A stretch of DNA of 64,000 nt from Palleronia salina (GTDB lineage Bacteria > Pseudomonadota > Alphaproteobacteria > Rhodobacterales > Rhodobacteraceae), in the NCBI RefSeq assembly GCF_900141995.1, contig NZ_FQZA01000005.1, positions 1 to 64,000 of the forward strand. The letters run 5' to 3'. Positions 1 through 64,000 of this stretch are shown piece by piece. The first letter of the stretch is position 1. Each line of letters opens with the position of its first letter. The position numbers and the translations under genes are program-made. Under the pieces are notes generated by a model. It ran no database searches, was not told where the DNA came from, and worked only from the letters and a program-made list of their open reading frames with translations.

Positions 1-1176
<1,176 letters not shown>

Positions 1177-1185
1177 TCGGAACGC

Positions 1186-1244
1186 ATCCCGGCGCACCCC
1201 GCCGGGATGGCCGCTCCGTCGCGCCCCGGACCCGGTCCGGGGCG
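1186..1244 (+). other. Two GC-rich hairpins between tuf and rpsJ
   Basis: The 155-base gap holds two perfect inverted repeats. ATCCCGGC at 1186-1193 pairs with GCCGGGAT at 1201-1208, and CGCCCCGGA at 1222-1230 pairs with TCCGGGGCG at 1236-1244. Neither is followed by a T-run, so they are not classic terminators. They may be part of the S10 leader, an attenuator or an RNA processing site. No coding sequence is seen in the gap. Confidence 0.45.
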
Positions 1245-1331
1245 TGTGCTCAGGATACCGGTCCGATGTGGCGCGAGGGATGAGCCTCGCCCCACCTCTC
1301 GACTGAAACCCGTCAAGGGAAAGAGAAGAAA

Positions 1332-1652
1332 ATGGCCGCCAGCCAGAACATTCGTATTCGCCTGAAGGCGTTCGATTACCGGGTGCTCGACTCCAGCACC
1401 CAGGAAATCGTCTCGACCGCCAAGCGCACCGGCGCGTCCGTCCGCGGGCCGATCCCGATGCCCAACAAGATCGAGAAATTCACCGTCCTTCGTGGCCCCC
1501 ACGTGGACAAGAAATCCCGCGATCAGTTCGAAATCCGCACCCACAAGCGGATGCTCGACATCGTCGACCCGACCCCGCAGACCGTGGACGCGCTGATGAA
1601 GCTCGACCTGGCCGCCGGCGTGGCCGTCGACATCAAGGTTATGGGAGGCTGA
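1332..1652 (+). CDS. rpsJ: 30S ribosomal protein S10
   Basis: This 106-residue protein is the 30S head protein S10, which also acts as NusE in antitermination. It has the typical N-terminus ([16 protein letters not shown]) and the segment [21 protein letters not shown] purine-rich stretch (GGGAAAGAGAAG) lies just upstream of the ATG. It opens the S10 operon, and rplC starts one base after its stop codon. Confidence 0.98.
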
Positions 1653-1653
1653 C

Positions 1654-2535
1654 ATGCTGCGCTCTGGCGTTATCGCAAAGAAGGTGGGCATGACGCGCAT
1701 CTTCCAGGAGGATGGTCGGCAGGTGCCGGTCACCGTCCTGCAACTCGACAAGCTGCAGGTGGTCGCACAGCGCACCCCCGAGCAGCACGGCTATGCCGCC
1801 GTGCAGCTGGGTGCCGGGACCGCCAAGCCCAAGAACACCTCGAAGGCCCTGCGCGGTCACTTCGCGGTGGCCAAGGTGGAACCCAAGCGCAAGATCGCCG
1901 AGTTCCGCGTGGCCCCCGAGAACATGATCGACGTGGGCGAGGAAATCATCGCCTCGCACTACTTCGAAGGTCAGTTCGTGGACGTGAGCGGCACCTCGAT
2001 CGGTAAGGGCTTCGCCGGTGCCATGAAGCGGCACAACTTCGGCGGCCTGCGCGCCTCGCACGGCGTGTCGATCAGCCACCGTTCGCACGGCTCCACCGGC
2101 CAGTGCCAGGACCCCGGCAAGGTGTTCAAGGGCAAGAAGATGGCCGGCCACATGGGCGCCGCCCGCGTGACCACGCAGAACCTGCAGGTCATCAAGACCG
2201 ACAGCGCCCGCGGCCTCATCATGGTCAAGGGTGCGGTTCCGGGCTCGAAAGGCGGCTGGGTCACCATCAAGGACGCGGTCAAGAAGGTCACGCCCGAGGG
2301 TGTCATCTATCCCGCCGCGCTGAAGTCCGCCGCGGACGAGGCCGAGCGTCTTGCCCAGCAGGCTGCCGAGGAAGCCGCCGCCGCCGAGGCCGCGGAAGCC
2401 GAGCGCCTGGCCAAGGAGCAGGCCGAGCAGGAAGCCGCCGCGCTGGCCGAAGCTGAGGCGCAGATCGAGTCCGAGAGCTCGGATGCCGACAACAGCGACG
2501 CCACCGAGAAGAAAGAGGGCGACGATGAAAACTGA
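1654..2535 (+). CDS. rplC: 50S ribosomal protein L3 with long acidic/Ala-rich tail
   Basis: L3 is an early-assembly 50S protein that binds near the 3' end of 23S rRNA. The core, about residues 1-215, is typical and includes [15 protein letters not shown], the region that contains the glutamine methylated in other bacteria. The protein is 293 residues, against about 210 in most bacteria. The last 75 or so residues are rich in Ala and Glu with Ser/Asp near the end, and are probably a disordered or helical tail. The stop codon lies inside the start of rplD. Confidence 0.97.
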
Positions 2536-3145
2536 TGCCATCACACTGGACGGCGGCAAGGCCGGTTCGGTCGACCTGGACGAGGCCATCTTCGGCCTCG
2601 AGCCCCGGGTGGACATCCTGCACCGCGTGGTCCGCTGGCAGCGCAACAACGCGCAGCAGGGCACCCACAAGGTCAAGACCCGGTCCGAGACCAGCTACTC
2701 GACCAAGAAGATCTATCGCCAGAAGGGCACCGGCGGCGCACGCCACGGTGACCGCAACGCGCCGATCTTCCGCAAGGGCGGTATCTACAAGGGTCCCGTT
2801 CCGCGCAGCCACGGTCACGACCTGACCAAGAAGTTCCGCAAGCTGGGCCTGCGCCACGCGCTGAGCTCGAAGGCGCAAGCGGGCAACCTGGTCGTTCTGG
2901 ACACGGCCGACCTGGGCGAAGCCAAGACCAAGACCCTGGCCAAGCAGGTCAAGGATCTGGGCTGGAAGCGCGCGCTGGTGATCGACGGGGCCGAGGTGAA
3001 CCAGAACTTCGCCCGCGCCGCCGCCAACATCGACGGTCTGGACGTGCTGCCCTCGATGGGCGCCAACGTCTACGACATCCTGAAGCGCGATACCCTGGTC
3101 ATCACCAAGGCCGGTATCGAAGCCCTGGAGGCCCGTTTGAAATGA
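2525..3145 (+). CDS. rplD: 50S ribosomal protein L4
   Basis: L4 is a 206-residue 50S protein whose extended loop lines the exit tunnel. The loop signature is visible near residues 60-75 ([11 protein letters not shown]). The ATG at 2525 is chosen because the protein then begins [10 protein letters not shown]; the frame is open further upstream only as a shadow of rplC. It overlaps the end of rplC by 11 bases and rplW by 4 bases (ATGA), which indicates translational coupling. Confidence 0.97.
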
Positions 3146-3438
3146 GCACGAAGCCCGAGCACTACGACGTGATCCGCAAGCCGATCATCACCGAGAAGGC
3201 CACCATGGCGTCCGAGAACGGCGCGGTTGTCTTCGAAGTGTCCATGGATGCGGCGAAGCCGGCCATCAAGGAAGCGGTCGAGACCCTGTTCAATGTCAAG
3301 GTGAAGGCGGTCAACACCTCCATCACCAAGGGCAAGGTCAAGCGTTTCCGCGGTCAGCCCGGCCGCCGGCGCGACGTCAAGAAGGCCTATGTGACCCTGG
3401 AAGAGGGCAACACGATCGACGTGACCACCGGTCTCTGA
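3142..3438 (+). CDS. rplW: 50S ribosomal protein L23
   Basis: L23 is a 98-residue protein at the tunnel exit, where SRP and trigger factor dock. It has the segment [15 protein letters not shown] at the N-terminus and KVKAVNT with a basic C-terminal half ([22 protein letters not shown]). It overlaps rplD by ATGA. In most bacteria rplB follows at once; here a strong terminator follows and rplB lies 5.6 kb downstream. Confidence 0.98.
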
Positions 3439-3467
3439 TCGTCGGACCTTCCGCGAGGACCAAAGAA

Positions 3468-3498
3468 CCCCCGCCAGACCGGCGGGGGTTTTTCTTTT
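3468..3498 (+). terminator. Rho-independent terminator after rplW
   Basis: CCCCCGCC (3468-3475) pairs with GGCGGGGG (3481-3488) across a 5-base loop and is followed by TTTTTCTTTT. It ends the rpsJ-rplW unit and sits 10 bases from the 3' end of the converging stress-protein gene, so it insulates the two. Confidence 0.9.
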
Positions 3499-3507
3499 GG
3501 CGGCACG

Positions 3508-4344
3508 TCAGCGCGAGAACAGCACGGGCAACTGGCTGACCCGCAGCAGGTCGCGGGTGGCCGCGCCGATGACGAAGTCATAGGCGCGGGAATGGCCGAA
3601 CGCGCCGATGGCGATCATGTCCGCGCCGGCTTGGAAGGCCTCGGCGTTCAGGGCCGCTGCCACGCCTTCGGCCTGCCAGTTCTTCTGGGTCACGGTGGCC
3701 TTGATCCCCTGCCGGTCGAACGCGGCGGCGAGGTCGGACGAGGTCGGGTCGCGGTCGTCGGTATCGTGCCCGTCGTTGACCCGCAGGATATGCGCCGCGT
3801 CCCCGTCGCCCAGCAGGGCCATGGCGTCGTGGGCGGCGCGCGCCGCCTCGCGCGAGCCGTTCCAGCCCACCAGGGCCGAATGGCCCAGGCTGTCACCGCT
3901 CCAGTCCCGCGGAACGACCAGCACCGGTCGGCCGGCGTTCCGGATCACCGTTTCGAGAACGGTGCCCTGGGTGCCGAAATCGTCCTCGGGCGCGGCGGGC
4001 ATGACGACGAGGTCCGCGACGCGGCCGCTTTCGATGATCCGCTCCGACGCGGGTTCGGTCTTGCAATGCAGAAGCCGCCACTCGGCCACGAAATCCTCGG
4101 GCGCGGTCGCGGTCTCGAAGGTCTCCCTGATCGCCTCGGACACGTCGATCTGCGACTTTCCGTAGCGTTCGTAGACGGTGTCCGGGATGTGCATGGCGAT
4201 GCCCGGATAGACCACCAGCGACTCGACCACGTGCAGGCCGATCAGGTGGGCGTTGTAGCGTCGCGCCAGCAGGCAGGCGGCGGCGGTGGTCGCCTTGGCG
4301 CTGTCACGATCGGTCAGGCAGACTAGGATGGTTTTCGGGGTCAT
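3508..4344 (-). CDS. Universal stress protein (UspA family), tandem domain
   Basis: The 278-residue protein looks like two fused Usp domains. The first begins KTILVCLTDRDSAKATTAAA, typical of the Usp first strand. The second ends with the ATP-binding type motif GAFGHSRAYDFVIGAATRDLL and then LPVLFSR. Such proteins help cells survive starvation, redox or oxygen-limitation stress; some bind ATP. It is transcribed against the ribosomal operon. A perfect TTGAT-N4-ATCAA site lies about 80-95 bases upstream of its start, consistent with activation by an FNR/FnrL-type regulator under low oxygen. The exact ligand or partner cannot be read from the sequence. Confidence 0.88.
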   Translation of the reverse strand: MTPKTILVCLTDRDSAKATTAAACLLARRYNAHLIGLHVVESLVVYPGIAMHIPDTVYERYGKSQIDVSEAIRETFETATAPEDFVAEWRLLHCKTEPASERIIESGRVADLVVMPAAPEDDFGTQGTVLETVIRNAGRPVLVVPRDWSGDSLGHSALVGWNGSREAARAAHDAMALLGDGDAAHILRVNDGHDTDDRDPTSSDLAAAFDRQGIKATVTQKNWQAEGVAAALNAEAFQAGADMIAIGAFGHSRAYDFVIGAATRDLLRVSQLPVLFSR

Positions 4345-4424
4345 GGTTCTGGCTCCTCTCCCGGAAGGACCGGGCGCACCCGGCCGACTGACGGATAGGA
4401 TAAAGACGGTCGTGCGGGACCGCC

Positions 4425-4438
4425 TTGATCGGGATCAA
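4425..4438 (-). promoter_or_regulatory. FNR/FnrL-type operator upstream of the stress-protein gene
   Basis: The sequence TTGAT CGGG ATCAA is an exact match to the FNR consensus TTGAT-N4-ATCAA. Its centre is about 87 bases from the start codon of the minus-strand Usp gene, compatible with activation from -41.5 if the 5' UTR is about 45 bases. It is also 130 bases upstream of the plus-strand mlaE-like gene, so an effect there is possible but less likely. Confidence 0.6.
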
Positions 4439-4570
4439 GGTGTTGCGACAGGGCCGCTTTAGGGTCGGGCGAAAGAGATGCGCCCCCGGCGATGCGGCGA
4501 TCGTCTTGCCATGCCATCACAGGATGCCGATGACTTGTCCTGAACCCCTCTTGCCGACCGGTCCACGCAC

Positions 4571-5698
4571 GTGAGCGACACGCCCCCCGTTTCCGATCGC
4601 CCTTGCGACGTCATCCTCGACGGCGACCGGCTGCGGCTGGCCGGGCACCTGACCATCGATGCCTTGCAGACATTCGATCGGGCTGCTGCCGCGGAACTGG
4701 CCCGTCGCGCCGTTGTCATCGACATCACCGAAACCGACGCTGTCGATACCGCGGGGGCCTGGCTTCTGGTCGCGCTTGCGGGGCAGGGACAGGGGGGACG
4801 CGCCGATATCCACGGGGCCTCGTCCCACCAGTCGCAACTGATTGACACCGTGCGAGCCAACATGCCGCCGCCCGAGGCCGGTTCGGAGACGACGGGCGGC
4901 ATGAACGACCGGCTGGCCCGGCTGGGTGGCCGCATCCACGGCGGCGCCGGCGCGGCGGTCGAGCTGGTGTCGTTCCTGGGGCAGGTGGTCGCCACAATCG
5001 GCGGGATCATCCTGCACCCGCGACGGCTGCGGCTGACCTCGGTGGTGCATCACTGCCAGGAGGTTGGATGGAACGCGGTGCCCATCGTCACGCTGATGTC
5101 GTTCCTGATCGGCGTCGTCCTGGCCTTCCAGGGGGCCGCGCAACTGAGCCAGTTCGGCGCCGAGGTCTTCGTGGTCGACCTGATCGCCATCTCGATCCTG
5201 CGCGAGCTGGGCATCCTGCTGACGGCGATCATCGTGGCGGGCCGGTCCGGCTCGGCCTTCACCGCCGCCATCGGCTCCATGAAGATGCGCGAGGAAATCG
5301 ACGCCATGCGCACGCTGGGCCTCGATCCTGTCACCATCCTCGTGGTGCCGCGCGTGCTGGCGCTGATCGTGATGCTTCCGGCGCTGGGGCTGATCGCGGA
5401 CGTGGCGGGCCTGCTGGGCGGGGCGGTGATGGCGTGGGTCGACCTGGGCGTGTCGCCCGCGGCCTTCCAGGCGCGGTTGGTCGGCAATACCGACCTGTGG
5501 CATTTCGGCGTCGGCATGATCAAGGCGCCGTTCTTCGCGCTGATCATCGGCATCATCGGCTGCTACGAAGGGATGAAAGTGGGTGGCAACGCCGAAAGCC
5601 TGGGGCGCCTGACCTCGACCTCGGTGGTGCTTTCGATCTTCATGGTGATCGTGATGGACGCGATGTTTTCGATCTTCTTCGCCGTGGTGGGGGTGTGA
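4571..5698 (+). CDS. MlaE-type ABC permease with fused N-terminal STAS domain
   Basis: The 375-residue inner-membrane permease belongs to the MlaE/YrbE family, which works with an ATPase and an MCE protein to move phospholipid between membranes. Residues 1 to about 105 resemble a STAS domain (LRLAGHLTIDAL, VVIDITETDAVDTAGAWLL), equivalent to a separate MlaB subunit. Residues from about 150 form the multi-helix permease with the conserved EIDAMRTLGLDP and the end VGGNAESLGRLTSTSVV. The stop overlaps the ATG of the ATPase gene by one base. A gene symbol is withheld because several Mce-type systems coexist in this group. Confidence 0.88.
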   Translation: MSDTPPVSDRPCDVILDGDRLRLAGHLTIDALQTFDRAAAAELARRAVVIDITETDAVDTAGAWLLVALAGQGQGGRADIHGASSHQSQLIDTVRANMPPPEAGSETTGGMNDRLARLGGRIHGGAGAAVELVSFLGQVVATIGGIILHPRRLRLTSVVHHCQEVGWNAVPIVTLMSFLIGVVLAFQGAAQLSQFGAEVFVVDLIAISILRELGILLTAIIVAGRSGSAFTAAIGSMKMREEIDAMRTLGLDPVTILVVPRVLALIVMLPALGLIADVAGLLGGAVMAWVDLGVSPAAFQARLVGNTDLWHFGVGMIKAPFFALIIGIIGCYEGMKVGGNAESLGRLTSTSVVLSIFMVIVMDAMFSIFFAVVGV

Positions 5699-6477
5699 TG
5701 GCCGACGCCCCCGTGATTCGCGTGCGCGGGCTGGTGACCCGCTTCGGTCGGCACGTCGTGCATGACGGGCTGGACCTGGACGTGCGTCGGGGCGAGGTGC
5801 TGGGCGTGGTCGGCGGCTCGGGCACTGGCAAGTCGGTCCTGCTGCGCGCCATCGTCGGACTCCTGCGCCCGGCCGAGGGGCAGATCGAGGTGCTGGGCCA
5901 GAGCGTGCGCGACACCCCGCCGGACGCCTACCGCCGCCTGCGCCGCCGCTGGGGGGTTATGTTCCAGGACGGCGCGCTGTTCTCGTCGCTGACCGTGCGC
6001 CAGAATGTCGAGGCGCCCATGCGCGAACAGCTGGATCTGCCGCCGGACGTGATGCGCACGCTGGCGGGGATCAAGGTGCGCATGGTGGGCCTGCCCGAGG
6101 ACGCGCAGGGCAAGTACCCGTCCGAGCTGTCGGGCGGCATGCGCAAGCGCGCGGGGTTCGCCCGGGCCATTGCGCTGGACCCCGAGATCGTGTTCCTCGA
6201 CGAACCCACCGCCGGGCTGGACCCGATCGGTGCGGCGGCGTTCGACCGGCTGATCCGGCAGTTGCGCGATGCGCTGGGGCTGACGGTATTCCTGGTGACC
6301 CACGACCTCGACAGCCTGCACGCAGTGTGCGACCGGGTCGCGGTGCTGGCCGACCGGCGCGTGCTGGCCATCGGCAGCATCGCCGACATGCTGGACGTCG
6401 ATCACCCCTGGGTGCGCGAGTATTTCCACGGGCCGCGCGCCCGCGCCGCCAAGATCATGCCGCCGGAGCCCGCCTGA
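5698..6477 (+). CDS. MlaF-type ABC transporter ATP-binding protein
   Basis: This 259-residue ATPase powers the lipid transporter encoded by the flanking genes. Walker A is GGSGTGKS near residue 38, the signature is LSGGMRKRAGFARA, and Walker B is IVFLDEPTAGLDP followed by the switch His in LVTHDL. The variant signature LSGGM(R/K)KR is typical of MlaF-like ATPases. The ATG at 5698 overlaps the mlaE-like stop (TGATG), and its own stop overlaps the next gene in the same way. Confidence 0.92.
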   Translation: MADAPVIRVRGLVTRFGRHVVHDGLDLDVRRGEVLGVVGGSGTGKSVLLRAIVGLLRPAEGQIEVLGQSVRDTPPDAYRRLRRRWGVMFQDGALFSSLTVRQNVEAPMREQLDLPPDVMRTLAGIKVRMVGLPEDAQGKYPSELSGGMRKRAGFARAIALDPEIVFLDEPTAGLDPIGAAAFDRLIRQLRDALGLTVFLVTHDLDSLHAVCDRVAVLADRRVLAIGSIADMLDVDHPWVREYFHGPRARAAKIMPPEPA

Positions 6478-8192
6478 TGGAGACCCGTGCGAATTTCATC
6501 CTGATCGGCGCCTTCACGCTGGCGGCCATCCTGGGGACGCTGGGCTTTTTCATCTGGCTGGCCTCGTTCCAGATCGACAGGCAATACCAGACCTACGGCA
6601 TTTTGTTCGAGGATGTCTCGGGGCTCGATTCCTCGGGCGACGTCCTGTTCAACGGCATCCGCGTGGGCCGGGTCATCGATTTGCAGATCTACGACGAGGA
6701 CCCCTCGCGCGTCTTCGCCACGGTGGAGGTCGACGCCGAGACGCCGGTGCGCGAGAACACGGTGGCCCGGCTCCAGTCGCAGGGGGTGACGGGGGTCTCC
6801 TACATCTCGCTCTCGGGTGGCACGCCGGGGGCCGAGATGCTGAGGCCCGACGGCGACGGCCTGCCGATCATCCCGTCGCAACGGTCCACCGTGCAAAGCC
6901 TGGTCGAGGATGCACCGGGGCTGGTCGTGTCGGCGGGCGAGCTTCTGGCGCAGCTGCGCGAGCTCGTGGGGCCCGAAAACCGCGCGCTGGTGAACAACAT
7001 CCTGCGCAACCTCGATTCGGCCTCGGCGCAGATGGACCAGGCGCTGGCCGATTTCTCGGACGTGACGGGGTCGGTCAGCGACGCGACCCTTCAGATCGCG
7101 CGCTTCACCGACCGGCTGGACAGCATCGGCACCGCCGTCGAACAGACCCTGGCCCGGGCCGACACCGCGCTGGCCGCGGCCGAGCGGACCTTCGGCCGCG
7201 CGGACACCGCGCTCGACGCCTCGGTGCCCGCGCTCGAACGGGCCGAGGGCGCCTTCGCCGCGGCGGAAACGGTTTTGGCCGAGGACGTGCCCGCGCTGCT
7301 GGCCCAGCTGTCGCAGGCCGCCGAACAGGTGCAGACCGCCATCGCCGATCTGCAGGACCGGTCCGGGCGCACCATCGACGGCTTCGGGCAGACGGCGGTC
7401 CTGATGAACCTGCGGCTGGTCGAGCTCGAGCGTGCGATGCTGGGGGCGAACACGGCCTTCACCGCCGTGACCGAGGCCGCGGACAGCTTCGACATTCTGG
7501 TGGATGGCGACGGCACGCTGCTGGTGGCCGAGGCGCGCGACGTGCTGGCCGACGCCAAGCGGGCGCTGACGGTGATCGAGGACGTGGTCCTGACCGACGT
7601 GCCCCCGGTGGTCGCCGACATCCGCGAGGCCGTGGCCACGGCGAGCCGGGCCGTCGACCGGGTGGCGCAGGACATCACCGGTGCGACCGCGCGGCTGACA
7701 CCCTTGGCCGATGATGCGTCCGACACCCTGCGCGCGGCCAGTGACACCTTCGCGCGGGCGGGCGGCACGCTCGCCGCGCTGGACCGGACGCTGGCCGGGG
7801 CGGATACGGCGCTGGGATCGGCGGCGGACGCCTTCGACACCGCGACCGGGCTGATGGAGACCGACATCGCCCCGGTGCTGGACGATATCCGCACCGCCTC
7901 AGGGCGGATCAGCGCGGCGGTCGAGGACGTGACCCGGGACGTGCCGGCCATCGCCGCCGACCTGCGGGCCCTGATCGCGCGGGCCGACAGCGTCGTCGGG
8001 CAGGTTCAGGGCGCGGTCGCCGGCACCGCGCCCGGCCTGACCGAGTTCGCGGACCGGGGCCTGCCCGCGCTGACCCGTCTGGGCGACGAGGCGCGGGCGC
8101 TGGTCAACACGTTGAACGGGCTGGCGCGGCGGATCGAGCGGGATCCGGGCCGCTTCCTGCTTGACAATCGCGTGCCGGAATACCGCAGATGA
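6477..8192 (+). CDS. MCE (MlaD-like) periplasmic lipid-binding protein
   Basis: The 571-residue protein starts with one membrane segment (FILIGAFTLAAILGTLGFFIWL). An MCE domain follows at about residues 35-115 (GILFEDVSGLDSSGDVLFNGIRVGRV, where the VxGL-type pocket is recognisable). The rest is a long series of alpha-helical repeats rich in Ala and Asp (RADTALAAAERTFGRADTALD), probably a coiled or helical tube spanning the periplasm. It is much longer than E. coli MlaD (183 residues) and more like PqiB/YebT or Rhodobacter Mce proteins. ATG 6477 is chosen for its overlap with the ATPase gene. Confidence 0.87.
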   Translation: METRANFILIGAFTLAAILGTLGFFIWLASFQIDRQYQTYGILFEDVSGLDSSGDVLFNGIRVGRVIDLQIYDEDPSRVFATVEVDAETPVRENTVARLQSQGVTGVSYISLSGGTPGAEMLRPDGDGLPIIPSQRSTVQSLVEDAPGLVVSAGELLAQLRELVGPENRALVNNILRNLDSASAQMDQALADFSDVTGSVSDATLQIARFTDRLDSIGTAVEQTLARADTALAAAERTFGRADTALDASVPALERAEGAFAAAETVLAEDVPALLAQLSQAAEQVQTAIADLQDRSGRTIDGFGQTAVLMNLRLVELERAMLGANTAFTAVTEAADSFDILVDGDGTLLVAEARDVLADAKRALTVIEDVVLTDVPPVVADIREAVATASRAVDRVAQDITGATARLTPLADDASDTLRAASDTFARAGGTLAALDRTLAGADTALGSAADAFDTATGLMETDIAPVLDDIRTASGRISAAVEDVTRDVPAIAADLRALIARADSVVGQVQGAVAGTAPGLTEFADRGLPALTRLGDEARALVNTLNGLARRIERDPGRFLLDNRVPEYRR

Positions 8193-8196
8193 CGCC

Positions 8197-8811
8197 ATGA
8201 AATCCCTGGACCTGACCCGCCGCGCGACCCTTCTGGGGGGCATGGCCGCATTGGGCGGCTGCGGCGCCCTGGGCGCGCTGAACACCGCCGCGACGCCCTT
8301 GCCGATCTACGACCTGAGCGCGCGCAGCGGCGCCAGCGCGGGCCGCCGGACGAACCGCACGCTGGTGGTGGCCCGACCCGAAGCGCCCGCCACGCTGGAC
8401 ACCGACCGGATCATGGTCCGCCCCGACGCCGTGTCGGTCGCCTACATCCCCGCCGCGCGCTGGGGCGACGACCTGCCCGAGGTGGTGCAGTCGCTGCTGG
8501 TGCGCAGCCTGTCGGGCACCGGGCGCATCGGCTATGTTGGTCGCGCCGAGGGCGGGCCGGTGCCGGACCGCGCCCTTCTGACCCGCATCGACGCGTTCGA
8601 GGTCGTGGACACAGGCGAGAGCCTGACCGCGCGGGTGGCGATGTCGCTGACACTCATCGCCGACCGAAGCCAGCGGGTGATCGCCTCGCGCGAATTCGCG
8701 GGCCAGGCGGTGGCCGGGGACGAAACGCCGCGCGCGGTCGTGCAGGCGTTCCAGACCGTGCTGGACGCGGAACTGCCCGCCATGGCCGACTGGGTCGCCT
8801 CGCGCGCCTGA
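8197..8811 (+). CDS. ABC-type transport auxiliary lipoprotein (ABC_trans_aux family)
   Basis: The 204-residue protein has a lipoprotein signal ending in LGGC, with lipidated Cys at residue 22, and twin arginines in TRRATLLG that would allow Tat export. The mature part carries the segment RSGASAGRRTNRTLVVARPEAPATLDTDRIMVRP seen in PqiC/LpqC-like partners of Mce transporters. It would tether the MCE protein to the outer membrane. ATG 8197 places the signal peptide correctly; it lies 4 bases after the mlaD-like stop, so all four genes form one operon. Confidence 0.82.
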   Translation: MKSLDLTRRATLLGGMAALGGCGALGALNTAATPLPIYDLSARSGASAGRRTNRTLVVARPEAPATLDTDRIMVRPDAVSVAYIPAARWGDDLPEVVQSLLVRSLSGTGRIGYVGRAEGGPVPDRALLTRIDAFEVVDTGESLTARVAMSLTLIADRSQRVIASREFAGQAVAGDETPRAVVQAFQTVLDAELPAMADWVASRA

Positions 8812-8906
8812 AGGCTGGTTCCGCGGCCCACGGCCTATTGGTCCGAAAGCCGACAGCGGGGCCTTGACCGTTCCGGCGACCTTTCCTACAAGCCCGCATC
8901 GGCGTA

Positions 8907-8935
8907 GCCCCGGATTCGTCCGGGGCTTGGCTTTT
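8907..8935 (+). terminator. Stem-loop with UUCG loop after the Mce operon
   Basis: GCCCCGGA (8907-8914) pairs with TCCGGGGC (8919-8926) around a TTCG tetraloop and is followed by TTGGCTTTT. It could end the lipid transporter operon. The rest of the 289-base gap up to rplB holds short GC-rich repeats (GCCC-AGCA-GGGC near 9038) and no gene, and probably includes the promoter and leader of the second S10 block. Confidence 0.6.
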
Positions 8936-9100
8936 GGGCGGCATGCCGCCCGTCCCGGACATCGCTTCGGGGCCTCGATGGGCCAACGCGCCGCAGGGTT
9001 TTCCCCGGGCGCGGCGGACCGAACCAACCGGGGACCTGCCCAGCAGGGCCCTTAAACCGCGGAGCCGCAAGGCTTCGCCACACAACGGAAGACAGAAAGC

Positions 9101-9943
9101 ATGGCACTCAAGTCGTACAAGCCGACGACGCCGGGCCAGCGCGGGCTGGTGCTGATCGACCGTTCGGAGCTGTGGAAAGGCCGTCCGGTCAAGTCCCTCA
9201 CCGAAGGGTTGACCAAGAACGGTGGCCGCAACAACACCGGACGTATCACGATGCGCCGCAAGGGCGGTGGCGCGAAGCGTCTCTATCGCATCGTGGATTT
9301 CAAGCGCACCAAGCACGACATGGAAGCCGTCGTCGTTCGGATCGAATATGACCCGAACCGCACCGCCTTCATCGCGCTGATCCAGTACAACGACGGCGAA
9401 CAGCGTTACATCCTCGCCCCCCAGCGCCTGGGCGTTGGCGACAAGATCGTTTCGGGCGACAAGGTCGACGTGAAGCCCGGCAACGCGATGCCGTTCCAGG
9501 GCATGCCCATCGGCACGATCGTCCACAACATCGAGCTGAAGCCCGGCAAGGGCGGCCAGATCGCGCGCGCCGCGGGCACCTATGCCCAGTTCGTCGGTCG
9601 CGACGGCGGCTACGCCCAGATCCGCCTCAGCTCGGGCGAGCTGCGGCTGGTGCGCCAGGAATGCATGGCCACCGTGGGCGCGGTGTCGAACCCCGACAAC
9701 AGCAACCAGAACTTCGGTAAAGCGGGCCGCAACCGTCACAAGGGCATCCGTCCCAGCGTGCGCGGTGTCGTCATGAACCCGGTCGACCACCCGCATGGCG
9801 GTGGTGAAGGCCGGACGAGCGGAGGCCGCCACCCCGTGACCCCGTGGGGCAAGCCCACCAAGGGCGCGCGCACCCGTAACACGAACAAGGCTTCGCAACA
9901 GCTGATCATCCGCTCGCGCCACGCCAAGAAGAAAGGACGCTGA
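9101..9943 (+). CDS. rplB: 50S ribosomal protein L2
   Basis: L2 is a 280-residue protein needed for subunit joining and peptidyl transferase function. It shows [20 protein letters not shown], and near the C-terminus [16 protein letters not shown], which contains the conserved active-region histidine. It heads the second block of the S10 operon, and rpsS follows after three bases. Confidence 0.98.
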
Positions 9944-9946
9944 TAG

Positions 9947-10225
9947 ATGTCGCGTTCCGTCTGGAAGGGCCCTTTTGTCGACGCTTACGTCCTCAAGAAG
10001 GCCGAAAAATCCCGCGAGAGCGGTCGCAACGAGGTCATCAAGATCTGGTCGCGCCGTTCCACCATCCTGCCCCAGTTCGTGGGCCTCACCTTCGGCGTCT
10101 ACAATGGCAAGAAGCATATCCCGGTCAGCGTGTCCGAGGAGATGATCGGCCAGAAGTTCGGTGAATACAGCCCGACCCGTACCTATTACGGTCACGCCGC
10201 CGACAAGAAGGCGAAGCGCAAATGA
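9947..10225 (+). CDS. rpsS: 30S ribosomal protein S19
   Basis: The 92-residue S19 binds the 30S head with S13. It begins [21 protein letters not shown] and contains [24 protein letters not shown] split across the family signature. Its stop overlaps rplV by ATGA. Confidence 0.98.
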
Positions 10226-10602
10226 GCAAGGTAAAGAACCCCCGCCGCGTGGCCGATAACGAAGCCATGGCGAAGACCCGCATGCTGCGCACTAGCCCGC
10301 AGAAGCTGAACCTGGTCGCCGCCATGATCCGTGGCAAGAAGGTCGAAAAGGCCCTGCAGGACCTGACCTTCTCGAAGAAGCGCATCTCGGACGACGTCCG
10401 CAAGTGCCTTCAGTCGGCCATCGCCAACGCCGAGAACAACCACAACCTGGACGTCGACGAGCTGATCGTCGCCGAGGCCTATGTGGGCAAGAACCTGACG
10501 ATGAAGCGTGGCCGTCCGCGGGCACGTGGCCGGTTCGGCCGCATCATCAAGCCGTTCTCGGAGATCACCATCAAGGTCCGCCAGGTCGAGGAGCAAGCCT
10601 AA
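10222..10602 (+). CDS. rplV: 50S ribosomal protein L22
   Basis: The 126-residue L22 has the globular core and the beta-hairpin that lines the exit tunnel ([20 protein letters not shown]). It overlaps rpsS by ATGA at the start. At the end, the last base of its TAA stop is the first base of the rpsC ATG. Confidence 0.98.
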
Positions 10603-11309
10603 TGGGTAACAAGGTCAACCCCGTCGGAATGCGCCTGCAGGTCAACCGGACCTGGGACAGCCGCTGGTACGCCGACACCAAGGATTACGGTGATCTTCTG
10701 CTGGAAGACATCAAGATCCGCGAGTTCATCAAGGAAGAGTGCAAGGCCGCCGGCATCAGCCGTGTGATCATCGAACGTCCGCACAAGAAGTGCCGCGTCA
10801 CGATCCACACCGCCCGCCCCGGCGTCATCATCGGCAAGAAGGGCGCGGACATCGAAACCCTGCGCCGCAAGCTTGCGTCGATGACCGACAGCGAACTGCA
10901 CCTGAACGTGGTCGAAGTGCGCAAGCCCGAGCTCGACGCCGCGCTGGTGGGTGAATCCATCGCCCAGCAGCTCGAGCGCCGGGTCAGCTTCCGCCGCGCC
11001 ATGAAGCGCGCGGTGCAGAACGCCATGCGCATGGGTGCGCTCGGCATCCGCGTGAACCTCGCCGGCCGCCTCGGCGGCGCCGAGATCGCCCGGACCGAAT
11101 GGTATCGCGAAGGCCGCGTGCCGCTTCACACCCTGCGTGCGGATATCGATTTCGCCCGCGTGGAAGCCAAGACCGCCTACGGCGTGATCGGCATCCAGGT
11201 GTGGATCTTCAAGGGTGAGATCCTCGAGCACGATCCGGCTGCCCGTGATCGCCGTGCCCAGGAACTTCAGGATGGTCCCACGCCGCGCGGCGCTGGCGGC
11301 CGTCGTTAA
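10602..11309 (+). CDS. rpsC: 30S ribosomal protein S3
   Basis: The 235-residue S3 helps form the mRNA entry channel. It starts [20 protein letters not shown] and contains the KH-domain GxxG loop ([11 protein letters not shown]). ATG 10602 is supported by this canonical start and by the one-base overlap (TAATG) with rplV. Confidence 0.98.
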
Positions 11310-11321
11310 GGAGGCATCGAT

Positions 11322-11735
11322 ATGCTGCAACCGAAGCGCACAAAATTCCGCAAGATGCACAAGGGCCGCATCCGCGGCGAAGCCAAGGGCGGATCGAACC
11401 TGAACTTCGGCACCTTCGGCCTGAAGGCGATGGAGCCCGAGCGGGTCACCGCGCGTCAGATCGAGGCCGCCCGTCGTGCCATGACGCGTCACATGAAGCG
11501 TCAGGGCCGCGTCTGGATCCGGATCTTCCCCGACACCCCCGTCACCTCGAAGCCTGTCGAAGTGCGTATGGGTAAGGGCAAGGGCTCGGTCGATTTCTGG
11601 GCCGCCAAGGTCAAGCCCGGCCGCGTCATGTTCGAGATCGACGGCGTCGGCGAAGACGTCGCGCGCGAGGCCCTGCGCCTGGCCGCCATGAAGCTGCCCT
11701 GCAAGTCGCGCACCGTGATGCGCGAAGACTGGTAA
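11322..11735 (+). CDS. rplP: 50S ribosomal protein L16
   Basis: The 137-residue L16 organises the A-site region of the 50S. It begins [19 protein letters not shown], and it has [13 protein letters not shown]-like and [14 protein letters not shown] segments. AGGAGG lies 9 bases before the ATG. Normally rpmC follows; here a terminator and two unrelated genes come first. Confidence 0.98.
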
Positions 11736-11773
11736 TCCGGTCGTCTTCTCATCGAGAAGGCCATGCCAGACAG

Positions 11774-11802
11774 AAAAGCCCCCGCCGTCGCGGGGGCTTT
11801 TT
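11774..11802 (+). terminator. Rho-independent terminator after rplP
   Basis: The stem AAAAGCCCCCGC/GCGGGGGCTTTT with loop CGTC is flanked by A and T runs, so it can work in both directions. It separates rplP from the converging DUF4149-like gene, whose stop is 16 bases away. Confidence 0.9.
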
Positions 11803-11817
11803 CATTTGCGGGGCCTC

Positions 11818-12207
11818 TCACGCCAACCGCACCAGCGCCCAGCCCGCCACCGCGATCTGACCCAATTGCAGGACCACCGACGCGCCGTGCAGCCGCCCGA
11901 AGCCCCGCCGGTCGCCCCGGTCGGTCGCGGCGTTGATCTGCCCCATCAGCACCTGCCGCGCGTAGATCGTCGTGACGCAGATCGCCGCCAGCAACAGCGC
12001 GGCCTGCGCATCCACCAGCGTCGCGGCCATGGCGGCCAGCAGCGACAGGAAGATCACCGACAAATAGTAGTAGGGAAACGTCCCGCGCAGCAGCGGCCTG
12101 GCACGGTCCTCGGGCAGTTGCGCGAACAGCACCGGGGCGAACCCCGCGCTGAAGAAGGTCATGCCGCCGAACAGCAGCGCGCTCAGCAGCAGGGCAGGGA
12201 TGGTCAT
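11818..12207 (-). CDS. DUF4149-like integral membrane protein
   Basis: The 129-residue hydrophobic protein has about four membrane segments: LLLSALLFGGMTFFSAGFAP, the YYYLSVIFLSLLAAMAATLV region, AALLLAAICVTTIYARQVL and a C-terminal LGQIAVAGWALVRLA. The pattern, with the polar motif RQVLMGQINAATDRG between helices, resembles the DUF4149 family, whose function is unknown. ATG 12207 is chosen because the first helix starts there; longer upstream starts would read through the gap to the divergent gene. The family call is from memory of the pattern. Confidence 0.7.
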   Translation of the reverse strand: MTIPALLLSALLFGGMTFFSAGFAPVLFAQLPEDRARPLLRGTFPYYYLSVIFLSLLAAMAATLVDAQAALLLAAICVTTIYARQVLMGQINAATDRGDRRGFGRLHGASVVLQLGQIAVAGWALVRLA

Positions 12208-12297
12208 GGCGTCCTCCGGATCCGTGTTTTGGGATGACCTAACGCGATGGGCCAGCCCGACCTTGCGCGGATCGCCGCAGCGCCGTAACGCTGGGCC

Positions 12298-12918
12298 ATG
12301 TCCAGAACCACGCCCCTTTTCGTCACGCCGCTCTACCGCGCGCGTCTTGCCGACCACGCCCCTGCCGTCGATGCCGACGAGCTTGCCGCGTCCTGCTTCT
12401 CGATCGCCGAGGATGACGAGGCGGGCCAGCAATGGTGCGAGGATAACGACTTTCCCGGCTACACCTCCTACGCCTCGCTGACCGATCTGCCGTGGCGGTT
12501 CTCGATCTTCGCCGACGTGGTCAAGGCGCTCGACGCCCACGTCGCCGCCTTCGCCGAGGACCTGGCCTTCGACCTGGGCGACAAGAAGTTGCGGCTCGAG
12601 GATATCTGGATCAACATCCTGCCCGAGGGCGGCATCCACACGAGCCACCTGCACCCCCATTCGGTGATCTCGGGCACGACCTATGTGGCGATGCCGGCGG
12701 ATACGTCGGCCATCCGCTTCGAGGATCCGCGCCTGCCGATGATGATGGCCGCGCCCGGCCGCCTGAAGGACGCGCCCGACTCCTTGCGCAACTTCGTCTA
12801 CGCCAAACCGCAGGTGGGCGACGTGCTGCTGTGGGAATCATGGCTGCGCCACGAGGTGCCCATGAACATGAGCGAGGACGAGCGGGTCAGCGTGAGCTTC
12901 AACTACGCGTGGGGCTAG
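12298..12918 (+). CDS. 2OG-Fe(II) oxygenase-like protein (TIGR02466 type)
   Basis: The 206-residue protein resembles the TIGR02466 family of putative 2-oxoglutarate/Fe(II) oxygenases. Candidate metal ligands are His114/His118/His121 in GGIHTSHLHPHS and His185 in SWLRHEVPMN, with Arg197 placed to bind 2-oxoglutarate (ERVSVSFNY). The core strands SGTTYVAMP and GDVLLWESW fit a jelly-roll fold. It is divergent from the DUF4149-like gene. The substrate is unknown; in other bacteria such proteins hydroxylate small molecules or proteins. Its position inside the ribosomal cluster invites, but does not prove, a ribosome-related substrate. Confidence 0.72.
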   Translation: MSRTTPLFVTPLYRARLADHAPAVDADELAASCFSIAEDDEAGQQWCEDNDFPGYTSYASLTDLPWRFSIFADVVKALDAHVAAFAEDLAFDLGDKKLRLEDIWINILPEGGIHTSHLHPHSVISGTTYVAMPADTSAIRFEDPRLPMMMAAPGRLKDAPDSLRNFVYAKPQVGDVLLWESWLRHEVPMNMSEDERVSVSFNYAWG

Positions 12919-13104
12919 GCCGCCCGGGGGGATTGACCCGGGTGAAGCCGGCAGGGCCCTTCTGAACGGTGCGCTTTGCCCGACTCGAAGGAAGGGTGTT
13001 GCCAAGCACCCGCAACACTCCTATACGGCCCCCTCATCCACCTCCACCGGGAATCAGGGTGACGTGCTCGCACGGCCTTCCGGTGATGTTGCAAGGAGCA
13101 TACC
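12919..13104 (+). other. Non-coding leader before rpmC
   Basis: The 186 bases hold no gene. They include CCGGGGGGATTGACCCGGG-like and GGGTGTTGCCAAGCACCC inverted repeats, and a purine-rich stretch GCAAGGAGC just before the rpmC start. Because this block restarts the ribosomal run after unrelated genes, a promoter is expected here, but I cannot point to convincing -35/-10 boxes. Confidence 0.35.
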
Positions 13105-13320
13105 ATGGCGCTTGACGCCCAAGACCTTCGGGGCAAGACCCCCGACGAGCTGCGCGACCAGCTGGCCGCCCTGAAGAAAGAAGCCTTCAACCTGCGCTTC
13201 CAGGCCGCCACCAACCAGCTTGAGAACACCGCACGCATGCGCACCGTCCGCCGCGACGTGGCCCGCGTGAAGACCATCCTGAACCAGAAAGCCGCCGAAG
13301 CGGCCAACGCGGAGGCCTGA
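13105..13320 (+). CDS. rpmC: 50S ribosomal protein L29
   Basis: The 71-residue two-helix protein L29 sits near the exit tunnel. It contains [21 protein letters not shown] and the [14 protein letters not shown] segment. Three bases separate it from rpsQ. Confidence 0.97.
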
Positions 13321-13323
13321 TCC

Positions 13324-13554
13324 ATGCCCAAACGCATCCTGCAAGGCACCGTGACCTCGAACCAGAACGAGCAGACCGTCACCGTTTCGGTCGAGCGTCG
13401 TTTCACGCACCCGGTTCTGAAGAAGACCATCCGTAAGTCCAAGAAGTACCGGGCTCACGATGAGAACAACCAGTTCAACGTCGGCGACTCGGTCCGTATC
13501 CAGGAATGTGCGCCGAAGTCGAAGACCAAACGCTGGGAGGTGATCGCCCAGTAA
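13324..13554 (+). CDS. rpsQ: 30S ribosomal protein S17
   Basis: The 76-residue OB-fold protein S17 binds 16S rRNA early in assembly. It has [19 protein letters not shown] and [18 protein letters not shown]. The 74-base gap to rplN contains a purine-rich leader and no gene. Confidence 0.98.
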
Positions 13555-13628
13555 CGGGCGTCGCCACCCATAATCGAAACCCTGGGGAGTAACGGGCAGA
13601 GCCCACCCCAAAGGTCGGGAGTAACCTC

Positions 13629-13997
13629 ATGATCCAGATGCAGACCAATCTGGATGTCGCTGACAACTCCGGCGCACGCCGGGTTCAGTGCATCAAGGTC
13701 CTCGGCGGCTCGAAGCGGAAATACGCGTCCGTGGGCGACATCATCGTGGTGTCGGTCAAGGAAGCCATTCCGCGCGGCCGTGTGAAGAAGGGCGACGTCC
13801 GCAAGGCCGTCGTCGTGCGCACCGCCAAGGAAGTCCGCCGCGAAGACGGCACCGCGATCCGCTTCGATCGCAACGCCGCCGTCATCCTCAACAACAACAA
13901 CGAGCCGGTCGGCACCCGTATCTTCGGGCCGGTGGTTCGCGAGCTGCGCGCGAAGAACTTCATGAAGATCATCTCGCTCGCTCCGGAGGTGCTGTGA
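13629..13997 (+). CDS. rplN: 50S ribosomal protein L14
   Basis: The 122-residue L14 forms inter-subunit bridge B8 and is the target of silencing factor RsfS. It begins [20 protein letters not shown] and has the full signature [19 protein letters not shown]. Its TGA overlaps the rplX ATG (TGATG). Confidence 0.98.
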
Positions 13998-14302
13998 TGG
14001 CTGCCAAACTGAAAAAGGGTGACAAGGTCGTCGTCCTGGCCGGCAAGGACAAGGGCAAGCAGGGCGAGATCACGTCCGTGAACCCCAGCGCCGGCAAGGC
14101 CGTGGTCGACGGCATCAACATCGCCATCCGCCACGTGAAGCAGAGCCAGACCAGCCAGGGCGGCCGCACGCCGCAGCCGATGCCCATCGACCTGTCGAAC
14201 CTCGCGCTGCTGGACAAGAACGGCAAGGCGACCCGCGTCGGTTTCAAGATGGAAGACGGCAAGAAGGTCCGCTTTGCCAAGACGACCGGAGACGTGATCT
14301 GA
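13997..14302 (+). CDS. rplX: 50S ribosomal protein L24
   Basis: The 101-residue L24 starts 50S assembly. The KOW motif is [18 protein letters not shown] near the N-terminus, followed by [19 protein letters not shown] 13997 is the canonical start. It overlaps rplN and rplE by one base each. Confidence 0.98.
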
Positions 14303-14865
14303 TGCTCGATAACGCCAACTACACCCCGCGTCTTGAGCAGCTGTACGTGGACGAGATCCGCGGCAAGCTGAAAGAAGACTTCGGCTTCACCAACCCGATG
14401 CAGATCCCGCGCCTGGACAAGATCGTCCTGAACATCGGCGCCGGCGCCGAGGCGGTGAAGGACAGCAAGAAGGCCAAGTCGGCCGCCGACGACCTGACCG
14501 CCATCGCCGGTCAGAAGGCTGTCGTCACCAAGGCGAAGAAGTCGATCGCCGGCTTCCGCGTCCGTGAAGACATGCCGCTGGGGGCCAAGGTCACCCTGCG
14601 TGGCGACCGGATGTACGAATTCCTCGACCGCCTGATCACCATCGCGCTGCCCCGTGTCCGCGACTTCCGCGGCCTGAACGGCAAATCCTTCGATGGCCGC
14701 GGCAACTATGCCATGGGCATCAAGGAGCACATCGTGTTCCCCGAGATCAACTTCGACAAGGTCGATGAGGTCTGGGGCCTGGATGTCGTGATCTGCACCA
14801 CCGCGTCCGACGACGCCCAAGCCAAAGCGCTGTTGAAGCATTTCAACATGCCCTTCAACAGCTGA
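14302..14865 (+). CDS. rplE: 50S ribosomal protein L5
   Basis: The 187-residue L5 binds 5S rRNA and the P-site tRNA. It shows [18 protein letters not shown], the signature [21 protein letters not shown] and [18 protein letters not shown]. The start overlaps the rplX stop. Confidence 0.98.
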
Positions 14866-14879
14866 GAGGATCTGAACTC

Positions 14880-15185
14880 ATGGCGAAGAAAGCAATGATC
14901 GAGCGCGAGAAGAAGCGTCAGGCCCTGGTCGAGCGTTATGCCGCCAAGCGTGCCGAGCTGAAGGAAATCGCGCGTGACGAAAGCAAGCCCATGGAAGAGC
15001 GGTTCAAGGCCCAGCTGAAGCTGGCCAAGCTGCCGCGCAATTCCTCGGCCACCCGTCTGCACAACCGCTGCCAGCTGACCGGGCGTCCCCACGCCTATTA
15101 TCGCAAGCTGAAAATGTCGCGTATCGCGCTGCGTGATCTTGGCTCCGACGGCCAGATCCCCGGCATGGTCAAGTCGAGCTGGTAA
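14880..15185 (+). CDS. rpsN: 30S ribosomal protein S14 (zinc-free form)
   Basis: The 101-residue S14 is the long form without the zinc CxxC pairs; only one Cys is visible, in [12 protein letters not shown]. It has [20 protein letters not shown] at the start and GMVKSSW at the end. It lies between rplE and rpsH in the usual order. Confidence 0.97.
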
Positions 15186-15199
15186 GGAGGGTTTGAAAA

Positions 15200-15592
15200 A
15201 TGAACGATCCTATCGGTGATATGCTGACCCGGATCCGCAACGCCCAGCTGCGCGGCAAGACGACGGTCATCACGCCCGCGTCGAAGATCCGCGGCTGGAT
15301 CCTGGATGTGCTGGCCGACGAAGGCTACATCCGCGGCCACGAGAACATCACGGGTCCTGACGGCCACCCGGCCATCGAGATCAGCCTGAAGTACTACGAA
15401 GGCGCCCCCGTGATCAAAGAGCTCAAGCGCGTCTCGACCCCCGGTCGCCGCGTGTATGCCGGCGTCAACGACATCCCGTCGGTGCGCCAGGGCCTGGGCG
15501 TCTCCATCGTCTCCACCCCCAAGGGCGTCATGACCGACGCTTCGGCCCGCTCGGCCAACGTGGGTGGGGAAGTGCTCTGCACGGTATTCTAA
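15200..15592 (+). CDS. rpsH: 30S ribosomal protein S8
   Basis: The 130-residue S8 binds the central domain of 16S rRNA and, in other bacteria, represses its own operon. It has [19 protein letters not shown] and the C-terminal [26 protein letters not shown] lies upstream of the ATG. In alphaproteobacteria autoregulation at this site is not established. Confidence 0.98.
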
Positions 15593-15604
15593 GGAGGGAT
15601 TGGT

Positions 15605-16138
15605 ATGTCTCGTATCGGTAAACGACCCGTTGAGCTGCCCTCCGGCGTGGAGGCCACGGTCAGCGGCCAGAAAGTCGAAGTGAAGGGCCCCAAGGGCACC
15701 CGCAGCTTCACGGCCACGGATGACGTCACGGTCGCGATGGAAGACGGTGCGATCACCGTCACCCCGCGCGGCAAGTCCAAGCGGGCGCGCCAGCAGTGGG
15801 GCATGAGCCGCACCATGGTGCAGAACCTGGTGACCGGCGTGACCACCGGCTTCAAGAAAGAGCTCGAGATCCAGGGCGTGGGTTACCGCGCGCAGATGCA
15901 GGGCAACGTCCTGAAGCTGAACCTGGGCCTCAGCCACGACGTGGATTTCGAAGTGCCCCAGGGCGTGACCGTCACGACCCCCAAGCAGACCGAGATCGCC
16001 GTCGAAGGCATCGACGAGCAGGTGGTGGGGCAAGTGGCCTCGAACATTCGCGACTGGCGTCGTCCCGAGCCCTACAAGGGCAAGGGCATCCGCTATAAGG
16101 GCGAGTTCATCTTCCGCAAGGAAGGCAAGAAGAAGTAA
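15605..16138 (+). CDS. rplF: 50S ribosomal protein L6
   Basis: The 177-residue L6 has two related domains near the GTPase centre. It begins [19 protein letters not shown] and has the C-terminal signature [22 protein letters not shown] precedes the start. Confidence 0.98.
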
Positions 16139-16149
16139 GGAACGCAAAG

Positions 16150-16509
16150 ATGGCAAACAGCAAGAGAGATCTGTTTCTGAAGCGCCGCCTGCGCGTTCGG
16201 AACAAGCTTCGCAAGGTCAACGCCGGGCGCCCGCGCCTGAGCGTGCACCGCTCGAACAAGAACATCAGCGTGCAGCTGATCGACGACGTGCAGGGCGTGA
16301 CGCTGGCTTCGGCCTCGTCGCTGGAAAAGGACCTGGGCATCGTCGGCAAGAACAACAAGGACGCGGCGGCCAAGGTCGGCGCGGCGATCGCCGAGCGCGC
16401 CAAGAAGGCGGGCGTGGAAGAAGCCTATTTCGACCGCGGCGGTTTCCTGTTCCACGGCAAGGTGAAGGCCCTGGCCGACGCCGCGCGTGAAGCCGGGCTG
16501 AAGCTGTAA
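16150..16509 (+). CDS. rplR: 50S ribosomal protein L18
   Basis: The 119-residue L18 binds 5S rRNA. It has a basic N-terminus ([19 protein letters not shown]), [18 protein letters not shown] and the ending [20 protein letters not shown] hairpin and a 152-base gap separate it from rpsE, unlike the tight spacing elsewhere. Confidence 0.97.
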
Positions 16510-16515
16510 TCGGTG

Positions 16516-16539
16516 CGGGCGGGGTGATCCCGCCCGTTT
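16516..16539 (+). terminator. Attenuator-like hairpin between rplR and rpsE
   Basis: CGGGCGGG (16516-16523) pairs with CCCGCCCG (16529-16536), followed by TTTCCTT. It could partly terminate transcription or stabilise the upstream mRNA. The rest of the gap up to 16661 has another small inverted repeat (CGCCC at 16628, GGGCG at 16640) and no gene. Confidence 0.5.
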
Positions 16540-16661
16540 CCTTCCGGGTGATGCTTTCCACCCCTTTGCAGGCGGCGCCGCCGCCTCGATGACCGGGGCC
16601 TTCGGGCACTGCGGTTGGACCAAGAGACGCCCGGCACACGGGCGAAAAGACAGGAGCCATC

Positions 16662-17240
16662 ATGGCCAGAGACGACAATCGCGGCGGACGCCGCAACCAG
16701 CGGGACGAAACGCCCGAATTCGCCGATCGCCTTGTGGCGATCAACCGTGTGTCGAAGACCGTGAAAGGCGGCAAGCGCTTCGGCTTCGCCGCGCTCGTGG
16801 TCGTCGGCGACCAGCGCGGCCGCGTCGGCTTCGGCAAGGGCAAGGCCAAGGAGGTCCCCGAGGCCATCCGCAAGGCCACCGAGTCCGCCAAGCGCAACAT
16901 GATCCGCGTGCCCCTGCGCGACGGCCGCACCCTGCACCACGACGTGCACGGCCGCCACGGCGCCGGCAAGGTCATCATGCGTACCGCCCCGCAGGGTACC
17001 GGCATCATCGCCGGCGGCCCGATGCGTGCGGTGTTCGAGATGCTGGGTGTGCAGGACGTGGTCGCCAAGTCGAACGGCAGCCAGAACCCCTACGCCATGA
17101 TCCGCGCCACGCTGAACGGCCTGATCAACGAATCGTCGCCCCGTTCGGTCGCGCAGCGTCGCGGCAAGAAGGTCGCCGACATCCTGCCCAAGCGTGACGA
17201 GGCGCCCGAGGCGTCCGCGCAAGTCTCCGAGGAGGCCTGA
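16662..17240 (+). CDS. rpsE: 30S ribosomal protein S5
   Basis: The 192-residue S5 takes part in decoding accuracy. It contains the double-stranded RNA-binding like N-terminal domain ([21 protein letters not shown]) and [18 protein letters not shown] in the second domain. A short acidic tail follows. CAGGAG lies 6 bases before the ATG. Confidence 0.98.
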
Positions 17241-17243
17241 TCC

Positions 17244-17432
17244 ATGGCCAAGACCATCGTCGTCAAGCAGACCGGCAGCCCCATCCGTCGCCCCGCCATC
17301 CAGCGCGCGACCCTGAAGGGCCTGGGCCTGAACAAAATGCACCGCGTGCGCGAGCTGGAGGACACCCCCTCCATCCGCGGCATGATCGCCAAGATCCCGC
17401 ACCTGGTGGAAATCGTCGAAGAGCGCGGCTGA
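17244..17432 (+). CDS. rpmD: 50S ribosomal protein L30
   Basis: The 62-residue L30 has [15 protein letters not shown] and the typical [21 protein letters not shown]. It starts 3 bases after rpsE. rplO normally follows but here lies 2.4 kb away, after a terminator and two minus-strand genes. Confidence 0.97.
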
Positions 17433-17463
17433 CGCGCCCCGGAGATTTCACCTCCGAACAATG

Positions 17464-17498
17464 AAAAAGGCGGTCCCTCAGGGCCGCCTTTTTTGTTT
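17464..17498 (+). terminator. Rho-independent terminator after rpmD
   Basis: AAAAAGGCGGTCC pairs with GGGCCGCCTTTTTT (one G-T pair) around CTCA, with a T-rich end. A and T runs on both sides make it bidirectional, serving both rpmD and the converging oxidoreductase gene. Confidence 0.9.
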
Positions 17499-17545
17499 GA
17501 GCATCTTGGGCGGAAGGGGCCGGACCAAGCGTCCGGCCCGAAAGG

Positions 17546-18553
17546 TCAGATCGACAGGGTGATCTTGCCGAAATGCGCGCCGTCGGCCTCGTGCTGGAAC
17601 GCGTCGGCGATCCGGTCCAAGGGGAAGCTTCGGTCGATCACCGGCTTGATCCCGGTGGTCTCCAGCGCACGCACGAAATCGCGTTGGTGGGCGTGGCTGC
17701 CGACGATCAGCCCCTGAAGCTTCTGATGCTTGGCCATCATCTTCGCGGTCGCGACCTCGCCCGACCGGCCGGTCAGAACGCCGATCAGTGCCATGTGGCC
17801 GCCGATCCGGCATGCATCGATCGAGTTGCTGAGCGTCGCGGGGCCGCCGACCTCGACCACGTGGTCCACGCCGCGCCCGCCGGTCATTTCGGCGATCGTC
17901 GCGCCCCAGTTCTCGTCGGTCTTGTAGTTCACGACGCCGGCCGCGCCCATCTCGGTCAGCCGCGCGAGCTTCTCGTCCGACGACGACGTGGCGAAGACGC
18001 GGGCCCCCATGGCACGGGCGATCTGGAGCGCGTAGATCGACACGCCGCCGGTGCCCAGGACCAGCACGTCGTCCCCGGCCTTCAGCCCCCCGTCGACCAC
18101 CAGGGCGCGCCAGGCGGTCAGGCCCGCGGTGGTGATCGTCGCCGCCTCCTCGTGGCTCCAGCCGTCGGGCGCCTTGGTGAAGGCGCTGGCCGCGGCGAGC
18201 ACCGCCTCGCGGGCGTAGCCGTCGATGCCGTCGCCGGGCGTGCCGGAGAAATCCGCAACCGGCGGCGGGCCGTCCTGCCATTGCGGAAAGAACACCGATA
18301 CGACGTGATCGCCGGTGGCGAACGCGGTCACGCCGTCGCCCACCGCCTCGACCACGCCGGCGCCGTCGGACATGGGAATCCGGCCGTCTTCGGTGGGCAT
18401 GTTGCCTGACACGACGCCGAAATCGTGGAAGTTCAGGGAGCTGGCTTTCAGCCGCACCTTGATCTGGCCGGGGCCGGGCGTGCCCGGCGCGTCGATATCC
18501 ACCAGCGTCAGCTTGTCCAGCCCGCCGGGCTTGGCCACTCGAATGGCTTTCAT
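17546..18553 (-). CDS. MDR-family NAD(P)-dependent oxidoreductase (quinone reductase/alcohol dehydrogenase-like)
   Basis: The 335-residue protein has the GroES-like N-terminal domain (KVRLKASSLNFHDFGVVSG, DGAGVVEAVGDGVTAF) and a Rossmann domain with the nucleotide motif VLGTGGVSIYALQIA near residue 175. The four structural-zinc cysteines of classical alcohol dehydrogenases are absent, so a zinc-free quinone reductase or enoyl reductase type is more likely. The substrate is unknown. It is transcribed opposite to the ribosomal genes and stands alone between a terminator and a 213-base gap. Confidence 0.85.
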   Translation of the reverse strand: MKAIRVAKPGGLDKLTLVDIDAPGTPGPGQIKVRLKASSLNFHDFGVVSGNMPTEDGRIPMSDGAGVVEAVGDGVTAFATGDHVVSVFFPQWQDGPPPVADFSGTPGDGIDGYAREAVLAAASAFTKAPDGWSHEEAATITTAGLTAWRALVVDGGLKAGDDVLVLGTGGVSIYALQIARAMGARVFATSSSDEKLARLTEMGAAGVVNYKTDENWGATIAEMTGGRGVDHVVEVGGPATLSNSIDACRIGGHMALIGVLTGRSGEVATAKMMAKHQKLQGLIVGSHAHQRDFVRALETTGIKPVIDRSFPLDRIADAFQHEADGAHFGKITLSI

Positions 18554-18766
18554 GGGGTTTCCTTTTCGATGCGAGGGCAGGGATAGCCCTGCGGTTGCCC
18601 CACAGGTAGGCCCGTGCCCGGGCGGTCAAGGATCCCGGCCTCCGCCGCTGGCGACCAGCGCGATGCCATTCGCGTTCGGACAAACGAAAAAGGGCGCCCG
18701 GATCCCACCCGATCCGGACGCCCGATGCCTTGCGACGGCGCCGGGACAAGCCCGCGCCGGCCCGGA

Positions 18767-19621
18767 TTACATCCCGGGGGACACGGCGAAGCCCGAGAAG
18801 CCGCCCATGCCCAGATCGCTCAGCATCGTCGCGGTGCCGTCGTCCAGGTTGATGGCGTAGAGACCGGCGGTCTCGGCGCCTTCCATCTGAAGCACGGCGT
18901 AGGCCTGGTTCTCGCCCTCGCTGGGCGACAGGATGTCGAAGCCGCCCATGGCCGACAGGTCGACCGCTTCGCCATCGACCATGATCGGCGCCACGATCTC
19001 GAGCGTGCCGTCGTTGTTGGCGACGCTGACCAGCGCGTCGGTTTCGGCGTCCAGCGCGTATTGGAACGTGCTGCCGGCCGTCTCGCCCGCGATGGCGTTG
19101 GTATAGGCGTTGGCGAAAACCATCGGGGTGGTGCCCGCGTTGTCGTCGCCCTCGGCATAGGCCAGGTCGGTCACGCGGATCACGCTGTTGGCGCGGTCGT
19201 CGCCGTCGCCGAAGCCCTCGGGGAAATAGACCAGGTTGTCGCCGGCCGAGGTGATGGCGCGCACCGCGTCGATGGCGTTGTTGAAATCGAACGCCACGAC
19301 CGAGCCGTCGGCCACCTGCGCGCCGTCGTTGAAGGTCGCGCCCACGTCGGTCAGCGTGCCGTCGGCGGTGTTGATCGTGTAGATCGCATCGTTGGTGTAG
19401 CCCAGCAGGTCACCGGTGACGGGGCGGAACGCGATGGCGTCCAGCGCGGTGTCCAGCTCGAAGGTCTGCGCCTCGCCCGGGGCGGCGATGTCGGCCATGG
19501 TCACGAGGGTCGCGCCGTCATCGGCAAGGGCATAGCCCATGGTGCCGGCGTGGCCTGCGGCGTGGGCCTGGGTGGCGAGAAGGGCGGCGGCAGCGGCGCT
19601 GCTCAGAATTGCGGTCTTCAT
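18767..19621 (-). CDS. Exported DUF4394-like protein
   Basis: The 284-residue protein begins with a clear Sec signal peptide (MKTAILSSAAAAALLATQAHA, cleavage after AHA). The mature part is acidic and built of repeated short strands (GYALADDGATLVTMAD, LDAIAFRPVTGDLLGYTND, GTLTDVGATF), consistent with a beta-propeller of the DUF4394 type. Its function is unknown. ATG 19621 is chosen because the signal peptide starts there. The family name is inferred from repeat pattern. Confidence 0.7.
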   Translation of the reverse strand: MKTAILSSAAAAALLATQAHAAGHAGTMGYALADDGATLVTMADIAAPGEAQTFELDTALDAIAFRPVTGDLLGYTNDAIYTINTADGTLTDVGATFNDGAQVADGSVVAFDFNNAIDAVRAITSAGDNLVYFPEGFGDGDDRANSVIRVTDLAYAEGDDNAGTTPMVFANAYTNAIAGETAGSTFQYALDAETDALVSVANNDGTLEIVAPIMVDGEAVDLSAMGGFDILSPSEGENQAYAVLQMEGAETAGLYAINLDDGTATMLSDLGMGGFSGFAVSPGM

Positions 19622-19872
19622 GTCGTGTCTCCCGTTGATGGACAGAACAGCCGCCTTCGGTGGCGGCGATACGGGAGGCACGGCAGGTCACGGGGGGAAG
19701 TTTCGGGGCGCGCGCGAAATTTTCACGGGGCGCCCCGTGGCGGGTCCGAAAGGCTTGCGGAAAATCCGGCGATCTTCTATCAGGCGGCCTTCCCGCAAGG
19801 GATCACGCAACGCCGTGTCCGCACCGCTCCCGTCGCTGGGGGTGCGCGTCCGGCAAGGAAAGGAAGCGACAC

Positions 19873-20349
19873 ATGGTTAAACTGAACGAACTGCGCGACA
19901 ACGCGGGTGCCGCCAAGAAGCGGATGCGCGTCGGCCGTGGCCCGGGCTCGGGCAAGGGCAAGACCGCCGGCCGCGGCATCAAGGGCCAGAAGTCCCGCTC
20001 GGGTGTGGCCATCAACGGCTACGAAGGCGGCCAGATGCCGCTCTACCAGCGTCTGCCCAAGCGCGGTTTCAACAACATCAATGCCAAGCATTACGCCGTC
20101 GTGAACCTGGGCCTGATCCAGAAGTTCATCGACGCCGGCAAGCTGGGCCAGGAGATCACCGAGACCGAGCTTCTCGATTCGGGCCTGGTGCGCCGCAAGA
20201 AGGACGGCATCCGCGTCCTGTCGAAGGGCGAGATCACGTCGAAGGTCACGATCACCGTCACCGGTGCGTCGAAATCGGCCATCGAGGCCGTGGAAAAGGC
20301 CGGCGGCACCCTGACCGTCACCGGCCGCGCGGCCAGCGCGGCCGAGTAA
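19873..20349 (+). CDS. rplO: 50S ribosomal protein L15
   Basis: The 158-residue L15 starts [20 protein letters not shown] and has the glycine-rich [19 protein letters not shown] and the C-terminal [14 protein letters not shown]-like segment ([14 protein letters not shown]). ATG 19873 is supported by GGAAAGGAAG 8-12 bases upstream. It restarts the spc operon after the third interruption; the 251-base gap before it must hold a promoter, not identified. Confidence 0.97.
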
Positions 20350-20400
20350 TTGGTTGTGAGCGCCCGACGGGGCGCTTACATACCCATTCAGGTTTTCATC

Positions 20401-20445
20401 ACGCCGCGCGAGCCCCGAAAACCGGGTCGCGCGGCGTTTCCGTTT
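20401..20445 (+). terminator. Stem-loop between rplO and secY
   Basis: ACGCCGCGCGA (20401-20411) pairs perfectly with TCGCGCGGCGT (20427-20437) and is followed by TTCCGTTT. A smaller stem AGCGCCC/GGGCGCT precedes it near 20360. With only a weak T-run, this may be a partial terminator that lowers secY expression relative to rplO. Confidence 0.6.
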
Positions 20446-20459
20446 GAAAGAGACCCGAC

Positions 20460-21827
20460 ATGGCATCAGCAGCCGAACAAATGGCCGCGAACATGAGCTG
20501 GGGGGCCTTTGGAAAGGCCACCGAGCTCAGGTCGCGGATCCTATTCACCCTGGGCCTGCTCTGCGTCTATCGCCTTGGCACCTACATCCCGGTGCCGGGC
20601 ATCGACGGCGGCGCACTGCGCGACTTCATGGAGCAGGCGGCCACCGGCATCGGCGGCATCCTGAACATGTTCACCGGCGGCGCGATCAGCCGCATGGGCA
20701 TCTTCGCCCTGGGGATCATGCCCTATATCAGCGCGTCGATCATCGTGCAGCTGATGACGGCGATGGTTCCGCAGCTGGAGCAGCTGAAGAAAGAGGGTGA
20801 GCAGGGGCGCAAGAAGATCAACCAATACACCCGCTACGGCACGGTGTTGCTGGCGACCTTCCAGGCCTACGGTCTTGCCGTGTCGCTGGAGGCGGGCGAC
20901 CTGGTCACCGACCCCGGCCTGTTCTTCCGCGCGGCCTGCGTCATCACGCTTGTGGGCGGCACGATGTTCCTGATGTGGCTGGGTGAGCAGATCACCCAGC
21001 GCGGTATCGGCAACGGCATCTCGCTGATCATCTTCGTCGGCATCATCGCCGAGGTCCCCGCGGCGCTGGCGCAGTTCTTCGCAAGCGGCCGGTCGGGCGC
21101 CATCAGCCCCGCCGTCATCATCGGCGTGATCCTGATGGTCGTGGCCGTGATCGCCTTCGTGGTGTTCATGGAGCGCTCGCTGCGCAAGATCCACATCCAG
21201 TATCCCCGCCGCCAGGTGGGCATGAAGGTCTATGACGGCGGGTCGTCGCATCTGCCGATCAAGGTGAACCCGGCGGGCGTCATCCCCGCGATCTTCGCCT
21301 CGTCGCTGCTGCTTCTGCCGACCACGCTGGCCACGTTCAGCGGCGGCCAGAGCGGCCCGGTCATGTCGACGATCCTGGCGTATTTCGGACCCGGACAGCC
21401 GCTCTACCTGCTGTTCTTCGGGGGCATGATCGTCTTCTTCACGTATTTCTACACCGCGAACGTGGCGTTCAAATCCGAGGACGTGGCCGAGAACCTGAAG
21501 AACCAGAACGGCTTCATCCCGGGCATCCGTCCCGGCAAGCGGACCGAGGAATACCTGGACTACGTGGTCGCGCGGATCCTTGTCCTGGGCTCGGCCTACC
21601 TGACCGCCGTGTGCCTGCTGCCCGAGATCGTGCGCGCCCAGTTCGCCATCCCGTTCTACTTCGGCGGCACATCGGTCCTGATTGTCGTTTCGGTGACGAT
21701 GGACACGATCCAGCAGGTGCAAAGCCACATGCTGGCCCATCAATACGAAGGACTTATCGAAAAATCGCAGTTGCGTGGTAAGAAGCGCGGTGGGAAGAAA
21801 CCCGCGCGGGGAGGAAATCGTCGATGA
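20460..21827 (+). CDS. secY: Protein translocase subunit SecY
   Basis: The 455-residue protein is the channel of the Sec translocon, with ten membrane segments. Recognisable parts are [23 protein letters not shown] near the first helix, the [22 protein letters not shown] region, the cytoplasmic loop [12 protein letters not shown] and the C-terminal [14 protein letters not shown]. It overlaps adk by ATGA. Confidence 0.98.
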
Positions 21828-22465
21828 ACATCATACTTCTTGGACCTCCGGGGGCCGGCAAGGGCACGCAAGCCCGCCGCCTGGTGGATGAGCACAACAT
21901 GATCCAGCTCAGCACCGGGGACATGCTGCGGGACGCCCGCAGCTCGGGCACCGAGATGGGCCAGAAGGTGGCCGCGATCATGGACCGCGGCGAATTGGTG
22001 ACCGACGATATCGTCATCGGCCTGATCGAGGAGAAGCTCGAAGGCGACAAGGGCGGGGGGCTGATCTTCGACGGCTTCCCGCGTACTCTGGGCCAGGCCG
22101 ATGCCCTGGGGGACCTGCTGAAGCGCCACGGCGAGGACCTGGGCGCCGTGATCGAGATGCAGGTCAACGACGAGGCCCTGATCGAGCGCATCACCGCCCG
22201 GTCCACCTGCGCCTCGTGCGGCGAGGTCTACAACGACATCTCGCGGCCGATCCCCGAGGACGGCAAATGCGCCAACTGCGGCGGGACCGAGTTCAAGCGC
22301 CGGGCCGACGACAACGAGGAAAGCCTCAAGCAGCGGCTCATGGAATACTACAAGAAGACCTCGCCGCTGATCGGCTACTACTACGCCAAGGGCGACCTGA
22401 AGCGCGTGGACGGCCTTGCCGACATCGAGCAGGTGGGCCAGGCGATCGAACAGATCATCGACTGA
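21824..22465 (+). CDS. adk: Adenylate kinase (zinc-lid type)
   Basis: The 213-residue enzyme converts ATP + AMP to 2 ADP. The P-loop is [11 protein letters not shown] near residue 7, and the AMP site is [10 protein letters not shown]. The lid carries CASC...CANC, the four-Cys zinc form. It overlaps secY by ATGA, the usual pairing, and is followed by a strong terminator. Confidence 0.98.
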
Positions 22466-22494
22466 ACCGCGCCTCGGCGACGGAATGACGGAAG

Positions 22495-22526
22495 GGCGGC
22501 GACCGGGACACGGTCGCCGCCTTTTT
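22495..22526 (+). terminator. Rho-independent terminator after adk
   Basis: GGCGGCGACCG (22495-22505) pairs perfectly with CGGTCGCCGCC (22511-22521), followed by TTTTT. It ends the rplO-secY-adk unit. Confidence 0.9.
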
Positions 22527-22732
22527 CGATCCGTATCCGCCGGACGCCCGCTTTTTTCCTTCCCCTACATTCTGCGGTGACCCGCGGGGCCAAGGCACCT
22601 TCTAGTCCGCCCGTCGCGCGGGTGGCGCAGAAGCGCCCATTTACGGTTTCGTGACCGGCGCATGGTTTGGTGCGGCGCAAGCGCACTGCTAGATTTGGCG
22701 GACAACAACAAAAGACGACACGAGGCAGAGCA

Positions 22733-22867
22733 ATGAATGATATCGTGACGATCATCGTCGCCATAAGCGGCGTGGGGTTCGCCTTCGGGCTGTGCGGCCT
22801 GGGCATCCTCAGCGTGGTTCAGCGGATGGACCGGCGGGACGCCGGCAGCGGGGCAGAAGGCGGCTGA
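22733..22867 (+). CDS. Small single-span membrane protein
   Basis: The 44-residue product has one hydrophobic segment (IVTIIVAISGVGFAFGLCGLGIL) followed by a short charged tail (QRMDRRDAGSGAEGG). ATG 22733 follows a purine-rich GAGGCAGAG. It has no recognised family. Its position between adk and rpsM, with a terminator upstream, suggests a separate small gene. The coding evidence is modest: length is short but the hydropathy is coherent. Confidence 0.45.
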   Translation: MNDIVTIIVAISGVGFAFGLCGLGILSVVQRMDRRDAGSGAEGG

Positions 22868-23121
22868 GCCGACCCCGAAACGCTTGTTTTTCGCGTCGCG
22901 CGCGCCCGGCCACGGTCCGGGCGCGCGTGTTCGTGCGCGGGGCTTGACCACCGGGCGATTCGGCACTATTGCGCACCATCCCAAAGGGAATCGTCAAGTT
23001 GTGGGGTCGCACCCCGCCTCGACTCATCGGAATTCGACTGCGGCCCGTGGGGATACCCTCGGGCTTCCGTTGTGAAAAAAGGGCCTGGAACCACGGGCCC
23101 GCAACGAAAGGAAAGTACGCT

Positions 23122-23490
23122 TTGGCACGTATTGCAGGGGTCAACCTCCCCACCGCCAAACGGGTCCCCGTGGCCCTGACCTACATCACCGGCATCGGCC
23201 CCAGCTCGGCCGCGACCATCTGCGATGCCGTCGGCATCGACAAGACCGCGCGCCTGAACGAGCTGAGCGACACCGACGTCGTGAAGATCCGCGAATACAT
23301 CGACGAGAACTTCACCGTCGAGGGTGACCTGCGCCGCGAAACGCAGATGAACATCAAGCGCCTGATGGACCTGGGCTGCTACCGTGGCCTGCGCCACCGC
23401 CGCAACCTGCCGGTCCGCGGCCAGCGCACCCACACCAACGCCCGCACCCGCAAAGGCCCCGCGAAGGCCATTGCCGGCAAGAAGAAATAA
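23122..23490 (+). CDS. rpsM: 30S ribosomal protein S13, TTG start
   Basis: The 122-residue S13 contacts the P-site tRNA and S19. The family start (M)[21 protein letters not shown] aligns only if the TTG at 23122 is used. AAAGGAAAG lies 7-8 bases upstream. In-frame ATGs further up would add an unrelated leader. The rest ([24 protein letters not shown]) is canonical. It opens the alpha operon; the 254-base gap before it holds no recognisable gene and probably the promoter. Confidence 0.95.
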
Positions 23491-23502
23491 GGAGACTGAC
23501 CA

Positions 23503-23889
23503 ATGGCACGTGATCGTCGCGTCAAGAAGAAGGTTTCCAAGAACATCGCCGCCGGCGTTGCGCATGTGAACTCTTCGTTCAACAACACCAAGATCCTGAT
23601 CTCGGACGTGCAGGGGAACGCCATCTCGTGGTCGTCCGCCGGCACGATGGGCTTCAAGGGCTCGCGTAAATCCACCCCCTACGCCGCGCAGATGGCCGCC
23701 GAAGATGCCGGCCGCAAGGCGCAGGAGCACGGTGTGCGCACCCTCGAGGTCGAGGTGCAGGGCCCCGGCTCGGGCCGCGAATCCGCGCTGCGCGCCCTGG
23801 CCGCCGCGGGCTTCAACATCACGTCGATCCGCGACGTGACGCCCATGGCCCACAACGGCTGCCGGCCGCCCAAGCGCCGCCGCGTCTGA
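23503..23889 (+). CDS. rpsK: 30S ribosomal protein S11
   Basis: The 128-residue S11 belongs to the 30S platform. It has the signature [21 protein letters not shown] and ends [24 protein letters not shown] lies upstream of the ATG. rpsD, which follows in gammaproteobacteria, is absent, as usual in this class. Confidence 0.98.
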
Positions 23890-24003
23890 TCGGACTTCTT
23901 TGCTAGAGCGGGGTCGCGCATGCGCGCGGCCTCGTGCCGTCATTTTCAACCTCGGGGGTCGGCCGCATTGCATGAGCGGGCTGGCAAGAATTGAGGAGAC
24001 ACC

Positions 24004-25020
24004 ATGCTTCATAAAAACTGGCAGGAGCTGATCAAGCCCACGCAGCTTGAGGTCAAGCCCGGCAACGACCGCACGCGCCAGGCCACCGTCGTGGCCGAGC
24101 CGCTCGAGCGTGGCTTCGGCCTGACGCTGGGCAACGCGCTGCGCCGCGTTCTGATGTCATCGCTGCAGGGCGCCGCCATCACCAGCGTCCAGATCGACAA
24201 CGTCCTGCACGAGTTCAGCTCGATCGCGGGTGTCCGCGAAGATGTGACCGACGTGGTCCTGAACCTCAAGGGCGTCGCGATCAAGATGGAAGTCGAAGGC
24301 CCCAAACGGGTGTCGATCTCGGCCAAGGGCCCCATGGTCGTGACCGCCGGCGACATCTCGGTCAGCCAGGGCATCACCGTCCTGAACAAGGACCACGTGA
24401 TCTGCCACCTGGACGACGGTGCCGACCTGTTCATGGAACTGACCGTGAGCACCGGCAAGGGCTATGTCAGCGCCGACAAGAACCGCCCCGAGGATGCACC
24501 GATCGGCCTGATGCCCATCGACGCGATCTACTCGCCGGTGCGCAAGGTCAGCTACGACGTGCAGCCCACCCGCGAGGGTCAGGTGTTGGACTATGACAAG
24601 CTGACCATGAAGGTCGAGACCGACGGTTCGGTCGCGCCCGACGATGCCGTGGCCTTCGCCGCCCGCATCCTGCAGGACCAGCTGTCGATCTTCGTCAACT
24701 TCGACGAGCCGGAATCGGCCAACCGCCAGGACGATGACGACGGGCTCGAGTTCAACCCGCTTCTCCTGAAGAAGGTGGACGAGCTGGAACTGTCGGTGCG
24801 TTCGGCGAACTGCCTGAAGAACGACAACATCGTCTATATCGGCGACCTGATCCAGAAGACCGAAGCCGAGATGCTGCGCACCCCGAACTTCGGCCGCAAG
24901 TCCTTGAACGAAATCAAGGAAGTGCTGTCGGGCATGGGCCTGCACCTGGGCATGGATGTCGAGGAATGGCCCCCCGAGAACATCGAGGACCTGGCCAAGA
25001 AGTTCGAAGACAACTTCTGA
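24004..25020 (+). CDS. rpoA: RNA polymerase alpha subunit
   Basis: The 338-residue protein has the assembly domain with [21 protein letters not shown] near residue 37. Its C-terminal domain ([26 protein letters not shown], then [18 protein letters not shown]) contacts UP elements and activators. TTGAGGAGAC precedes the ATG. The 114-base upstream gap has a GCGCATGCGC palindrome and no gene. Confidence 0.98.
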
Positions 25021-25164
25021 GCCGAAACGGCGCGCCCCGCCAGACGGACGGGGCGGCCGACGACCGGTGACGCCGCGGATCCCTCCGCGGCCGACCCCAA
25101 GGAGAGCCGGTGAAACGCAACACCGGCCTGACAAAGCAAAACACGTATCGAAGGAAACCAAACC

Positions 25165-25578
25165 ATGCGTCACGCCCGCGGATACCGCCGCCTGAACCGT
25201 ACCCATGAACACCGCAAGGCCATGTTCGCCAACATGGCGGGATCGCTGATCGAGCACGAGCAGATCAAGACGACCCTGCCCAAGGCGAAAGAGCTGAAGC
25301 GCATCATCGACAAGCTGGTCACGCTCGGCAAGCGCGGCGACCTGCACGCCCGCCGCCAGGCCGCCAGCCGCCTGAAGCAGGACAGCCACGTCGCCAAGCT
25401 GTTCGACGTGCTGGGCCCCCGCTACGCCGAGCGCCAGGGCGGCTATGTCCGCGTCCTGAAAGCCGGCTTCCGCTACGGCGACATGGCCCCGATGGCGATC
25501 ATCGAGTTCGTCGATCGCGACCGCGACGCCAAGGGCGCCGCCGACCGCGCCCGGCTTGAAGCTGAAGACGCCGAATAA
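25165..25578 (+). CDS. rplQ: 50S ribosomal protein L17
   Basis: The 137-residue L17 begins [20 protein letters not shown] and includes [20 protein letters not shown]. Its leader has a perfect stem GCCGCGGA/TCCGCGGC at 25072-25091. It ends the alpha operon. Confidence 0.98.
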
Positions 25579-25606
25579 ACCTTTGCGGCGCCAATATGGC
25601 ACAGTG

Positions 25607-25636
25607 AACCGCCGTCCCGTCCGGGGCGGCGGTTTC
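25607..25636 (+). terminator. Terminator-like hairpin after rplQ
   Basis: AACCGCCGTCCC pairs with GGGGCGGCGGTT (one T-G pair) around GTCC, followed only by TCACG. The long stem suggests transcription end of the alpha operon, but the T-run is short, so efficiency is uncertain. Confidence 0.6.
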
Positions 25637-25716
25637 ACGTTGACCAAACGTCACCTTGCGGTCCCAATCGCCCTGAAGTTGTTGCCGGAAACAATGGAAT
25701 AGGCGAATATAATTTC

Positions 25717-26328
25717 ATGTTTGACCGTACCAGTTTCGATGGCGAGCTCAGTCGGCTCGATCCCTACGCAGAGAAGGGCTACTTCGCCGCTCTGCACATC
25801 CGCTTCACGTCCCCGCTCATGCTGTTCACGACCTACTCGCCCGAGTGGACGGAGCACTACACGCAGCAGGGCTACGTTCTGCGTGACCCCATGACCGCCT
25901 GGTCCTTCGCGTCGACCGGCGCGACCCGGTGGTCCAATCCGAAGATCCCGGACCCCTTCCATGTCTTCGACGAGGCCCGGAAGTTCGGATTGAATTACGG
26001 CGTCACCGTCTCGGCCGGACCGATTACGTCGCGCACCGTTATCAGTGTCGCGCGTGGCGACCGGGAATTGCGGGACGAGGAGATGATCGCAATCGAGGAG
26101 ATCGCGAAGAATCTGCACGGCATGGCCGACCCGAATATCCGCCTCACGCGCGCGCAGCTCGAGGCGTTGAAATGCGTCGCCGACGGCCATCGCCATTCGG
26201 CGGCTGCGGCCATGCTCGGCGTGTCGGAAAGCGCTTTGAAGCTGCGCCTGACCGGTGTTCGCGAAAAGCTCATGGCGCGAACAACGGCCGAGGCGATTCA
26301 GCGCGCGAAAGACTACAATCTGATTTAA
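25717..26328 (+). CDS. LuxR-family quorum-sensing regulator
   Basis: The 203-residue protein has an N-terminal autoinducer-binding domain with the LuxR pattern W44, Y48, D57, P58, W72 and G95. A C-terminal LuxR HTH spans about residues 142-203 (LTRAQLEALKCVADG, AAAMLGVSESALKLR). It should bind the acyl-homoserine lactone made by the adjacent LuxI-like enzyme and control luxI and other genes. The gene is slightly shorter than classical LuxR (about 240-250 residues). It sits 96 bases upstream of luxI in the same direction. Confidence 0.9.
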   Translation: MFDRTSFDGELSRLDPYAEKGYFAALHIRFTSPLMLFTTYSPEWTEHYTQQGYVLRDPMTAWSFASTGATRWSNPKIPDPFHVFDEARKFGLNYGVTVSAGPITSRTVISVARGDRELRDEEMIAIEEIAKNLHGMADPNIRLTRAQLEALKCVADGHRHSAAAAMLGVSESALKLRLTGVREKLMARTTAEAIQRAKDYNLI

Positions 26329-26383
26329 TTTCGGTAACTGTGTAAGAAGGCTCGCATATTTCTCTCCTTCAGATAACTTTCAG

Positions 26384-26402
26384 ATTGGGGGAATCCCCCA
26401 AT
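26384..26402 (+). promoter_or_regulatory. Perfect 19-base palindrome before luxI (candidate lux box or hairpin)
   Basis: ATTGGGGGAATCCCCCAAT is a perfect inverted repeat with 9-base arms and a one-base centre. It lies 8-26 bases before the AAGGAG ribosome-binding site of the LuxI gene. Odd symmetry and centre content differ from the canonical 20-base lux box, so it may be a LuxR-type operator or a hairpin in the 5' UTR. Confidence 0.55.
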
Positions 26403-26424
26403 AATTGTATCAAGGAGTCTTCTG

Positions 26425-27015
26425 ATGCAGACGACAACGCTTTCTTTCGAAAACATGCACCAGCACGGCGAGCTCTTTGCGAACATGCTCCGGGCCCGTC
26501 ACGAATGGTTCATCCGGCATAACCACTGGGACCTGCCCCAGGCCATGGGCATGGAGTACGATCAGTACGACAACCCGGCCAGCCGCTGGGTCGTCGTCCA
26601 CGACGAGAACGGTCGTGTGCTGGCCGGCAATCGCCTGACGCCCACCACGGCGAAGTGCGGGATCTACACCTACATGATTCGCGACGCACAGCGGGGCCTG
26701 CTGGATACCATCCCCGCCGACCTGCTGTACGACGAGGCGCCCGTCGCGGCCGATGTCTGGGAAAGCTCGCGCCTGTTCGTGTCGCATCACGTCCCCGCGG
26801 CCGAGCGTCGCCGTGTCCACGCGCAACTGGTCATGCAACTCGGGACCGCCGCCCGGGCCGTGGGCGCCACGTCCTGCCTGACGCTTCTGGCCGCGAACTG
26901 GCCGCGTTGGGCCAAGCGGGTGAAGGTCGACATGACCGCCATGGGGCCCGTGATGGAGATCGAGGGTGTCATGAACCAGGTCGTGTCGATGAACTTTGAA
27001 AGTGCCATGCAGTAA
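26425..27015 (+). CDS. Acyl-homoserine-lactone synthase (LuxI family)
   Basis: The 196-residue enzyme should join an acyl-ACP with S-adenosylmethionine to make an acyl-homoserine lactone. LuxI landmarks are visible: R25, F29, W35, E44, D46 and D49 in MEYDQYDNP, R70 (GNRLTPT), and E113 with R116 in VWESSRLFV. AAGGAG lies 8 bases upstream. The acyl chain length cannot be predicted here. It pairs with the upstream LuxR gene; rarA follows as an independent housekeeping gene. Confidence 0.9.
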   Translation: MQTTTLSFENMHQHGELFANMLRARHEWFIRHNHWDLPQAMGMEYDQYDNPASRWVVVHDENGRVLAGNRLTPTTAKCGIYTYMIRDAQRGLLDTIPADLLYDEAPVAADVWESSRLFVSHHVPAAERRRVHAQLVMQLGTAARAVGATSCLTLLAANWPRWAKRVKVDMTAMGPVMEIEGVMNQVVSMNFESAMQ

Positions 27016-27106
27016 AAGCGGCCCGCAGGATCCAATCGCTGCCTTGATCGGATCCTGATGCCCGCCTGCTGGTGCCACGCCGCGCGCCATCCTACATAGA
27101 CAGGCG

Positions 27107-28435
27107 ATGGCAGACCTATTCGATTCCGGCCCGCAGAATGCGGCCTCTCCGACACCGACTGATACCGGGCACCGACCGTTGGCCGACAGGCTACGGCCGC
27201 GTTCGCTCGCACAGGTGGTGGGACAAACCGACGTCCTGGGCCCGGATGGCCCCCTGGGCGTCATGCTGGCCTCGGGGGCGTTGTCGTCGCTGGTGTTCTG
27301 GGGCCCGCCCGGCGTGGGCAAGACCACCATCGCCCGGTTGCTGGCGCAGGAAACCGACCTCCATTTCGTCCAGATCAGCGCGATCTTCACCGGGGTGCCG
27401 GACCTGCGGAAAGTGTTCGACGCGGCCCGTCACCGCCGGGCCAACGGGCAGGGCACGCTGCTGTTCGTCGACGAGATCCACCGCTTCAACAAGGCGCAGC
27501 AGGATGGCTTCCTGCCCCACATGGAGGACGGCACGATCCTTCTCGTCGGTGCGACCACCGAGAATCCCAGCTTCGAGCTCAACGCGGCCCTTCTGAGCCG
27601 GGCACAGGTCCTGGTGCTGTCGCGCCTCGACGCCGATGACCTGGGCCGCCTGATCGACCGGGCCGAGGACGAGCTGGGCCGCACGCTGCCCCTGACCGAC
27701 GCGGCCCGGGCCAGCCTGGTCGAAATGGCCGACGGTGACGGGCGCGCCATGCTGAACCTGGTCGAGCAGGTGGCGTCTTGGCGCGTGACCGACCCGCTGG
27801 GTCCCGACGCGCTGGTCACCCGGCTGATGCGGCGGGCGGCGCAATACGACAAGTCGGGCGACGCCCATTACAACCTGATTTCGGCGCTGCACAAATCGGT
27901 GCGCGGCAGCGATCCCGATGCCGCGCTCTACTGGCTGGCCCGGATGCTCGAAGGGGGCGAGGACCCGCGATACCTCGCCCGGCGGATCACCCGCATGGCG
28001 ATCGAGGATATCGGGCTGGCCGATCCGCAGGCGCAGCGCGTATGCCTCGATGCCTGGGAAACCTTCGAGCGGTTGGGCAGCCCCGAGGGGGAACTGGCGC
28101 TGGCGCAGTCGGTGATCTACCTGGCGCTCGCCCCGAAATCCAACGCGGGATACGTGGCCTACAAGGCGTCGCGGAAATCGGCCAGGAAGACGGGGTCGAA
28201 CCCGCCGCCCAAGCATATCCTGAACGCGCCGACATCACTGATGAAGGACCAGGGTTACGGCGACGGCTATGCCTACGACCACGACGCCGAGGACGGCTTC
28301 TCGGGGCAGAACTATTTCCCCGACGGGATGGCGCGACCGGAGTTCTACGCGCCGCCGGAACGCGGGTTCGAGCGGGACCTGAAGAAGCGGCTCGACTATT
28401 TCGGCCGGCTGCGCGCCAAGCGGTCGGGCGATTGA
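27107..28435 (+). CDS. rarA: Replication-associated recombination protein A (AAA+ ATPase)
   Basis: The 442-residue protein of the RarA/MgsA/WRNIP1 family acts at stalled replication forks and is related to clamp loaders. Walker A is GPPGVGKTT at residues 66-74, Walker B is LFVDEIHRFNKAQQD, and sensor 1 is GATTENPSFELN. The C-terminal tetramerisation domain includes YDKSGDAHYNLISALHKSVRGSDPDAALYWLARML in separate recognisable pieces. It heads a compact run with crcB, rluC, a HAD gene and an ATP12 gene. Confidence 0.95.
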   Translation: MADLFDSGPQNAASPTPTDTGHRPLADRLRPRSLAQVVGQTDVLGPDGPLGVMLASGALSSLVFWGPPGVGKTTIARLLAQETDLHFVQISAIFTGVPDLRKVFDAARHRRANGQGTLLFVDEIHRFNKAQQDGFLPHMEDGTILLVGATTENPSFELNAALLSRAQVLVLSRLDADDLGRLIDRAEDELGRTLPLTDAARASLVEMADGDGRAMLNLVEQVASWRVTDPLGPDALVTRLMRRAAQYDKSGDAHYNLISALHKSVRGSDPDAALYWLARMLEGGEDPRYLARRITRMAIEDIGLADPQAQRVCLDAWETFERLGSPEGELALAQSVIYLALAPKSNAGYVAYKASRKSARKTGSNPPPKHILNAPTSLMKDQGYGDGYAYDHDAEDGFSGQNYFPDGMARPEFYAPPERGFERDLKKRLDYFGRLRAKRSGD

Positions 28436-28467
28436 CAAGCCTGACCGCGCGGGGGAAAGGGGCGATC

Positions 28468-28845
28468 ATGCTGGCAACTCTTCTACAGGTGATGGCGGGC
28501 GGCGCCCTGGGCGCCGGCCTGCGCTGGGGCTGGGGCCTCGGGATCAGCCGGATGGTCGGTCCCGGCTTTCCGTTGCCGATCCTGACCGCGAACGTCTTCG
28601 GCTCGTTCCTCATGGGGCTGTTTGTCGTGATGGCCGCCAACCGCGGCCTTGGGCACTTCGGGCCGTTCGTCCAGGTGGGGCTGCTGGGCGGGTTCACGAC
28701 CTTCTCCAGCTTCTCGCTCGAGGCCGTCACGCTGATGGAGCGGGGCGAGGCGGGGCAGGCCGCGGCCTATATCCTGTTGTCGGTGGGTGCATCCATCGGC
28801 GGGTTGTTCCTGGGCCTGACGCTGGGACGGGGGATCTTCGCATGA
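28468..28845 (+). CDS. crcB: Fluoride channel CrcB/FluC
   Basis: The 125-residue protein has four membrane helices and the family motifs GAGLRWGWG near the start, TANVFGSFLMG (pore Asn) and GGFTTFSSFSLE (Phe box). It exports fluoride as an antiparallel dimer. Only 32 bases separate it from rarA, so there is no room for a fluoride riboswitch. GGGGGAAAGG precedes the ATG, and it overlaps rluC by ATGA. Confidence 0.93.
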   Translation: MLATLLQVMAGGALGAGLRWGWGLGISRMVGPGFPLPILTANVFGSFLMGLFVVMAANRGLGHFGPFVQVGLLGGFTTFSSFSLEAVTLMERGEAGQAAAYILLSVGASIGGLFLGLTLGRGIFA

Positions 28846-29888
28846 GCGGCGTACAGACAGTGACCGTGGCCGAGGATGAGGGCGATCAGCGGCTGGACCG
28901 GTGGTTCCGCAAGCGGTTTCCGCACATCCCGCAGGGCCGCATCGACAAGATGTGCCGCAAGGGCGAGATCCGCGTCGATGGCGGCCGGGTCAAGGGCAAC
29001 ACGCGGGTCGAGGCCGGCCAGGAGGTTCGCGTGCCGCCGCTGCCCGACAGCGAAGCGCCCGCCCCGCGCGACAGCGTGACCCGGATTAGCGACGCGGACG
29101 CGAAGATGATCCAGTCTGCCGTCCTTTACCGCGACGACCACGTAATCGCGCTGAACAAGCCGGCGGCCCTGGCCACCCAGGGCGGCAGCAAGACCGCGCG
29201 CCACGTGGACCAGCTGAGCGAGGCGCTGCGCTTCGGGCTCGAGGATCGGCCCAAGCTGGTGCACCGGCTGGACAAGGACACATCGGGCGTCCTGCTGCTG
29301 GCGCGCACGCGGCAGGCGGCCAGGGGCCTGTCCGAGGCGATGCGCCACAAGTACACGCGCAAGATCTACTGGGCCGCCGTCGCGGGCGTGCCGCAGCCCA
29401 AGCACGGTGTCATCAAGTTCGGCCTGATGAAGGCGCCCGGCCACGGCGCGCGGGGGCAGGGCGAAAAGATGATCTGCCTGCACCCCGACGACGTGGCCGG
29501 GACCGAGGGCGCCAAGCGCGCCGAGACGCGGTTCTCGACCCTGTCGGGGCTGGGCAGCCGCGTGAGCTGGTGCGCGCTGGAGCCCGTGACGGGCCGCACC
29601 CACCAGCTGCGCGCGCATATGGCCGAGCTGGGGCACCCCATCGTCGGTGACGGCAAGTACGGCGGGTCGAGCCAGGAGAACATGGGCGACGGCTGGGGCG
29701 CGGGACTGGGGGCCGAGATCGGGCGCAAGCTGCACCTGCACGCGCGGTCGATGACGCTGCGCCATCCCGTGACGGGGGCCGACCTGCATATCGTGGCGCC
29801 CCTGCCGCCGCACATGCGCCATACCTGGGATTTCCTGGGATGGGAGCGGGACGAGGCGCCGGACGACCCCTTCGAGGACATGGTTTGA
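28842..29888 (+). CDS. rluC: RluA-family 23S rRNA pseudouridine synthase (RluC-like)
   Basis: The 348-residue enzyme isomerises uridines in 23S rRNA. An S4 domain is at about residues 15-70 (RLDRWFRKRFPHIPQGRIDKM). The catalytic motif HRLDKDTSGVLLLAR holds the active Asp, and GRTHQLRAHMAELGHPI is the second conserved block. RluC is the closest named match; RluD or another RluA paralogue is possible. It overlaps crcB (ATGA) and the next gene (TTGA). Confidence 0.88.
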   Translation: MSGVQTVTVAEDEGDQRLDRWFRKRFPHIPQGRIDKMCRKGEIRVDGGRVKGNTRVEAGQEVRVPPLPDSEAPAPRDSVTRISDADAKMIQSAVLYRDDHVIALNKPAALATQGGSKTARHVDQLSEALRFGLEDRPKLVHRLDKDTSGVLLLARTRQAARGLSEAMRHKYTRKIYWAAVAGVPQPKHGVIKFGLMKAPGHGARGQGEKMICLHPDDVAGTEGAKRAETRFSTLSGLGSRVSWCALEPVTGRTHQLRAHMAELGHPIVGDGKYGGSSQENMGDGWGAGLGAEIGRKLHLHARSMTLRHPVTGADLHIVAPLPPHMRHTWDFLGWERDEAPDDPFEDMV

Positions 29889-30562
29889 CCGACCTGCGCT
29901 GCGTGATCTTCGATGTCGACGGCACGCTGGTCGACAGCCAGGCCGATATCGTCGCTTCCATGAACGCGGCCTTTGCGGCGGTGGACCTTCCCGCGCCGCC
30001 CCGGGCCGATATCCTGTCGCATGTGGGCCTGTCGTTGGGCCTGATCTTCCCCCGCATGGTGCCCGATCTCGACGCGACCGCGCACCGCGCGATGGAAGCG
30101 GCCTACAAGGATCGCTATGCCGCGCTGCGGGCCGCCGGCGGCGCCAGCGGCGGCGCGCCGCTTTACCCCGGCGCGGCCGAGGCATTGTCGCGGCTGTCCG
30201 CGCAGCCCGAAACCCTGCTGGCTTTGGCCACCGGCAAGTCGAACCGCGGGCTTGACCACCTGATCGAGGCGCATGGCTGGCACGGGCTTTTCGTGTCGCG
30301 CCAGTCCGCCGACGATCATCCGTCGAAGCCCCATCCGTCGATGATCGCGCAGGTCTTGCGTGACACCGGCGTCGACGCGCGACGGGCTGTGATGGTGGGC
30401 GACACCAGCTACGACATGGACATGGCGCGGGCCGCCGGCATCCGCGCGGTCGGTGTCGCGTGGGGTTATCACCCGGCCCATAACCTGCAGGCCGACGCTC
30501 GGGTCGAAAGCTTCGACGCGCTTCCCGCGGCCATCGACGATTTGCTGGAGGACGCCGCATGA
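29885..30562 (+). CDS. HAD-superfamily hydrolase (subfamily IA), TTG start
   Basis: The 225-residue protein has HAD motif I DVDGTLVDS near residue 10, motif II in LALATGKSNRGL, and motif III/IV in KPHPSMI and MVGDTSYDMDMARAAG. It resembles phosphoglycolate phosphatase and related small-molecule phosphatases, but the substrate is not readable. The TTG at 29885 overlaps the rluC stop (TTGA) and puts motif I at the usual distance; an upstream start would add a non-HAD leader inside rluC. Confidence 0.87.
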   Translation: MTDLRCVIFDVDGTLVDSQADIVASMNAAFAAVDLPAPPRADILSHVGLSLGLIFPRMVPDLDATAHRAMEAAYKDRYAALRAAGGASGGAPLYPGAAEALSRLSAQPETLLALATGKSNRGLDHLIEAHGWHGLFVSRQSADDHPSKPHPSMIAQVLRDTGVDARRAVMVGDTSYDMDMARAAGIRAVGVAWGYHPAHNLQADARVESFDALPAAIDDLLEDAA

Positions 30563-31272
30563 GCGAATGGAGCCCCAAACGGTTCTGGAAGGACACGCGC
30601 GTGGCCGACGAGGGCGGCCGTTTCACCGTGCTTCTGGACGACAAGCCGATCCGCACGCCCGCCAAGGCCGCGCTGCACATGCCGACCCGCGCCATGGCCG
30701 AGGCCGTCGCCGCCGAGTGGGAAGCCCAGGGCGAGCGGATCGTGCCGGACAGCATGCCGGTGACGCGCAGCGCCAATTCGGCGATCGACAAGGTGATGGT
30801 GCAGAAGCCCGAGGTCGTGGCGATGCTGGCCGAGTACGGCGGCACCGACCTGCTCAGCTATCGCGCCGACGGCCCCGAGGAACTGGTCCAGCGCCAGGCC
30901 GCGGCCTGGGATCCCTATCTCGACTGGGCCGCCGACCGCTTCGACGCGCGGCTGGCGGTCACGGGCGGCGTGATGCCCGTGGCGCAGGACAACGCGGCGC
31001 TGGAACGGCTGGCGGCGCCGCTTGGTGAACTCGACGCGTTCGAGTTGACGGCTGCCCATGACCTGATCGCCATGTCGGGGTCTCTGGTGCTGGGCCTCGC
31101 GGTCATCGAGGGCCGCGCCGCCGCCGCCCCGATCTGGGATATCAGCCGCGTGGACGAGCTGTGGCAGGCTGAAGTGTGGGGCCGCGACGAGGAAGCGGAA
31201 GAGACCGCCGCCCGCAAACGCGGTGATTTCCTGCACGCCGAAAGGTTCCTTCAGCTCGCGCGGAACGCGTGA
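30559..31272 (+). CDS. ATP12-family F1-ATPase assembly chaperone
   Basis: The 237-residue protein resembles mitochondrial/alphaproteobacterial ATP12, which binds F1 alpha subunits before assembly. Landmarks are KRFWKDTRVADEGGRFTVLLDDKPIRTP in parts, MAEAVAAEWEAQGE and VDELWQAEVWGRDEEAE. It overlaps the HAD gene by ATGA and ends the rarA run. ATP12 homologues are largely confined to alphaproteobacteria among bacteria, which supports the taxonomic call. Confidence 0.9.
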   Translation: MSEWSPKRFWKDTRVADEGGRFTVLLDDKPIRTPAKAALHMPTRAMAEAVAAEWEAQGERIVPDSMPVTRSANSAIDKVMVQKPEVVAMLAEYGGTDLLSYRADGPEELVQRQAAAWDPYLDWAADRFDARLAVTGGVMPVAQDNAALERLAAPLGELDAFELTAAHDLIAMSGSLVLGLAVIEGRAAAAPIWDISRVDELWQAEVWGRDEEAEETAARKRGDFLHAERFLQLARNA

Positions 31273-31483
31273 GCAAAACGCGTTGTTTGCCGTCGAAGTG
31301 GTAAAAAACCCGTAAACCTGCACAGTTTTTCATCACGGCCCGTGCTGATCGCCTTGACCTGCGGTGATGAATACATCCAAACTTGCGGGCGATTGGAACA
31401 ATGCGTTCCATGCCACCAACCGGCCACAGGGCTGGATCGCAAAACCGCCCGACACGGGGCGGGCAACTCAGGAAGAGGTAAAC

Positions 31484-32503
31484 ATGAAGAAGACCGTATT
31501 TCTCGGCGCTCTTGCCGCTACCGGCCTTATGGCCGGCGCCGCTGCTGCACAGACGCTGGAAGACGTGCAGTCGCGCGGCACCCTTAACTGTGGTGTGACC
31601 ACCGGCCTGGTGGGCTTCGCCGCGCCGAACGCGAACGGTGAATGGGAAGGGTTCGACGTCGCGCTCTGCCGTGCCGTCGCCGCCGCCGTTCTGGGCGACC
31701 CCACCGCCGTCGAATTCGTCCCCACCACGGGCAAGACGCGCTTCACCGCGCTGGCCTCGGGCGAGATCGACATGCTGGCCCGCAACACCACCTGGACCTT
31801 CAGCCGTGACAACGACCTGAAGTTCGAATTCACCGGCATCAACTACTACGACGGCCAGGGCTTCATGGTCCCCAAGGGCCTGGGCGTGACCTCGGCCAAG
31901 GACCTGGACGGCGCGACCGTCTGCGTGCAGACCGGCACCACCACCGAGCTGAACCTCGCGGACTTCTTCCGCAAGAACAACATCAGCTACGAGCCGGTCC
32001 CGATCGAAACCAACGCCGAGGCGCAGCAGCAGTACCTTGCCGGTGCCTGTGACGCTTACACCACCGACGCGTCGGGCCTGGCCGCGACCCGCGCCACCTT
32101 CGAGGCGCCCGCCGATCACGTGATCCTGCCGGAAATCATCTCGAAAGAGCCGCTGGGCCCGCTGGTCCGCCACGGCGACAACGAGTGGGGCGACATCGTT
32201 CGCTGGACGCTGAACGCCCTGATCGCCGCCGAAGAGCTGGGCGTGAGCTCGGCCAACGTGTCCGACATGGCCTCGGCCGCTGGCGACAGCCCCGAGATCA
32301 ACCGCCTGCTGGGCACCGAGGGCAACCTGGGCGAGATGATCGGCCTCGAGTCCGACTGGGCCGTGCAGGCCATCTCGGCCGGCGGCAACTACGGCGAACT
32401 GTTCGAGAAGAACATCGGCGAAAACACCCCGATCGGCCTGGCGCGCGGCCTGAACGCGCAGTGGACCGAGGGTGGGCTGCTGTACTCGCCGCCCTTCCGC
32501 TAA
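31484..32503 (+). CDS. aapJ: General amino-acid ABC transporter, periplasmic binding protein
   Basis: The 339-residue solute-binding protein has a signal peptide (MKKTVFLGALAATGLMAGAAAAQ) and the AapJ/BztA-type mature start TLEDVQSRGTLNCGV, followed by GFDVALCRAVAAAVLGD and WTFSRDNDLKFEFTG. It captures L-amino acids for the permease encoded next. ATG 31484 is chosen for the signal peptide; GGAAGAGG precedes it. The 211-base upstream region holds a perfect TGGAAC-N5-GTTCCA repeat (31394-31410) that may be an operator. Confidence 0.92.
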   Translation: MKKTVFLGALAATGLMAGAAAAQTLEDVQSRGTLNCGVTTGLVGFAAPNANGEWEGFDVALCRAVAAAVLGDPTAVEFVPTTGKTRFTALASGEIDMLARNTTWTFSRDNDLKFEFTGINYYDGQGFMVPKGLGVTSAKDLDGATVCVQTGTTTELNLADFFRKNNISYEPVPIETNAEAQQQYLAGACDAYTTDASGLAATRATFEAPADHVILPEIISKEPLGPLVRHGDNEWGDIVRWTLNALIAAEELGVSSANVSDMASAAGDSPEINRLLGTEGNLGEMIGLESDWAVQAISAGGNYGELFEKNIGENTPIGLARGLNAQWTEGGLLYSPPFR

Positions 32504-32516
32504 GTTCATAAAATGG

Positions 32517-32543
32517 GAAGGGCGCGGTCAATCCGCGCCCTTC
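32517..32543 (+). terminator. Intercistronic stem-loop between aapJ and aapQ
   Basis: GAAGGGCGCGG (32517-32527) pairs perfectly with CCGCGCCCTTC (32533-32543) around TCAAT. It lacks a full T-run, so it probably stabilises the aapJ mRNA and limits read-through. Such hairpins often make the binding protein more abundant than the permease. Confidence 0.7.
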
Positions 32544-32638
32544 TCGTATCCGGACCTCACACGACACGACCGCGCGGCACGCACCGCGGGCCGAATGGCC
32601 CCGGCTACGCTTCGCCGTTACAGGATGGGACCCAGGTG

Positions 32639-33871
32639 ATGGCCAGTATTTCGGATCCGCAGAGCCAGCAGGACAGCTTCCGCCTATCGATGCTGTTGAA
32701 CGACACCCGCTATCGCGGGCTCACGTTCCAGTTCATCGCGCTGATCCTTATCATCTTCGTCATGGCCTATCTGGGCATGAACCTCGTCAGCAACCTGGCG
32801 ACCGCCGGCCTGACATTCTCCTACGATTTCCTCGGCGATCCCGCCGGGTACGACATCAACCAGGCACTGATCTCCTACACGAGCCAGTCCACGCACCTGC
32901 GGGCGGCCTTCGTCGGCGTCATCAACACGCTTCTCGTCGCGCTGTTCGGCTGCATCACGGCAACGATCATCGGCGTGACGGCGGGCGTGCTGCGCCTGTC
33001 CAAGAACTGGCTGGTGGCCAAGCTGATGGCCGTCTATGTCGAGGCCTTCCGCAACGTGCCGGTGCTGATCTGGATCCTGATCATCGGCACCATCGTCACG
33101 ATCTCGGGCGCCAACCCCCGCGCCTTCCTGACCCGCGGTGGCAGCGTCGAGCCCGAAAGCGAGATGCTGTTCGGCGCCTTCGCCTTCACCAACCGCGGCT
33201 TCTACAGCCCGGCGGTGAACTTCGGCCCGGGCTGGATCATCGTGCTGCTGGCGCTGATCGCGGGGATCGTCGGCGCGTTCCTCTGGCGCCGCCACATGCG
33301 CAAGACGCTCTATGCCTCGGGCAAGCTGCTGCCGGGCTGGCCCACCTGGATCATCCTGATCGCCCCCGTGGTGATCGCCCAGCTGGTGTTGGGCTCGCTG
33401 TCGCTGTCCATGCCCGATGTCGAAAGCAACAACTTCAATATCCAGGGCGGCACGGTGATCGGCAAACCGTTCATCGCGCTGTGGCTGGCGCTGTCGGTCT
33501 ATACCGGTGCCTTCATCGCCGAGAACGTGCGCGCCGGCATCATGGCCGTCAGCAAGGGTCAGACCGAGGCGGCCGCCGCGCTGGGCCTGCGCCCGCGCCG
33601 GGTGATGAACCTGGTGATCCTGCCGCAGGCGCTGCGCGTCATCATCCCGCCGCTGATCTCGCAATACCTGAACCTGACCAAGAACAGCTCGCTCGCCATC
33701 GCGGTGGGCTATGCCGACATCACCGCGACGCTGGGGGGCATCACGCTGAACCAGACCGGCAAGGCGCTGGAATGCGTGCTGCTGCTGATGCTGTTCTACC
33801 TGGTCATCAGCCTGGCGATCTCGGCGATCATGAACGTCTACAACGCCTCGGTCGCGTTGAAGGAGCGGTGA
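32639..33871 (+). CDS. aapQ: General amino-acid ABC transporter permease
   Basis: The 410-residue inner-membrane protein has several membrane helices and the HisM-type signature near the C-terminus (EAAAALGLRPRRVMNLVILPQALRVIIPP, in two pieces), the loop that contacts the ATPase. N-terminal helices and the YVEAFRNVPVLIWIL segment are typical of AapQ/BztB. ATG 32639 follows a GTG that could also serve. It is followed by aapM after one base. Confidence 0.9.
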   Translation: MASISDPQSQQDSFRLSMLLNDTRYRGLTFQFIALILIIFVMAYLGMNLVSNLATAGLTFSYDFLGDPAGYDINQALISYTSQSTHLRAAFVGVINTLLVALFGCITATIIGVTAGVLRLSKNWLVAKLMAVYVEAFRNVPVLIWILIIGTIVTISGANPRAFLTRGGSVEPESEMLFGAFAFTNRGFYSPAVNFGPGWIIVLLALIAGIVGAFLWRRHMRKTLYASGKLLPGWPTWIILIAPVVIAQLVLGSLSLSMPDVESNNFNIQGGTVIGKPFIALWLALSVYTGAFIAENVRAGIMAVSKGQTEAAAALGLRPRRVMNLVILPQALRVIIPPLISQYLNLTKNSSLAIAVGYADITATLGGITLNQTGKALECVLLLMLFYLVISLAISAIMNVYNASVALKER

Positions 33872-33872
33872 T

Positions 33873-35171
33873 ATGAGCGATACCCACGCCGAATCCGTCG
33901 CCTACGTGCGCGAAACCTTCGTCGGAGAGCAGCCGCCCCCCGCCCAGGAAACCGGCGCGCTGATCTGGCTGCGCAAGAACCTGTTCTCGAACTGGTTCTA
34001 CAGCATCCTGACGCTGCTGGCGCTTTACGTGATCTACGTCCTTCTGTCGGGCTTCCTGCCATGGCTGCTGGGCGGCGTGTGGGAGGCATCCAGTATCCGC
34101 GAATGCCGCGAGATCGCGGGCGAAGGCGCGGCGGGCGGCTGTTTCGCCGTGCTGAGCGAACGCTGGAACCAGCTTCTCTTCGGGTTCTCCTACCCGTCCG
34201 AGGCCTACTGGCGCCCGACCCTGGCCCTGGTCCTGCTGGCCGTTGCCGCGGCGCCGGTGCTGTTTCCCAAGGTCCCGCGCGCGCTGTTGATCGTCACGCT
34301 GATCTATCCTTTCGCCGCCTACTACCTGATCTGGGGCGGCACGATCCTGATCGCGGTGATGGCGCTTCTGGGCGTGATCGTGGGCTACATCGTCTATTCC
34401 AGGCTGGTCGATCGCGGCTTCGCGCTGGGGTTCTTCGCGGGCGTCGCCGCGGCGATCATCGTCTGGCAGATCGGCGGCTTCATCACCGCGGCCGCGCCGA
34501 ACGTCCTCGCCCTGACGGAGATCCAGTCCCGCGACATGGGCGGCTTCATGTTGAACCTGATCCTGGGCGTGGTCTGCGTGTCGCTGTCGCTGCCCATCGG
34601 GATCGTGCTGGCGCTGGGCCGCCAGTCCAGCCTGCCGATCATCAAGTGGATCTGCGTGGTCTTCATCGAGTTCATCCGCGGCGTGCCGCTGATCACGCTG
34701 CTCTTCGTGGCGAACGTGGTGCTGGCCTACTTCCTGCCGCCGGGCACCAATTTCGACCTGATCCTGCGCGTGATCATCATGATCACCATGTTCGCCTCGG
34801 CCTATATCGCCGAGGTCATCCGGGGCGGCCTGGCGGCCTTGCCGCGCGGGCAGTACGAGGGCGCCGAGAGCCTGGGGCTGGATTACGCGCAATCCATGCG
34901 GCTGATCATCCTGCCGCAGGCGCTGAAGATCTCGATCCCGGGGATCGTCAACGTGGCCGTGGGGCTCTTCAAGGACACCACGCTGGTCTCGATCATCTCG
35001 ATGTTCGACCTGGTGGGGATGATCCGCGGCCCGATCCTGGCCTCGCAGGACTGGAACGGCGTCTACTGGGAGCTTTACGGCTTCGCCGCCTTCCTGTTCT
35101 TCATCGTCTGCTACGGCATCTCGCAATATTCCCAGTGGCTCGAGCGTCAGCTGGCCACCGATCACCGCTAA
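33873..35171 (+). CDS. aapM: General amino-acid ABC transporter permease
   Basis: The 432-residue permease is the partner of AapQ. It has the conserved [15 protein letters not shown] segment and the coupling loop [25 protein letters not shown], plus extra N-terminal helices as in AapM/BztC. One base separates it from aapQ, and 14 bases separate it from aapP. Confidence 0.9.
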
Positions 35172-35185
35172 CAGGGGGCGCTTCC

Positions 35186-35974
35186 ATGTCCATGACCGAA
35201 GAAATGCAGGTCGACACCTCGAAGATGAAGATCAGCGACGAGGTCGCGATCCGGATCGAGGGGATGAACAAGTGGTACGGCCAGTTCCACGTGCTGCGCG
35301 ACATCGACCTGACCGTCTATCGCGGCGAACGGATCGTCATCTGCGGGCCTTCGGGGTCGGGCAAGTCGACGCTGATCCGCTGCATCAACGCGCTGGAAGA
35401 ACACCAGAAGGGCAAGATCGAGGTCGATGGCACGGTCCTGTCGTCGGACCTGAAGCAGATCGACAAGATTCGGTCCGAGGTCGGGATGTGCTTCCAGCAC
35501 TTCAACCTGTTCCCGCACCTGACCATTCTCGAGAACTGCACGCTGGCCCCGATCTGGGTGCGCAAGACCCCCAAGCGCGACGCCGAAAAGACCGCGATGC
35601 ACTTCCTCGAAAAGGTGAAGATCCCGGACCAGGCCCACAAGTACCCGGGTCAGTTGTCGGGCGGCCAGCAACAGCGCGTGGCCATCGCCCGCAGCCTGTG
35701 CATGCGCCCGCGGATCATGCTGTTCGACGAACCGACCTCGGCGCTCGACCCCGAGATGATCAAGGAAGTGCTCGACACCATGATCGAGCTCGCAGAAGAG
35801 GGCATGACCATGCTCTGCGTCACCCACGAGATGGGCTTTGCCCGGCAGGTGGCGAACCGCGTGATCTTCATGGACCAGGGCCAGATCGTCGAGCAGAACG
35901 AGCCCGAGGAGTTCTTCAAGAACCCGAAATCCGAGCGGACCAAGCTGTTCCTCAGCCAGATCCTGGGACACTAG
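35186..35974 (+). CDS. aapP: General amino-acid ABC transporter ATPase
   Basis: The 262-residue ATPase powers the Aap system. Walker A is GPSGSGKST near residue 53, the signature is [15 protein letters not shown], and Walker B is [16 protein letters not shown] with [10 protein letters not shown] after it. ATG 35186 is chosen from the conserved N-terminal length; GGGGGCG lies upstream. It ends the aapJQMP operon. Confidence 0.94.
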
Positions 35975-36033
35975 GCCGCGGACCCGCACGGGGCGGCACG
36001 GCATTGCCTCTCGAATGACCGAGAAGATCTACC

Positions 36034-36672
36034 ATGTCGCAGCAAGATAGTGTCGACGCCCTGATCCGCGATCAGGGCGTTCTTTTTTCGGAAGGGATGG
36101 GCGCGACCATCGCGCGCAATACCCCGCAGGAGCTGTTTCACTGGCTCTGCGGCAGCGTCCTCCTGGCCGCCCGGATCTCGTCCGACCTGGCCGTTCAGGC
36201 GGCGCAGGGCCTGCGCAGCAAGGGGCTGCACACGGTCGATGCCCTTGTCGCCGCGGACGAGGCCACGATCATGCGATGCCTGGGCGAGAACGGCTACAAG
36301 CGCTACGACGGCGTCGGTACCGACTATCTCAAGGCCACGGCCCGCCTGGTGCAGGACCACTATAACAGCGACCTGCGCAACATGCTGGACGACGATCCCG
36401 ACGCGGTGCTCGGGCGCCTGAAAGAGGCCAAGGGCCTGGGCGATACCGGCGCAGGCATTTTCGCGCGCGAGGCGCAGCTGGTCTGGGATGTCTTCTATCC
36501 CCGGCTGGACGGGCCCGCGATCCGCGCCGCCGAGACCCTGAGCCTGACCACCGATCACGGGGCGCTCGTCTCCATGGCGGGCTCGCGCGAACGGTTCGTG
36601 CGGTTGGCCGCGGCCCTGACCCGTGCCGACCTTGGCGCGCCCTCTGAAGCCGTCCGACAGACCGTCGTTTAG
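36034..36672 (+). CDS. Helix-hairpin-helix/DNA glycosylase-like protein, function unclear
   Basis: The 212-residue all-helical protein contains LKEAKGLGDTGAGIFAREAQLVW, which resembles the HhH loop of endonuclease III-type glycosylases (L-P-G-V-G-x-K-T-A), but the catalytic lysine position is not conserved. TPQELFHWLCGSVLLAARI at the start is similar to the first helices of the fold. It may bind DNA without glycosylase activity. It follows aapP and overlaps the converging sixA gene by 4 bases. Confidence 0.55.
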   Translation: MSQQDSVDALIRDQGVLFSEGMGATIARNTPQELFHWLCGSVLLAARISSDLAVQAAQGLRSKGLHTVDALVAADEATIMRCLGENGYKRYDGVGTDYLKATARLVQDHYNSDLRNMLDDDPDAVLGRLKEAKGLGDTGAGIFAREAQLVWDVFYPRLDGPAIRAAETLSLTTDHGALVSMAGSRERFVRLAAALTRADLGAPSEAVRQTVV

Positions 36673-37172
36673 TCAGTCAGGTCGCGCGGCACCACGAAAT
36701 CGACGACCCGCGCGCAGGCGGGCCCCAGGGCGGTCCAGTCGTCGCCCGGGATATCCAGGACCAGCGTCGCGCAGGTGGGAAAGCGGTGGAACTCCACACG
36801 GTCGGGAGTCTGGGCGACCAGGTATTGCGCCAAAGCCGCCAGTCCGGGGTTGTGGGCGATGACCAGGACATCGCCCGGCGGATGGGCCTCAACGCAGTCG
36901 AGGATGGTCTCGGGCGTGGCGTGGTACAGCCGCTCCAGCCGCTGGGGCGCCGCATCGGGAAGGGTCGGGGCGATGCCGTCCCAGGTCTCGGCCACCCGGA
37001 GCGCAGTGGACAAAAGCACCGTCGTGGGGCGCACGTTCCGGTCCTGTAGCCAGCCGCCGATGGCCCGGGCCGAGCGGTGGCCGCGCGCGTTCAGCGGCCT
37101 GTCGTGATCCGGCAGCCCGGGATCGCCCCAATCCGACTTCGCGTGCCGCATCAGGGTCAGACGCAGGCTCAC
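36669..37172 (-). CDS. SixA-like phosphohistidine phosphatase
   Basis: The 167-residue histidine phosphatase has the RHG-type motif [13 protein letters not shown] at the N-terminus, [12 protein letters not shown], and the second catalytic His in [12 protein letters not shown]. SixA removes phosphate from His in phosphotransfer proteins. Its start overlaps the argB stop (ATGA), so it is co-transcribed behind argB. Confidence 0.87.
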
Positions 37173-38041
37173 CTGGGCGTCCGGATCAGGCTACCCGCGC
37201 CCTGGGCCGTGTAGAGCTCCAGGATGCAGGCATGGGGCGCGCGCCCGTCGAGGATGACCACCGCGCGCACGCCGCCGTCGATGGCGTCCAGCGCGGTCTG
37301 GGTCTTGGGGATCATGCCGCCCTTGATGACGCCGTCGGCGGTCAACTGGCGGATGGCCTCGGGCGTCATCTCGCTGACCACGTCGCCGCTGGCATCCTTC
37401 AGCCCCGCGACGTCGGTCAGCAGCAACAGGCGATCGGCCTTCAGCGCGGCGGCGATGGCGCCCGCGGCCGTGTCGCCGTTCACGTTGAAAGTCTCGCCGT
37501 TGCGGCCCGCGCCGATCGGGGCGATGACCGGGATCGTCTTGGTGTCGCGCAGCGATTGCAGGAACTGCGGGTTGCATTCGACGGGCGTGCCGACGAAACC
37601 CAGCTTGGGGTCTGTCTGCTCGCAGATCATCAGGTTCGCGTCCTTGCCGCTGATCCCGATGGCGCGGCCGCCCTCGGCGTTGATGGCCTGCACGATGCGC
37701 TTGCCCACGAAACCGGACAGCACCATCTCGACCACCTCGATGGTGGCGGCGTCGGTGACGCGCTTGCCATCGACGAATTCGCTGACAACGCCCTGTTGTT
37801 CCAGCGTGGCGTTGATCATCGGGCCGCCACCATGAACGATCACCGGGTTCACGCCCACGTGGCTCATCAACACGATGTCGCGGGCAAAGCTGCGCATGGC
37901 CTCGTCCGAGCCCATGGCGTGGCCGCCCAGCTTGATGACGACGGTGGCGCCGGCATAGCGCTGGAACAGGGGCAGGGCCTGGCTCAGCGTGCGGGCGGTG
38001 GCCACCCAGTCGGCATCGGTAGGCGCGGTGTCGGCGGTCAT
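37169..38041 (-). CDS. argB: Acetylglutamate kinase
   Basis: The 290-residue enzyme phosphorylates N-acetyl-L-glutamate in arginine synthesis. It has [12 protein letters not shown] near residue 34, [21 protein letters not shown] and the ATP-site region [12 protein letters not shown] with [17 protein letters not shown] 38041 fits the family length. It is downstream of engB and overlaps sixA. Confidence 0.95.
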
Positions 38042-38127
38042 GCGTGTCCTCTCAGGCAGTGCCCTTTGGTAAGCCGGGCAGGCGGGGCGCTCAAGCCGAT
38101 TGCGCGGGCTGGCGCGGAAGGACGGGG

Positions 38128-38772
38128 TCAGTCGATGCCGGCGATGATGGCGCGAAGGTTGGCGATCCCCTCGCCTTTCTCGGACGAGGTCAGCACCAGC
38201 TCGGGGAAGGCGGCCGGGTGCTGGGCCAGTGTCGCGCGCGTGCGCTCCAGCGCGCGGTCCAGGTCGCCGCGCTTGAGCTTGTCGACCTTGGTCAGCACGG
38301 CCTGGAACGGCACCGCGGCCCGGTCGAGCAGACCCATGATCTCGTCGTCCACGGGCTTGGTGCCGTGGCGGGCGTCGATCAGCAGGAACGCCCGGCGCAG
38401 GTTGGCGCGTCCCGACAGGTAGTTCTTCATCAGGGCCTGCCAGCGCTCGACCACCGCCACCGGCGCGTTGGCAAAGCCGTAGCCGGGCAGGTCGACGATG
38501 TAGAAATCCGCAAGGGTGAAGAAGTTGATTTCTTGCGTGCGGCCCGGCGTGTTCGATGCCCGGGCCAGCCCCTTGCGCCCGGTCAGCGCGTTGATCAGGC
38601 TGGATTTCCCGACGTTCGACCGGCCGGCGAAGCAGATCTCGACCCGGTCGTCGGGGGGCAGGCCGTCCATGGCCACGACACCCTTCAGGAAGGTCGTCTC
38701 GCCCGCGAAAACGCGCCGCCCGTGTTCGAGCGCGTCGTCGTCCGGGGTCGCTGTGGGAAAGGGAAGCTGCAT
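38128..38772 (-). CDS. engB: Ribosome biogenesis GTPase EngB (YihA/YsxC)
   Basis: The 214-residue GTPase is needed for 50S assembly. G1 is [10 protein letters not shown]2/G3 are [12 protein letters not shown] and VDLPGYGFA, and G4 is LTKVDK. The gene lies just upstream of argB (86-base gap) in the arrangement yidC-engB-argB common in Rhodobacterales, here with a cytochrome gene added between. Confidence 0.95.
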
Positions 38773-38831
38773 CGCCGGGTCCTTGCCTTGGCCCCGCGGG
38801 GCACCGTCGCAATCACCGGCGGGAGGAAACA

Positions 38832-38862
38832 GCCCCGCCCGCTTTTGTCAAGCGGGCGGGGC
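38832..38862 (-). terminator. Perfect hairpin downstream of the cytochrome gene
   Basis: A 13-base perfect stem (GCCCCGCCCGCTT with AAGCGGGCGGGGC) around a 5-base loop lies 10 bases past the cytochrome c stop. On the minus strand it is followed by TGTTT. It probably ends that transcript before engB. Confidence 0.75.
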
Positions 38863-38871
38863 CGGGCCGGG

Positions 38872-40704
38872 TCACTTGGCGACCGGCTCCTGGCTGGCGA
38901 ACCAGGCCGCCGCGGCGTTCAGCTGCTCGGTCGTCATCTTCTGCGCGATGTCCCACATCGGGCTGTAGTCGGTGATCTCTTCGTCTTCCGCAGTCTTGAA
39001 GTGGTCCAGCCGCGCGGCGAGATAGTTCGCGTTCTGGCCGTGCAGGTTCGGGATTTGCGGCAGGTTCTCGGTGTTTTCGCGCGCGTGGCAGGTCAGGCAG
39101 GCCCGCACGTCTTCCGTCGGAAGGCCGCGCCGCACGATCTGTTCACCCAGCGTCAGGTCGGTCGAGACCGGCTCCGCGGGCTGGCGCACCAGCGGCTCCA
39201 TCCCGTCGAGATAAATGGCCAGCGCGTCGATCTGCTCGTCATCCAGGCGGATCGCGGTCTGGTGCATCCGCGAATTGTCACGACGGTTCGACCGGAAATC
39301 GTAGAGCTGCCGCTCGATGTAATCGACGTTCTGAATGGTGAGGTTCGGGGTTTCGCCCGACGGCGCGCCGGCCATGTCCTCCTTGTGGCACTCGCTGCAG
39401 ACCTGCGTGATCTGGGTCTCGGCGGTCTCGACCTGGGCAGGCGTCGCGGGCGGTGTTTCGTCCTGCTGCGGCGCGGGCTCCATCGGCGACAGCCCGGCAA
39501 AGTAGGCGGACACGCCGGCGATGTCGGCATCGGTCAGGTTGTGCGCAACGCCGGTCATGGGCGACCAGATCGACGTGTGACCGCGGCCACCGCTGCGGAA
39601 CTGCCGCAGCTGGCGCGCCATGTAGACCTGCGATTGACCCGCGAGGCGGGGCACCAGGACGCCGTCCGCGTTGGCCGTGCCATCGCGACCGTGACAGTCA
39701 AGGCAGGCCGAGATGCCGTCCTCGGGCCGGCCGACCATGGCCAGCGTTTCGCCCTGTGCGACGACCTCGGCATCGGGCGCTTCGTCCATGACGGTTGCCT
39801 TGGTCTCCAGCGTGTCGCCGTAGTAATTGGCCAGCGCGTCGATCTGGCTATCCGACAATTGCGAGGCTACGACCTGCATGTAGCCCGAATGACGGTCGCC
39901 CGCCGCGTAGGATTGCAGGGCGGCCGACAGGTAATCGGGGCTTTGGATCGTCAGGTTGGGCGCCTCGCCCGTGGTGGGCGCGCCGTCACCTTCGGCACCG
40001 TGGCAGGTCGCGCATTGCGCAACCGGAACGCCGGCCAACGCATAGTCGGCGAACCCGCCGGTGGGCGCGGCATACAGGTGCTCTTCCATGGGATAGCGGG
40101 TGAGGTAGAAATCCATCGGCTCCGCCTCGACCAGCGGACCGAACTCCATCTCGGGCGCGTCTGATGCCTCGGGCGAGACCATGTCGACGTAAGTGGCCGC
40201 GTCCATGTCGCCCAACTGGCGGATGAAGGCGACGGTGGACCAGATCTCGTCGGCGCGGTCGGGCGCGGGCCAGGCCGGCATGGCCGACATCATCACGCCC
40301 TTTTCCAAGATCACGTAAAGCTCGGCATCGGTGAATTGGTCGATGACCGAGGGAAGGTGCTGCGGCGTGGGCTTCATAGCCAGGACCATGGGATTCTGGC
40401 CGATCCCGGGCGCGCCGTGGCAGCGCACGCAGTTCTGCGCGAAATGCTGGGCGCCGAGCGCGATGCGACCCTCGTCTTCCAGGTCCTCGGGAGGCTCGAT
40501 GCCGTATGCCTCGACCGCGACCCAGCGTTTGAAGGTCCCGTGGACGAGATTATAGAACCATTTCGGGTCCGAGGTGTTCGCGGCCAGATTGATGGCGCCT
40601 GTGAAAATCAGGGTCATGGCAAGGATGGCGCCCAGAATGCCAAGTGCCGCTGCCGTCAGGATAAATTTGACGATGAAATTGCGATTGAGAATGCCTGAAA
40701 GCAT
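38872..40704 (-). CDS. Membrane-anchored pentaheme cytochrome c
   Basis: The 610-residue protein has an N-terminal membrane anchor (FILTAAALGILGAILAMTLIF) and five CxxCH heme sites: CVRCH at 92-96, CATCH at 231-235, CLDCH at 334-338, CSECH at 436-440 and CLTCH at 536-540. Each later domain resembles a c4/c553-type module, with repeated segments such as LAGQ..YMARQLRQFR, PNLTIQ and Y(I/L)..QL..FR. Hemes would be placed in the periplasm by the Ccm system. It probably passes electrons between a membrane dehydrogenase or bc1 complex and a terminal reductase. I do not recognise the partner. It sits between yidC and engB with its own terminator. Confidence 0.85.
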   Translation of the reverse strand: MLSGILNRNFIVKFILTAAALGILGAILAMTLIFTGAINLAANTSDPKWFYNLVHGTFKRWVAVEAYGIEPPEDLEDEGRIALGAQHFAQNCVRCHGAPGIGQNPMVLAMKPTPQHLPSVIDQFTDAELYVILEKGVMMSAMPAWPAPDRADEIWSTVAFIRQLGDMDAATYVDMVSPEASDAPEMEFGPLVEAEPMDFYLTRYPMEEHLYAAPTGGFADYALAGVPVAQCATCHGAEGDGAPTTGEAPNLTIQSPDYLSAALQSYAAGDRHSGYMQVVASQLSDSQIDALANYYGDTLETKATVMDEAPDAEVVAQGETLAMVGRPEDGISACLDCHGRDGTANADGVLVPRLAGQSQVYMARQLRQFRSGGRGHTSIWSPMTGVAHNLTDADIAGVSAYFAGLSPMEPAPQQDETPPATPAQVETAETQITQVCSECHKEDMAGAPSGETPNLTIQNVDYIERQLYDFRSNRRDNSRMHQTAIRLDDEQIDALAIYLDGMEPLVRQPAEPVSTDLTLGEQIVRRGLPTEDVRACLTCHARENTENLPQIPNLHGQNANYLAARLDHFKTAEDEEITDYSPMWDIAQKMTTEQLNAAAAWFASQEPVAK

Positions 40705-40780
40705 CGGCTGTCCCTCCTAGAGTCGTGATCCAACTCAAAGAGAGACAGTCCGTTCCGATAACATCGTGCGTCAGGACGCC

Positions 40781-42604
40781 TCAGTCGTCTTTCTTGTTCC
40801 GTGCAAAGCTCGACCGGATATTGCCGAAGACATCCGGCTTGTAGCCTTGGCTGCGCATGATCGCGTATTGCTGCATGAACGTGATCGTGTTGTTCGCGAT
40901 CCAGTACAGCACAAGCCCGCTGGCGAAGCTGCCCAGCATGAACATGAACACCCACGGCATCCAGGCGAAGATCATCGCCTGCGTCGGGTCGGTGGGGGCC
41001 GGGTTCAGCTTCTGCTGCATCCACATCGAGATGCCCAGCAGGATCGGCAGGATGCCGAGGCTGAAGATGAAGAAGATCGATCCGGCCTCGGGCGTGCCCC
41101 AGGGCAGCAGGCCGAAGAGATTCAGTATCGAGCTGGGGTCCGGCGCGCTGAGGTCGCGGATCCAGCCCACCCAGGGCGCGTGGCGCAGCTCGAGCGTGAC
41201 GAAGATCACCTTGTAGAGCGAGAAGAAGATCGGGATCTGGAGGAGGATCGGCAGGCAGCCCGAGGCCGGGTTCACCTTTTCCTTCTTGTAGAGCTCCATC
41301 ATCCCCTGCTGGAGCTTCTGGCGGTCGTCGCCGGCCCGCTCTTTCAGCTTCTCCATCTCGGGCTGGAGTTCCTTCATCTTCGCCATCGAGACGTAGGACT
41401 TGTAGGCCAGCGGCAGGAGGATCGCCTTGATCAGCAGCGTCAGCGCGATGATCGCCCAGCCCATGTTGCCGATCATCAGGTTCAGCCAGTGCAGAACGGC
41501 GAAGATCGGCTTGGTCAGGAAGAAGAACCAGCCCCAGTCGATGCTGTCGATGAAGCCGTCGATGCCGTCGGCCTCGTACTCGCGGATGGTTTCCCACTCC
41601 TTGGCGCCCGCGAACATCTGCATCGAGATCTCGACGCTGTCGCCGGCGGCGATCTCGACCGTCGGCAGGCGCACCTCGGTCTGGTAGATATCCGCGTTGT
41701 CCACGTATTTCGCGACCGAGGTGAAGGGCGTTCCCGGCGTCGGGATCAGTGTGGTCATCCAGTACTTGTCGGTGAACCCGATCCAGCCGTCCTGCGCCAC
41801 GTCGATCACGTCGGCCCGGGCGGCTTCACGTTCGACCAGGTCCAGGTCGGGCAGGTCGTCGTAGTCCAGCTCCTGCAGCTCGCCGTCGGACATGCGCACG
41901 ACGCCCTCGTGCAGGATGAAGAAGTTCGACAGGTCCTGCGGCTCGCCATGCCGGGCGACGGTGCCATAGGGCGCGAGGCGCTGTGCGGTATCGCCATTGT
42001 TGGTGACGCGCTGCCGGATGGTGAACATGTAGTCGTCGTCGATCGTGATCTCGCGCTCGAAGACCAGCCCCGCGGGGCTTTCCCATTCCAGGGTCAGCGG
42101 CGTCTCGGGCGTCAGGCGCTCGGCCTCGCTGGTGACCTGCCACTCGGTATTCGCGCCCGGCACGTCGTCGTAGTCCAGCGCCGCGCCCGGCGCCCAGCCG
42201 AACAGGGCGTAATAGGCATCGGGGCCGCCTACGGGCGACAGCAATTCGACGATCGGGGCGTCGGGGTCGATGGTCTCGCGGTAGCGCTTCATGGCCAGCG
42301 CGTCGATCCGTCCGCCCTGGAGCGATATCGACCCCGACAGCGCGGGCGTGTCGATATCGATGCGCGGCGCGTCCTCGGCGGGCGCTTCGGCGGCGGCGGG
42401 GGCCTGGGTGCCGTCGGCCGTTACCGAGGGCGGGGCCGACGCGGTGTCGGGCAGCGCCGTGTCGGTGCCATCCTCGGTCGCGGTGACGGCGGGCGCGTTG
42501 GGGTCGACCGGCGTCTCCTCGGGCGGGAACAGCACGAACCAAATGAGGATCACGAGGAAGCTCAGAACCGTCGCAAGAATCAGGTTCTTGTTCTGATCGT
42601 CCAT
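40781..42604 (-). CDS. yidC: Membrane protein insertase YidC
   Basis: The 607-residue protein inserts and folds inner-membrane proteins alone or with Sec. It has an N-terminal anchor (NLILATVLSFLVILIWFVLF), a long periplasmic domain, and the conserved C-terminal core: the LPLAYKSYVSMAKMKELQPEM cytoplasmic region, GCLPILLQIPIFFSLYKVI and LPWVFMFML-like helices. The end is basic (FARNKKDD). The region between residues 25 and 75 is Ala/Thr/Pro/Asp rich and probably disordered. Confidence 0.96.
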   Translation of the reverse strand: MDDQNKNLILATVLSFLVILIWFVLFPPEETPVDPNAPAVTATEDGTDTALPDTASAPPSVTADGTQAPAAAEAPAEDAPRIDIDTPALSGSISLQGGRIDALAMKRYRETIDPDAPIVELLSPVGGPDAYYALFGWAPGAALDYDDVPGANTEWQVTSEAERLTPETPLTLEWESPAGLVFEREITIDDDYMFTIRQRVTNNGDTAQRLAPYGTVARHGEPQDLSNFFILHEGVVRMSDGELQELDYDDLPDLDLVEREAARADVIDVAQDGWIGFTDKYWMTTLIPTPGTPFTSVAKYVDNADIYQTEVRLPTVEIAAGDSVEISMQMFAGAKEWETIREYEADGIDGFIDSIDWGWFFFLTKPIFAVLHWLNLMIGNMGWAIIALTLLIKAILLPLAYKSYVSMAKMKELQPEMEKLKERAGDDRQKLQQGMMELYKKEKVNPASGCLPILLQIPIFFSLYKVIFVTLELRHAPWVGWIRDLSAPDPSSILNLFGLLPWGTPEAGSIFFIFSLGILPILLGISMWMQQKLNPAPTDPTQAMIFAWMPWVFMFMLGSFASGLVLYWIANNTITFMQQYAIMRSQGYKPDVFGNIRSSFARNKKDD

Positions 42605-42692
42605 GAGGGACCTACGCCTGTCGCTGGAAAAAGGGTCAGCGGGCTTTCAACAGGGCAGGGCCAGAAAGGTCAAGCCGTTTTGCGCCATGCGC

Positions 42693-44218
42693 TCAGTGGC
42701 CGCGGGCCGCGCCGGGGGCGCTGCCGAAGCCTGTGGACAGCTGCCGGAGCGAGGCGGGCAGGGGCGTGTGCAGCACCTGGTGACCGTGTCGCAGCAACCA
42801 GCCGGGCAGGGCGTCCGCGTTCATGGGCCGGGCGATCCCGTAGCCCTGGACGTGGCCGCAGCCCAGCTCGGCCACGCGGCTGTGTTCGCCGGCGGTCTCG
42901 ATCCCTTCGGCCATCACCTCGAGCTTCAGCTGGTCGGCCAGGGTCACGATCGCGGCAACCATGGCTTGCCGTTCCGGGTCACGGTCCAGCCCGCGAATGA
43001 AGGTGCGGTCGATCTTGATCCGCTTGGCCGAGAAGCGGCGGATGGCGTTGATCGAGGCCTGCCCGGTACCGAAATCGTCCAGGTCGATCCGGCAGCCCAT
43101 GCGCGCGAGCTGGGTCAGGACACGTGGCACCGTGTCGTCCTGGTCGATCGAGACCACGGTCTCGAGCACCTCGATCCCCAGCCGATTCTCCTCCAGCCCC
43201 GCCGCGTCCAATGCCCAGGCGAGCCGCGTCGGCAGTTCGGGGTCGGACAGATCGGCCTGGGGAAAGTTGATCGACACGGTGGGCAGGTCCAGCCCGGCGG
43301 CGTCCCAGTCGGACAGGTGCGACAGGACGGCCCCGACCATGTGGTCGGTCAGGCGCGTCATCTGGCCAGCGGCATCGATCGTCGGCATGAATTCGTGGGG
43401 CGCCAGTGTGCCGAGGTCGGGGTGGCGCCATCGCGCCAGTGCCTCGGCCCCGCTGACCAGGCCGGTATCCGTCGAGACCTGGGGCTGGAAGAAAGGCTGG
43501 ATCTGCCCGCTTTCGAAGGCGTGGTCCAGATCGGCGGCAAGGCGCAGTTCGGGCGGCGCCATGTCGTCCCGCGCGCCGCGGGCGATGCGGATTGTGCCGC
43601 CCGGCGCGGCATGGGCGGCGGCAAGGGCCCGCTCGGCCCCGACCAGCGCATCGTGATGTCCCGCTTTTTCGGGGCATTCGGGGGCGTGCACACCGATGCG
43701 CATGTCCGGGCAGGCCGGCGCATGGGCCAGCACCTGCCGCGCGCGGTGGACCAGAGCCGCGGTGTGCGTCTGCGCGCCGCGGGAAGCGCGACGGCGTGGC
43801 GTCGGCAGGGGAGGGTCGACACGATCGCACCCGCTCCGAAAAGACGCTGCAGGGTGCCTTCATCCAAGGCGCCCGGTGCGTGCCTGCCCCGCCGGGGTGG
43901 ACCGTGGTCGATGAGGAAGAGGGCCGCCGGACCATCGCATTCAACAGTGCCCGGGGCCTTGCGATGGGTAGCAATCGGCCAGTCTGGCACCACGACAGGA
44001 GGGTGGTGTGAAGCCGCTTGCCGAAGGGACCATGCCCAGGTGCCGGCAACCGTGCCCATGAGCGCTGCAGCCGCACAGCAGGCCACGATCGCCCCGATGG
44101 TAAGGCTGGAGGTCGCCCATGCCGCGAGCCCGGGGACCACGCCGATACAGAGCCCGACGGCAAGACATCGCGGAAGCGGTCTGGCAAGCGACAGGAACGA
44201 CACCGTGCGACGCATCAT
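42693..44218 (-). pseudogene. Membrane GGDEF-like/EAL protein split by a frameshift
   Basis: The 5' part (from ATG 44218) encodes two membrane helices (LAVGLCIGVVPGLAAWATS, IGAIVACCAAAALMGTVAG) and the start of a degenerate GGDEF-like domain (ALFLIDHG, LDEGTLQRLFGAGAIVS). Near 43770-43790 the homology moves to another frame (TAALVHRARQVLAHAP), which continues into a complete EAL domain: GAEALARWRHP, RIDLDDFGTGQAS, VMAEGIETAGE and QGYGIARPM. The frames differ by one base, so a single indel explains it. Intact, this would be a c-di-GMP phosphodiesterase of about 500 residues. It could be a true pseudogene or a sequencing error. The EAL part could still be made from a GTG at 43733. Confidence 0.65.
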
Positions 44219-44303
44219 GATTGTCCTCAGAGGCTCGAACTTGCCTCACGGTAATCACCGGTCGTGGCCGAAGGGTTAACCGATTGGAAAAATCGTTCTC
44301 GGT

Positions 44304-44990
44304 TTAGTCCAAATTTGATTCGATTTCGAGATTTGCGAAATCGAACAGGTTGGGATCCAGCAGATGCGACGGGCGCGCGTTCATCAGCGCGCGAAACATC
44401 ACCTGCCGTCGGCCGGGGCTGTTCTTCTCCCATCCATCGAGGATCTGCTTCACCTGCTGGCGCTGAAGCCCGTCCTGGCTGCCGCACAGGTCGCAGGGGA
44501 TGATGGGATAATTGAGGGCGCGCGCGAACCGGTCGCAATCGGCCTCGGCCACGTGGGCCAGCGGACGCAGGACGAACAAGTCGCCCTCTTCGTTCACCAG
44601 CTTCGGGGGCATGGTCGCCAGCCGTCCGCCGTGGAAGAGGTTCATGAAGAATGTCTCGAGGATGTCGTCGCGGTGGTGGCCCAGCACCACGGCGCTGCAT
44701 CCTTCCTCGCGCGCGATGCGATAGAGGTTGCCGCGCCGCAGCCGCGAGCACAGCGCGCAGAAGGTCCGGCCCTCGGGCACCTTGTCCATGACGATGGAAT
44801 AGGTGTCCTGGTACTCGATCCGGTGCGGCACGCCCATCCGCTCGAGGAACTCGGGCAGGACCGTCGCCGGGAAGCCGGGCTGTCCCTGGTCGAGGTTGCA
44901 GGCCAGGATCTCGACCGGCAGCAGCCCGCGCCACTGCAACTCGGTCAGCACGGCCAGCAGGGTGTAGCGCGTCTTATGCTGAGTCTGCAT
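44304..44990 (-). pseudogene. ttcA: Truncated ttcA: 3' part of the tRNA 2-thiocytidine synthetase gene
   Basis: Residues 9 to the end match TtcA ([68 protein letters not shown]). The first 59 residues of normal TtcA, including the ATP-binding PP-loop SGGKDS, are missing. They are replaced by eight unrelated codons (MQTQHKTR) leading into AT-rich DNA. The protein would lack ATP binding and be inactive. A full TtcA is encoded at 57435-58361. The break marks the left end of the inserted DNA; the ttcA neighbour EAL gene is still next to this copy, so this is probably the resident gene. Confidence 0.85.
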
Positions 44991-45055
44991 CTTTGTGACT
45001 GAACGAAAGGGAGCAAAATCAGACCATTACAATTGATTTTCGTGCATGTATTTTT

Positions 45056-45070
45056 GATGCATGCTGCATC
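45056..45070. repeat. Inverted repeat in AT-rich junction DNA
   Basis: GATGCA-TGC-TGCATC is a perfect inverted repeat, flanked by related words (CGTGCATG at 45041, TGCATCGTGC at 45065). It lies 90 bases outside the broken ttcA, in a 254-base stretch (45003-45256) without genes. It may be a recombinase-binding site or an operator; no function is shown. Confidence 0.4.
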
Positions 45071-45256
45071 GTGCGCGAAAATGGTCAACTTCACCAGGAA
45101 CTCGTGCACATATTCACTATTCTTCCAAGCTGCGGCCCTGTGGATTTGCTGCCGTCTGTAACCTGCTTGCCAGCGCGATGGCAGGCTGTGCGTGGCTCGC
45201 TTGCTTTCGCTGGTTCTGCTCATAGGCTTGCTTGTGGCGGTGGGTAAGGCGGCCAG

Positions 45257-45526
45257 TTATCCCTCCCCCTGAATCTTGTGATCTTGCGGTGTCGCCGCAT
45301 CGACTACGCTTAGGAGGTCGACCGCCGAAACGCCTAACAAGCGAGAGATGACGACAAGCTCCACCACGTCAACTCGACGTAACCCCTTCTCAAGTTTCGC
45401 AATGAAGGACTGCCTGAGACCGGTGTTGCGTGCCAACTCGCGCTGAGACCAACCCCTCGTCGTCCGGTACTCAACGAGCGCATTGCCGAGAGCAAGTAGG
45501 CCCGAACTTCGTATGGATTTAGTCAT
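45257..45526 (-). CDS. XRE-family HTH regulator
   Basis: The 89-residue protein has one HTH domain at about residues 15-70: LVEYRTTRGWSQRELARNTGLRQSFIAKLEKG then ISRLLGVSAVDLL. Its size and position match the controller (C) proteins of restriction-modification systems. It is divergent from the unknown gene at 45609. The shared 82-base region has a TTGACA box and a 17-base palindrome, so it probably represses itself and/or that gene. Confidence 0.85.
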   Translation of the reverse strand: MTKSIRSSGLLALGNALVEYRTTRGWSQRELARNTGLRQSFIAKLEKGLRRVDVVELVVISRLLGVSAVDLLSVVDAATPQDHKIQGEG

Positions 45527-45545
45527 GTTGCCCGCCTGAGGTTGC

Positions 45546-45598
45546 TTGACAACGGCGTAGCGGCAAGATGAATTGAACCTAAATTGGGTTCAGGAGAG
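45546..45598 (+). promoter_or_regulatory. Promoter and palindromic operator between the XRE gene and the 45609 gene
   Basis: TTGACA (45546-45551) is followed 17 bases later by TGAATT, a plausible sigma-70 -35/-10 pair. GAACCTAAATTGGGTTC (45575-45591) is a near-perfect 17-base palindrome with one mismatch, placed over the likely start of transcription. AGGAGAG (45592-45598) is the ribosome-binding site of the next gene. The layout fits repression by the adjacent XRE protein. Confidence 0.55.
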
Positions 45599-45608
45599 TG
45601 GTGCGAAC

Positions 45609-46235
45609 ATGAACAGTGGCGATACGATTGAGATGCTGATCCGGACTGATCGGTCCGTTCACGAAGCGAAGCGAGCAGTGTTGCGAGAGTTTATCACGGA
45701 TGCCGTAGGGCGGCGGTTGATCAGGCGCTTGCTTGATAGCCCAGCCGTCCGACCTCTCATGGAACTCAAGTTGAATGGGTGCACTTCCTATCGGGCTGCG
45801 AGGTATCTTGCCGCAGAGGAACTGGTGAGAATTGAGGAGTTTAAGGCTCGTCCTGCTCCATTTAGGAGGCGTGAGTGCGAGGCAATTGAAATCTCTTCGC
45901 TTGGAGAGGTTCTCTTGGCGGAAGAGCAAGAGGGACTTGACGAAAATCGGTGGATGTCGATCTTGCGAAGCTCGATTGTTGCCTATTCCTGCATTGACGA
46001 CGGAACTGGAGTTTGTGGAACCCGTGCATTCATCGAGACATCTCTCGAACTTCCTGATCCAGACATATTGAAGCGCTTGGTTAGGGTGTGGGGCGGAGAT
46101 CGACAGTTTCCGGAAGCGGCCACTATCAGCCACAAAATCGACGATGAGCAAAGAGCCGGCGCCGCCCATTGGTGGTCCGATGTGCCCAAGTTGAAAAGAA
46201 GCGGGCGAATAGTAGAGCTATGCTATCCGGATTAA
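45609..46235 (+). CDS. Uncharacterised protein of the island (XRE-linked)
   Basis: I do not recognise this 208-residue protein. It begins MNSGDTIEMLIRTDRSVHEAKRA and is mixed charged, with no signal peptide or membrane segment. It contains an Arg-rich helix (GRRLIRRLLDSPAVRPLM) and a Trp-rich end (GAAHWWSDVPKLKR). ATG 45609 is chosen because AGGAGAG lies 11 bases upstream; a start at 45573 would bury that site. Its codon use is less GC-rich than that of the core genes. The divergent XRE gene and shared operator suggest a regulated pair. Confidence 0.6.
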   Translation: MNSGDTIEMLIRTDRSVHEAKRAVLREFITDAVGRRLIRRLLDSPAVRPLMELKLNGCTSYRAARYLAAEELVRIEEFKARPAPFRRRECEAIEISSLGEVLLAEEQEGLDENRWMSILRSSIVAYSCIDDGTGVCGTRAFIETSLELPDPDILKRLVRVWGGDRQFPEAATISHKIDDEQRAGAAHWWSDVPKLKRSGRIVELCYPD

Positions 46236-46383
46236 ACAGCGTGCCCATCACGATGCAGCCGACCATTGCAAGCATCAGCGACAGGTAGATGGAGCCTCCG
46301 GAGAGCGACAGGAGAGAGCCCGCGAACTTCAGCGCAAGTTTAGAGTCCGCATCCGCCGCGAGAAAGTTGGGTAGCATGTTCCC

Positions 46384-46656
46384 ATGACAGAAGCTGACGA
46401 CGCATACCACCTACCTAAGGACGTAGCGACACGGATATCTGGGCTCGGCATCACCGGCGTGGCCCACCGGGAGACAGTCAAGATTTTGTATGCGGTGCGG
46501 ACGTGGACCGGAGACACAGACGCGGCGTTCGAGTGGTTCTCTGAACGGCCTCTGCCGTCGTTTGGCGGCCGGACCGCGGCCGACCTCGCGCGGGAGGGAC
46601 GCACGAATGCAGTGAAAGCCTATGTCGAACGTGTCGGAGCGGGAGGGTTCGCATGA
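46384..46656 (+). CDS. MbcA/ParS/Xre-type antitoxin C-terminal domain protein (DUF2384-like), orphan
   Basis: The 90-residue product carries the pattern AFEWFSERPLPSFGGRTAADLAREGR, typical of the toxin-binding C-terminal domain of Xre/MbcA/ParS antitoxins. The usual partner is a RES-domain toxin, but none follows: a 13-codon frame starting at the overlapping ATGA (46653) stops at 46694. It may be an orphan antitoxin or what is left of a toxin-antitoxin operon. Confidence 0.65.
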   Translation: MTEADDAYHLPKDVATRISGLGITGVAHRETVKILYAVRTWTGDTDAAFEWFSERPLPSFGGRTAADLAREGRTNAVKAYVERVGAGGFA

Positions 46657-46719
46657 CCGATATCGCTGATGACGTGATGGCGGCGAGGAACTGAGCGTGG
46701 CTTGTGATGAGGGAGACGA

Positions 46720-47010
46720 TCACGATAGCCGGCGGAACGTCGATGCTGAAGGCGTGCTCGGAAACCGGAAAAAGCTGATCCCGTCGAAAGTTTGAGATTT
46801 CGATCTTCGTGACTTCAGAAAAACCACGCAATCTGTAACGCCCGGCTTTTCGTGGAGATCATAGGCGATGTGCCTTGATTGGTCGCGCCACTCTTCGGCA
46901 TTGTCAGGATAATCTCTTGCCAAATGGAAGGCTACCACAAGAACGCGACTTTCGATCTGCGCTCGCGAAGATAAGGTATTGCCTTTTTCTGTTCGCCACC
47001 GCTCCGCCAA
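46720..47010 (-). CDS. Hypothetical protein, possible gene remnant (TTG start or 5' truncated)
   Basis: About 96 residues without a recognised family. The frame continues 20 codons further upstream without an ATG (readable PKPRFIGGDRTSTSALAERW), so either a TTG is used or the start has been lost. The composition (AQIESRVLVVAFHLARDYPD, WRDQSRHIAYDL) looks protein-like rather than random. It overlaps the second GAACC-type repeat at 47041. Confidence 0.35.
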   Translation of the reverse strand: MAERWRTEKGNTLSSRAQIESRVLVVAFHLARDYPDNAEEWRDQSRHIAYDLHEKPGVTDCVVFLKSRRSKSQTFDGISFFRFPSTPSASTFRRLS

Positions 47011-47040
47011 CGCCGAAGTCGACGTGCGATCCCCTCCAAT

Positions 47041-47155
47041 GAACCTGGGTTTTGGTTGAGGAGAGTGATTAAGATGTCAAAGCGATGGCGGTCAGAGCAT
47101 GTCCTCGAGACGCGCGAGGGCGCCTCTCAGGAGGCGCCGCGCAGACCGTTTTTTT
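47041..47155 (+). other. Second operator-like repeat, short reading frame and terminator hairpin
   Basis: GAACCTGGGTTTTGGTT (47041-47057) followed by GAGGAGAGTG resembles GAACCTAAATTGGGTTC followed by AGGAGAGTG at 45575. An ATG 16 bases after the end of the repeat (47073) opens a 38-codon frame. A perfect 8-base stem GGCGCCTC/GAGGCGCC (47119-47138) with a T7 run at 47149-47155 lies inside it. It may be a decayed copy of the regulated promoter or a short terminated RNA. From 47190 to 47302 I see only a weak hairpin. Confidence 0.35.
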
Positions 47156-47302
47156 CGTGTGTGGAAAGCTGCTTACAGGATGACCCGTGAGGGCTTTGAG
47201 TAGCCCTATGCAGGTCTCAGGGGAGTTGAGGTGACCGAATCAGCTCATCCAACGCTTATCGGATGACAGCGTTTCGTTGCGTTTGGGGCTGGTCAGGCAC
47301 CC

Positions 47303-49897
47303 CTACGATATTGTTTCTGTCACTTCGTGAAGCTCCGTTCGGCCGATGATGGCATCGAAGCCGCCTACTCTCTCTGGGAGATCCTGTCCTCCAGCATAGA
47401 TCAAACTTGCTTCCTCAAATCGCTTGAAAGCGAAGATGGCTGCATTCATCACTTGGCTGTTGAAGACGCCGATCTCGCACAGGGTGCGGAAGTCCTTGAC
47501 CTGGAGTCCTGTCACCCGCGTGAAGAGCTGGGGTTCGATGTTCTGGATGACATCGACAAGAGTCGCTTCCCGATGATCCGTGAGATACATGAAGACGGGA
47601 ACGCGCGTCACAAACTTCAGCAGCTTCTCCCTTAGTTCCTTTTTGAACCCTCTGTTCTTCTTGTCCTCGTCCTTCGTCTCCTTCGTGTCGAGCTTGCCCT
47701 TTTCCTTCTTCACCTGGTTCAGGGCTTTCTCGGACGAAATCACCTTGGTAAGATCCTTCCCGAGGGACCGGAAGGCTTCGATCCTCTCCAAGGACGCCAG
47801 CAGGGTAGCGTTGTTCAGGATGCGCTCGAGAGCATCGTTGTCTACGTTGACCATCCTTGCAGACTGCCAGCGCTTTGCCAGCATCGTCGAGGCAATACCC
47901 GAAACTGCGTAGTCCAGAAGCTGCTCCGCGTTCAGCGGATGCATGTGAAACCCGTCGTAGCAGAGCACGGGGAGGAAGTGGATGAAGTCCGAAACCTTCT
48001 TTTCCACGCTCGCTTCCGTTGAGCCGATGTCGATGCGGCTGTTGTATTCCGCGATCAGGTTCAGGGCCCGCGACGGCGCGAAATCGAAGATGTAGCACTT
48101 GTGCTTGAGGATCTCTTTCCGCTTCGGGTCCAGCCCATCTCGGTTAGTAAGGGACCAAGGCGTCTGGACGCGGAACGCCGCTTGGAAATAGCTCTCCGGA
48201 CTGGAGGTACTTCTGAGCATAAAAATACCAGACCATGGCGCCACAGAGACGCCCGTCGTCAGCTTGCCGCAGCTCAGCGTGATCGTCTTCGTGTCGACAC
48301 CCTTCCCGATTGCGTCTCTTACGGGCTTGATCGCCTCGAGGCCCATTCCGGCATCCGATCCGGCGGCGACGATCACTCTGTAGTCATGGAAGAACACATT
48401 CTGCTCCTGCCCGAGAAGGAGCTTCATGGCCCGGCAGGACGCAACTGAGGGCATGAACCAGAAGGTGTGGGTCAGATGTCGCTGGAGGCGAACATCCTCG
48501 AACGGCACCGGCGGCTTCACATGGTCTTCGCCTGCGACGAGGTTCGCAGGCATGTATTTGCCGCGAATGAGGTGCAGCCAGTCCTGCACGGCATTCTCAT
48601 GGATGAACCGGTATGTCTCGATTCCATCCTCAGCCTCTTCGGCGGGAACCTTCTCGGCACGGAAGAATTCGTTGAGATCGAATTCGTTCTGTTCTCCCTT
48701 CAACGCGACTTCGCGGATCGCGTCAGGCATCTGGTAGGTCATGAGAACCATCTGCGGGAGCTCGGCGTAGGGGTTCGGGCCGCGCTTGTTCTCGTCCCAG
48801 GCCTCCTTCGCGCGCTGCTCATCGGCGTAGGTCCAGTTGTAGATCTGATCCTCAAGAAACTCCCCGGACCCGAGAGCCCGGAAAGGTGTGCCCGACAGAT
48901 AGAGGAAGTGCGCGACCGAGAGGGGAAAGGTCTCCTCGGAAAACGCCTGGGCGGCATCTTCGTCCTTTTTCGCTGCGTCGGATTCCAAGTCGCTTTCCGC
49001 CAGATCGGCGTCGTAAAGATCCTTTGCTGCGTCGCGCCATGCTCCGAAGTGGTATTCGTCAAGTATGACACAATCCCAGTCGATCAGGTGCGCTGCCTCG
49101 AACCTCGGCTTGATCTTGCCGTCGGCAGTGCGCCCGAGAATGTCCTGGAAAGATGCGAACCAGACAATCGGCCGGTTATCGTCCATGTCCTCATAGTTCT
49201 CATCTCGGCTCAGAAACTGCCATCCATCGAAGTCGACGTGGCTCTCCAGATCTTCCCGCCAGGCGTCTGCAACGGCCGGCTTGTAGGTGAGCACCAGGAC
49301 CCGCTTCCATCCCATCTCCTTGGCGAGCTGGTAGGATGTGAAAGTCTTGCCGAACCGCATCTTGGCGTTCCAGAGGAAATGAGAAGCACGCCGATCGCCG
49401 GCGCCGTTCTTGCTCTCGCTCTGTGCCCTGAAGTATCGAGCCGTAGCTGAGACGGCAGCTCTTTGCTCGGGTCGCATGTCGAAATCTTGATGCCGCCCTG
49501 ACGTGGTTGTCCGCTGGCCAGTCTTGATCTCGATCAGTGCCTCCTTGACGTCCTCTACGGTGCACTCGAACCACTCACCATTGACGCGCCGGACGCCCTT
49601 CTTCTCGAGCAGCTTGTGAACAGATCCGTCGCGAAAGAAGCCTCGATCATCCGTGACTGCTTGGTCTTCAAGGAGGATGGTAAACGGTTGCTTCTCAGGG
49701 GTTGCAGTTGGGAACTGCTGCCAAATTCGATCGACGACCTCCTTTTCGGTGTAGCCGACCTTCAACAGGCCAGTCCCCTCTCGAGATCCTGTCCATGGTG
49801 TGTCGCTGTAGTGCGGCGTCGTATAGGCGTAAATCTTCGGCACGCCGATCCGGCCGAAGTACCTGCTCTCCTCCACCCTGGAATCTCCGTCCATCAC
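47303..49897 (-). CDS. GIY-YIG nuclease-DEAD/DEAH helicase fusion (restriction-type)
   Basis: The 864-residue protein starts with a GIY-YIG domain of the T5orf172/MUG113 kind, about residues 18-125: KIYAYTT, LKVGYTEKEVVDRI (Arg57) and GEWFEC (acidic residue near 108-111). A superfamily-2 helicase follows, with motif I AKMRFGKT (178-185), motif II ILDEYHF (278-284) and a motif VI-like FQAAFRVQTPW. It is the last gene of a minus-strand operon behind two methylase genes, 9 bases after the second. It would cut unmodified DNA after ATP-driven translocation, as in Type I/III/ISP enzymes. The nuclease family differs from the PD-(D/E)XK nucleases usual in those systems. Confidence 0.8.
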   Translation of the reverse strand: MMDGDSRVEESRYFGRIGVPKIYAYTTPHYSDTPWTGSREGTGLLKVGYTEKEVVDRIWQQFPTATPEKQPFTILLEDQAVTDDRGFFRDGSVHKLLEKKGVRRVNGEWFECTVEDVKEALIEIKTGQRTTTSGRHQDFDMRPEQRAAVSATARYFRAQSESKNGAGDRRASHFLWNAKMRFGKTFTSYQLAKEMGWKRVLVLTYKPAVADAWREDLESHVDFDGWQFLSRDENYEDMDDNRPIVWFASFQDILGRTADGKIKPRFEAAHLIDWDCVILDEYHFGAWRDAAKDLYDADLAESDLESDAAKKDEDAAQAFSEETFPLSVAHFLYLSGTPFRALGSGEFLEDQIYNWTYADEQRAKEAWDENKRGPNPYAELPQMVLMTYQMPDAIREVALKGEQNEFDLNEFFRAEKVPAEEAEDGIETYRFIHENAVQDWLHLIRGKYMPANLVAGEDHVKPPVPFEDVRLQRHLTHTFWFMPSVASCRAMKLLLGQEQNVFFHDYRVIVAAGSDAGMGLEAIKPVRDAIGKGVDTKTITLSCGKLTTGVSVAPWSGIFMLRSTSSPESYFQAAFRVQTPWSLTNRDGLDPKRKEILKHKCYIFDFAPSRALNLIAEYNSRIDIGSTEASVEKKVSDFIHFLPVLCYDGFHMHPLNAEQLLDYAVSGIASTMLAKRWQSARMVNVDNDALERILNNATLLASLERIEAFRSLGKDLTKVISSEKALNQVKKEKGKLDTKETKDEDKKNRGFKKELREKLLKFVTRVPVFMYLTDHREATLVDVIQNIEPQLFTRVTGLQVKDFRTLCEIGVFNSQVMNAAIFAFKRFEEASLIYAGGQDLPERVGGFDAIIGRTELHEVTETIS

Positions 49898-49906
49898 CTT
49901 TACCCC

Positions 49907-51460
49907 TTAACTGACTTGTGCCGTGACCGGCTCGCGTGGCGGCATCTCGTGCACGGTATACTCGATGAAGGCGATCTCCTCCTCGTTCAGTCCGTAGCGT
50001 TCATATAGGTCTTCGTCCGTCCAGGATCGGTCGAGCGGAACCATTGGGATGAACGCATACACATCTTTCGATGCGTGCTGCGCCGGTTTCCGTAGAGAGA
50101 CAAGGAAGCGCGCGAAGCGCGTTCTCAGAAGGCTTGCGCAGTTCTCTGCAGTTTCTCGGTCGGGAAAGACCCCGGCCACGATGTATGTCTCACTGCAGGC
50201 TTCCCCGGGCCCAGAGATTATCGGATTGCTTAGAAACTTTGTCTCGATGGCCGCGCTCGTCCCTTGAACGGCCGACATCAAGACCTTCCACTGATCGATC
50301 GCGGGTCGATTTTGCGTGATTTCGTCTCGCTCAACCCAGGTGGTCCGCTTTGAGCCATAGAAGCGGACAGGGTCGTTGAGGCCGTCTGCTTTCGCTTTAC
50401 CATGGAAGTTCGTTCTCAAGCCGAACGGTTTCGAGCTCAGAACCATGGTATCGAACGTGCCTTCGGCTTCTCCCCCGACACGATAGGCCTTAACTTTCTC
50501 CAGAACTGATACGGCTTCGTTGCGCCGTATCAGGACATCATACTGATCGAGATAGCGGGACCGGGCATCGCCGACCTGCTCTCCGTCCCAGAGGGTCCGC
50601 ACGGTGCATGCCCCATCATACTCGCGGTCCCACAGGAAATAGCACACACCACCCCTGATCTTCACTCCCGGGAAGGCGTCGAAAAGCTTCGGCATGTCGA
50701 CAAGTTCGCGCATCCGGTGATCCTTCAGCATGGACGCACGGAAGCCGTCGAGGCCCTTCCCACCGGAATACCAGCGTGCGGGGATGATCATCGACAAATA
50801 TCGGGGTTTGAGGGCCTTCGCACGTTCAACGAAAAGGTGGTAGATCGGCGACGCGCTCGCTCCGTATCCATCATCCTTGAGCTGATAGGGCGGGTTGCCG
50901 ATCACGACGTCGAATTTCATTGCTTTCACCTTTTTCAGCGGGAGGTGGATGAATTGGTAGGCGTGGTTTTCGAGGTGCTCACCTCGGTCAAGACTTCCTT
51001 CCGGCGCTCCGCAGTGAATGCACCGGCCGGATCTGTATTCGTGGGTTCCCCGTTGAAACTGAATGTTTCCTTGAGGATTATTGAAGGGGACGATCGACCA
51101 CTCAGTTGTAGCGTCCTTCGTATAGTAGACGCTTCGCCTCGAGATCATCGCGGTGAGCTCTGTGATGGCAATGCCGAACAACATGTTTCGAAAGACATGT
51201 TCGCGTCGAGCGTCTTCGTCTGGTATTGCCTCGGAAAGGCCGGCCATCAAGCGCTTGGCAGCTTCGCGAAGGAACACCCCCGACTTCGAGCAGGGGTCAA
51301 GGATCTTGATCTCCGGATTACTCCAGAGCGAGTCTGGAAGCAGATCCAAAACTTGGTTTGCCAGAGCAGGCGGCGTAAAAACTTCGTCCGAGCTCAGGTT
51401 GGCGATGCAATCCAGAATATCGGGTTGACGCAAGGGCGCCAAGATACCGTCTGCTATCAT
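49907..51460 (-). CDS. Adenine-N6 DNA methylase, Eco57I-like, with target-recognition region
   Basis: The 517-residue protein has motif X EVFTPPALANQVLDLL near residue 26, motif I DPCSKSGVFL at 55-64 and the catalytic motif IV NPPY at 189-192. The order X-I-IV and the NPPYQLKD context fit gamma-class Eco57I/Type ISP methylases. A CxxC pair (RCIHCG) is near residue 148. Residues from about 220 to the end have no catalytic motif and probably recognise DNA. It overlaps the upstream small methylase by ATGA and is followed by the helicase/nuclease gene. Confidence 0.85.
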   Translation of the reverse strand: MIADGILAPLRQPDILDCIANLSSDEVFTPPALANQVLDLLPDSLWSNPEIKILDPCSKSGVFLREAAKRLMAGLSEAIPDEDARREHVFRNMLFGIAITELTAMISRRSVYYTKDATTEWSIVPFNNPQGNIQFQRGTHEYRSGRCIHCGAPEGSLDRGEHLENHAYQFIHLPLKKVKAMKFDVVIGNPPYQLKDDGYGASASPIYHLFVERAKALKPRYLSMIIPARWYSGGKGLDGFRASMLKDHRMRELVDMPKLFDAFPGVKIRGGVCYFLWDREYDGACTVRTLWDGEQVGDARSRYLDQYDVLIRRNEAVSVLEKVKAYRVGGEAEGTFDTMVLSSKPFGLRTNFHGKAKADGLNDPVRFYGSKRTTWVERDEITQNRPAIDQWKVLMSAVQGTSAAIETKFLSNPIISGPGEACSETYIVAGVFPDRETAENCASLLRTRFARFLVSLRKPAQHASKDVYAFIPMVPLDRSWTDEDLYERYGLNEEEIAFIEYTVHEMPPREPVTAQVS

Positions 51461-52074
51461 CTACCCAGCTCCCAGTAATTTTTCATAGGAGTTTCTTCGA
51501 TCGATGGAGGACCCCGCCAATCGAATCTCTCCGATTCCATCATGTCCGACAGCCTGAAGGTGCGCTGCTGGAACTTATTGATCTTCGGAGATGAGAACTC
51601 CACGAAGGTTATGGAATCTGCACCGTTAAGCATATCGCCGACGCAAATGTTGCGCTGCAGAATATATTCGATCGCATTACCGAAGCCCTCGGTCTGCCGC
51701 GCAGTATTCAGGTGCGTGGAGTAGAAATCGACCATGACCATCTTCATGCGCTCTCGGGCGTCTCGTATGTTATGGCCATCGATATCTACGCCGTAAATCG
51801 ATGAAAGTGCCTTGAGACTATTGAATTCGAACGGCTTAGTCTTTTTGTGACGACGAAATACGGTTCTCAGTTTTCTCTGCAAAATGGCAACAAGGAAGTT
51901 TCCGTTGCCGCAGCTGGGCTCAAAGAATCTGGCCTCGATACTCGAGGCACTATCAGCCACCAGATCAAGCATGGCCTCGACCTCACGCTCTGCAGTGAAG
52001 ACCTCTGCGAGGTCTCGAACGCGGTCCCGTCCTCGGGTCTCGAGAACGGGCAGGTGGGCAAACTCGTCGTTCAT
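51457..52074 (-). CDS. Small methylase-like protein with SAM motif but no NPPY
   Basis: The 205-residue protein has an EVFT-type motif X near residue 24, motif I FEPSCGNGNFL at 51-61, YGVDIDGHNI (motif II) and NICVGDML (motif III). It lacks the catalytic NPPY/DPPY. It looks like a SAM-binding half domain, parallel to the N-terminal part of the next gene. It may be a second methylase subunit or a regulator. The stop overlaps the next ATG by ATGA, so the gene is intact rather than truncated. It is the first gene of the restriction-like operon. Confidence 0.75.
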   Translation of the reverse strand: MNDEFAHLPVLETRGRDRVRDLAEVFTAEREVEAMLDLVADSASSIEARFFEPSCGNGNFLVAILQRKLRTVFRRHKKTKPFEFNSLKALSSIYGVDIDGHNIRDARERMKMVMVDFYSTHLNTARQTEGFGNAIEYILQRNICVGDMLNGADSITFVEFSSPKINKFQQRTFRLSDMMESERFDWRGPPSIEETPMKNYWELGR

Positions 52075-52148
52075 TTATTTTCTTCTCGTCTTGTGCGCGG
52101 GCGTCTTACGAGAAGATTGGTCCTTCTCGATGATCCCGAAGAAACTTT

Positions 52149-52592
52149 TCACGTGGTTGGATGCCCGCCAAGGTGGCTGAGGTCGATCACTCGTTGGGCA
52201 TAAGGGGTCTTGGAAAGGATGTTAAGGAACCGACGGTCTGCGGTGACGAGCTGGCGATCCATGCGCTCGGCAAGCGCAAGGTAGACGCAATCGTAGATCG
52301 GGTGATCGATCTCCAAGGCGAGTTCCAGGGCACGTCGCTCCAGAAGCTCGTCGGCGTCGATGATCGTCACCGGTGCCGTCTGCAGAAACAGGAAGAGATC
52401 GATCGCGCGCTCGTCCGGCGGGATTTGCTTCGCGGCGAGGGTTCGAAGGACGTTGCCGGCCTCGATCCGGAAGAGGGCGGGCGCGACCATGTCAGCCCCC
52501 TGGAGGAGTTCTGCCTTGTCGCTTCCCTCTTCGTCCACGATCCACTTGATTGCGACGGAGGTGTCGACAACGAAGCTCTCACCCGCTGTCAT
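52149..52592 (-). CDS. vapC: VapC-type PIN-domain toxin
   Basis: The 147-residue PIN ribonuclease has the acidic residues in FVVDTSVAIKW (Asp10), RIEAGNVL (Glu44), IYDCVYLALAE (Asp) and LVTADRRF (Asp). VapC toxins cut tRNA or rRNA. Its start overlaps the antitoxin gene by ATGA. It follows the usual antitoxin-first order. Confidence 0.88.
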   Translation of the reverse strand: MTAGESFVVDTSVAIKWIVDEEGSDKAELLQGADMVAPALFRIEAGNVLRTLAAKQIPPDERAIDLFLFLQTAPVTIIDADELLERRALELALEIDHPIYDCVYLALAERMDRQLVTADRRFLNILSKTPYAQRVIDLSHLGGHPTT

Positions 52593-52831
52593 GACGCTTC
52601 GTCGCGATCACGATCCGCGCGGAGGATCTCCGTCGTGGTCGGAGCCCCTGGGGCCAGCTTCACGCGTCTGGCGCGCGCCTCGGCGAAGAAGTCGGCCCTG
52701 TGGCCGGGGCGGAGGGCTTCCTCGAGGATCCTGCGATGCTCCGCCTCTGCGGATCGCCCCGCTTTCGCCGCCCGCTCCTTCAGGGCCGCGGCGATCGCAT
52801 CGTCGACATTTCGAACGGTGAGTTGTGCCAT
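52589..52831 (-). CDS. FitA/VapB-like ribbon-helix-helix antitoxin
   Basis: The 80-residue protein starts MAQLTVRNVDDAIAAALKERA, a FitA-type RHH domain, then AEAEHRRILEEAL and a C-terminal tail (APTTTEILRADRDRDE) that would wrap around the toxin. ATG 52831 is chosen because the RHH strand begins there; longer starts add unrelated sequence. It represses its own operon in known systems. Confidence 0.85.
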   Translation of the reverse strand: MAQLTVRNVDDAIAAALKERAAKAGRSAEAEHRRILEEALRPGHRADFFAEARARRVKLAPGAPTTTEILRADRDRDEAS

Positions 52832-52913
52832 GACGCATCCTGATTGCGAAATGATGGCACTATGAAGGCAAGCCGCGGATCTGACAAGCTTCGTTATGAC
52901 GGCCGGTTTGCCA

Positions 52914-53120
52914 TCATTGGTTCGGACATGCGCCTTCAACCTTGATCCCGGTGCCCTCAAGAAGATGGTAGGGGGCATTCCGGACCACGGCTTCAATATC
53001 GACCTTTGGTCGATCATCCTTTGGTTCTCGCATCATGAGGAAGCCCATGATCGTCACCAGCAGACTGTTCCCGACGATGGTGCCGGTGAGAATGACTTCG
53101 GTGCTGAATATCTCGGTCAT
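52914..53120 (-). CDS. Small membrane protein coupled to the exonuclease gene
   Basis: The 68-residue product has one membrane segment (VILTGTIVGNSLLVTIMGFLMM), then a charged cytoplasmic tail (REPKDDRPKVDIEAVV). The start overlaps the exonuclease stop by ATGA, which supports translation. The family is unknown. A small membrane protein paired with a nuclease is reminiscent of phage-defence or toxin pairs, but this is only an architectural likeness. Confidence 0.5.
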   Translation of the reverse strand: MTEIFSTEVILTGTIVGNSLLVTIMGFLMMREPKDDRPKVDIEAVVRNAPYHLLEGTGIKVEGACPNQ

Positions 53121-53656
53121 GCGATCTTGTTTTCCGTTTGGAGGGATGCCTGATGCTCGGCCGCCCTCAGCCAGCCGCGAGCGAGACGCGCTGTGTCCAG
53201 GCCCGCGCGATGAGGGGCAGGGCGTCGCTCAACAGTCTCGTAGAGCATATCAAGGGCGTAGCCCGAGAACACAGCGAACGAGACAGCGTCGAAATCCTCG
53301 ATCAAAGGGATCTCCACGCGGCCGGGAGCTTGCAGCAAGCGCGAGAGCCAGCGCACCTCGAACTCAGGGGCATCGGAGGCAAGTCTGCGGCGCCCGACGA
53401 CATCAAAAAAGACTTCCGCCACTTCCGCGGCAGGAGGTGCATCCTCGAGTTCTGAAAGAGGGATGCCGTGGACCTCGGCGCTTTGTGGGGACCAGTCGTC
53501 GAGATCCCATGCTGGATCCGGGCGGATGAGGGATGACCAAGTCTGCACATGACCGTTCTCAATCCAGCTGAGCCCGACCTCGATCGGCCAACTCTCCTGG
53601 GAGAGGCTGGACGCCTCGAAGTCGAGGATGGCGAAATTCTCTATGGCCGCATCCAT
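53117..53656 (-). CDS. DEDDh-type 3'-5' exonuclease-like protein
   Basis: The 179-residue protein resembles DnaQ/RNase T-like exonucleases. ExoI is FAILDFEASSLSQESWPIEVG, with Asp and Glu as first metal ligands. A central acidic region (IPLIEDFDAVSF) could hold ExoII. ExoIII is PHRAGLDTARLARGW, with the H-x4-D pattern. It may trim DNA or RNA ends; the substrate is unknown. It overlaps the small membrane gene, and both probably form one unit. Confidence 0.7.
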   Translation of the reverse strand: MDAAIENFAILDFEASSLSQESWPIEVGLSWIENGHVQTWSSLIRPDPAWDLDDWSPQSAEVHGIPLSELEDAPPAAEVAEVFFDVVGRRRLASDAPEFEVRWLSRLLQAPGRVEIPLIEDFDAVSFAVFSGYALDMLYETVERRPAPHRAGLDTARLARGWLRAAEHQASLQTENKIA

Positions 53657-53660
53657 GCTC

Positions 53661-54116
53661 TCACCCTTGGCGGGCCGTTGCAGGACAATGGCTGGATATC
53701 GTGGTGCCCGCCTGCTTCACCGCTCGACGAACGCGGGCGATATCTGCCAGGCGGGCATGGGCGGATTGCGCTTGAGACGGGCGATGGAAGGTTGAGCGGA
53801 CATCGCGCCCTTCTGGCTTGATGGACCATCCGAGTGCTGTGAGCGCCTTTTCCGCGGCATCGCGGGCTTCATGCCGCCGGGGGCGATCCGTCACCCGTGG
53901 TTCAACATGGGCTATCTCGTTGTCCTCACAGCCATGGTGTCGCTGCACCTCCATGCTGAGGACCAGCCCCGGGAATTCTGCATCAAGCCAGCACACGACG
54001 GCGCGTGCATCATCATCAAGCCGCCGTGCGGCCTCGCGGGTCCGCTTCATCGCCAGCAGGTCCTCAGACGACCTCTGGACCGGCGATATCATAGCTGCTT
54101 CGCTGTCGCCCGGCAT
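53661..54116 (-). CDS. Hypothetical island protein
   Basis: The 151-residue charged protein has no recognised family. It contains a helix-rich first third (EDLLAMKRTREAARRLDDDA), CWLDAEFPGLVLSMEVQRHHG and a basic, Arg/Ala-rich end. GGAG lies about 10 bases before ATG 54116. It ends 4 bases before the exonuclease start on the same strand, so the two are probably co-transcribed. Confidence 0.5.
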   Translation of the reverse strand: MPGDSEAAMISPVQRSSEDLLAMKRTREAARRLDDDARAVVCWLDAEFPGLVLSMEVQRHHGCEDNEIAHVEPRVTDRPRRHEARDAAEKALTALGWSIKPEGRDVRSTFHRPSQAQSAHARLADIARVRRAVKQAGTTISSHCPATARQG

Positions 54117-54145
54117 GATCGGATCTCCGGTTAGTTCACCTCTGT

Positions 54146-54316
54146 TCAGTCTTCTTCCAGTGGTGCGTGAAGGTCGATTTCAACGCCATCAACCAAGTCG
54201 GCGGCGCGCTGGACGATGTGCCCGCCGAAAGGCTGCAGGCGTTGCGGGTCGGACGGGGCTTCCTGCTCGAGAAAGACCAGGAAGGCCTGGGCCTCTGGAT
54301 CTATTGCCGATGTCAT
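54146..54316 (-). CDS. Short protein resembling the C-terminal part of PrlF-type antitoxins
   Basis: A 56-residue frame (ATG 54316) follows GGAGG at good spacing. DPEAQAFLVFLEQEAPSDPQR and VDGVEIDLHAPLEED, read in pieces, recall the C-terminal segment of PrlF/SohA antitoxins. The N-terminal AbrB domain is absent. No YhaV toxin is next to it. It may be a remnant or a genuine small protein; the family call is from memory and not certain. Confidence 0.5.
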   Translation of the reverse strand: MTSAIDPEAQAFLVFLEQEAPSDPQRLQPFGGHIVQRAADLVDGVEIDLHAPLEED

Positions 54317-54389
54317 CCTCCTGACCTCCTCCGGTTTCGAGGCCTCTGTCGGCGGACCTCATGATGGCGGGCGGCTTTCTGACCCCAGC

Positions 54390-54692
54390 TCAGATGATGG
54401 CCTCGATGCCTTTCCTATCGATGACATCGAGCAGCCTCGCCGAGGAACCGCCCGGGGATTTCTTGCCCTGTTCCCACTGAGCCACCGTCGTCGCGCCGAC
54501 ATTGAGAAATTGGGCAAAAACGGGCTGGCTCATACGGCTCTTGGCCCTGATCTTCTTGATCCTGGCTGGCGTGAAGGAGGGTTTCTCCGGAACGCAGATC
54601 CGATCCATGACGCGCATGGTGATGTCGTTCATGGCGCCGACCTCGTGTAGGTCCTTCGCCATGTCGTGGGCCATATCCAGAATGTCACTCAT
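54390..54692 (-). CDS. HigA/NadS-type XRE antitoxin, apparently orphan
   Basis: The 100-residue protein has a C-terminal HTH (PARIKKIRAKSRMSQPVFAQF, GATTVAQWEQGKKSP) preceded by an extended helix, as in NadS/HigA antitoxins. Its usual RelE/HigB toxin would lie immediately upstream, but 54693-54952 has no gene. A perfect palindrome sits 42-60 bases upstream, as expected for autoregulation. Confidence 0.8.
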   Translation of the reverse strand: MSDILDMAHDMAKDLHEVGAMNDITMRVMDRICVPEKPSFTPARIKKIRAKSRMSQPVFAQFLNVGATTVAQWEQGKKSPGGSSARLLDVIDRKGIEAII

Positions 54693-54733
54693 GCCACAAG
54701 ATGCCCCTGCGCTCGCTTGATATAGATCATAAG

Positions 54734-54752
54734 CCTATCACGTAGTGATAGG
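54734..54752 (-). promoter_or_regulatory. Palindromic operator upstream of the XRE antitoxin gene
   Basis: CCTATCAC-GTA-GTGATAGG is a perfect inverted repeat (8-base arms, 3-base spacer) next to TATGAT on the minus strand. It most likely binds the product of the gene starting at 54692. It may also affect the divergent gene at 54953. The remaining upstream DNA (54753-54952) is AT-rich near 54875-54910, with a repeated CTCTTTTTA and TATAAA, a likely plus-strand promoter. Confidence 0.6.
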
Positions 54753-54952
54753 GCGGGTCTATTACATAACGGCTTACCAGATCGGCGCAGACATCCGTTG
54801 CTGCCGAGCCAGCGGTTCTGCGTGTTATCCATGCGAGGAAGATCACGCCCCGCCGCGAGCTCCGCTCCCTGAAATCACTCTTTTTACTCTTTTTACTTGA
54901 TATAAAGCGTTAAGAGGGATAAGAGTTTTTCATCTCAGGTCAGGAGCACATC

Positions 54953-55405
54953 ATGAAAACACGCGCCATCGACATCGACATCGACGTCCACAAGGCCATA
55001 GAGGCGGCGAGGAAGGATTTCTCGGAGCCGGACAACTCAGTCCTTCGGCGGTTGCTCGGCATCGACGCTACGCCGCAGGCGCAGTTGCGGAGCGTCGGAA
55101 AAGGGCGTCCTTGGATCGGGAAGGGCCACTCCACCGGTCTCAACCTGCCGCATGGGACCCAGCTGCGCCTCCATTACAACACGACTAACCTCGATGGCAT
55201 CGTCGATGACGGTCGTCTGGTTTTCGGAGGTCAGGCGTATGGAACGCCGTCAGCGGCCGCGAATGAACTGTGCCTGACGAAGAAGGGCACGAAGACCCAG
55301 CTGAACGGGAAGACCGTGATGCACGGCCGGCTTCCCGGAGAAACCGATTGGGTGCTGCTTGCTGACCTGCAGAAACGTATGCTGAAGGAGGCAAAGGCAG
55401 CCTGA
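54953..55405 (+). CDS. RHH-RAMA domain DNA-binding protein
   Basis: The 150-residue protein has an N-terminal ribbon-helix-helix/SeqA-like segment at about residues 3-38 (IDIDIDVHKAIEAARKDF, SVLRRLLGID). After a linker comes a RAMA-like domain at about 66-145 (LPHGTQLRLHYN, GIVDDGRLVFGGQAYGTPSAAANE, TDWVLLADL). RAMA domains accompany restriction and modification proteins and may sense DNA methylation. The gene has its own promoter region (TATAAA at 54901) and no signal peptide. Target unknown. Confidence 0.65.
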   Translation: MKTRAIDIDIDVHKAIEAARKDFSEPDNSVLRRLLGIDATPQAQLRSVGKGRPWIGKGHSTGLNLPHGTQLRLHYNTTNLDGIVDDGRLVFGGQAYGTPSAAANELCLTKKGTKTQLNGKTVMHGRLPGETDWVLLADLQKRMLKEAKAA

Positions 55406-55415
55406 CCTGGCGAGG

Positions 55416-55898
55416 TCAGGATCTCTTGTTGCGGCGGGCGTCGATCTCTTGGCGGAGGCGCTCGATTTGGATGTTCTTGATCTCGAATGGCAACCACACC
55501 GACAAGATGAAGGCCACGAGGGACAGGTATCCGAAGATGTCATGGACGAAATACCACGCCTCGAGCCCTTTCGCCTCGATCACTTCGCTGGCGACGAGAA
55601 GAGCCAGCACGATCAAGTATAGGATGAAGAGGTAAGTCAGTCGCATCAGGCGCAGCTGAACGTCCTTCGCCTGCTCCCACGACGCGCGCCATGTGCCCGG
55701 GAGCAGCATGCCAGGATCGCCCACGATCGAGACGATTGCGAACAGCGAAGCGGCGAGAATGGAATAGACCACTCCGATATATTCGGCGGGCTTTTCCGAA
55801 ACCCTTAGCGCCTCCCCAAGCCCCAGATACGCAGGGATCAATGGCAACCCAAAGGTCAGCAGCAGACCGACCGCCTTGTATGGGTTGAAACGACGCAT
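55416..55898 (-). CDS. Four-helix membrane protein of a two-gene operon
   Basis: The 160-residue protein has four membrane segments, near residues 8-27, 40-60, 86-106 and 118-138. It ends with a charged helix (IERLRQEIDARRNKRS) probably in the cytoplasm. Its start overlaps the stop of the 304-residue gene by one base (TGATG), so the two are translated together. No family is recognised. The combination is like two-gene membrane-effector defence systems such as Kiwa, but no homology is claimed. Confidence 0.6.
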   Translation of the reverse strand: MRRFNPYKAVGLLLTFGLPLIPAYLGLGEALRVSEKPAEYIGVVYSILAASLFAIVSIVGDPGMLLPGTWRASWEQAKDVQLRLMRLTYLFILYLIVLALLVASEVIEAKGLEAWYFVHDIFGYLSLVAFILSVWLPFEIKNIQIERLRQEIDARRNKRS

Positions 55899-56812
55899 CA
55901 GCGTTCAAAAATCCCGAGTTCGTCGAAGTGATCGAAGGCGTCCGATAGCGCGGTCCGAACCTGGACAGTATCGATCACGCGGCGGTTGCCGTCGACGCGG
56001 AAATCGTCGCGCACCCGAACTGAGTCCCGCGTGATCCTCACCCCTGACTTGGTCACAATGGCAAAGCCCTCGTCATGTCCTTCGTCCAGGACCTCCTCTG
56101 CCATTTCCAGCATGAGCTCCCGGACTTGAGGTTGATCCCACGCCCTGCCTGGACGGAGCGTGAGGCGCCCCATGATACGCTCTGCCGCTTCGAGTTCTTC
56201 GGGTGTCGCATCGTCTGACACCAAGCTCTTCAGCATCGAGAAAAGTCCGGCATTAGGGATCTGCCCTTGGTTCGAGAGATACTCGAGGGTTGACCGATAG
56301 CCTCCCACGTCGAGGTCGATCTCCTCGATGCCGTCCTGCATCATCGCCCGGTAACGCCGTTCATCCAGCGTGGCGGTGAGAAGATACGTCGCCTCGTCGG
56401 GGCAGAAGGCTTCCAGGAGCTTGTTGAGCAGAACGCTGATCGAGCTGTCGCGGACAGGGGAATTGTGGGTTGTGAAGACAACATCGTCACCTCGGCACAC
56501 CAAGTATACCTGTGATTGGATGAATTGCTTCTCACGAGGCGCGGGTTCTTCTGCCACTCCGGCACGACGGATCGTCTGGATTACTGCCGCGCCAGCACCT
56601 TCCTCGAACGTCACGAGGTGCAGGTAGTCTCGCCCTTGACGATCCCGATCATGGGACGCGACAATGGCGTCAACGCCATTCTTGAAGGGGAACACCGGGT
56701 ATGCTTCGGCCGGGTATTGATCGCGGCAGAGGTCGAGAGCGTTCTGCAGCGCAGCCCCCTCTCCAATCGATTGGCTGGCTCGGCGATAGTGCGCCGTTTT
56801 CTTGAAACTCAA
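55898..56812 (-). CDS. Unrecognised 304-residue protein, partner of the membrane protein
   Basis: The protein is soluble and acidic. Features are HLVTFEEGAGAAVIQTI, an antiparallel strand pair (QVYLVCRGDDVVFTTHN), TYLLTATLDERRYRAMM, and a C-terminal strand-rich part (FAIVTKSGVRITRDSVRV, RRVIDTVQVRTAL). There are no nuclease or ATPase motifs that I can see. It is first in the operon with the four-helix protein. Size and pairing recall KwaB (DUF4868) of Kiwa, though gene order is reversed and sequence likeness is not evident to me. Confidence 0.6.
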   Translation of the reverse strand: MSFKKTAHYRRASQSIGEGAALQNALDLCRDQYPAEAYPVFPFKNGVDAIVASHDRDRQGRDYLHLVTFEEGAGAAVIQTIRRAGVAEEPAPREKQFIQSQVYLVCRGDDVVFTTHNSPVRDSSISVLLNKLLEAFCPDEATYLLTATLDERRYRAMMQDGIEEIDLDVGGYRSTLEYLSNQGQIPNAGLFSMLKSLVSDDATPEELEAAERIMGRLTLRPGRAWDQPQVRELMLEMAEEVLDEGHDEGFAIVTKSGVRITRDSVRVRDDFRVDGNRRVIDTVQVRTALSDAFDHFDELGIFER

Positions 56813-56863
56813 ACCGTCCCCCAGAAGATAATTTCCGGCACCGTAGCCAGAATGGCGCCTTGA

Positions 56864-57434
56864 GATAAAGAAAAAAGCCCTCTCCGAGGATGGGGCAGTT
56901 CAACAGGTCACCCGGGTTGCCGGCCTGGCCGGGATCTTGTTTATCCACGAAGGGCCGTCAGCTCTCCCAGCGCTGTCATGAGCTTCTCACCGGGATCCGG
57001 CAGTCTGCCGCCAGCGTCCATTATCGCATCACGGACGTAGTCAGGAAAATCGCATACCGTGCCAGCGGAGGATATATGGCAGTTCATCCCGAAAGACCGT
57101 TTCTCGGATACCTGCGACGACAGCCCGATGCCACAGCGTGGCAAAAATTCATTGCTCCGGATGGGTTCGGTCACGGGCGCGAACCGAAGACGGGCGACCT
57201 ACTCAAGCTCAGGGTCGGCGGGCGTCCCATGCGCAGATCGCTGCGCGATCTGTCCCGGCGACAGGGCTACGGATCGAGCCGCGGGTCTCGATCCGCTATA
57301 CGCCCTGCCGCCGCGCCTGTGAGCCTCTCTCCCGCCTTGACGGCGTCGAGACCGGCTCGGCCTGCGGCCGACGTCGCCGGGTCTGCGACCCGCCGACATC
57401 GTCAGCATCCGCCGGTCCCGTCGCCGTCAACCCA
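56864..57434. other. Region without a convincing gene; one weak minus-strand frame
   Basis: The only candidate is a 77-codon frame at 56941-57174 (minus), with CDFPDYVRDAIMDAGGRLPDP as its most protein-like part and no recognised family. A minus-strand hairpin (GCCCC...GGGC, 56878-56897) followed by CTTTTTTCTTTAT could terminate it. From 57175 to 57434 all frames look degenerate. The region may be a decayed end of the island next to the second ttcA. Confidence 0.3.
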
Positions 57435-58361
57435 TCACTGCCAATCGATTTGTGCTTCAGGGCCGCTCGAGGGCCCTTTCTCTACAGCGACGTCTCTTTC
57501 TCTGAGGATAGGCGCCCCCGCCGATGCCCCGTCCATCTTCAGCGCCAGCCCCGCAAAGTCCCAAAGCTTCGGATCGAGAAGATGCGACGGCCGCGCGTTC
57601 ATCAGCGCGCGGAACATCACCTGGCGGCGCCCGGGGGAGTTCTTCTCCCACTGATCGAGGATCTGCTTGACCTGCTGGCGTTGCAGCCCGTCCTGGCTGC
57701 CGCAGAGATCGCAGGGGATGATGGGGTAATTCATGGCCTTGGCGAACTTTTCGCAATCGGCTTCGGCCACGTGGGCCAGAGGGCGGTAGAGAAATAGGTC
57801 GCCTTCCTCGTTCACCAGCTTTGGCGGCATGGTCGCAAGGCGCCCACCATGAAAGAGGTTCATGAAAAAGGTTTCGAGGATGTCGTCGCGGTGATGACCC
57901 AGCACGACGGCGTTGCAGCCTTCCTCGCGCGCAATGCGGTAGAGGTTGCCGCGCCGCAGCCGCGAGCAGAGTGCGCAGTAGGTCCGCCCCTGCGGGACCT
58001 TGTCTACGACGATGGAATAGGTGTCCTGGTACTCGATTCGGTGCGGCACGCCCATCCGTTCGAGGAACTTGGGCAGCACCGTCGCCGGGAAGCCGGGCTG
58101 CCCCTGGTCGAGGTTGCAGGCGAGAAGGTCTACCGGCAAAAGGCCACGCCACTTCAACTCGATAAGGATCGCCAAAAGCGTGTAACTGTCTTTTCCGCCA
58201 GACAAGCAAACAAGCCAGCGCGCACTGCTGCCTTCCACCATGCTGTATTGTTGAACTGCTTCGCGAACGTTGCGAACTATCCGCTTGCGCAGCTTTCGGA
58301 ACTCCGTCGTCTGCGGAGCACCCTGGAAGATGGGATGTATGTCATCGAGATCATCGGTCAT
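57435..58361 (-). CDS. ttcA: Full-length tRNA 2-thiocytidine synthetase TtcA (second copy)
   Basis: The 308-residue enzyme thiolates C32 of some tRNAs. It has the PP-loop SGGKDS at 54-59, the Fe-S/thiolation cysteines C129-x2-C132 and C217-x2-C220, and the family N-terminus [22 protein letters not shown] (read in parts). ATG 58361 gives the standard start. From Tyr60 to about residue 272 it aligns with the truncated copy at 44304-44966, with scattered substitutions such as LPVDLL for LPVEIL and KVPQGRTYC for KVPEGRTFC. This copy is expected to supply the function lost by the disruption. Its C-terminal 35 residues differ from the truncated copy. Confidence 0.92.
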
Positions 58362-58581
58362 AACCAGCGGTATACGGCAGAGTCTCTTCCGGCGGAAACC
58401 CCTTCTCGCCGACAGATGCTGTCCGAGCAATAACACCGACTGTGAGGAGGTGACCGCCCTTCTGCGTGGATGATCGGGATTTGGAACCAGCGGGGGGTAT
58501 TCGCAGCCCGAGGAGTTGTAAGTCGACCTCGACGTTCTCGTTGGCATGGCGCCGCGCCGGGAAGCGGAATAACGTGAACTT
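58362..58581. other. Gap upstream of the second ttcA
   Basis: 220 bases between two divergent genes, without a frame of note. Promoters for both are expected but not identified with confidence. If the second ttcA 5' end is native, this would be original chromosome; the accessory genes on the right make that uncertain. Confidence 0.3.
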
Positions 58582-59598
58582 ATGTTGAGATTCCTTGCGC
58601 ATACGCTCGAGCAACTTGATCTGGCCCTTGAGCACGTTCTGAAGGGCGATGCCAACAGCGCGCGCTTTGCGGTGATGCTGACGGACAATGCCTTAGAACT
58701 CGTGCTGCATCAGCTTGCCAAGGATGAGCGACGTGAGAGATCTGCATCGTGGAAGCGCGATAAGGTCTATAAAGATGCCTCAGCTTTGGAGGCCGCCCTT
58801 GGACGGCATTTCGATGCCAAGCTGCGTTTTGCCAAACCCAGACTGCCCATCTCCGATGAGGAAGCCGGGACTATTTCAATCTGTCATGATCTGCGCAATG
58901 ACGTCTATCACATTGGACTGCAGCATGAGGCTGTGCTGCCTGCCATTGCAGCACTGTATTTCGATTGCGCGGTCGGAGTTCTTGCGCGCTACAAGCCCAA
59001 TTTCCTGAGTTATAGCCCGGACATGATGCTCCCCGAGCGCTCAAGAAAATACTTCGGACAACAACCGTACGGTTTCCGGGCGCGCGAAGACTTCCAAGAG
59101 GGATGCCGTGCTCTGGCAGCGCAGGCGGACTTTGACGCCGGGCCTTTCGTAGATGCGCTGGCGGATCATCTCGCCCAGCTCGTTGAAGAGCAGGACGGCG
59201 TCATCGATATTATAGCAACCGGCGGACCGCACCAGATGAGTCGGGATCAGGCCGTAATCGAAACCGAAGCCTGGCACATCATGTTTGATCCGAAAGCTGC
59301 CCGTGAGGCTAAGAAACGTCTCAATGGCAAGGCCGCCTTGCCGGGGAAATCTATCGCGGAAATCCAGAGCTGGCTGGTTGCAAACGGGGCCTTGCGTTAC
59401 TCAAGGGATCCAGTGCCCGGCTGGCGGAAGCGGGAGGCATCCCTGAGACGGGAAAAGAATCCACACAAGGCTTTGAAGAAATACCGTGATTTCATCCTTC
59501 AGACTGCCGATATCCGGGAGCTCTTACTCGAGGCCTGCGGTCAGGTTGAGCAGTGGATTGACGGGCAAATCGAGCAAATGCGTTTGGAAAATAAGTGA
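58582..59598 (+). CDS. HEPN-like protein with R-N-x3-H motif (first of pair)
   Basis: The 338-residue protein has a helical N-terminal half with [10 protein letters not shown], in which R105 and H110 match the R-x4-H catalytic motif of HEPN ribonucleases; a preceding helical region ([21 protein letters not shown]) fits the fold. The C-terminal half ([17 protein letters not shown]) looks like a recognition or nucleotide-binding part of unknown type. HEPN proteins often serve as RNA-cutting effectors in toxin-antitoxin or anti-phage systems. It is followed after 12 bases by another protein with the same motif type. Confidence 0.6.
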
Positions 59599-59610
59599 GC
59601 AACTTAGACC

Positions 59611-60333
59611 ATGGGAAATCCGCAGCACTATTCTATTGAACTGCCAAGCCGTTGCCTTGATCTCATCAATGGCCTCTGGTCAGCAGCTTCCAACCTGTAT
59701 GGTGGCGCGCATCCCGATCTCGGCCCGCTAACATCGACCTTTTTGGTTTCCATGTCCATGCCAATCCTAAACATACCGTTGGAGCGCATCGAGCGTCAGA
59801 TTGACAAGAACGACGGTGAAGCCTACGCCGATGACAGGCATCTAAACCCTGAAGCCGTCGAGGCGTTTATGAAGGTAATTCGTAAGGGCAAGCTTGGCGA
59901 TGCCCCTTTCTACAAGGACGGGACTTGGCGCTTTCATCCTCTTCGCGATGGGCCATTTCCAAATATTTCTGATGGCCTGCCAGATAGCTTGGCTGAGGCG
60001 CTCGAAAGCGAAGATGCAATAAAGGCGGCGCGTGTTATGCCCGCATCGCAATGGGTCAGCCTCCTTCGCAATGCGATGGCTCATGGAGGTATCGCCTATC
60101 TTGACGAGAATGGCCGCAGCAGGCACGGCACACCAGTGAAGATGTTTGCTTTCGTCAGCGGCAAATACGGCAAACCGAAGTGCGAGTTTGCGGACGCGGC
60201 TTGCAGGTTTGGCATGGGTAAGCTGGACGGCCTTAACTTCCTGCGTATCAGCGAGGACGACTACAGGAGTTTCCTGGGAGATTGGGTGGCCTGGCTTGTG
60301 GCCTCGAAGATTGCAAAACAGGCGGCCGCCTGA
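59611..60333 (+). CDS. HEPN-like protein with R-N-x3-H motif (second of pair)
   Basis: The 240-residue protein contains WVSLLRNAMAHGGIAYL, with R153 and H158 in HEPN spacing, in a helical context. The N-terminal part (LPSRCLDLINGLWSAASN) is helical; the C-terminal end is IAKQAAA. It starts 12 bases after the previous gene, so both are probably one operon. Whether both are active nucleases or one inhibits the other is not readable. From 60334 to 60480 there is no gene. Confidence 0.6.
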   Translation: MGNPQHYSIELPSRCLDLINGLWSAASNLYGGAHPDLGPLTSTFLVSMSMPILNIPLERIERQIDKNDGEAYADDRHLNPEAVEAFMKVIRKGKLGDAPFYKDGTWRFHPLRDGPFPNISDGLPDSLAEALESEDAIKAARVMPASQWVSLLRNAMAHGGIAYLDENGRSRHGTPVKMFAFVSGKYGKPKCEFADAACRFGMGKLDGLNFLRISEDDYRSFLGDWVAWLVASKIAKQAAA

Positions 60334-60480
60334 CCACGAGCTCGCAGGTTATTAGGGCTTGAGTGTTCTACGTTTAGCTCCGCCCCGGGGCACTGCTCGA
60401 ACTTTGACTCTCTGGCAAGACTCGTATGGAGTAGAGTCTTGCGTGGCGACACATTGGGGTCACCCTGCGAACCCTTACGA

Positions 60481-62427
60481 TTAAAGTTGGGCGGCGATCC
60501 GGTTGTCTCGCTGGCCATTGTCTGACTTGGCGCGCGTGAGTGTAAGCCAGTCTCCGAAGCCAACCTCGCGTCGCTCGGCCGCTGGCGGACGGCGCACTGC
60601 GACGTCAAGTGCCCGCCGGTCGCCAAGGAAAATCACCTGTTCCTGGGCGCGCGTCAAAGCTGTGTAAATCATTGAGCGGTCGAGAATTCGACTCGCGAAC
60701 ACTGGCACGATCACCCGCTGCCATTGTGAGCCTTGGGCCTTATGGACGGACACCGCATAGGCGAGCTGAAGGAAAGAGCCATCTATCGGCGCGAGTTCAT
60801 GCACGTTTCCGTCGAGATTTGCCGTGATGCTGTCGGACCTGACGCGTAGAATTCGACCCATAGAACCGTTCGTCAGTCCGCGATCAGCATCGTTTCTTGT
60901 CCAAATAACTGGTTCGCCCTCGGCCACGTGGGCCGTCCTTGGCCATGCGACCGGTCGACGTTGCATCGCAAGACGGTGGAAATAGCCGTTTATTGCCGCG
61001 ATGTCGCGGTTCGTCGGCGCGATAATCTGGACATCGTCACGCCCCATCCCGGATTCGGCAAGAACTCGGCCAATAGCGTGGATCGCGGCGGTCAGCTTGT
61101 TCTTTTCACAAGGCGTAAAGGTGACGCCGCTTTGCGCTCCCTCGAAGGTGGAGAGAGTTTTCAGTGTGCCATTGCGTACGCCTTCGGCGAGCGCCGGGAT
61201 GCCGGTGGTCTCGTCTTGGCGGTGCACGCGATCAAGGATCACACGGGCTACTTCATGGTCGGTTGCGAGTTGATGGAACACGATGCCTGGGGTGACAGGG
61301 GGCAGCTGCGCGGGGTCGCCGCACAGGAGGAGCGAAGCGTCTCCGATACGCCGTAGGATGCGCCAGAGTTCCACGAGACCCAGCATCGACGCCTCGTCTG
61401 CTATCAGTGCCGTGTTCGCGCTGAGTGGGCGGTCAGCCTCAAGCAGGAATCGCGTGACCGTGATCGCTCTCCGGGATGTCGCCTCAGCAGCACGCTTAGC
61501 GGCACGTCCAGATAGGGTCACAATGAGGGGCCTGCGCCCAACTGCCTCCATAGTTTCGCAGACTCCACGCAACACGGTCGTCTTGCCGGATCCGGCGTAG
61601 CCCGCCAGAACCATAAGCCGGTGTCGGTGGGACATCCGAACTGCCTCGCGCTGCGCTTTTGTCAATGGGAACGGCTGGCCCGCTTCATAGGCTGCAAGCA
61701 AGGTGTTTAACGTGGCGGACGGCGTGACACCCAAAACCGGCCGAGCCGATGAGAGGCGCGTGAGCTTGAGGGCGCATTCGGCTTCCATATGTGCCGTCCC
61801 TGGGGGTTGAAGCGTGTCAGCAAACCGAGCAGCCCCGCCTGAAGCCACGGCCGCCTGGGCCGCTCCGGCCGCGGCTGGGCGACCCAACAGGTGCGCTGCG
61901 GCGCAGAGAACTCGTTGCACGGTCAAGCGTGTTGAGCCCACACCAAGACACGCATCGCCTGTTAGCACAGCCTCTACGGCTGCCGCGTCTCGGCGCGTGT
62001 CACTGTCATCTATTCCGAGCGAACGCGCTATCGCGTCGACGGCCTTCCAACTGGTCACCGACAGCAGGAGGTAGGGATTCTGACGCACCGCTTCGATTCC
62101 CTGCGGTCCCCACGCCCGGGCGAGCCGGATTGCATTGGCGGTGGGTATTTGGGCGCCAATATCGTCAAGCCAAGAAAGGAGAGCAACTTCAGATTGTCGC
62201 GCTTCCATTGCCGCTGCCGCTTCTATGGCAGGTTCTTCGCCGACGATCTCTATTACGCGCTTGTCGAGTGCGAGGATTGCTGCCTGTAGGTCGTCCCCTA
62301 AAGCTTCGGCGAGAGCAGCGGCACGCCGGGGCCCGATGCCCCGGAAGGTCCGGTCGCTTGCTATATACGTTGCGAGCAGGCTGGTCTCGCTGGGCAGGCC
62401 CGTCGCAACCAAGTCAACTTGCTTCAT
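60481..62427 (-). CDS. RecD2-like SF1 helicase
   Basis: The 648-residue protein has an N-terminal HhH (FRGIGPRRAAALAEALG, about 28-44), a RecD2-type middle, Walker A GYAGSGKTT at 276-284, Walker B ALIADEASML near 345, the QLPPV block (motif III) and YAVSVHKAQGSQW plus YTALTRAQEQVIFLG near the end. It unwinds DNA 5' to 3' in known relatives. It overlaps the coiled-coil gene upstream by ATGA, so it is the last gene of the recombinase-linked operon and may act in element transfer or maintenance. Confidence 0.85.
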   Translation of the reverse strand: MKQVDLVATGLPSETSLLATYIASDRTFRGIGPRRAAALAEALGDDLQAAILALDKRVIEIVGEEPAIEAAAAMEARQSEVALLSWLDDIGAQIPTANAIRLARAWGPQGIEAVRQNPYLLLSVTSWKAVDAIARSLGIDDSDTRRDAAAVEAVLTGDACLGVGSTRLTVQRVLCAAAHLLGRPAAAGAAQAAVASGGAARFADTLQPPGTAHMEAECALKLTRLSSARPVLGVTPSATLNTLLAAYEAGQPFPLTKAQREAVRMSHRHRLMVLAGYAGSGKTTVLRGVCETMEAVGRRPLIVTLSGRAAKRAAEATSRRAITVTRFLLEADRPLSANTALIADEASMLGLVELWRILRRIGDASLLLCGDPAQLPPVTPGIVFHQLATDHEVARVILDRVHRQDETTGIPALAEGVRNGTLKTLSTFEGAQSGVTFTPCEKNKLTAAIHAIGRVLAESGMGRDDVQIIAPTNRDIAAINGYFHRLAMQRRPVAWPRTAHVAEGEPVIWTRNDADRGLTNGSMGRILRVRSDSITANLDGNVHELAPIDGSFLQLAYAVSVHKAQGSQWQRVIVPVFASRILDRSMIYTALTRAQEQVIFLGDRRALDVAVRRPPAAERREVGFGDWLTLTRAKSDNGQRDNRIAAQL

Positions 62428-63074
62428 GAGCGACCCTTTGGAGAAACTCTGGCGCCCATGGCGATCAGCTCGGCAACCTCGTCGCCACGCATCAATTGCG
62501 CTCGCAGTTTTGCGTTCTCTGCGCGCAGCTCGGCCAAGCGACGCTCGGCTTTCGACAGCCGAAGTTGCGCTTCACGCAGCCGCGAAGCTGGAACCATTTC
62601 CGTCGGATCAGGTGACGACGGCGTTATGTCCTCTTCGAGTGCCACTGTGCCGGCGCTCCCCATCGCCACTCCATGCTTTTCGGCATAGGAAGAGAGGACG
62701 GCCCGCACGTCCTTTCGAGCCATCTCAGTGTAGTGGAGGCCTGCAAGATCCGCGATCTCGCGCAGAACCAGGGCGCCCTCGAGCACGGGAAGTGGGTCTC
62801 CAGCGGAACGACGCTCGGCGATAAGCGCGGAGACGCGCTCAGCCGGCGTTAATTTGCCGTCGCCCCAGGTAGCATCGAGGCGTGCTGCAAGAGCTTTTAG
62901 ACCCGGGTTGGTTTGCCAAGCGGACCGCGAAAAGTCGAGACGCTCCGCCACAAGACTCCTATTGAGAGCGCCTGCACGCACAAATTCATCCGTGCGGCCA
63001 GATTCCTCGATTTCGGCGGCCCAGTTCTCAGCTCTGCGTGCAGTTTCACGACCCTTTTCGATGTTCGATGTCAT
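62424..63074 (-). CDS. Recombinase-associated helical protein (winged-helix/coiled-coil)
   Basis: The 216-residue protein has a small HTH-like segment (NRSLVAERLDFSRSAWQTNPGL in parts) and a C-terminal coiled coil (REAQLRLSKAERRLAELRAENAKLR). Similar small proteins, e.g. TnpC/DUF6262-like, accompany multi-gene tyrosine recombinase modules. It follows the 139-residue gene by one base on the same strand and overlaps the RecD2-like gene. The link to transposition is inferred from context and shape only. Confidence 0.55.
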   Translation of the reverse strand: MTSNIEKGRETARRAENWAAEIEESGRTDEFVRAGALNRSLVAERLDFSRSAWQTNPGLKALAARLDATWGDGKLTPAERVSALIAERRSAGDPLPVLEGALVLREIADLAGLHYTEMARKDVRAVLSSYAEKHGVAMGSAGTVALEEDITPSSPDPTEMVPASRLREAQLRLSKAERRLAELRAENAKLRAQLMRGDEVAELIAMGARVSPKGRS

Positions 63075-63075
63075 T

Positions 63076-63495
63076 TCAAATCTTCTTTGGGGGTTTTAGG
63101 GGGCGGTTGATTTCGCCGAGCTCGATGTTCTCGCGTCGACACCGTTGCGTCAGGAACGCGAGTTCAAGATTCCTCTGCTGAAGTTCCGCCTCAAGCTCCG
63201 TGATGCGACGCTGATTTTTTTCCACCAACTCCATGAGATCGCTCTCCGAGCGTGGGAGGCCAACTCGAGCCCTTCGCTCGGCGTGGACTGCGCGCCGAAT
63301 TCGGACAGTTTCCAGTTTTTCGTCATAGGCCGCCTTGATCCGCTTTTGATTCTGCAAGGCGCGTTTCTGGAAGGGCAGGCCAGCTTCCTTCACCCTATCG
63401 GTGATGGCGTCCCATGTCGGCTTCTTGCGGAAAGACTTGATGATGCCGATAACCGTATCGATGTCATCCTTCTGAATCGTGCGGCGCTCAGCCAT
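63076..63495 (-). CDS. Recombinase-associated coiled-coil protein
   Basis: The 139-residue, highly charged protein begins MAERRTIQKDDIDTVIGIIK. It has a basic central region (QKRALQNQKRIKAAYDEKLE) and a coiled coil near the end (LMELVEKNQRRITELEAELQQRN). No enzyme motif is seen. It overlaps the upstream recombinase-like gene by 8 bases and so belongs to the same operon. Confidence 0.55.
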   Translation of the reverse strand: MAERRTIQKDDIDTVIGIIKSFRKKPTWDAITDRVKEAGLPFQKRALQNQKRIKAAYDEKLETVRIRRAVHAERRARVGLPRSESDLMELVEKNQRRITELEAELQQRNLELAFLTQRCRRENIELGEINRPLKPPKKI

Positions 63496-64000
63496 TTTTA
63501 ATTGGCCCTTTCAACTCTGGGATCTCACCTTGCTCTGTAGCGAAAAGCCTGATGCGATCAGTGAAGCCCGCCTTGATAGCGCCACGCTTATTCTTTCTGG
63601 CGATTATCGTGCCATCCTCGATATGTGGGTCGTTCAGGGCCATCAGCATGTCCTCTGCGCCGGCAATCTGGGCCTCGAGGTGCGGCAGGACTTTGTCGTT
63701 CTTGATGCGTTTCCCGCCTCCCTCGACGTGGCTGCGGAGCAGATCACGCTGATTCTTGAGCTTGCGAATCTTGTCCTCAAAGAGCGTCTTTGCCTTAGCC
63801 GCGCCCTTGCAGACAACGAGGCGGGCACAGCTAAGGCAGTTCATCGCGTGCGGACACGGCTCGGATTTAAGGTCCCCGACGCAGAACCCAAACTGCGTAA
63901 TTGAGATCATCAGGCGGCGGTTCAAATCGCGCACAGACGCTTCCAAGTCCGATAGAATCTCGATGGAAGGTAGGGCTATGTTGCCTTGAAAAGCTTGGCC
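63488..64000 (-). CDS. C-terminal part of a probable large recombinase, cut by the window edge
   Basis: The frame is open from the right edge to the stop at 63488, so the start lies outside. ITQFGFCVGDLKSEPCPHAMNC, SCARLVVCKG (read in parts) is a Cys/His-rich zinc-type motif like that near the C-terminus of Tn554-type large tyrosine recombinases. A long coiled coil follows (FEDKIRKLKNQRDLLRSHV). No catalytic Arg/Tyr is visible in the part present, so the identity is an inference. The TTG at 63946 is not a necessary start. Confidence 0.5.
   Translation of the reverse strand, partial: GQAFQGNIALPSIEILSDLEASVRDLNRRLMISITQFGFCVGDLKSEPCPHAMNCLSCARLVVCKGAAKAKTLFEDKIRKLKNQRDLLRSHVEGGGKRIKNDKVLPHLEAQIAGAEDMLMALNDPHIEDGTIIARKNKRGAIKAGFTDRIRLFATEQGEIPELKGPIKNG

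Follow-up and report, generated by a model that had tools for sequence, protein, structure and literature searches.

DrdVI, encoded on plasmid pDrdVI of Deinococcus wulumuqiensis NEB 479, is the closest characterised system to the operon described here. Its M1-M2 pair was cloned and expressed, m6A was mapped to GCAGCC, and its authors file DrdVI as a Type IIG system with an 'M1-2' methylase (PMC6430315). The M1-M2 pair of MaeIV from Methanococcus aeolicus was likewise expressed and places m6A at GCACY (PMC10113651); we liken the present operon to MaeIV by this published description, not by sequence. The available excerpt of PMC4996451 terms DrdVI a fused translocase and restriction endonuclease, and a relative GIY-YIG. 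In the literature excerpts at hand, we found no cleavage assay or structure for DrdVI and no cleavage by a family member. The Type ISP enzymes LlaGI and LlaBIII, as presented in the accessible part of PMC4666363, are single chains with an N-terminal Mrr-family nuclease, an SF2 motor, a methylase, and a DNA-recognition domain.

In the window, a 64,000-nucleotide stretch of Palleronia salina DNA, the open reading frames revealed a compact minus-strand operon of three open frames (all coordinates below are on the minus strand): M1 (51457–52074, 205 aa), M2 (49907–51460, 517 aa), and R (47303–49897, 864 aa). The two methylase genes share 4 bp (ATGA), 9 bp lie between the stop of M2 and the start of R, and R starts with GTG, an ATG following immediately. 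These are the overlapping or near-touching genes, at the same coordinates, of a preliminary description made from the DNA alone, and the restriction-modification operon it proposed is borne out by pDrdVI, where the same gene set appears in the same order with similar sizes. Identity to DrdVI is 48% for R (95% of the query covered), 46% for M2, and 35% for M1. The settings differ, the window operon lying in an island on a 253-kb contig and DrdVI residing on a 15.5-kb plasmid. The neighbouring methylase genes M1 and M2 and an R of GIY-YIG/SF2 type homologous to that of DrdVI, together with the matches to the pDrdVI operon, assign the operon to the DrdVI-type 'split methylase' family, as a new member whose layout resembles that of Type ISP enzymes. 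Since the target-recognition region of M2 is identical to that of DrdVI at only 66 of 178 positions, the target of the window system is probably not GCAGCC. Based on the gene set, its domains, the kept and missing motifs, and their co-occurrence, all read from sequence, we consider it likely that the operon encodes a DrdVI-type, three-subunit, ATP-dependent restriction-modification system in which M1 would provide AdoMet, M2 catalysis and target recognition, and R cleavage.

A search for the three-gene set in other genomes, suggested by the preliminary description, found M1, M2, and R together in 74 of the 80 loci kept from the M2 search; the set recurs in many phyla, far beyond chance. All three are also present on 31 of 38 IMG/VR contigs, near-identical contigs included, and a genome scan yielded at least 587 related stretches. 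Scanning viral sequences with R alone gave no relative, and scanning them with gp277 of Tenacibaculum phage PTm1 returned the same phage only. The genes separating M1, M2, and R in some loci (putative toxin-antitoxin, DUF1016-like, and antirepressor-like genes) are presumably passengers; intervening genes were read by eye wherever the gap exceeded about 250 bp. No natural single-chain fusion of M1 and M2 was seen in the 80 genome and 38 viral loci, so the two proteins were folded apart. The conserved motif sites counted below (GxG and the acid in M1, K59 and NPPY/F in M2) were absent from the search patterns, and the motif counts omit loci L001–L008, L018, and L019 and sequences covering <75% of a model.

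Pfam comparison of R placed a T5orf172 domain at residues 22–124 (49526–49834; 34.4 bits, cut-off 20), where MUG113 also matched (24.9 bits, cut-off 22.3). T5orf172 belongs to the GIY-YIG clan, in which Tyr, Arg, and Glu are catalytic. The predicted equivalents in R are Y23, R57, and E108, which, with K46 and G48, are present in 80 of 81 R relatives, the remaining row (L021) being without the N-terminal part. T5orf172 was detected at E 0.01 in 40 of the 45 R sequences chosen for alignment A6, and ResIII matched 42 of them; at E 0.01, DrdVI R matches ResIII and not T5orf172, and its GIY-YIG residues nonetheless align with those of the window R. The motor occupies approximately residues 139–615 (48053–49483). 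At E 0.1, Pfam returned no helicase model for the window R; PADLOC PDLC03626 and PHROG 16 (DNA helicase) both match it, and Walker A GKT, DEYH, SGTP, and the Q and R of the last motif are found in 80 or 81 of the 81 relatives. Thus, judged from sequence, R is a T5orf172/GIY-YIG nuclease joined to an SF2 motor, in agreement with the 864-residue GIY-YIG/SF2 helicase noted before and with the suggestion that GIY-YIG replaces the usual PD-(D/E)XK nuclease.

The nuclease, SF2 motor, methylase, and DNA-recognition domain are common to Type ISP enzymes and the window operon, and kinship to Type ISP is the first alternative to be weighed. In seven fetched Gram-positive relatives, R and M2 form single chains of 1417–1480 aa in the ISP-like order nuclease-motor-methylase-TRD. 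The m6A at asymmetric sites in relatives also fits the two-site rule, following the logic in the available part of PMC5737866. In contrast, profiles of R and M2 and one fused form, compared with PDB sequences without a positive control, matched neither LlaBIII nor LlaGI. Moreover, Type ISP enzymes are single chains with an Mrr nuclease and without M1, whereas the window operon divides into three genes, has the T5orf172/GIY-YIG domain in R, and includes the extra subunit M1, whose separate gene adjoins all seven fusions. The operon is therefore not simply a Type ISP enzyme in pieces: of the preliminary reading as a Type ISP enzyme cut into subunits, the layout, with its natural R-M2 fusions, stands, and the missing LlaBIII/LlaGI profile match and the additional gene speak against the rest. 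We regard a Type ISP-like system as unlikely.

A second alternative is that R cuts at a fixed distance from the site as Type IIG enzymes do, without translocation, ATP serving only for site release. A Type IIG enzyme combines nuclease and methylase in a single chain and is without an ATP-dependent motor; here these functions lie in separate genes, and R carries an SF2 motor. Matches to PADLOC profile PDLC03626 (REase_MTase_IIG, 1359 positions) fall on R and on the NPPY half of M2, those to PDLC03375 (MTase_II, 348 positions) on the NPPY half only; the corresponding parts sit in separate window genes, with M1 additional. The listing of DrdVI as IIG by its authors favors fixed-distance cutting, as does CglI, which, in the excerpt available, shows NTP-dependent cutting close to its site. 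Conversely, the SF2 motif set in R is complete, and PMC4996451 names DrdVI a translocase, the passage available containing no assay. On balance, this alternative appears doubtful. TaqIII, initially considered as a relative, was dropped, being a single-chain Type IIC/IIL enzyme according to the accessible part of its source.

For M1, the better reading is the AdoMet-binding half of a methylase. It carries motifs X, I, II, and III; motif I in the window reads FEPSCGNGNF (residues 52–60, EPSCGNGNF, 51895–51921), and no [DNS]PP[YFW] occurs in the protein, just as the preliminary description of a SAM-motif protein without NPPY had it. In the family alignment, the AdoMet motifs I (GxG, both glycines) and II (D/E) are kept in 85/85 M1 sequences, and NPPY is missing from all 85. 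A role for M1 as another complete methylase, acting on the opposite strand, was excluded on this ground. The AlphaFold model of M1 (pLDDT 89.3) contains the first three strands and a hairpin, that is, only the first half of the methylase sheet. The MmeI_Mtase Pfam match was below cut-off, and Foldseek matches were weak (best E 0.01), LlaGI and LlaBIII being among them.

M2 shows the reciprocal pattern. Its Pfam Eco57I match (115.5 bits, cut-off 25.3) and its NPPY motif IV (residues 189–192, 50885–50896), present as NPPY/F in 88/88 M2 sequences, uphold the earlier identification of an Eco57I-like methylase with NPPY and a probable target-recognition region, here an adenine methylase of the gamma type. 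The C-terminal half (residues 181–517, 49910–50920) comprises the NPPY half and the TRD. The N-terminal half (residues 1–180, 50921–51460) is a pseudo-AdoMet half with a CxxC...H insertion, in which lysine 59 (51284–51286) replaces the first motif-I glycine in 88/88 sequences and the motif-II acid (position 98) is absent in 88/88. A lysine occupies the same place in 7/7 R-M2 fusions and in 35/35 viral-contig M2 frames, checked apart by pattern (>300 bits, fragments omitted); locus L207 is an exception, with T instead of K. As a control, we read 28 proteins from 27 of 30 loci, two of which were M2, including the window's own: among the other Eco57I-family proteins, all 16 whose motif I could be recognised have glycine, and 10 more were unreadable, where degenerate motifs would end up since the pattern requires the second glycine. 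The motif I glycines, motif II acid, and NPPY, which define a class I N6-adenine methylase when in one protein, are thus divided between M1 (85/85) and M2 (88/88). This division may account for why both methylase genes are kept, and makes the role of the motif-IV-less protein, previously called unclear, explicable as that of an AdoMet half.

In phage relatives, the NPPY half occurs without a pseudo-half. In phage PTm1, gp277 is the NPPY half alone, and an M1-like gene lies two genes on; Fusobacterium phage FNU4_28 joins the NPPY half to an M1-like half, and Aeromonas phage Ah1 gp077 joins them in reversed order. In the stretches fetched from PTm1, FNU4, and Ah1, we found no pseudo-half. The resemblance of the M1-like halves to M1 is weak (PTm1, 36.6 bits; FNU4_28, 22.7–25.0 bits; loci L201, 42.7, L019, 39.7, and L164, 39.0), and those that were read have the motif I EITCGEAPY, unlike M1. 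In L019, L205, and L207, the pseudo-half is joined to R and not to the NPPY half. Because L201 also encodes R and a pseudo-half, on further frames, it is no example of an NPPY half working without one. L200 was excluded from the argument because its small gene is closer to the pseudo-half (40.7 bits) than to M1 (24.9 bits).

These data bear on a third alternative, that M2 is a complete methylase alone and M1 an accessory pseudo-methylase aiding only folding, DNA binding, or regulation. AlphaFold modelled M2 alone (pLDDT 87.3) as a whole methylase-like chain with a confident N-half, and Foldseek matched this model to CamA, BrxX, and M.TaqI. This whole fold, and the tolerance of M.TaqI for a non-glycine near the place of the motif-I lysine, count for a complete M2. 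CamA, BrxX/PglX, and M.TaqI share the predicted fold of M2 and differ from it in being single chains, each with its own AdoMet site. Against it stand the uniform loss of the motif-I glycine to lysine and of the motif-II acid in M2, both features being kept throughout M1, the bare NPPY half of PTm1 with its M1-like gene, and the two phage proteins that fuse both halves without a pseudo-half. A self-sufficient M2 therefore seems rather improbable. A decayed or modification-only operon that has lost restriction, as the fragmented, inactive B. trehalosi copies of a DrdVI-like system described in an available excerpt might suggest, is very improbable here, where all three frames are open and the family catalytic residues are kept.

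Under the DrdVI-type reading, AdoMet would be bound by M1, and M2 would supply the target-recognition domain and, with its NPPY half, the catalytic part. By analogy with the relatives in which others demonstrated methylation, M1 and M2 would form one m6A methylase, which we infer to have a composite active site, marking a single strand of a short asymmetric site. R would be recruited via this methylase, and its SF2 motor and GIY-YIG nuclease would cut DNA with unmodified sites in a presumably ATP-dependent manner. The N-terminal part of M2 would be a degenerate duplicate of the M1 fold, without the usual means of holding AdoMet, and most likely would couple the methylase to the motor. Counting against this reading, M2 alone was modelled whole, with a confident N-half, so this half may fill the docking place of M1. 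A tentative extension is that the composite methylase has exchangeable halves, M1 and its inactivated twin competing for the face of the NPPY half as a modification/restriction switch. The twin, with its motif-I lysine fixed, would be carried by M2 or, in other lineages, by R; docking of M1 would permit methylation, and docking of the twin would give a restriction-competent, motor-coupled state.

The DrdVI-type family is large and extends, with its related stretches, over many phyla, on plasmids and islands. The reciprocal motif loss offers a simple, testable reason for keeping two methylase genes, and the family, which occurs naturally in separate, fused, and permuted forms, lends itself well to asking how the splitting of a class I methylase and its rewiring to a motor nuclease can come about.

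The operon lies on the minus strand as three open frames: M1 (51457–52074, 205 aa), M2 (49907–51460, 517 aa), and R (47303–49897, 864 aa), first to third in that order. M1 and M2 overlap by the sequence ATGA, a gap of 9 bp separates M2 from R, and R is present as a single copy in the host genome; the operon is real and looks intact. The Pfam family Eco57I matched M2 with 115.5 bits, while MmeI_Mtase matched M1 with a score below the model cut-off. The GIY-YIG domain that the preliminary description had placed in the N-terminal part of R was recovered as T5orf172 at residues 22–124 (34.4 bits, cut-off 20), and MUG113 also matched R. Two PADLOC models fall on the operon; PDLC03626 (‘Type IIG’, 1359 positions) matched R with its model positions 178–674 and the NPPY half of M2 with its model positions 1009–1359, and PDLC03375 (348 positions) matched the NPPY half alone.

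An alignment of M1 (85 sequences: that of the window plus 84 more with coverage of 75% or higher) revealed both glycines of motif I in 85/85 and an Asp or Glu at the motif-II place in 85/85; an NPPY-like motif was absent from all 85. The M2 alignment (88 sequences) displayed the opposite pattern, in that motif IV is NPPY in 87 and NPPF in one, a lysine replaces the first glycine of motif I in 88/88, and the motif-II place is Ala, Gly, Ser, or Pro in every sequence. The search patterns, PD[IV]L[DT]C.. and LS[NS]DEV[FP]TP, exclude the motif-I and motif-II places scored. On this sequence evidence, M1 and M2 are reciprocal methylase halves.

The lysine was also found in 35/35 M2 frames from viral contigs (NPPY in 34, the remaining one being a fragment), in 7/7 R–M2 fusions, and in a divergent M2 from Legionella. 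Where the degenerate N-terminal half of M2 (the pseudo-half) is attached to R, two of three proteins carry lysine and the third Thr. As a control, Eco57I-family loci from 120 genomes were used, and 28 proteins were read from 27 of 30 loci. Two of these were M2, both with the lysine and one of them the window's own; glycine was present in all 16 other proteins with a recognisable motif I, and 10 more were unreadable. The M2 lysine stays constant, whereas drift would be expected of a dead site. Between motif II and NPPY, M2 residues 147–172 (approximately 50945–51022 of the window) hold a CxxC and a downstream histidine, conserved as Cys-147 in 87/88, Cys-150 in 88/88, and His-172 in 88/88 sequences, a pattern that may represent a metal site.

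The AlphaFold model of M1 (pLDDT 89.3, 78 sequences) comprises three methylase-sheet strands with helices and a hairpin, the strand naming being our own, and nothing resembling a motif IV half follows the hairpin. Fold matches to M1 were weak, the best being CamA (E 0.01), with LlaGI and LlaBIII lower in the list. M2 was modelled (pLDDT 87.3, 81 sequences) with a methylase-like fold and a further C-terminal region, and its matches among the best 50 of 775 included CamA (best E 2e-17), BrxX, and M.TaqI. The main objection to the composite model, in which M1 would hold AdoMet and the NPPY half of M2 would catalyse, is how complete M2 looks when modelled by itself.

The composite model draws on rearranged relatives, for which six arrangements were found besides that of the window. 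In the first, carried by seven Gram-positive plasmids (Enterococcus, Lactococcus, Staphylococcus, and Lactobacillaceae), R is fused to the entire M2 and M1 is a separate gene, identified by profile in L206, L208, L018, and weakly L164, and by motif I in L161–L163. The fused proteins of L161, L162, and L163 have an extra N-terminal part of ~150 aa ahead of the GIY-YIG domain; DUF4145 matches two members of the 45-row R alignment. In the second, R is fused to the pseudo-half and the NPPY half is separate (Arthrobacter L207, Lactiplantibacillus L019, Treponema L205); an M1 or M1-like gene lies upstream in L207 and L019, and the upstream side of L205 ends at the record boundary. In fused chains, the N-terminal half of M2 sits between motor and methylase. 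The fecal phage contig L201 has four frames, in the order M1-like gene, NPPY half, R, and pseudo-half.

The remaining three arrangements come from phages. Tenacibaculum phage PTm1 encodes the NPPY half alone (gp277, NPPY at residue 9) and an M1-like gene two genes on (gp279), and the 9-kb stretch contains neither R nor a pseudo-half. Fusobacterium phage FNU4_28 joins an M1-like half and then an NPPY half in one chain, and Aeromonas phage Ah1 gp077 (L199:2434–3681) joins an NPPY half, a TRD-like part, and an M1-like half, which is the motif order of the beta class. The M1-like half of gp077 contains EPSCGDGNI and scores 47.2 bits to M1 versus 14.4 to the pseudo-half. This protein is annotated as hypothetical, and similar matches occur in other Aeromonas phages. 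The M1-like halves of PTm1, L201, L019, and FNU4_28 are distant relatives, since EITCGEAPY replaces EPACGxGNF in them and their scores to M1 are weak (22.7 to 42.7 bits). A separate pseudo-half was not found in the fetched stretches of PTm1, FNU4, and Ah1, and these three phages provide the strongest evidence for a partnership of M1 with the NPPY half, to which the N-terminal half of M2 would be an add-on.

A tblastn search returned 79 plasmid records matching R, with coverage of 80% or more in 13. One of these 13 is pDrdVI (Deinococcus wulumuqiensis NEB 479), on which the three genes follow the same order and share 48% (R), 46% (M2), and 35% (M1) identity with those of the window; the operon adds a new member to the DrdVI-type family. 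The three-gene set described beforehand indeed recurs in other genomes. An M2-profile scan of species-representative genomes gave at least 587 related stretches, and M1, M2, and R occur together in 74 of the best 80. R is absent from five of the six incomplete loci and M1 from one; in five of the six, fewer than 700 bases of contig remain on the missing side, and in L069 R was not found in the 3277 bases on that side. In 67/79 loci of this set, with start codons chosen by script, M1 and M2 either overlap or are at most 5 bp apart. All three genes are present in 31/38 IMG/VR loci, near-identical contigs included. An R-based search gave matches in 8/244 genomes of the order, the host included, and an M2 match adjoins R in all eight. 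One exception to the co-occurrence is the Corynebacterium plasmid pCRULAC2 (L015:4944–7499), where no M1 or M2 match accompanies R. There, R lies beside transposon and streptomycin-resistance genes.

The operon is located inside an island of ~23.8 kb (44968–64000 and on, to ~68.75 kb of its own contig). Collinearity of the left flank with L154, a congener, stops at 44968, close to the 5' end of a PP-loop (ttcA-like) gene, and the L154 sequence resumes at ~68.75 kb. A second copy of this gene lies within the island at 57537–58193 (89% identity, query residues 6–224 of 228), and the right end carries two tyrosine-recombinase-like genes, of which one passes Pfam's cut-off and the other falls narrowly short of it. 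The genes directly upstream of the operon encode a PIN-domain protein and a FitA-like ribbon-helix-helix antitoxin (52149–53017). At 45573–46656, an Xre/MbcA/ParS-type antitoxin domain (46384–46656) adjoins a frame of 220 aa that no Pfam family matches; the two may form a toxin-antitoxin pair. The island also encodes a RecD2-like helicase (60481–62427), for which one congener has a full-length match at 30% identity, the genus otherwise giving only short, weak ones.

The preliminary description had read the operon as a Type ISP enzyme split into subunits; the layout fits this comparison, but the ancestry, as far as tested, does not. Methylation by an M1 and M2 pair is published for relatives of the window system. 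Here, M1 with AdoMet would join M2 on an asymmetric site, and one adenine would be methylated. At an unmodified site, R would leave or remodel the site through its SF2 motor and the GIY-YIG domain would cut; all aspects of cleavage by R are inferred, and in the literature searched neither a cleavage assay nor a structure was found for any DrdVI-family member. The motifs known from characterised relatives are asymmetric, which suggests marking of a single strand. If so, replication would yield unmarked sites, and a two-site or orientation rule would be expected, like those of Types ISP and III; an argument for such a rule is given in PMC5737866. The TRD region (M2 301–480) shares 66/178 identical residues with DrdVI, and its best match among those compared is from Sulfitobacter (L020, 70%). 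What makes the operon interesting is its pair of reciprocal half-methylases, together with the fixed lysine.
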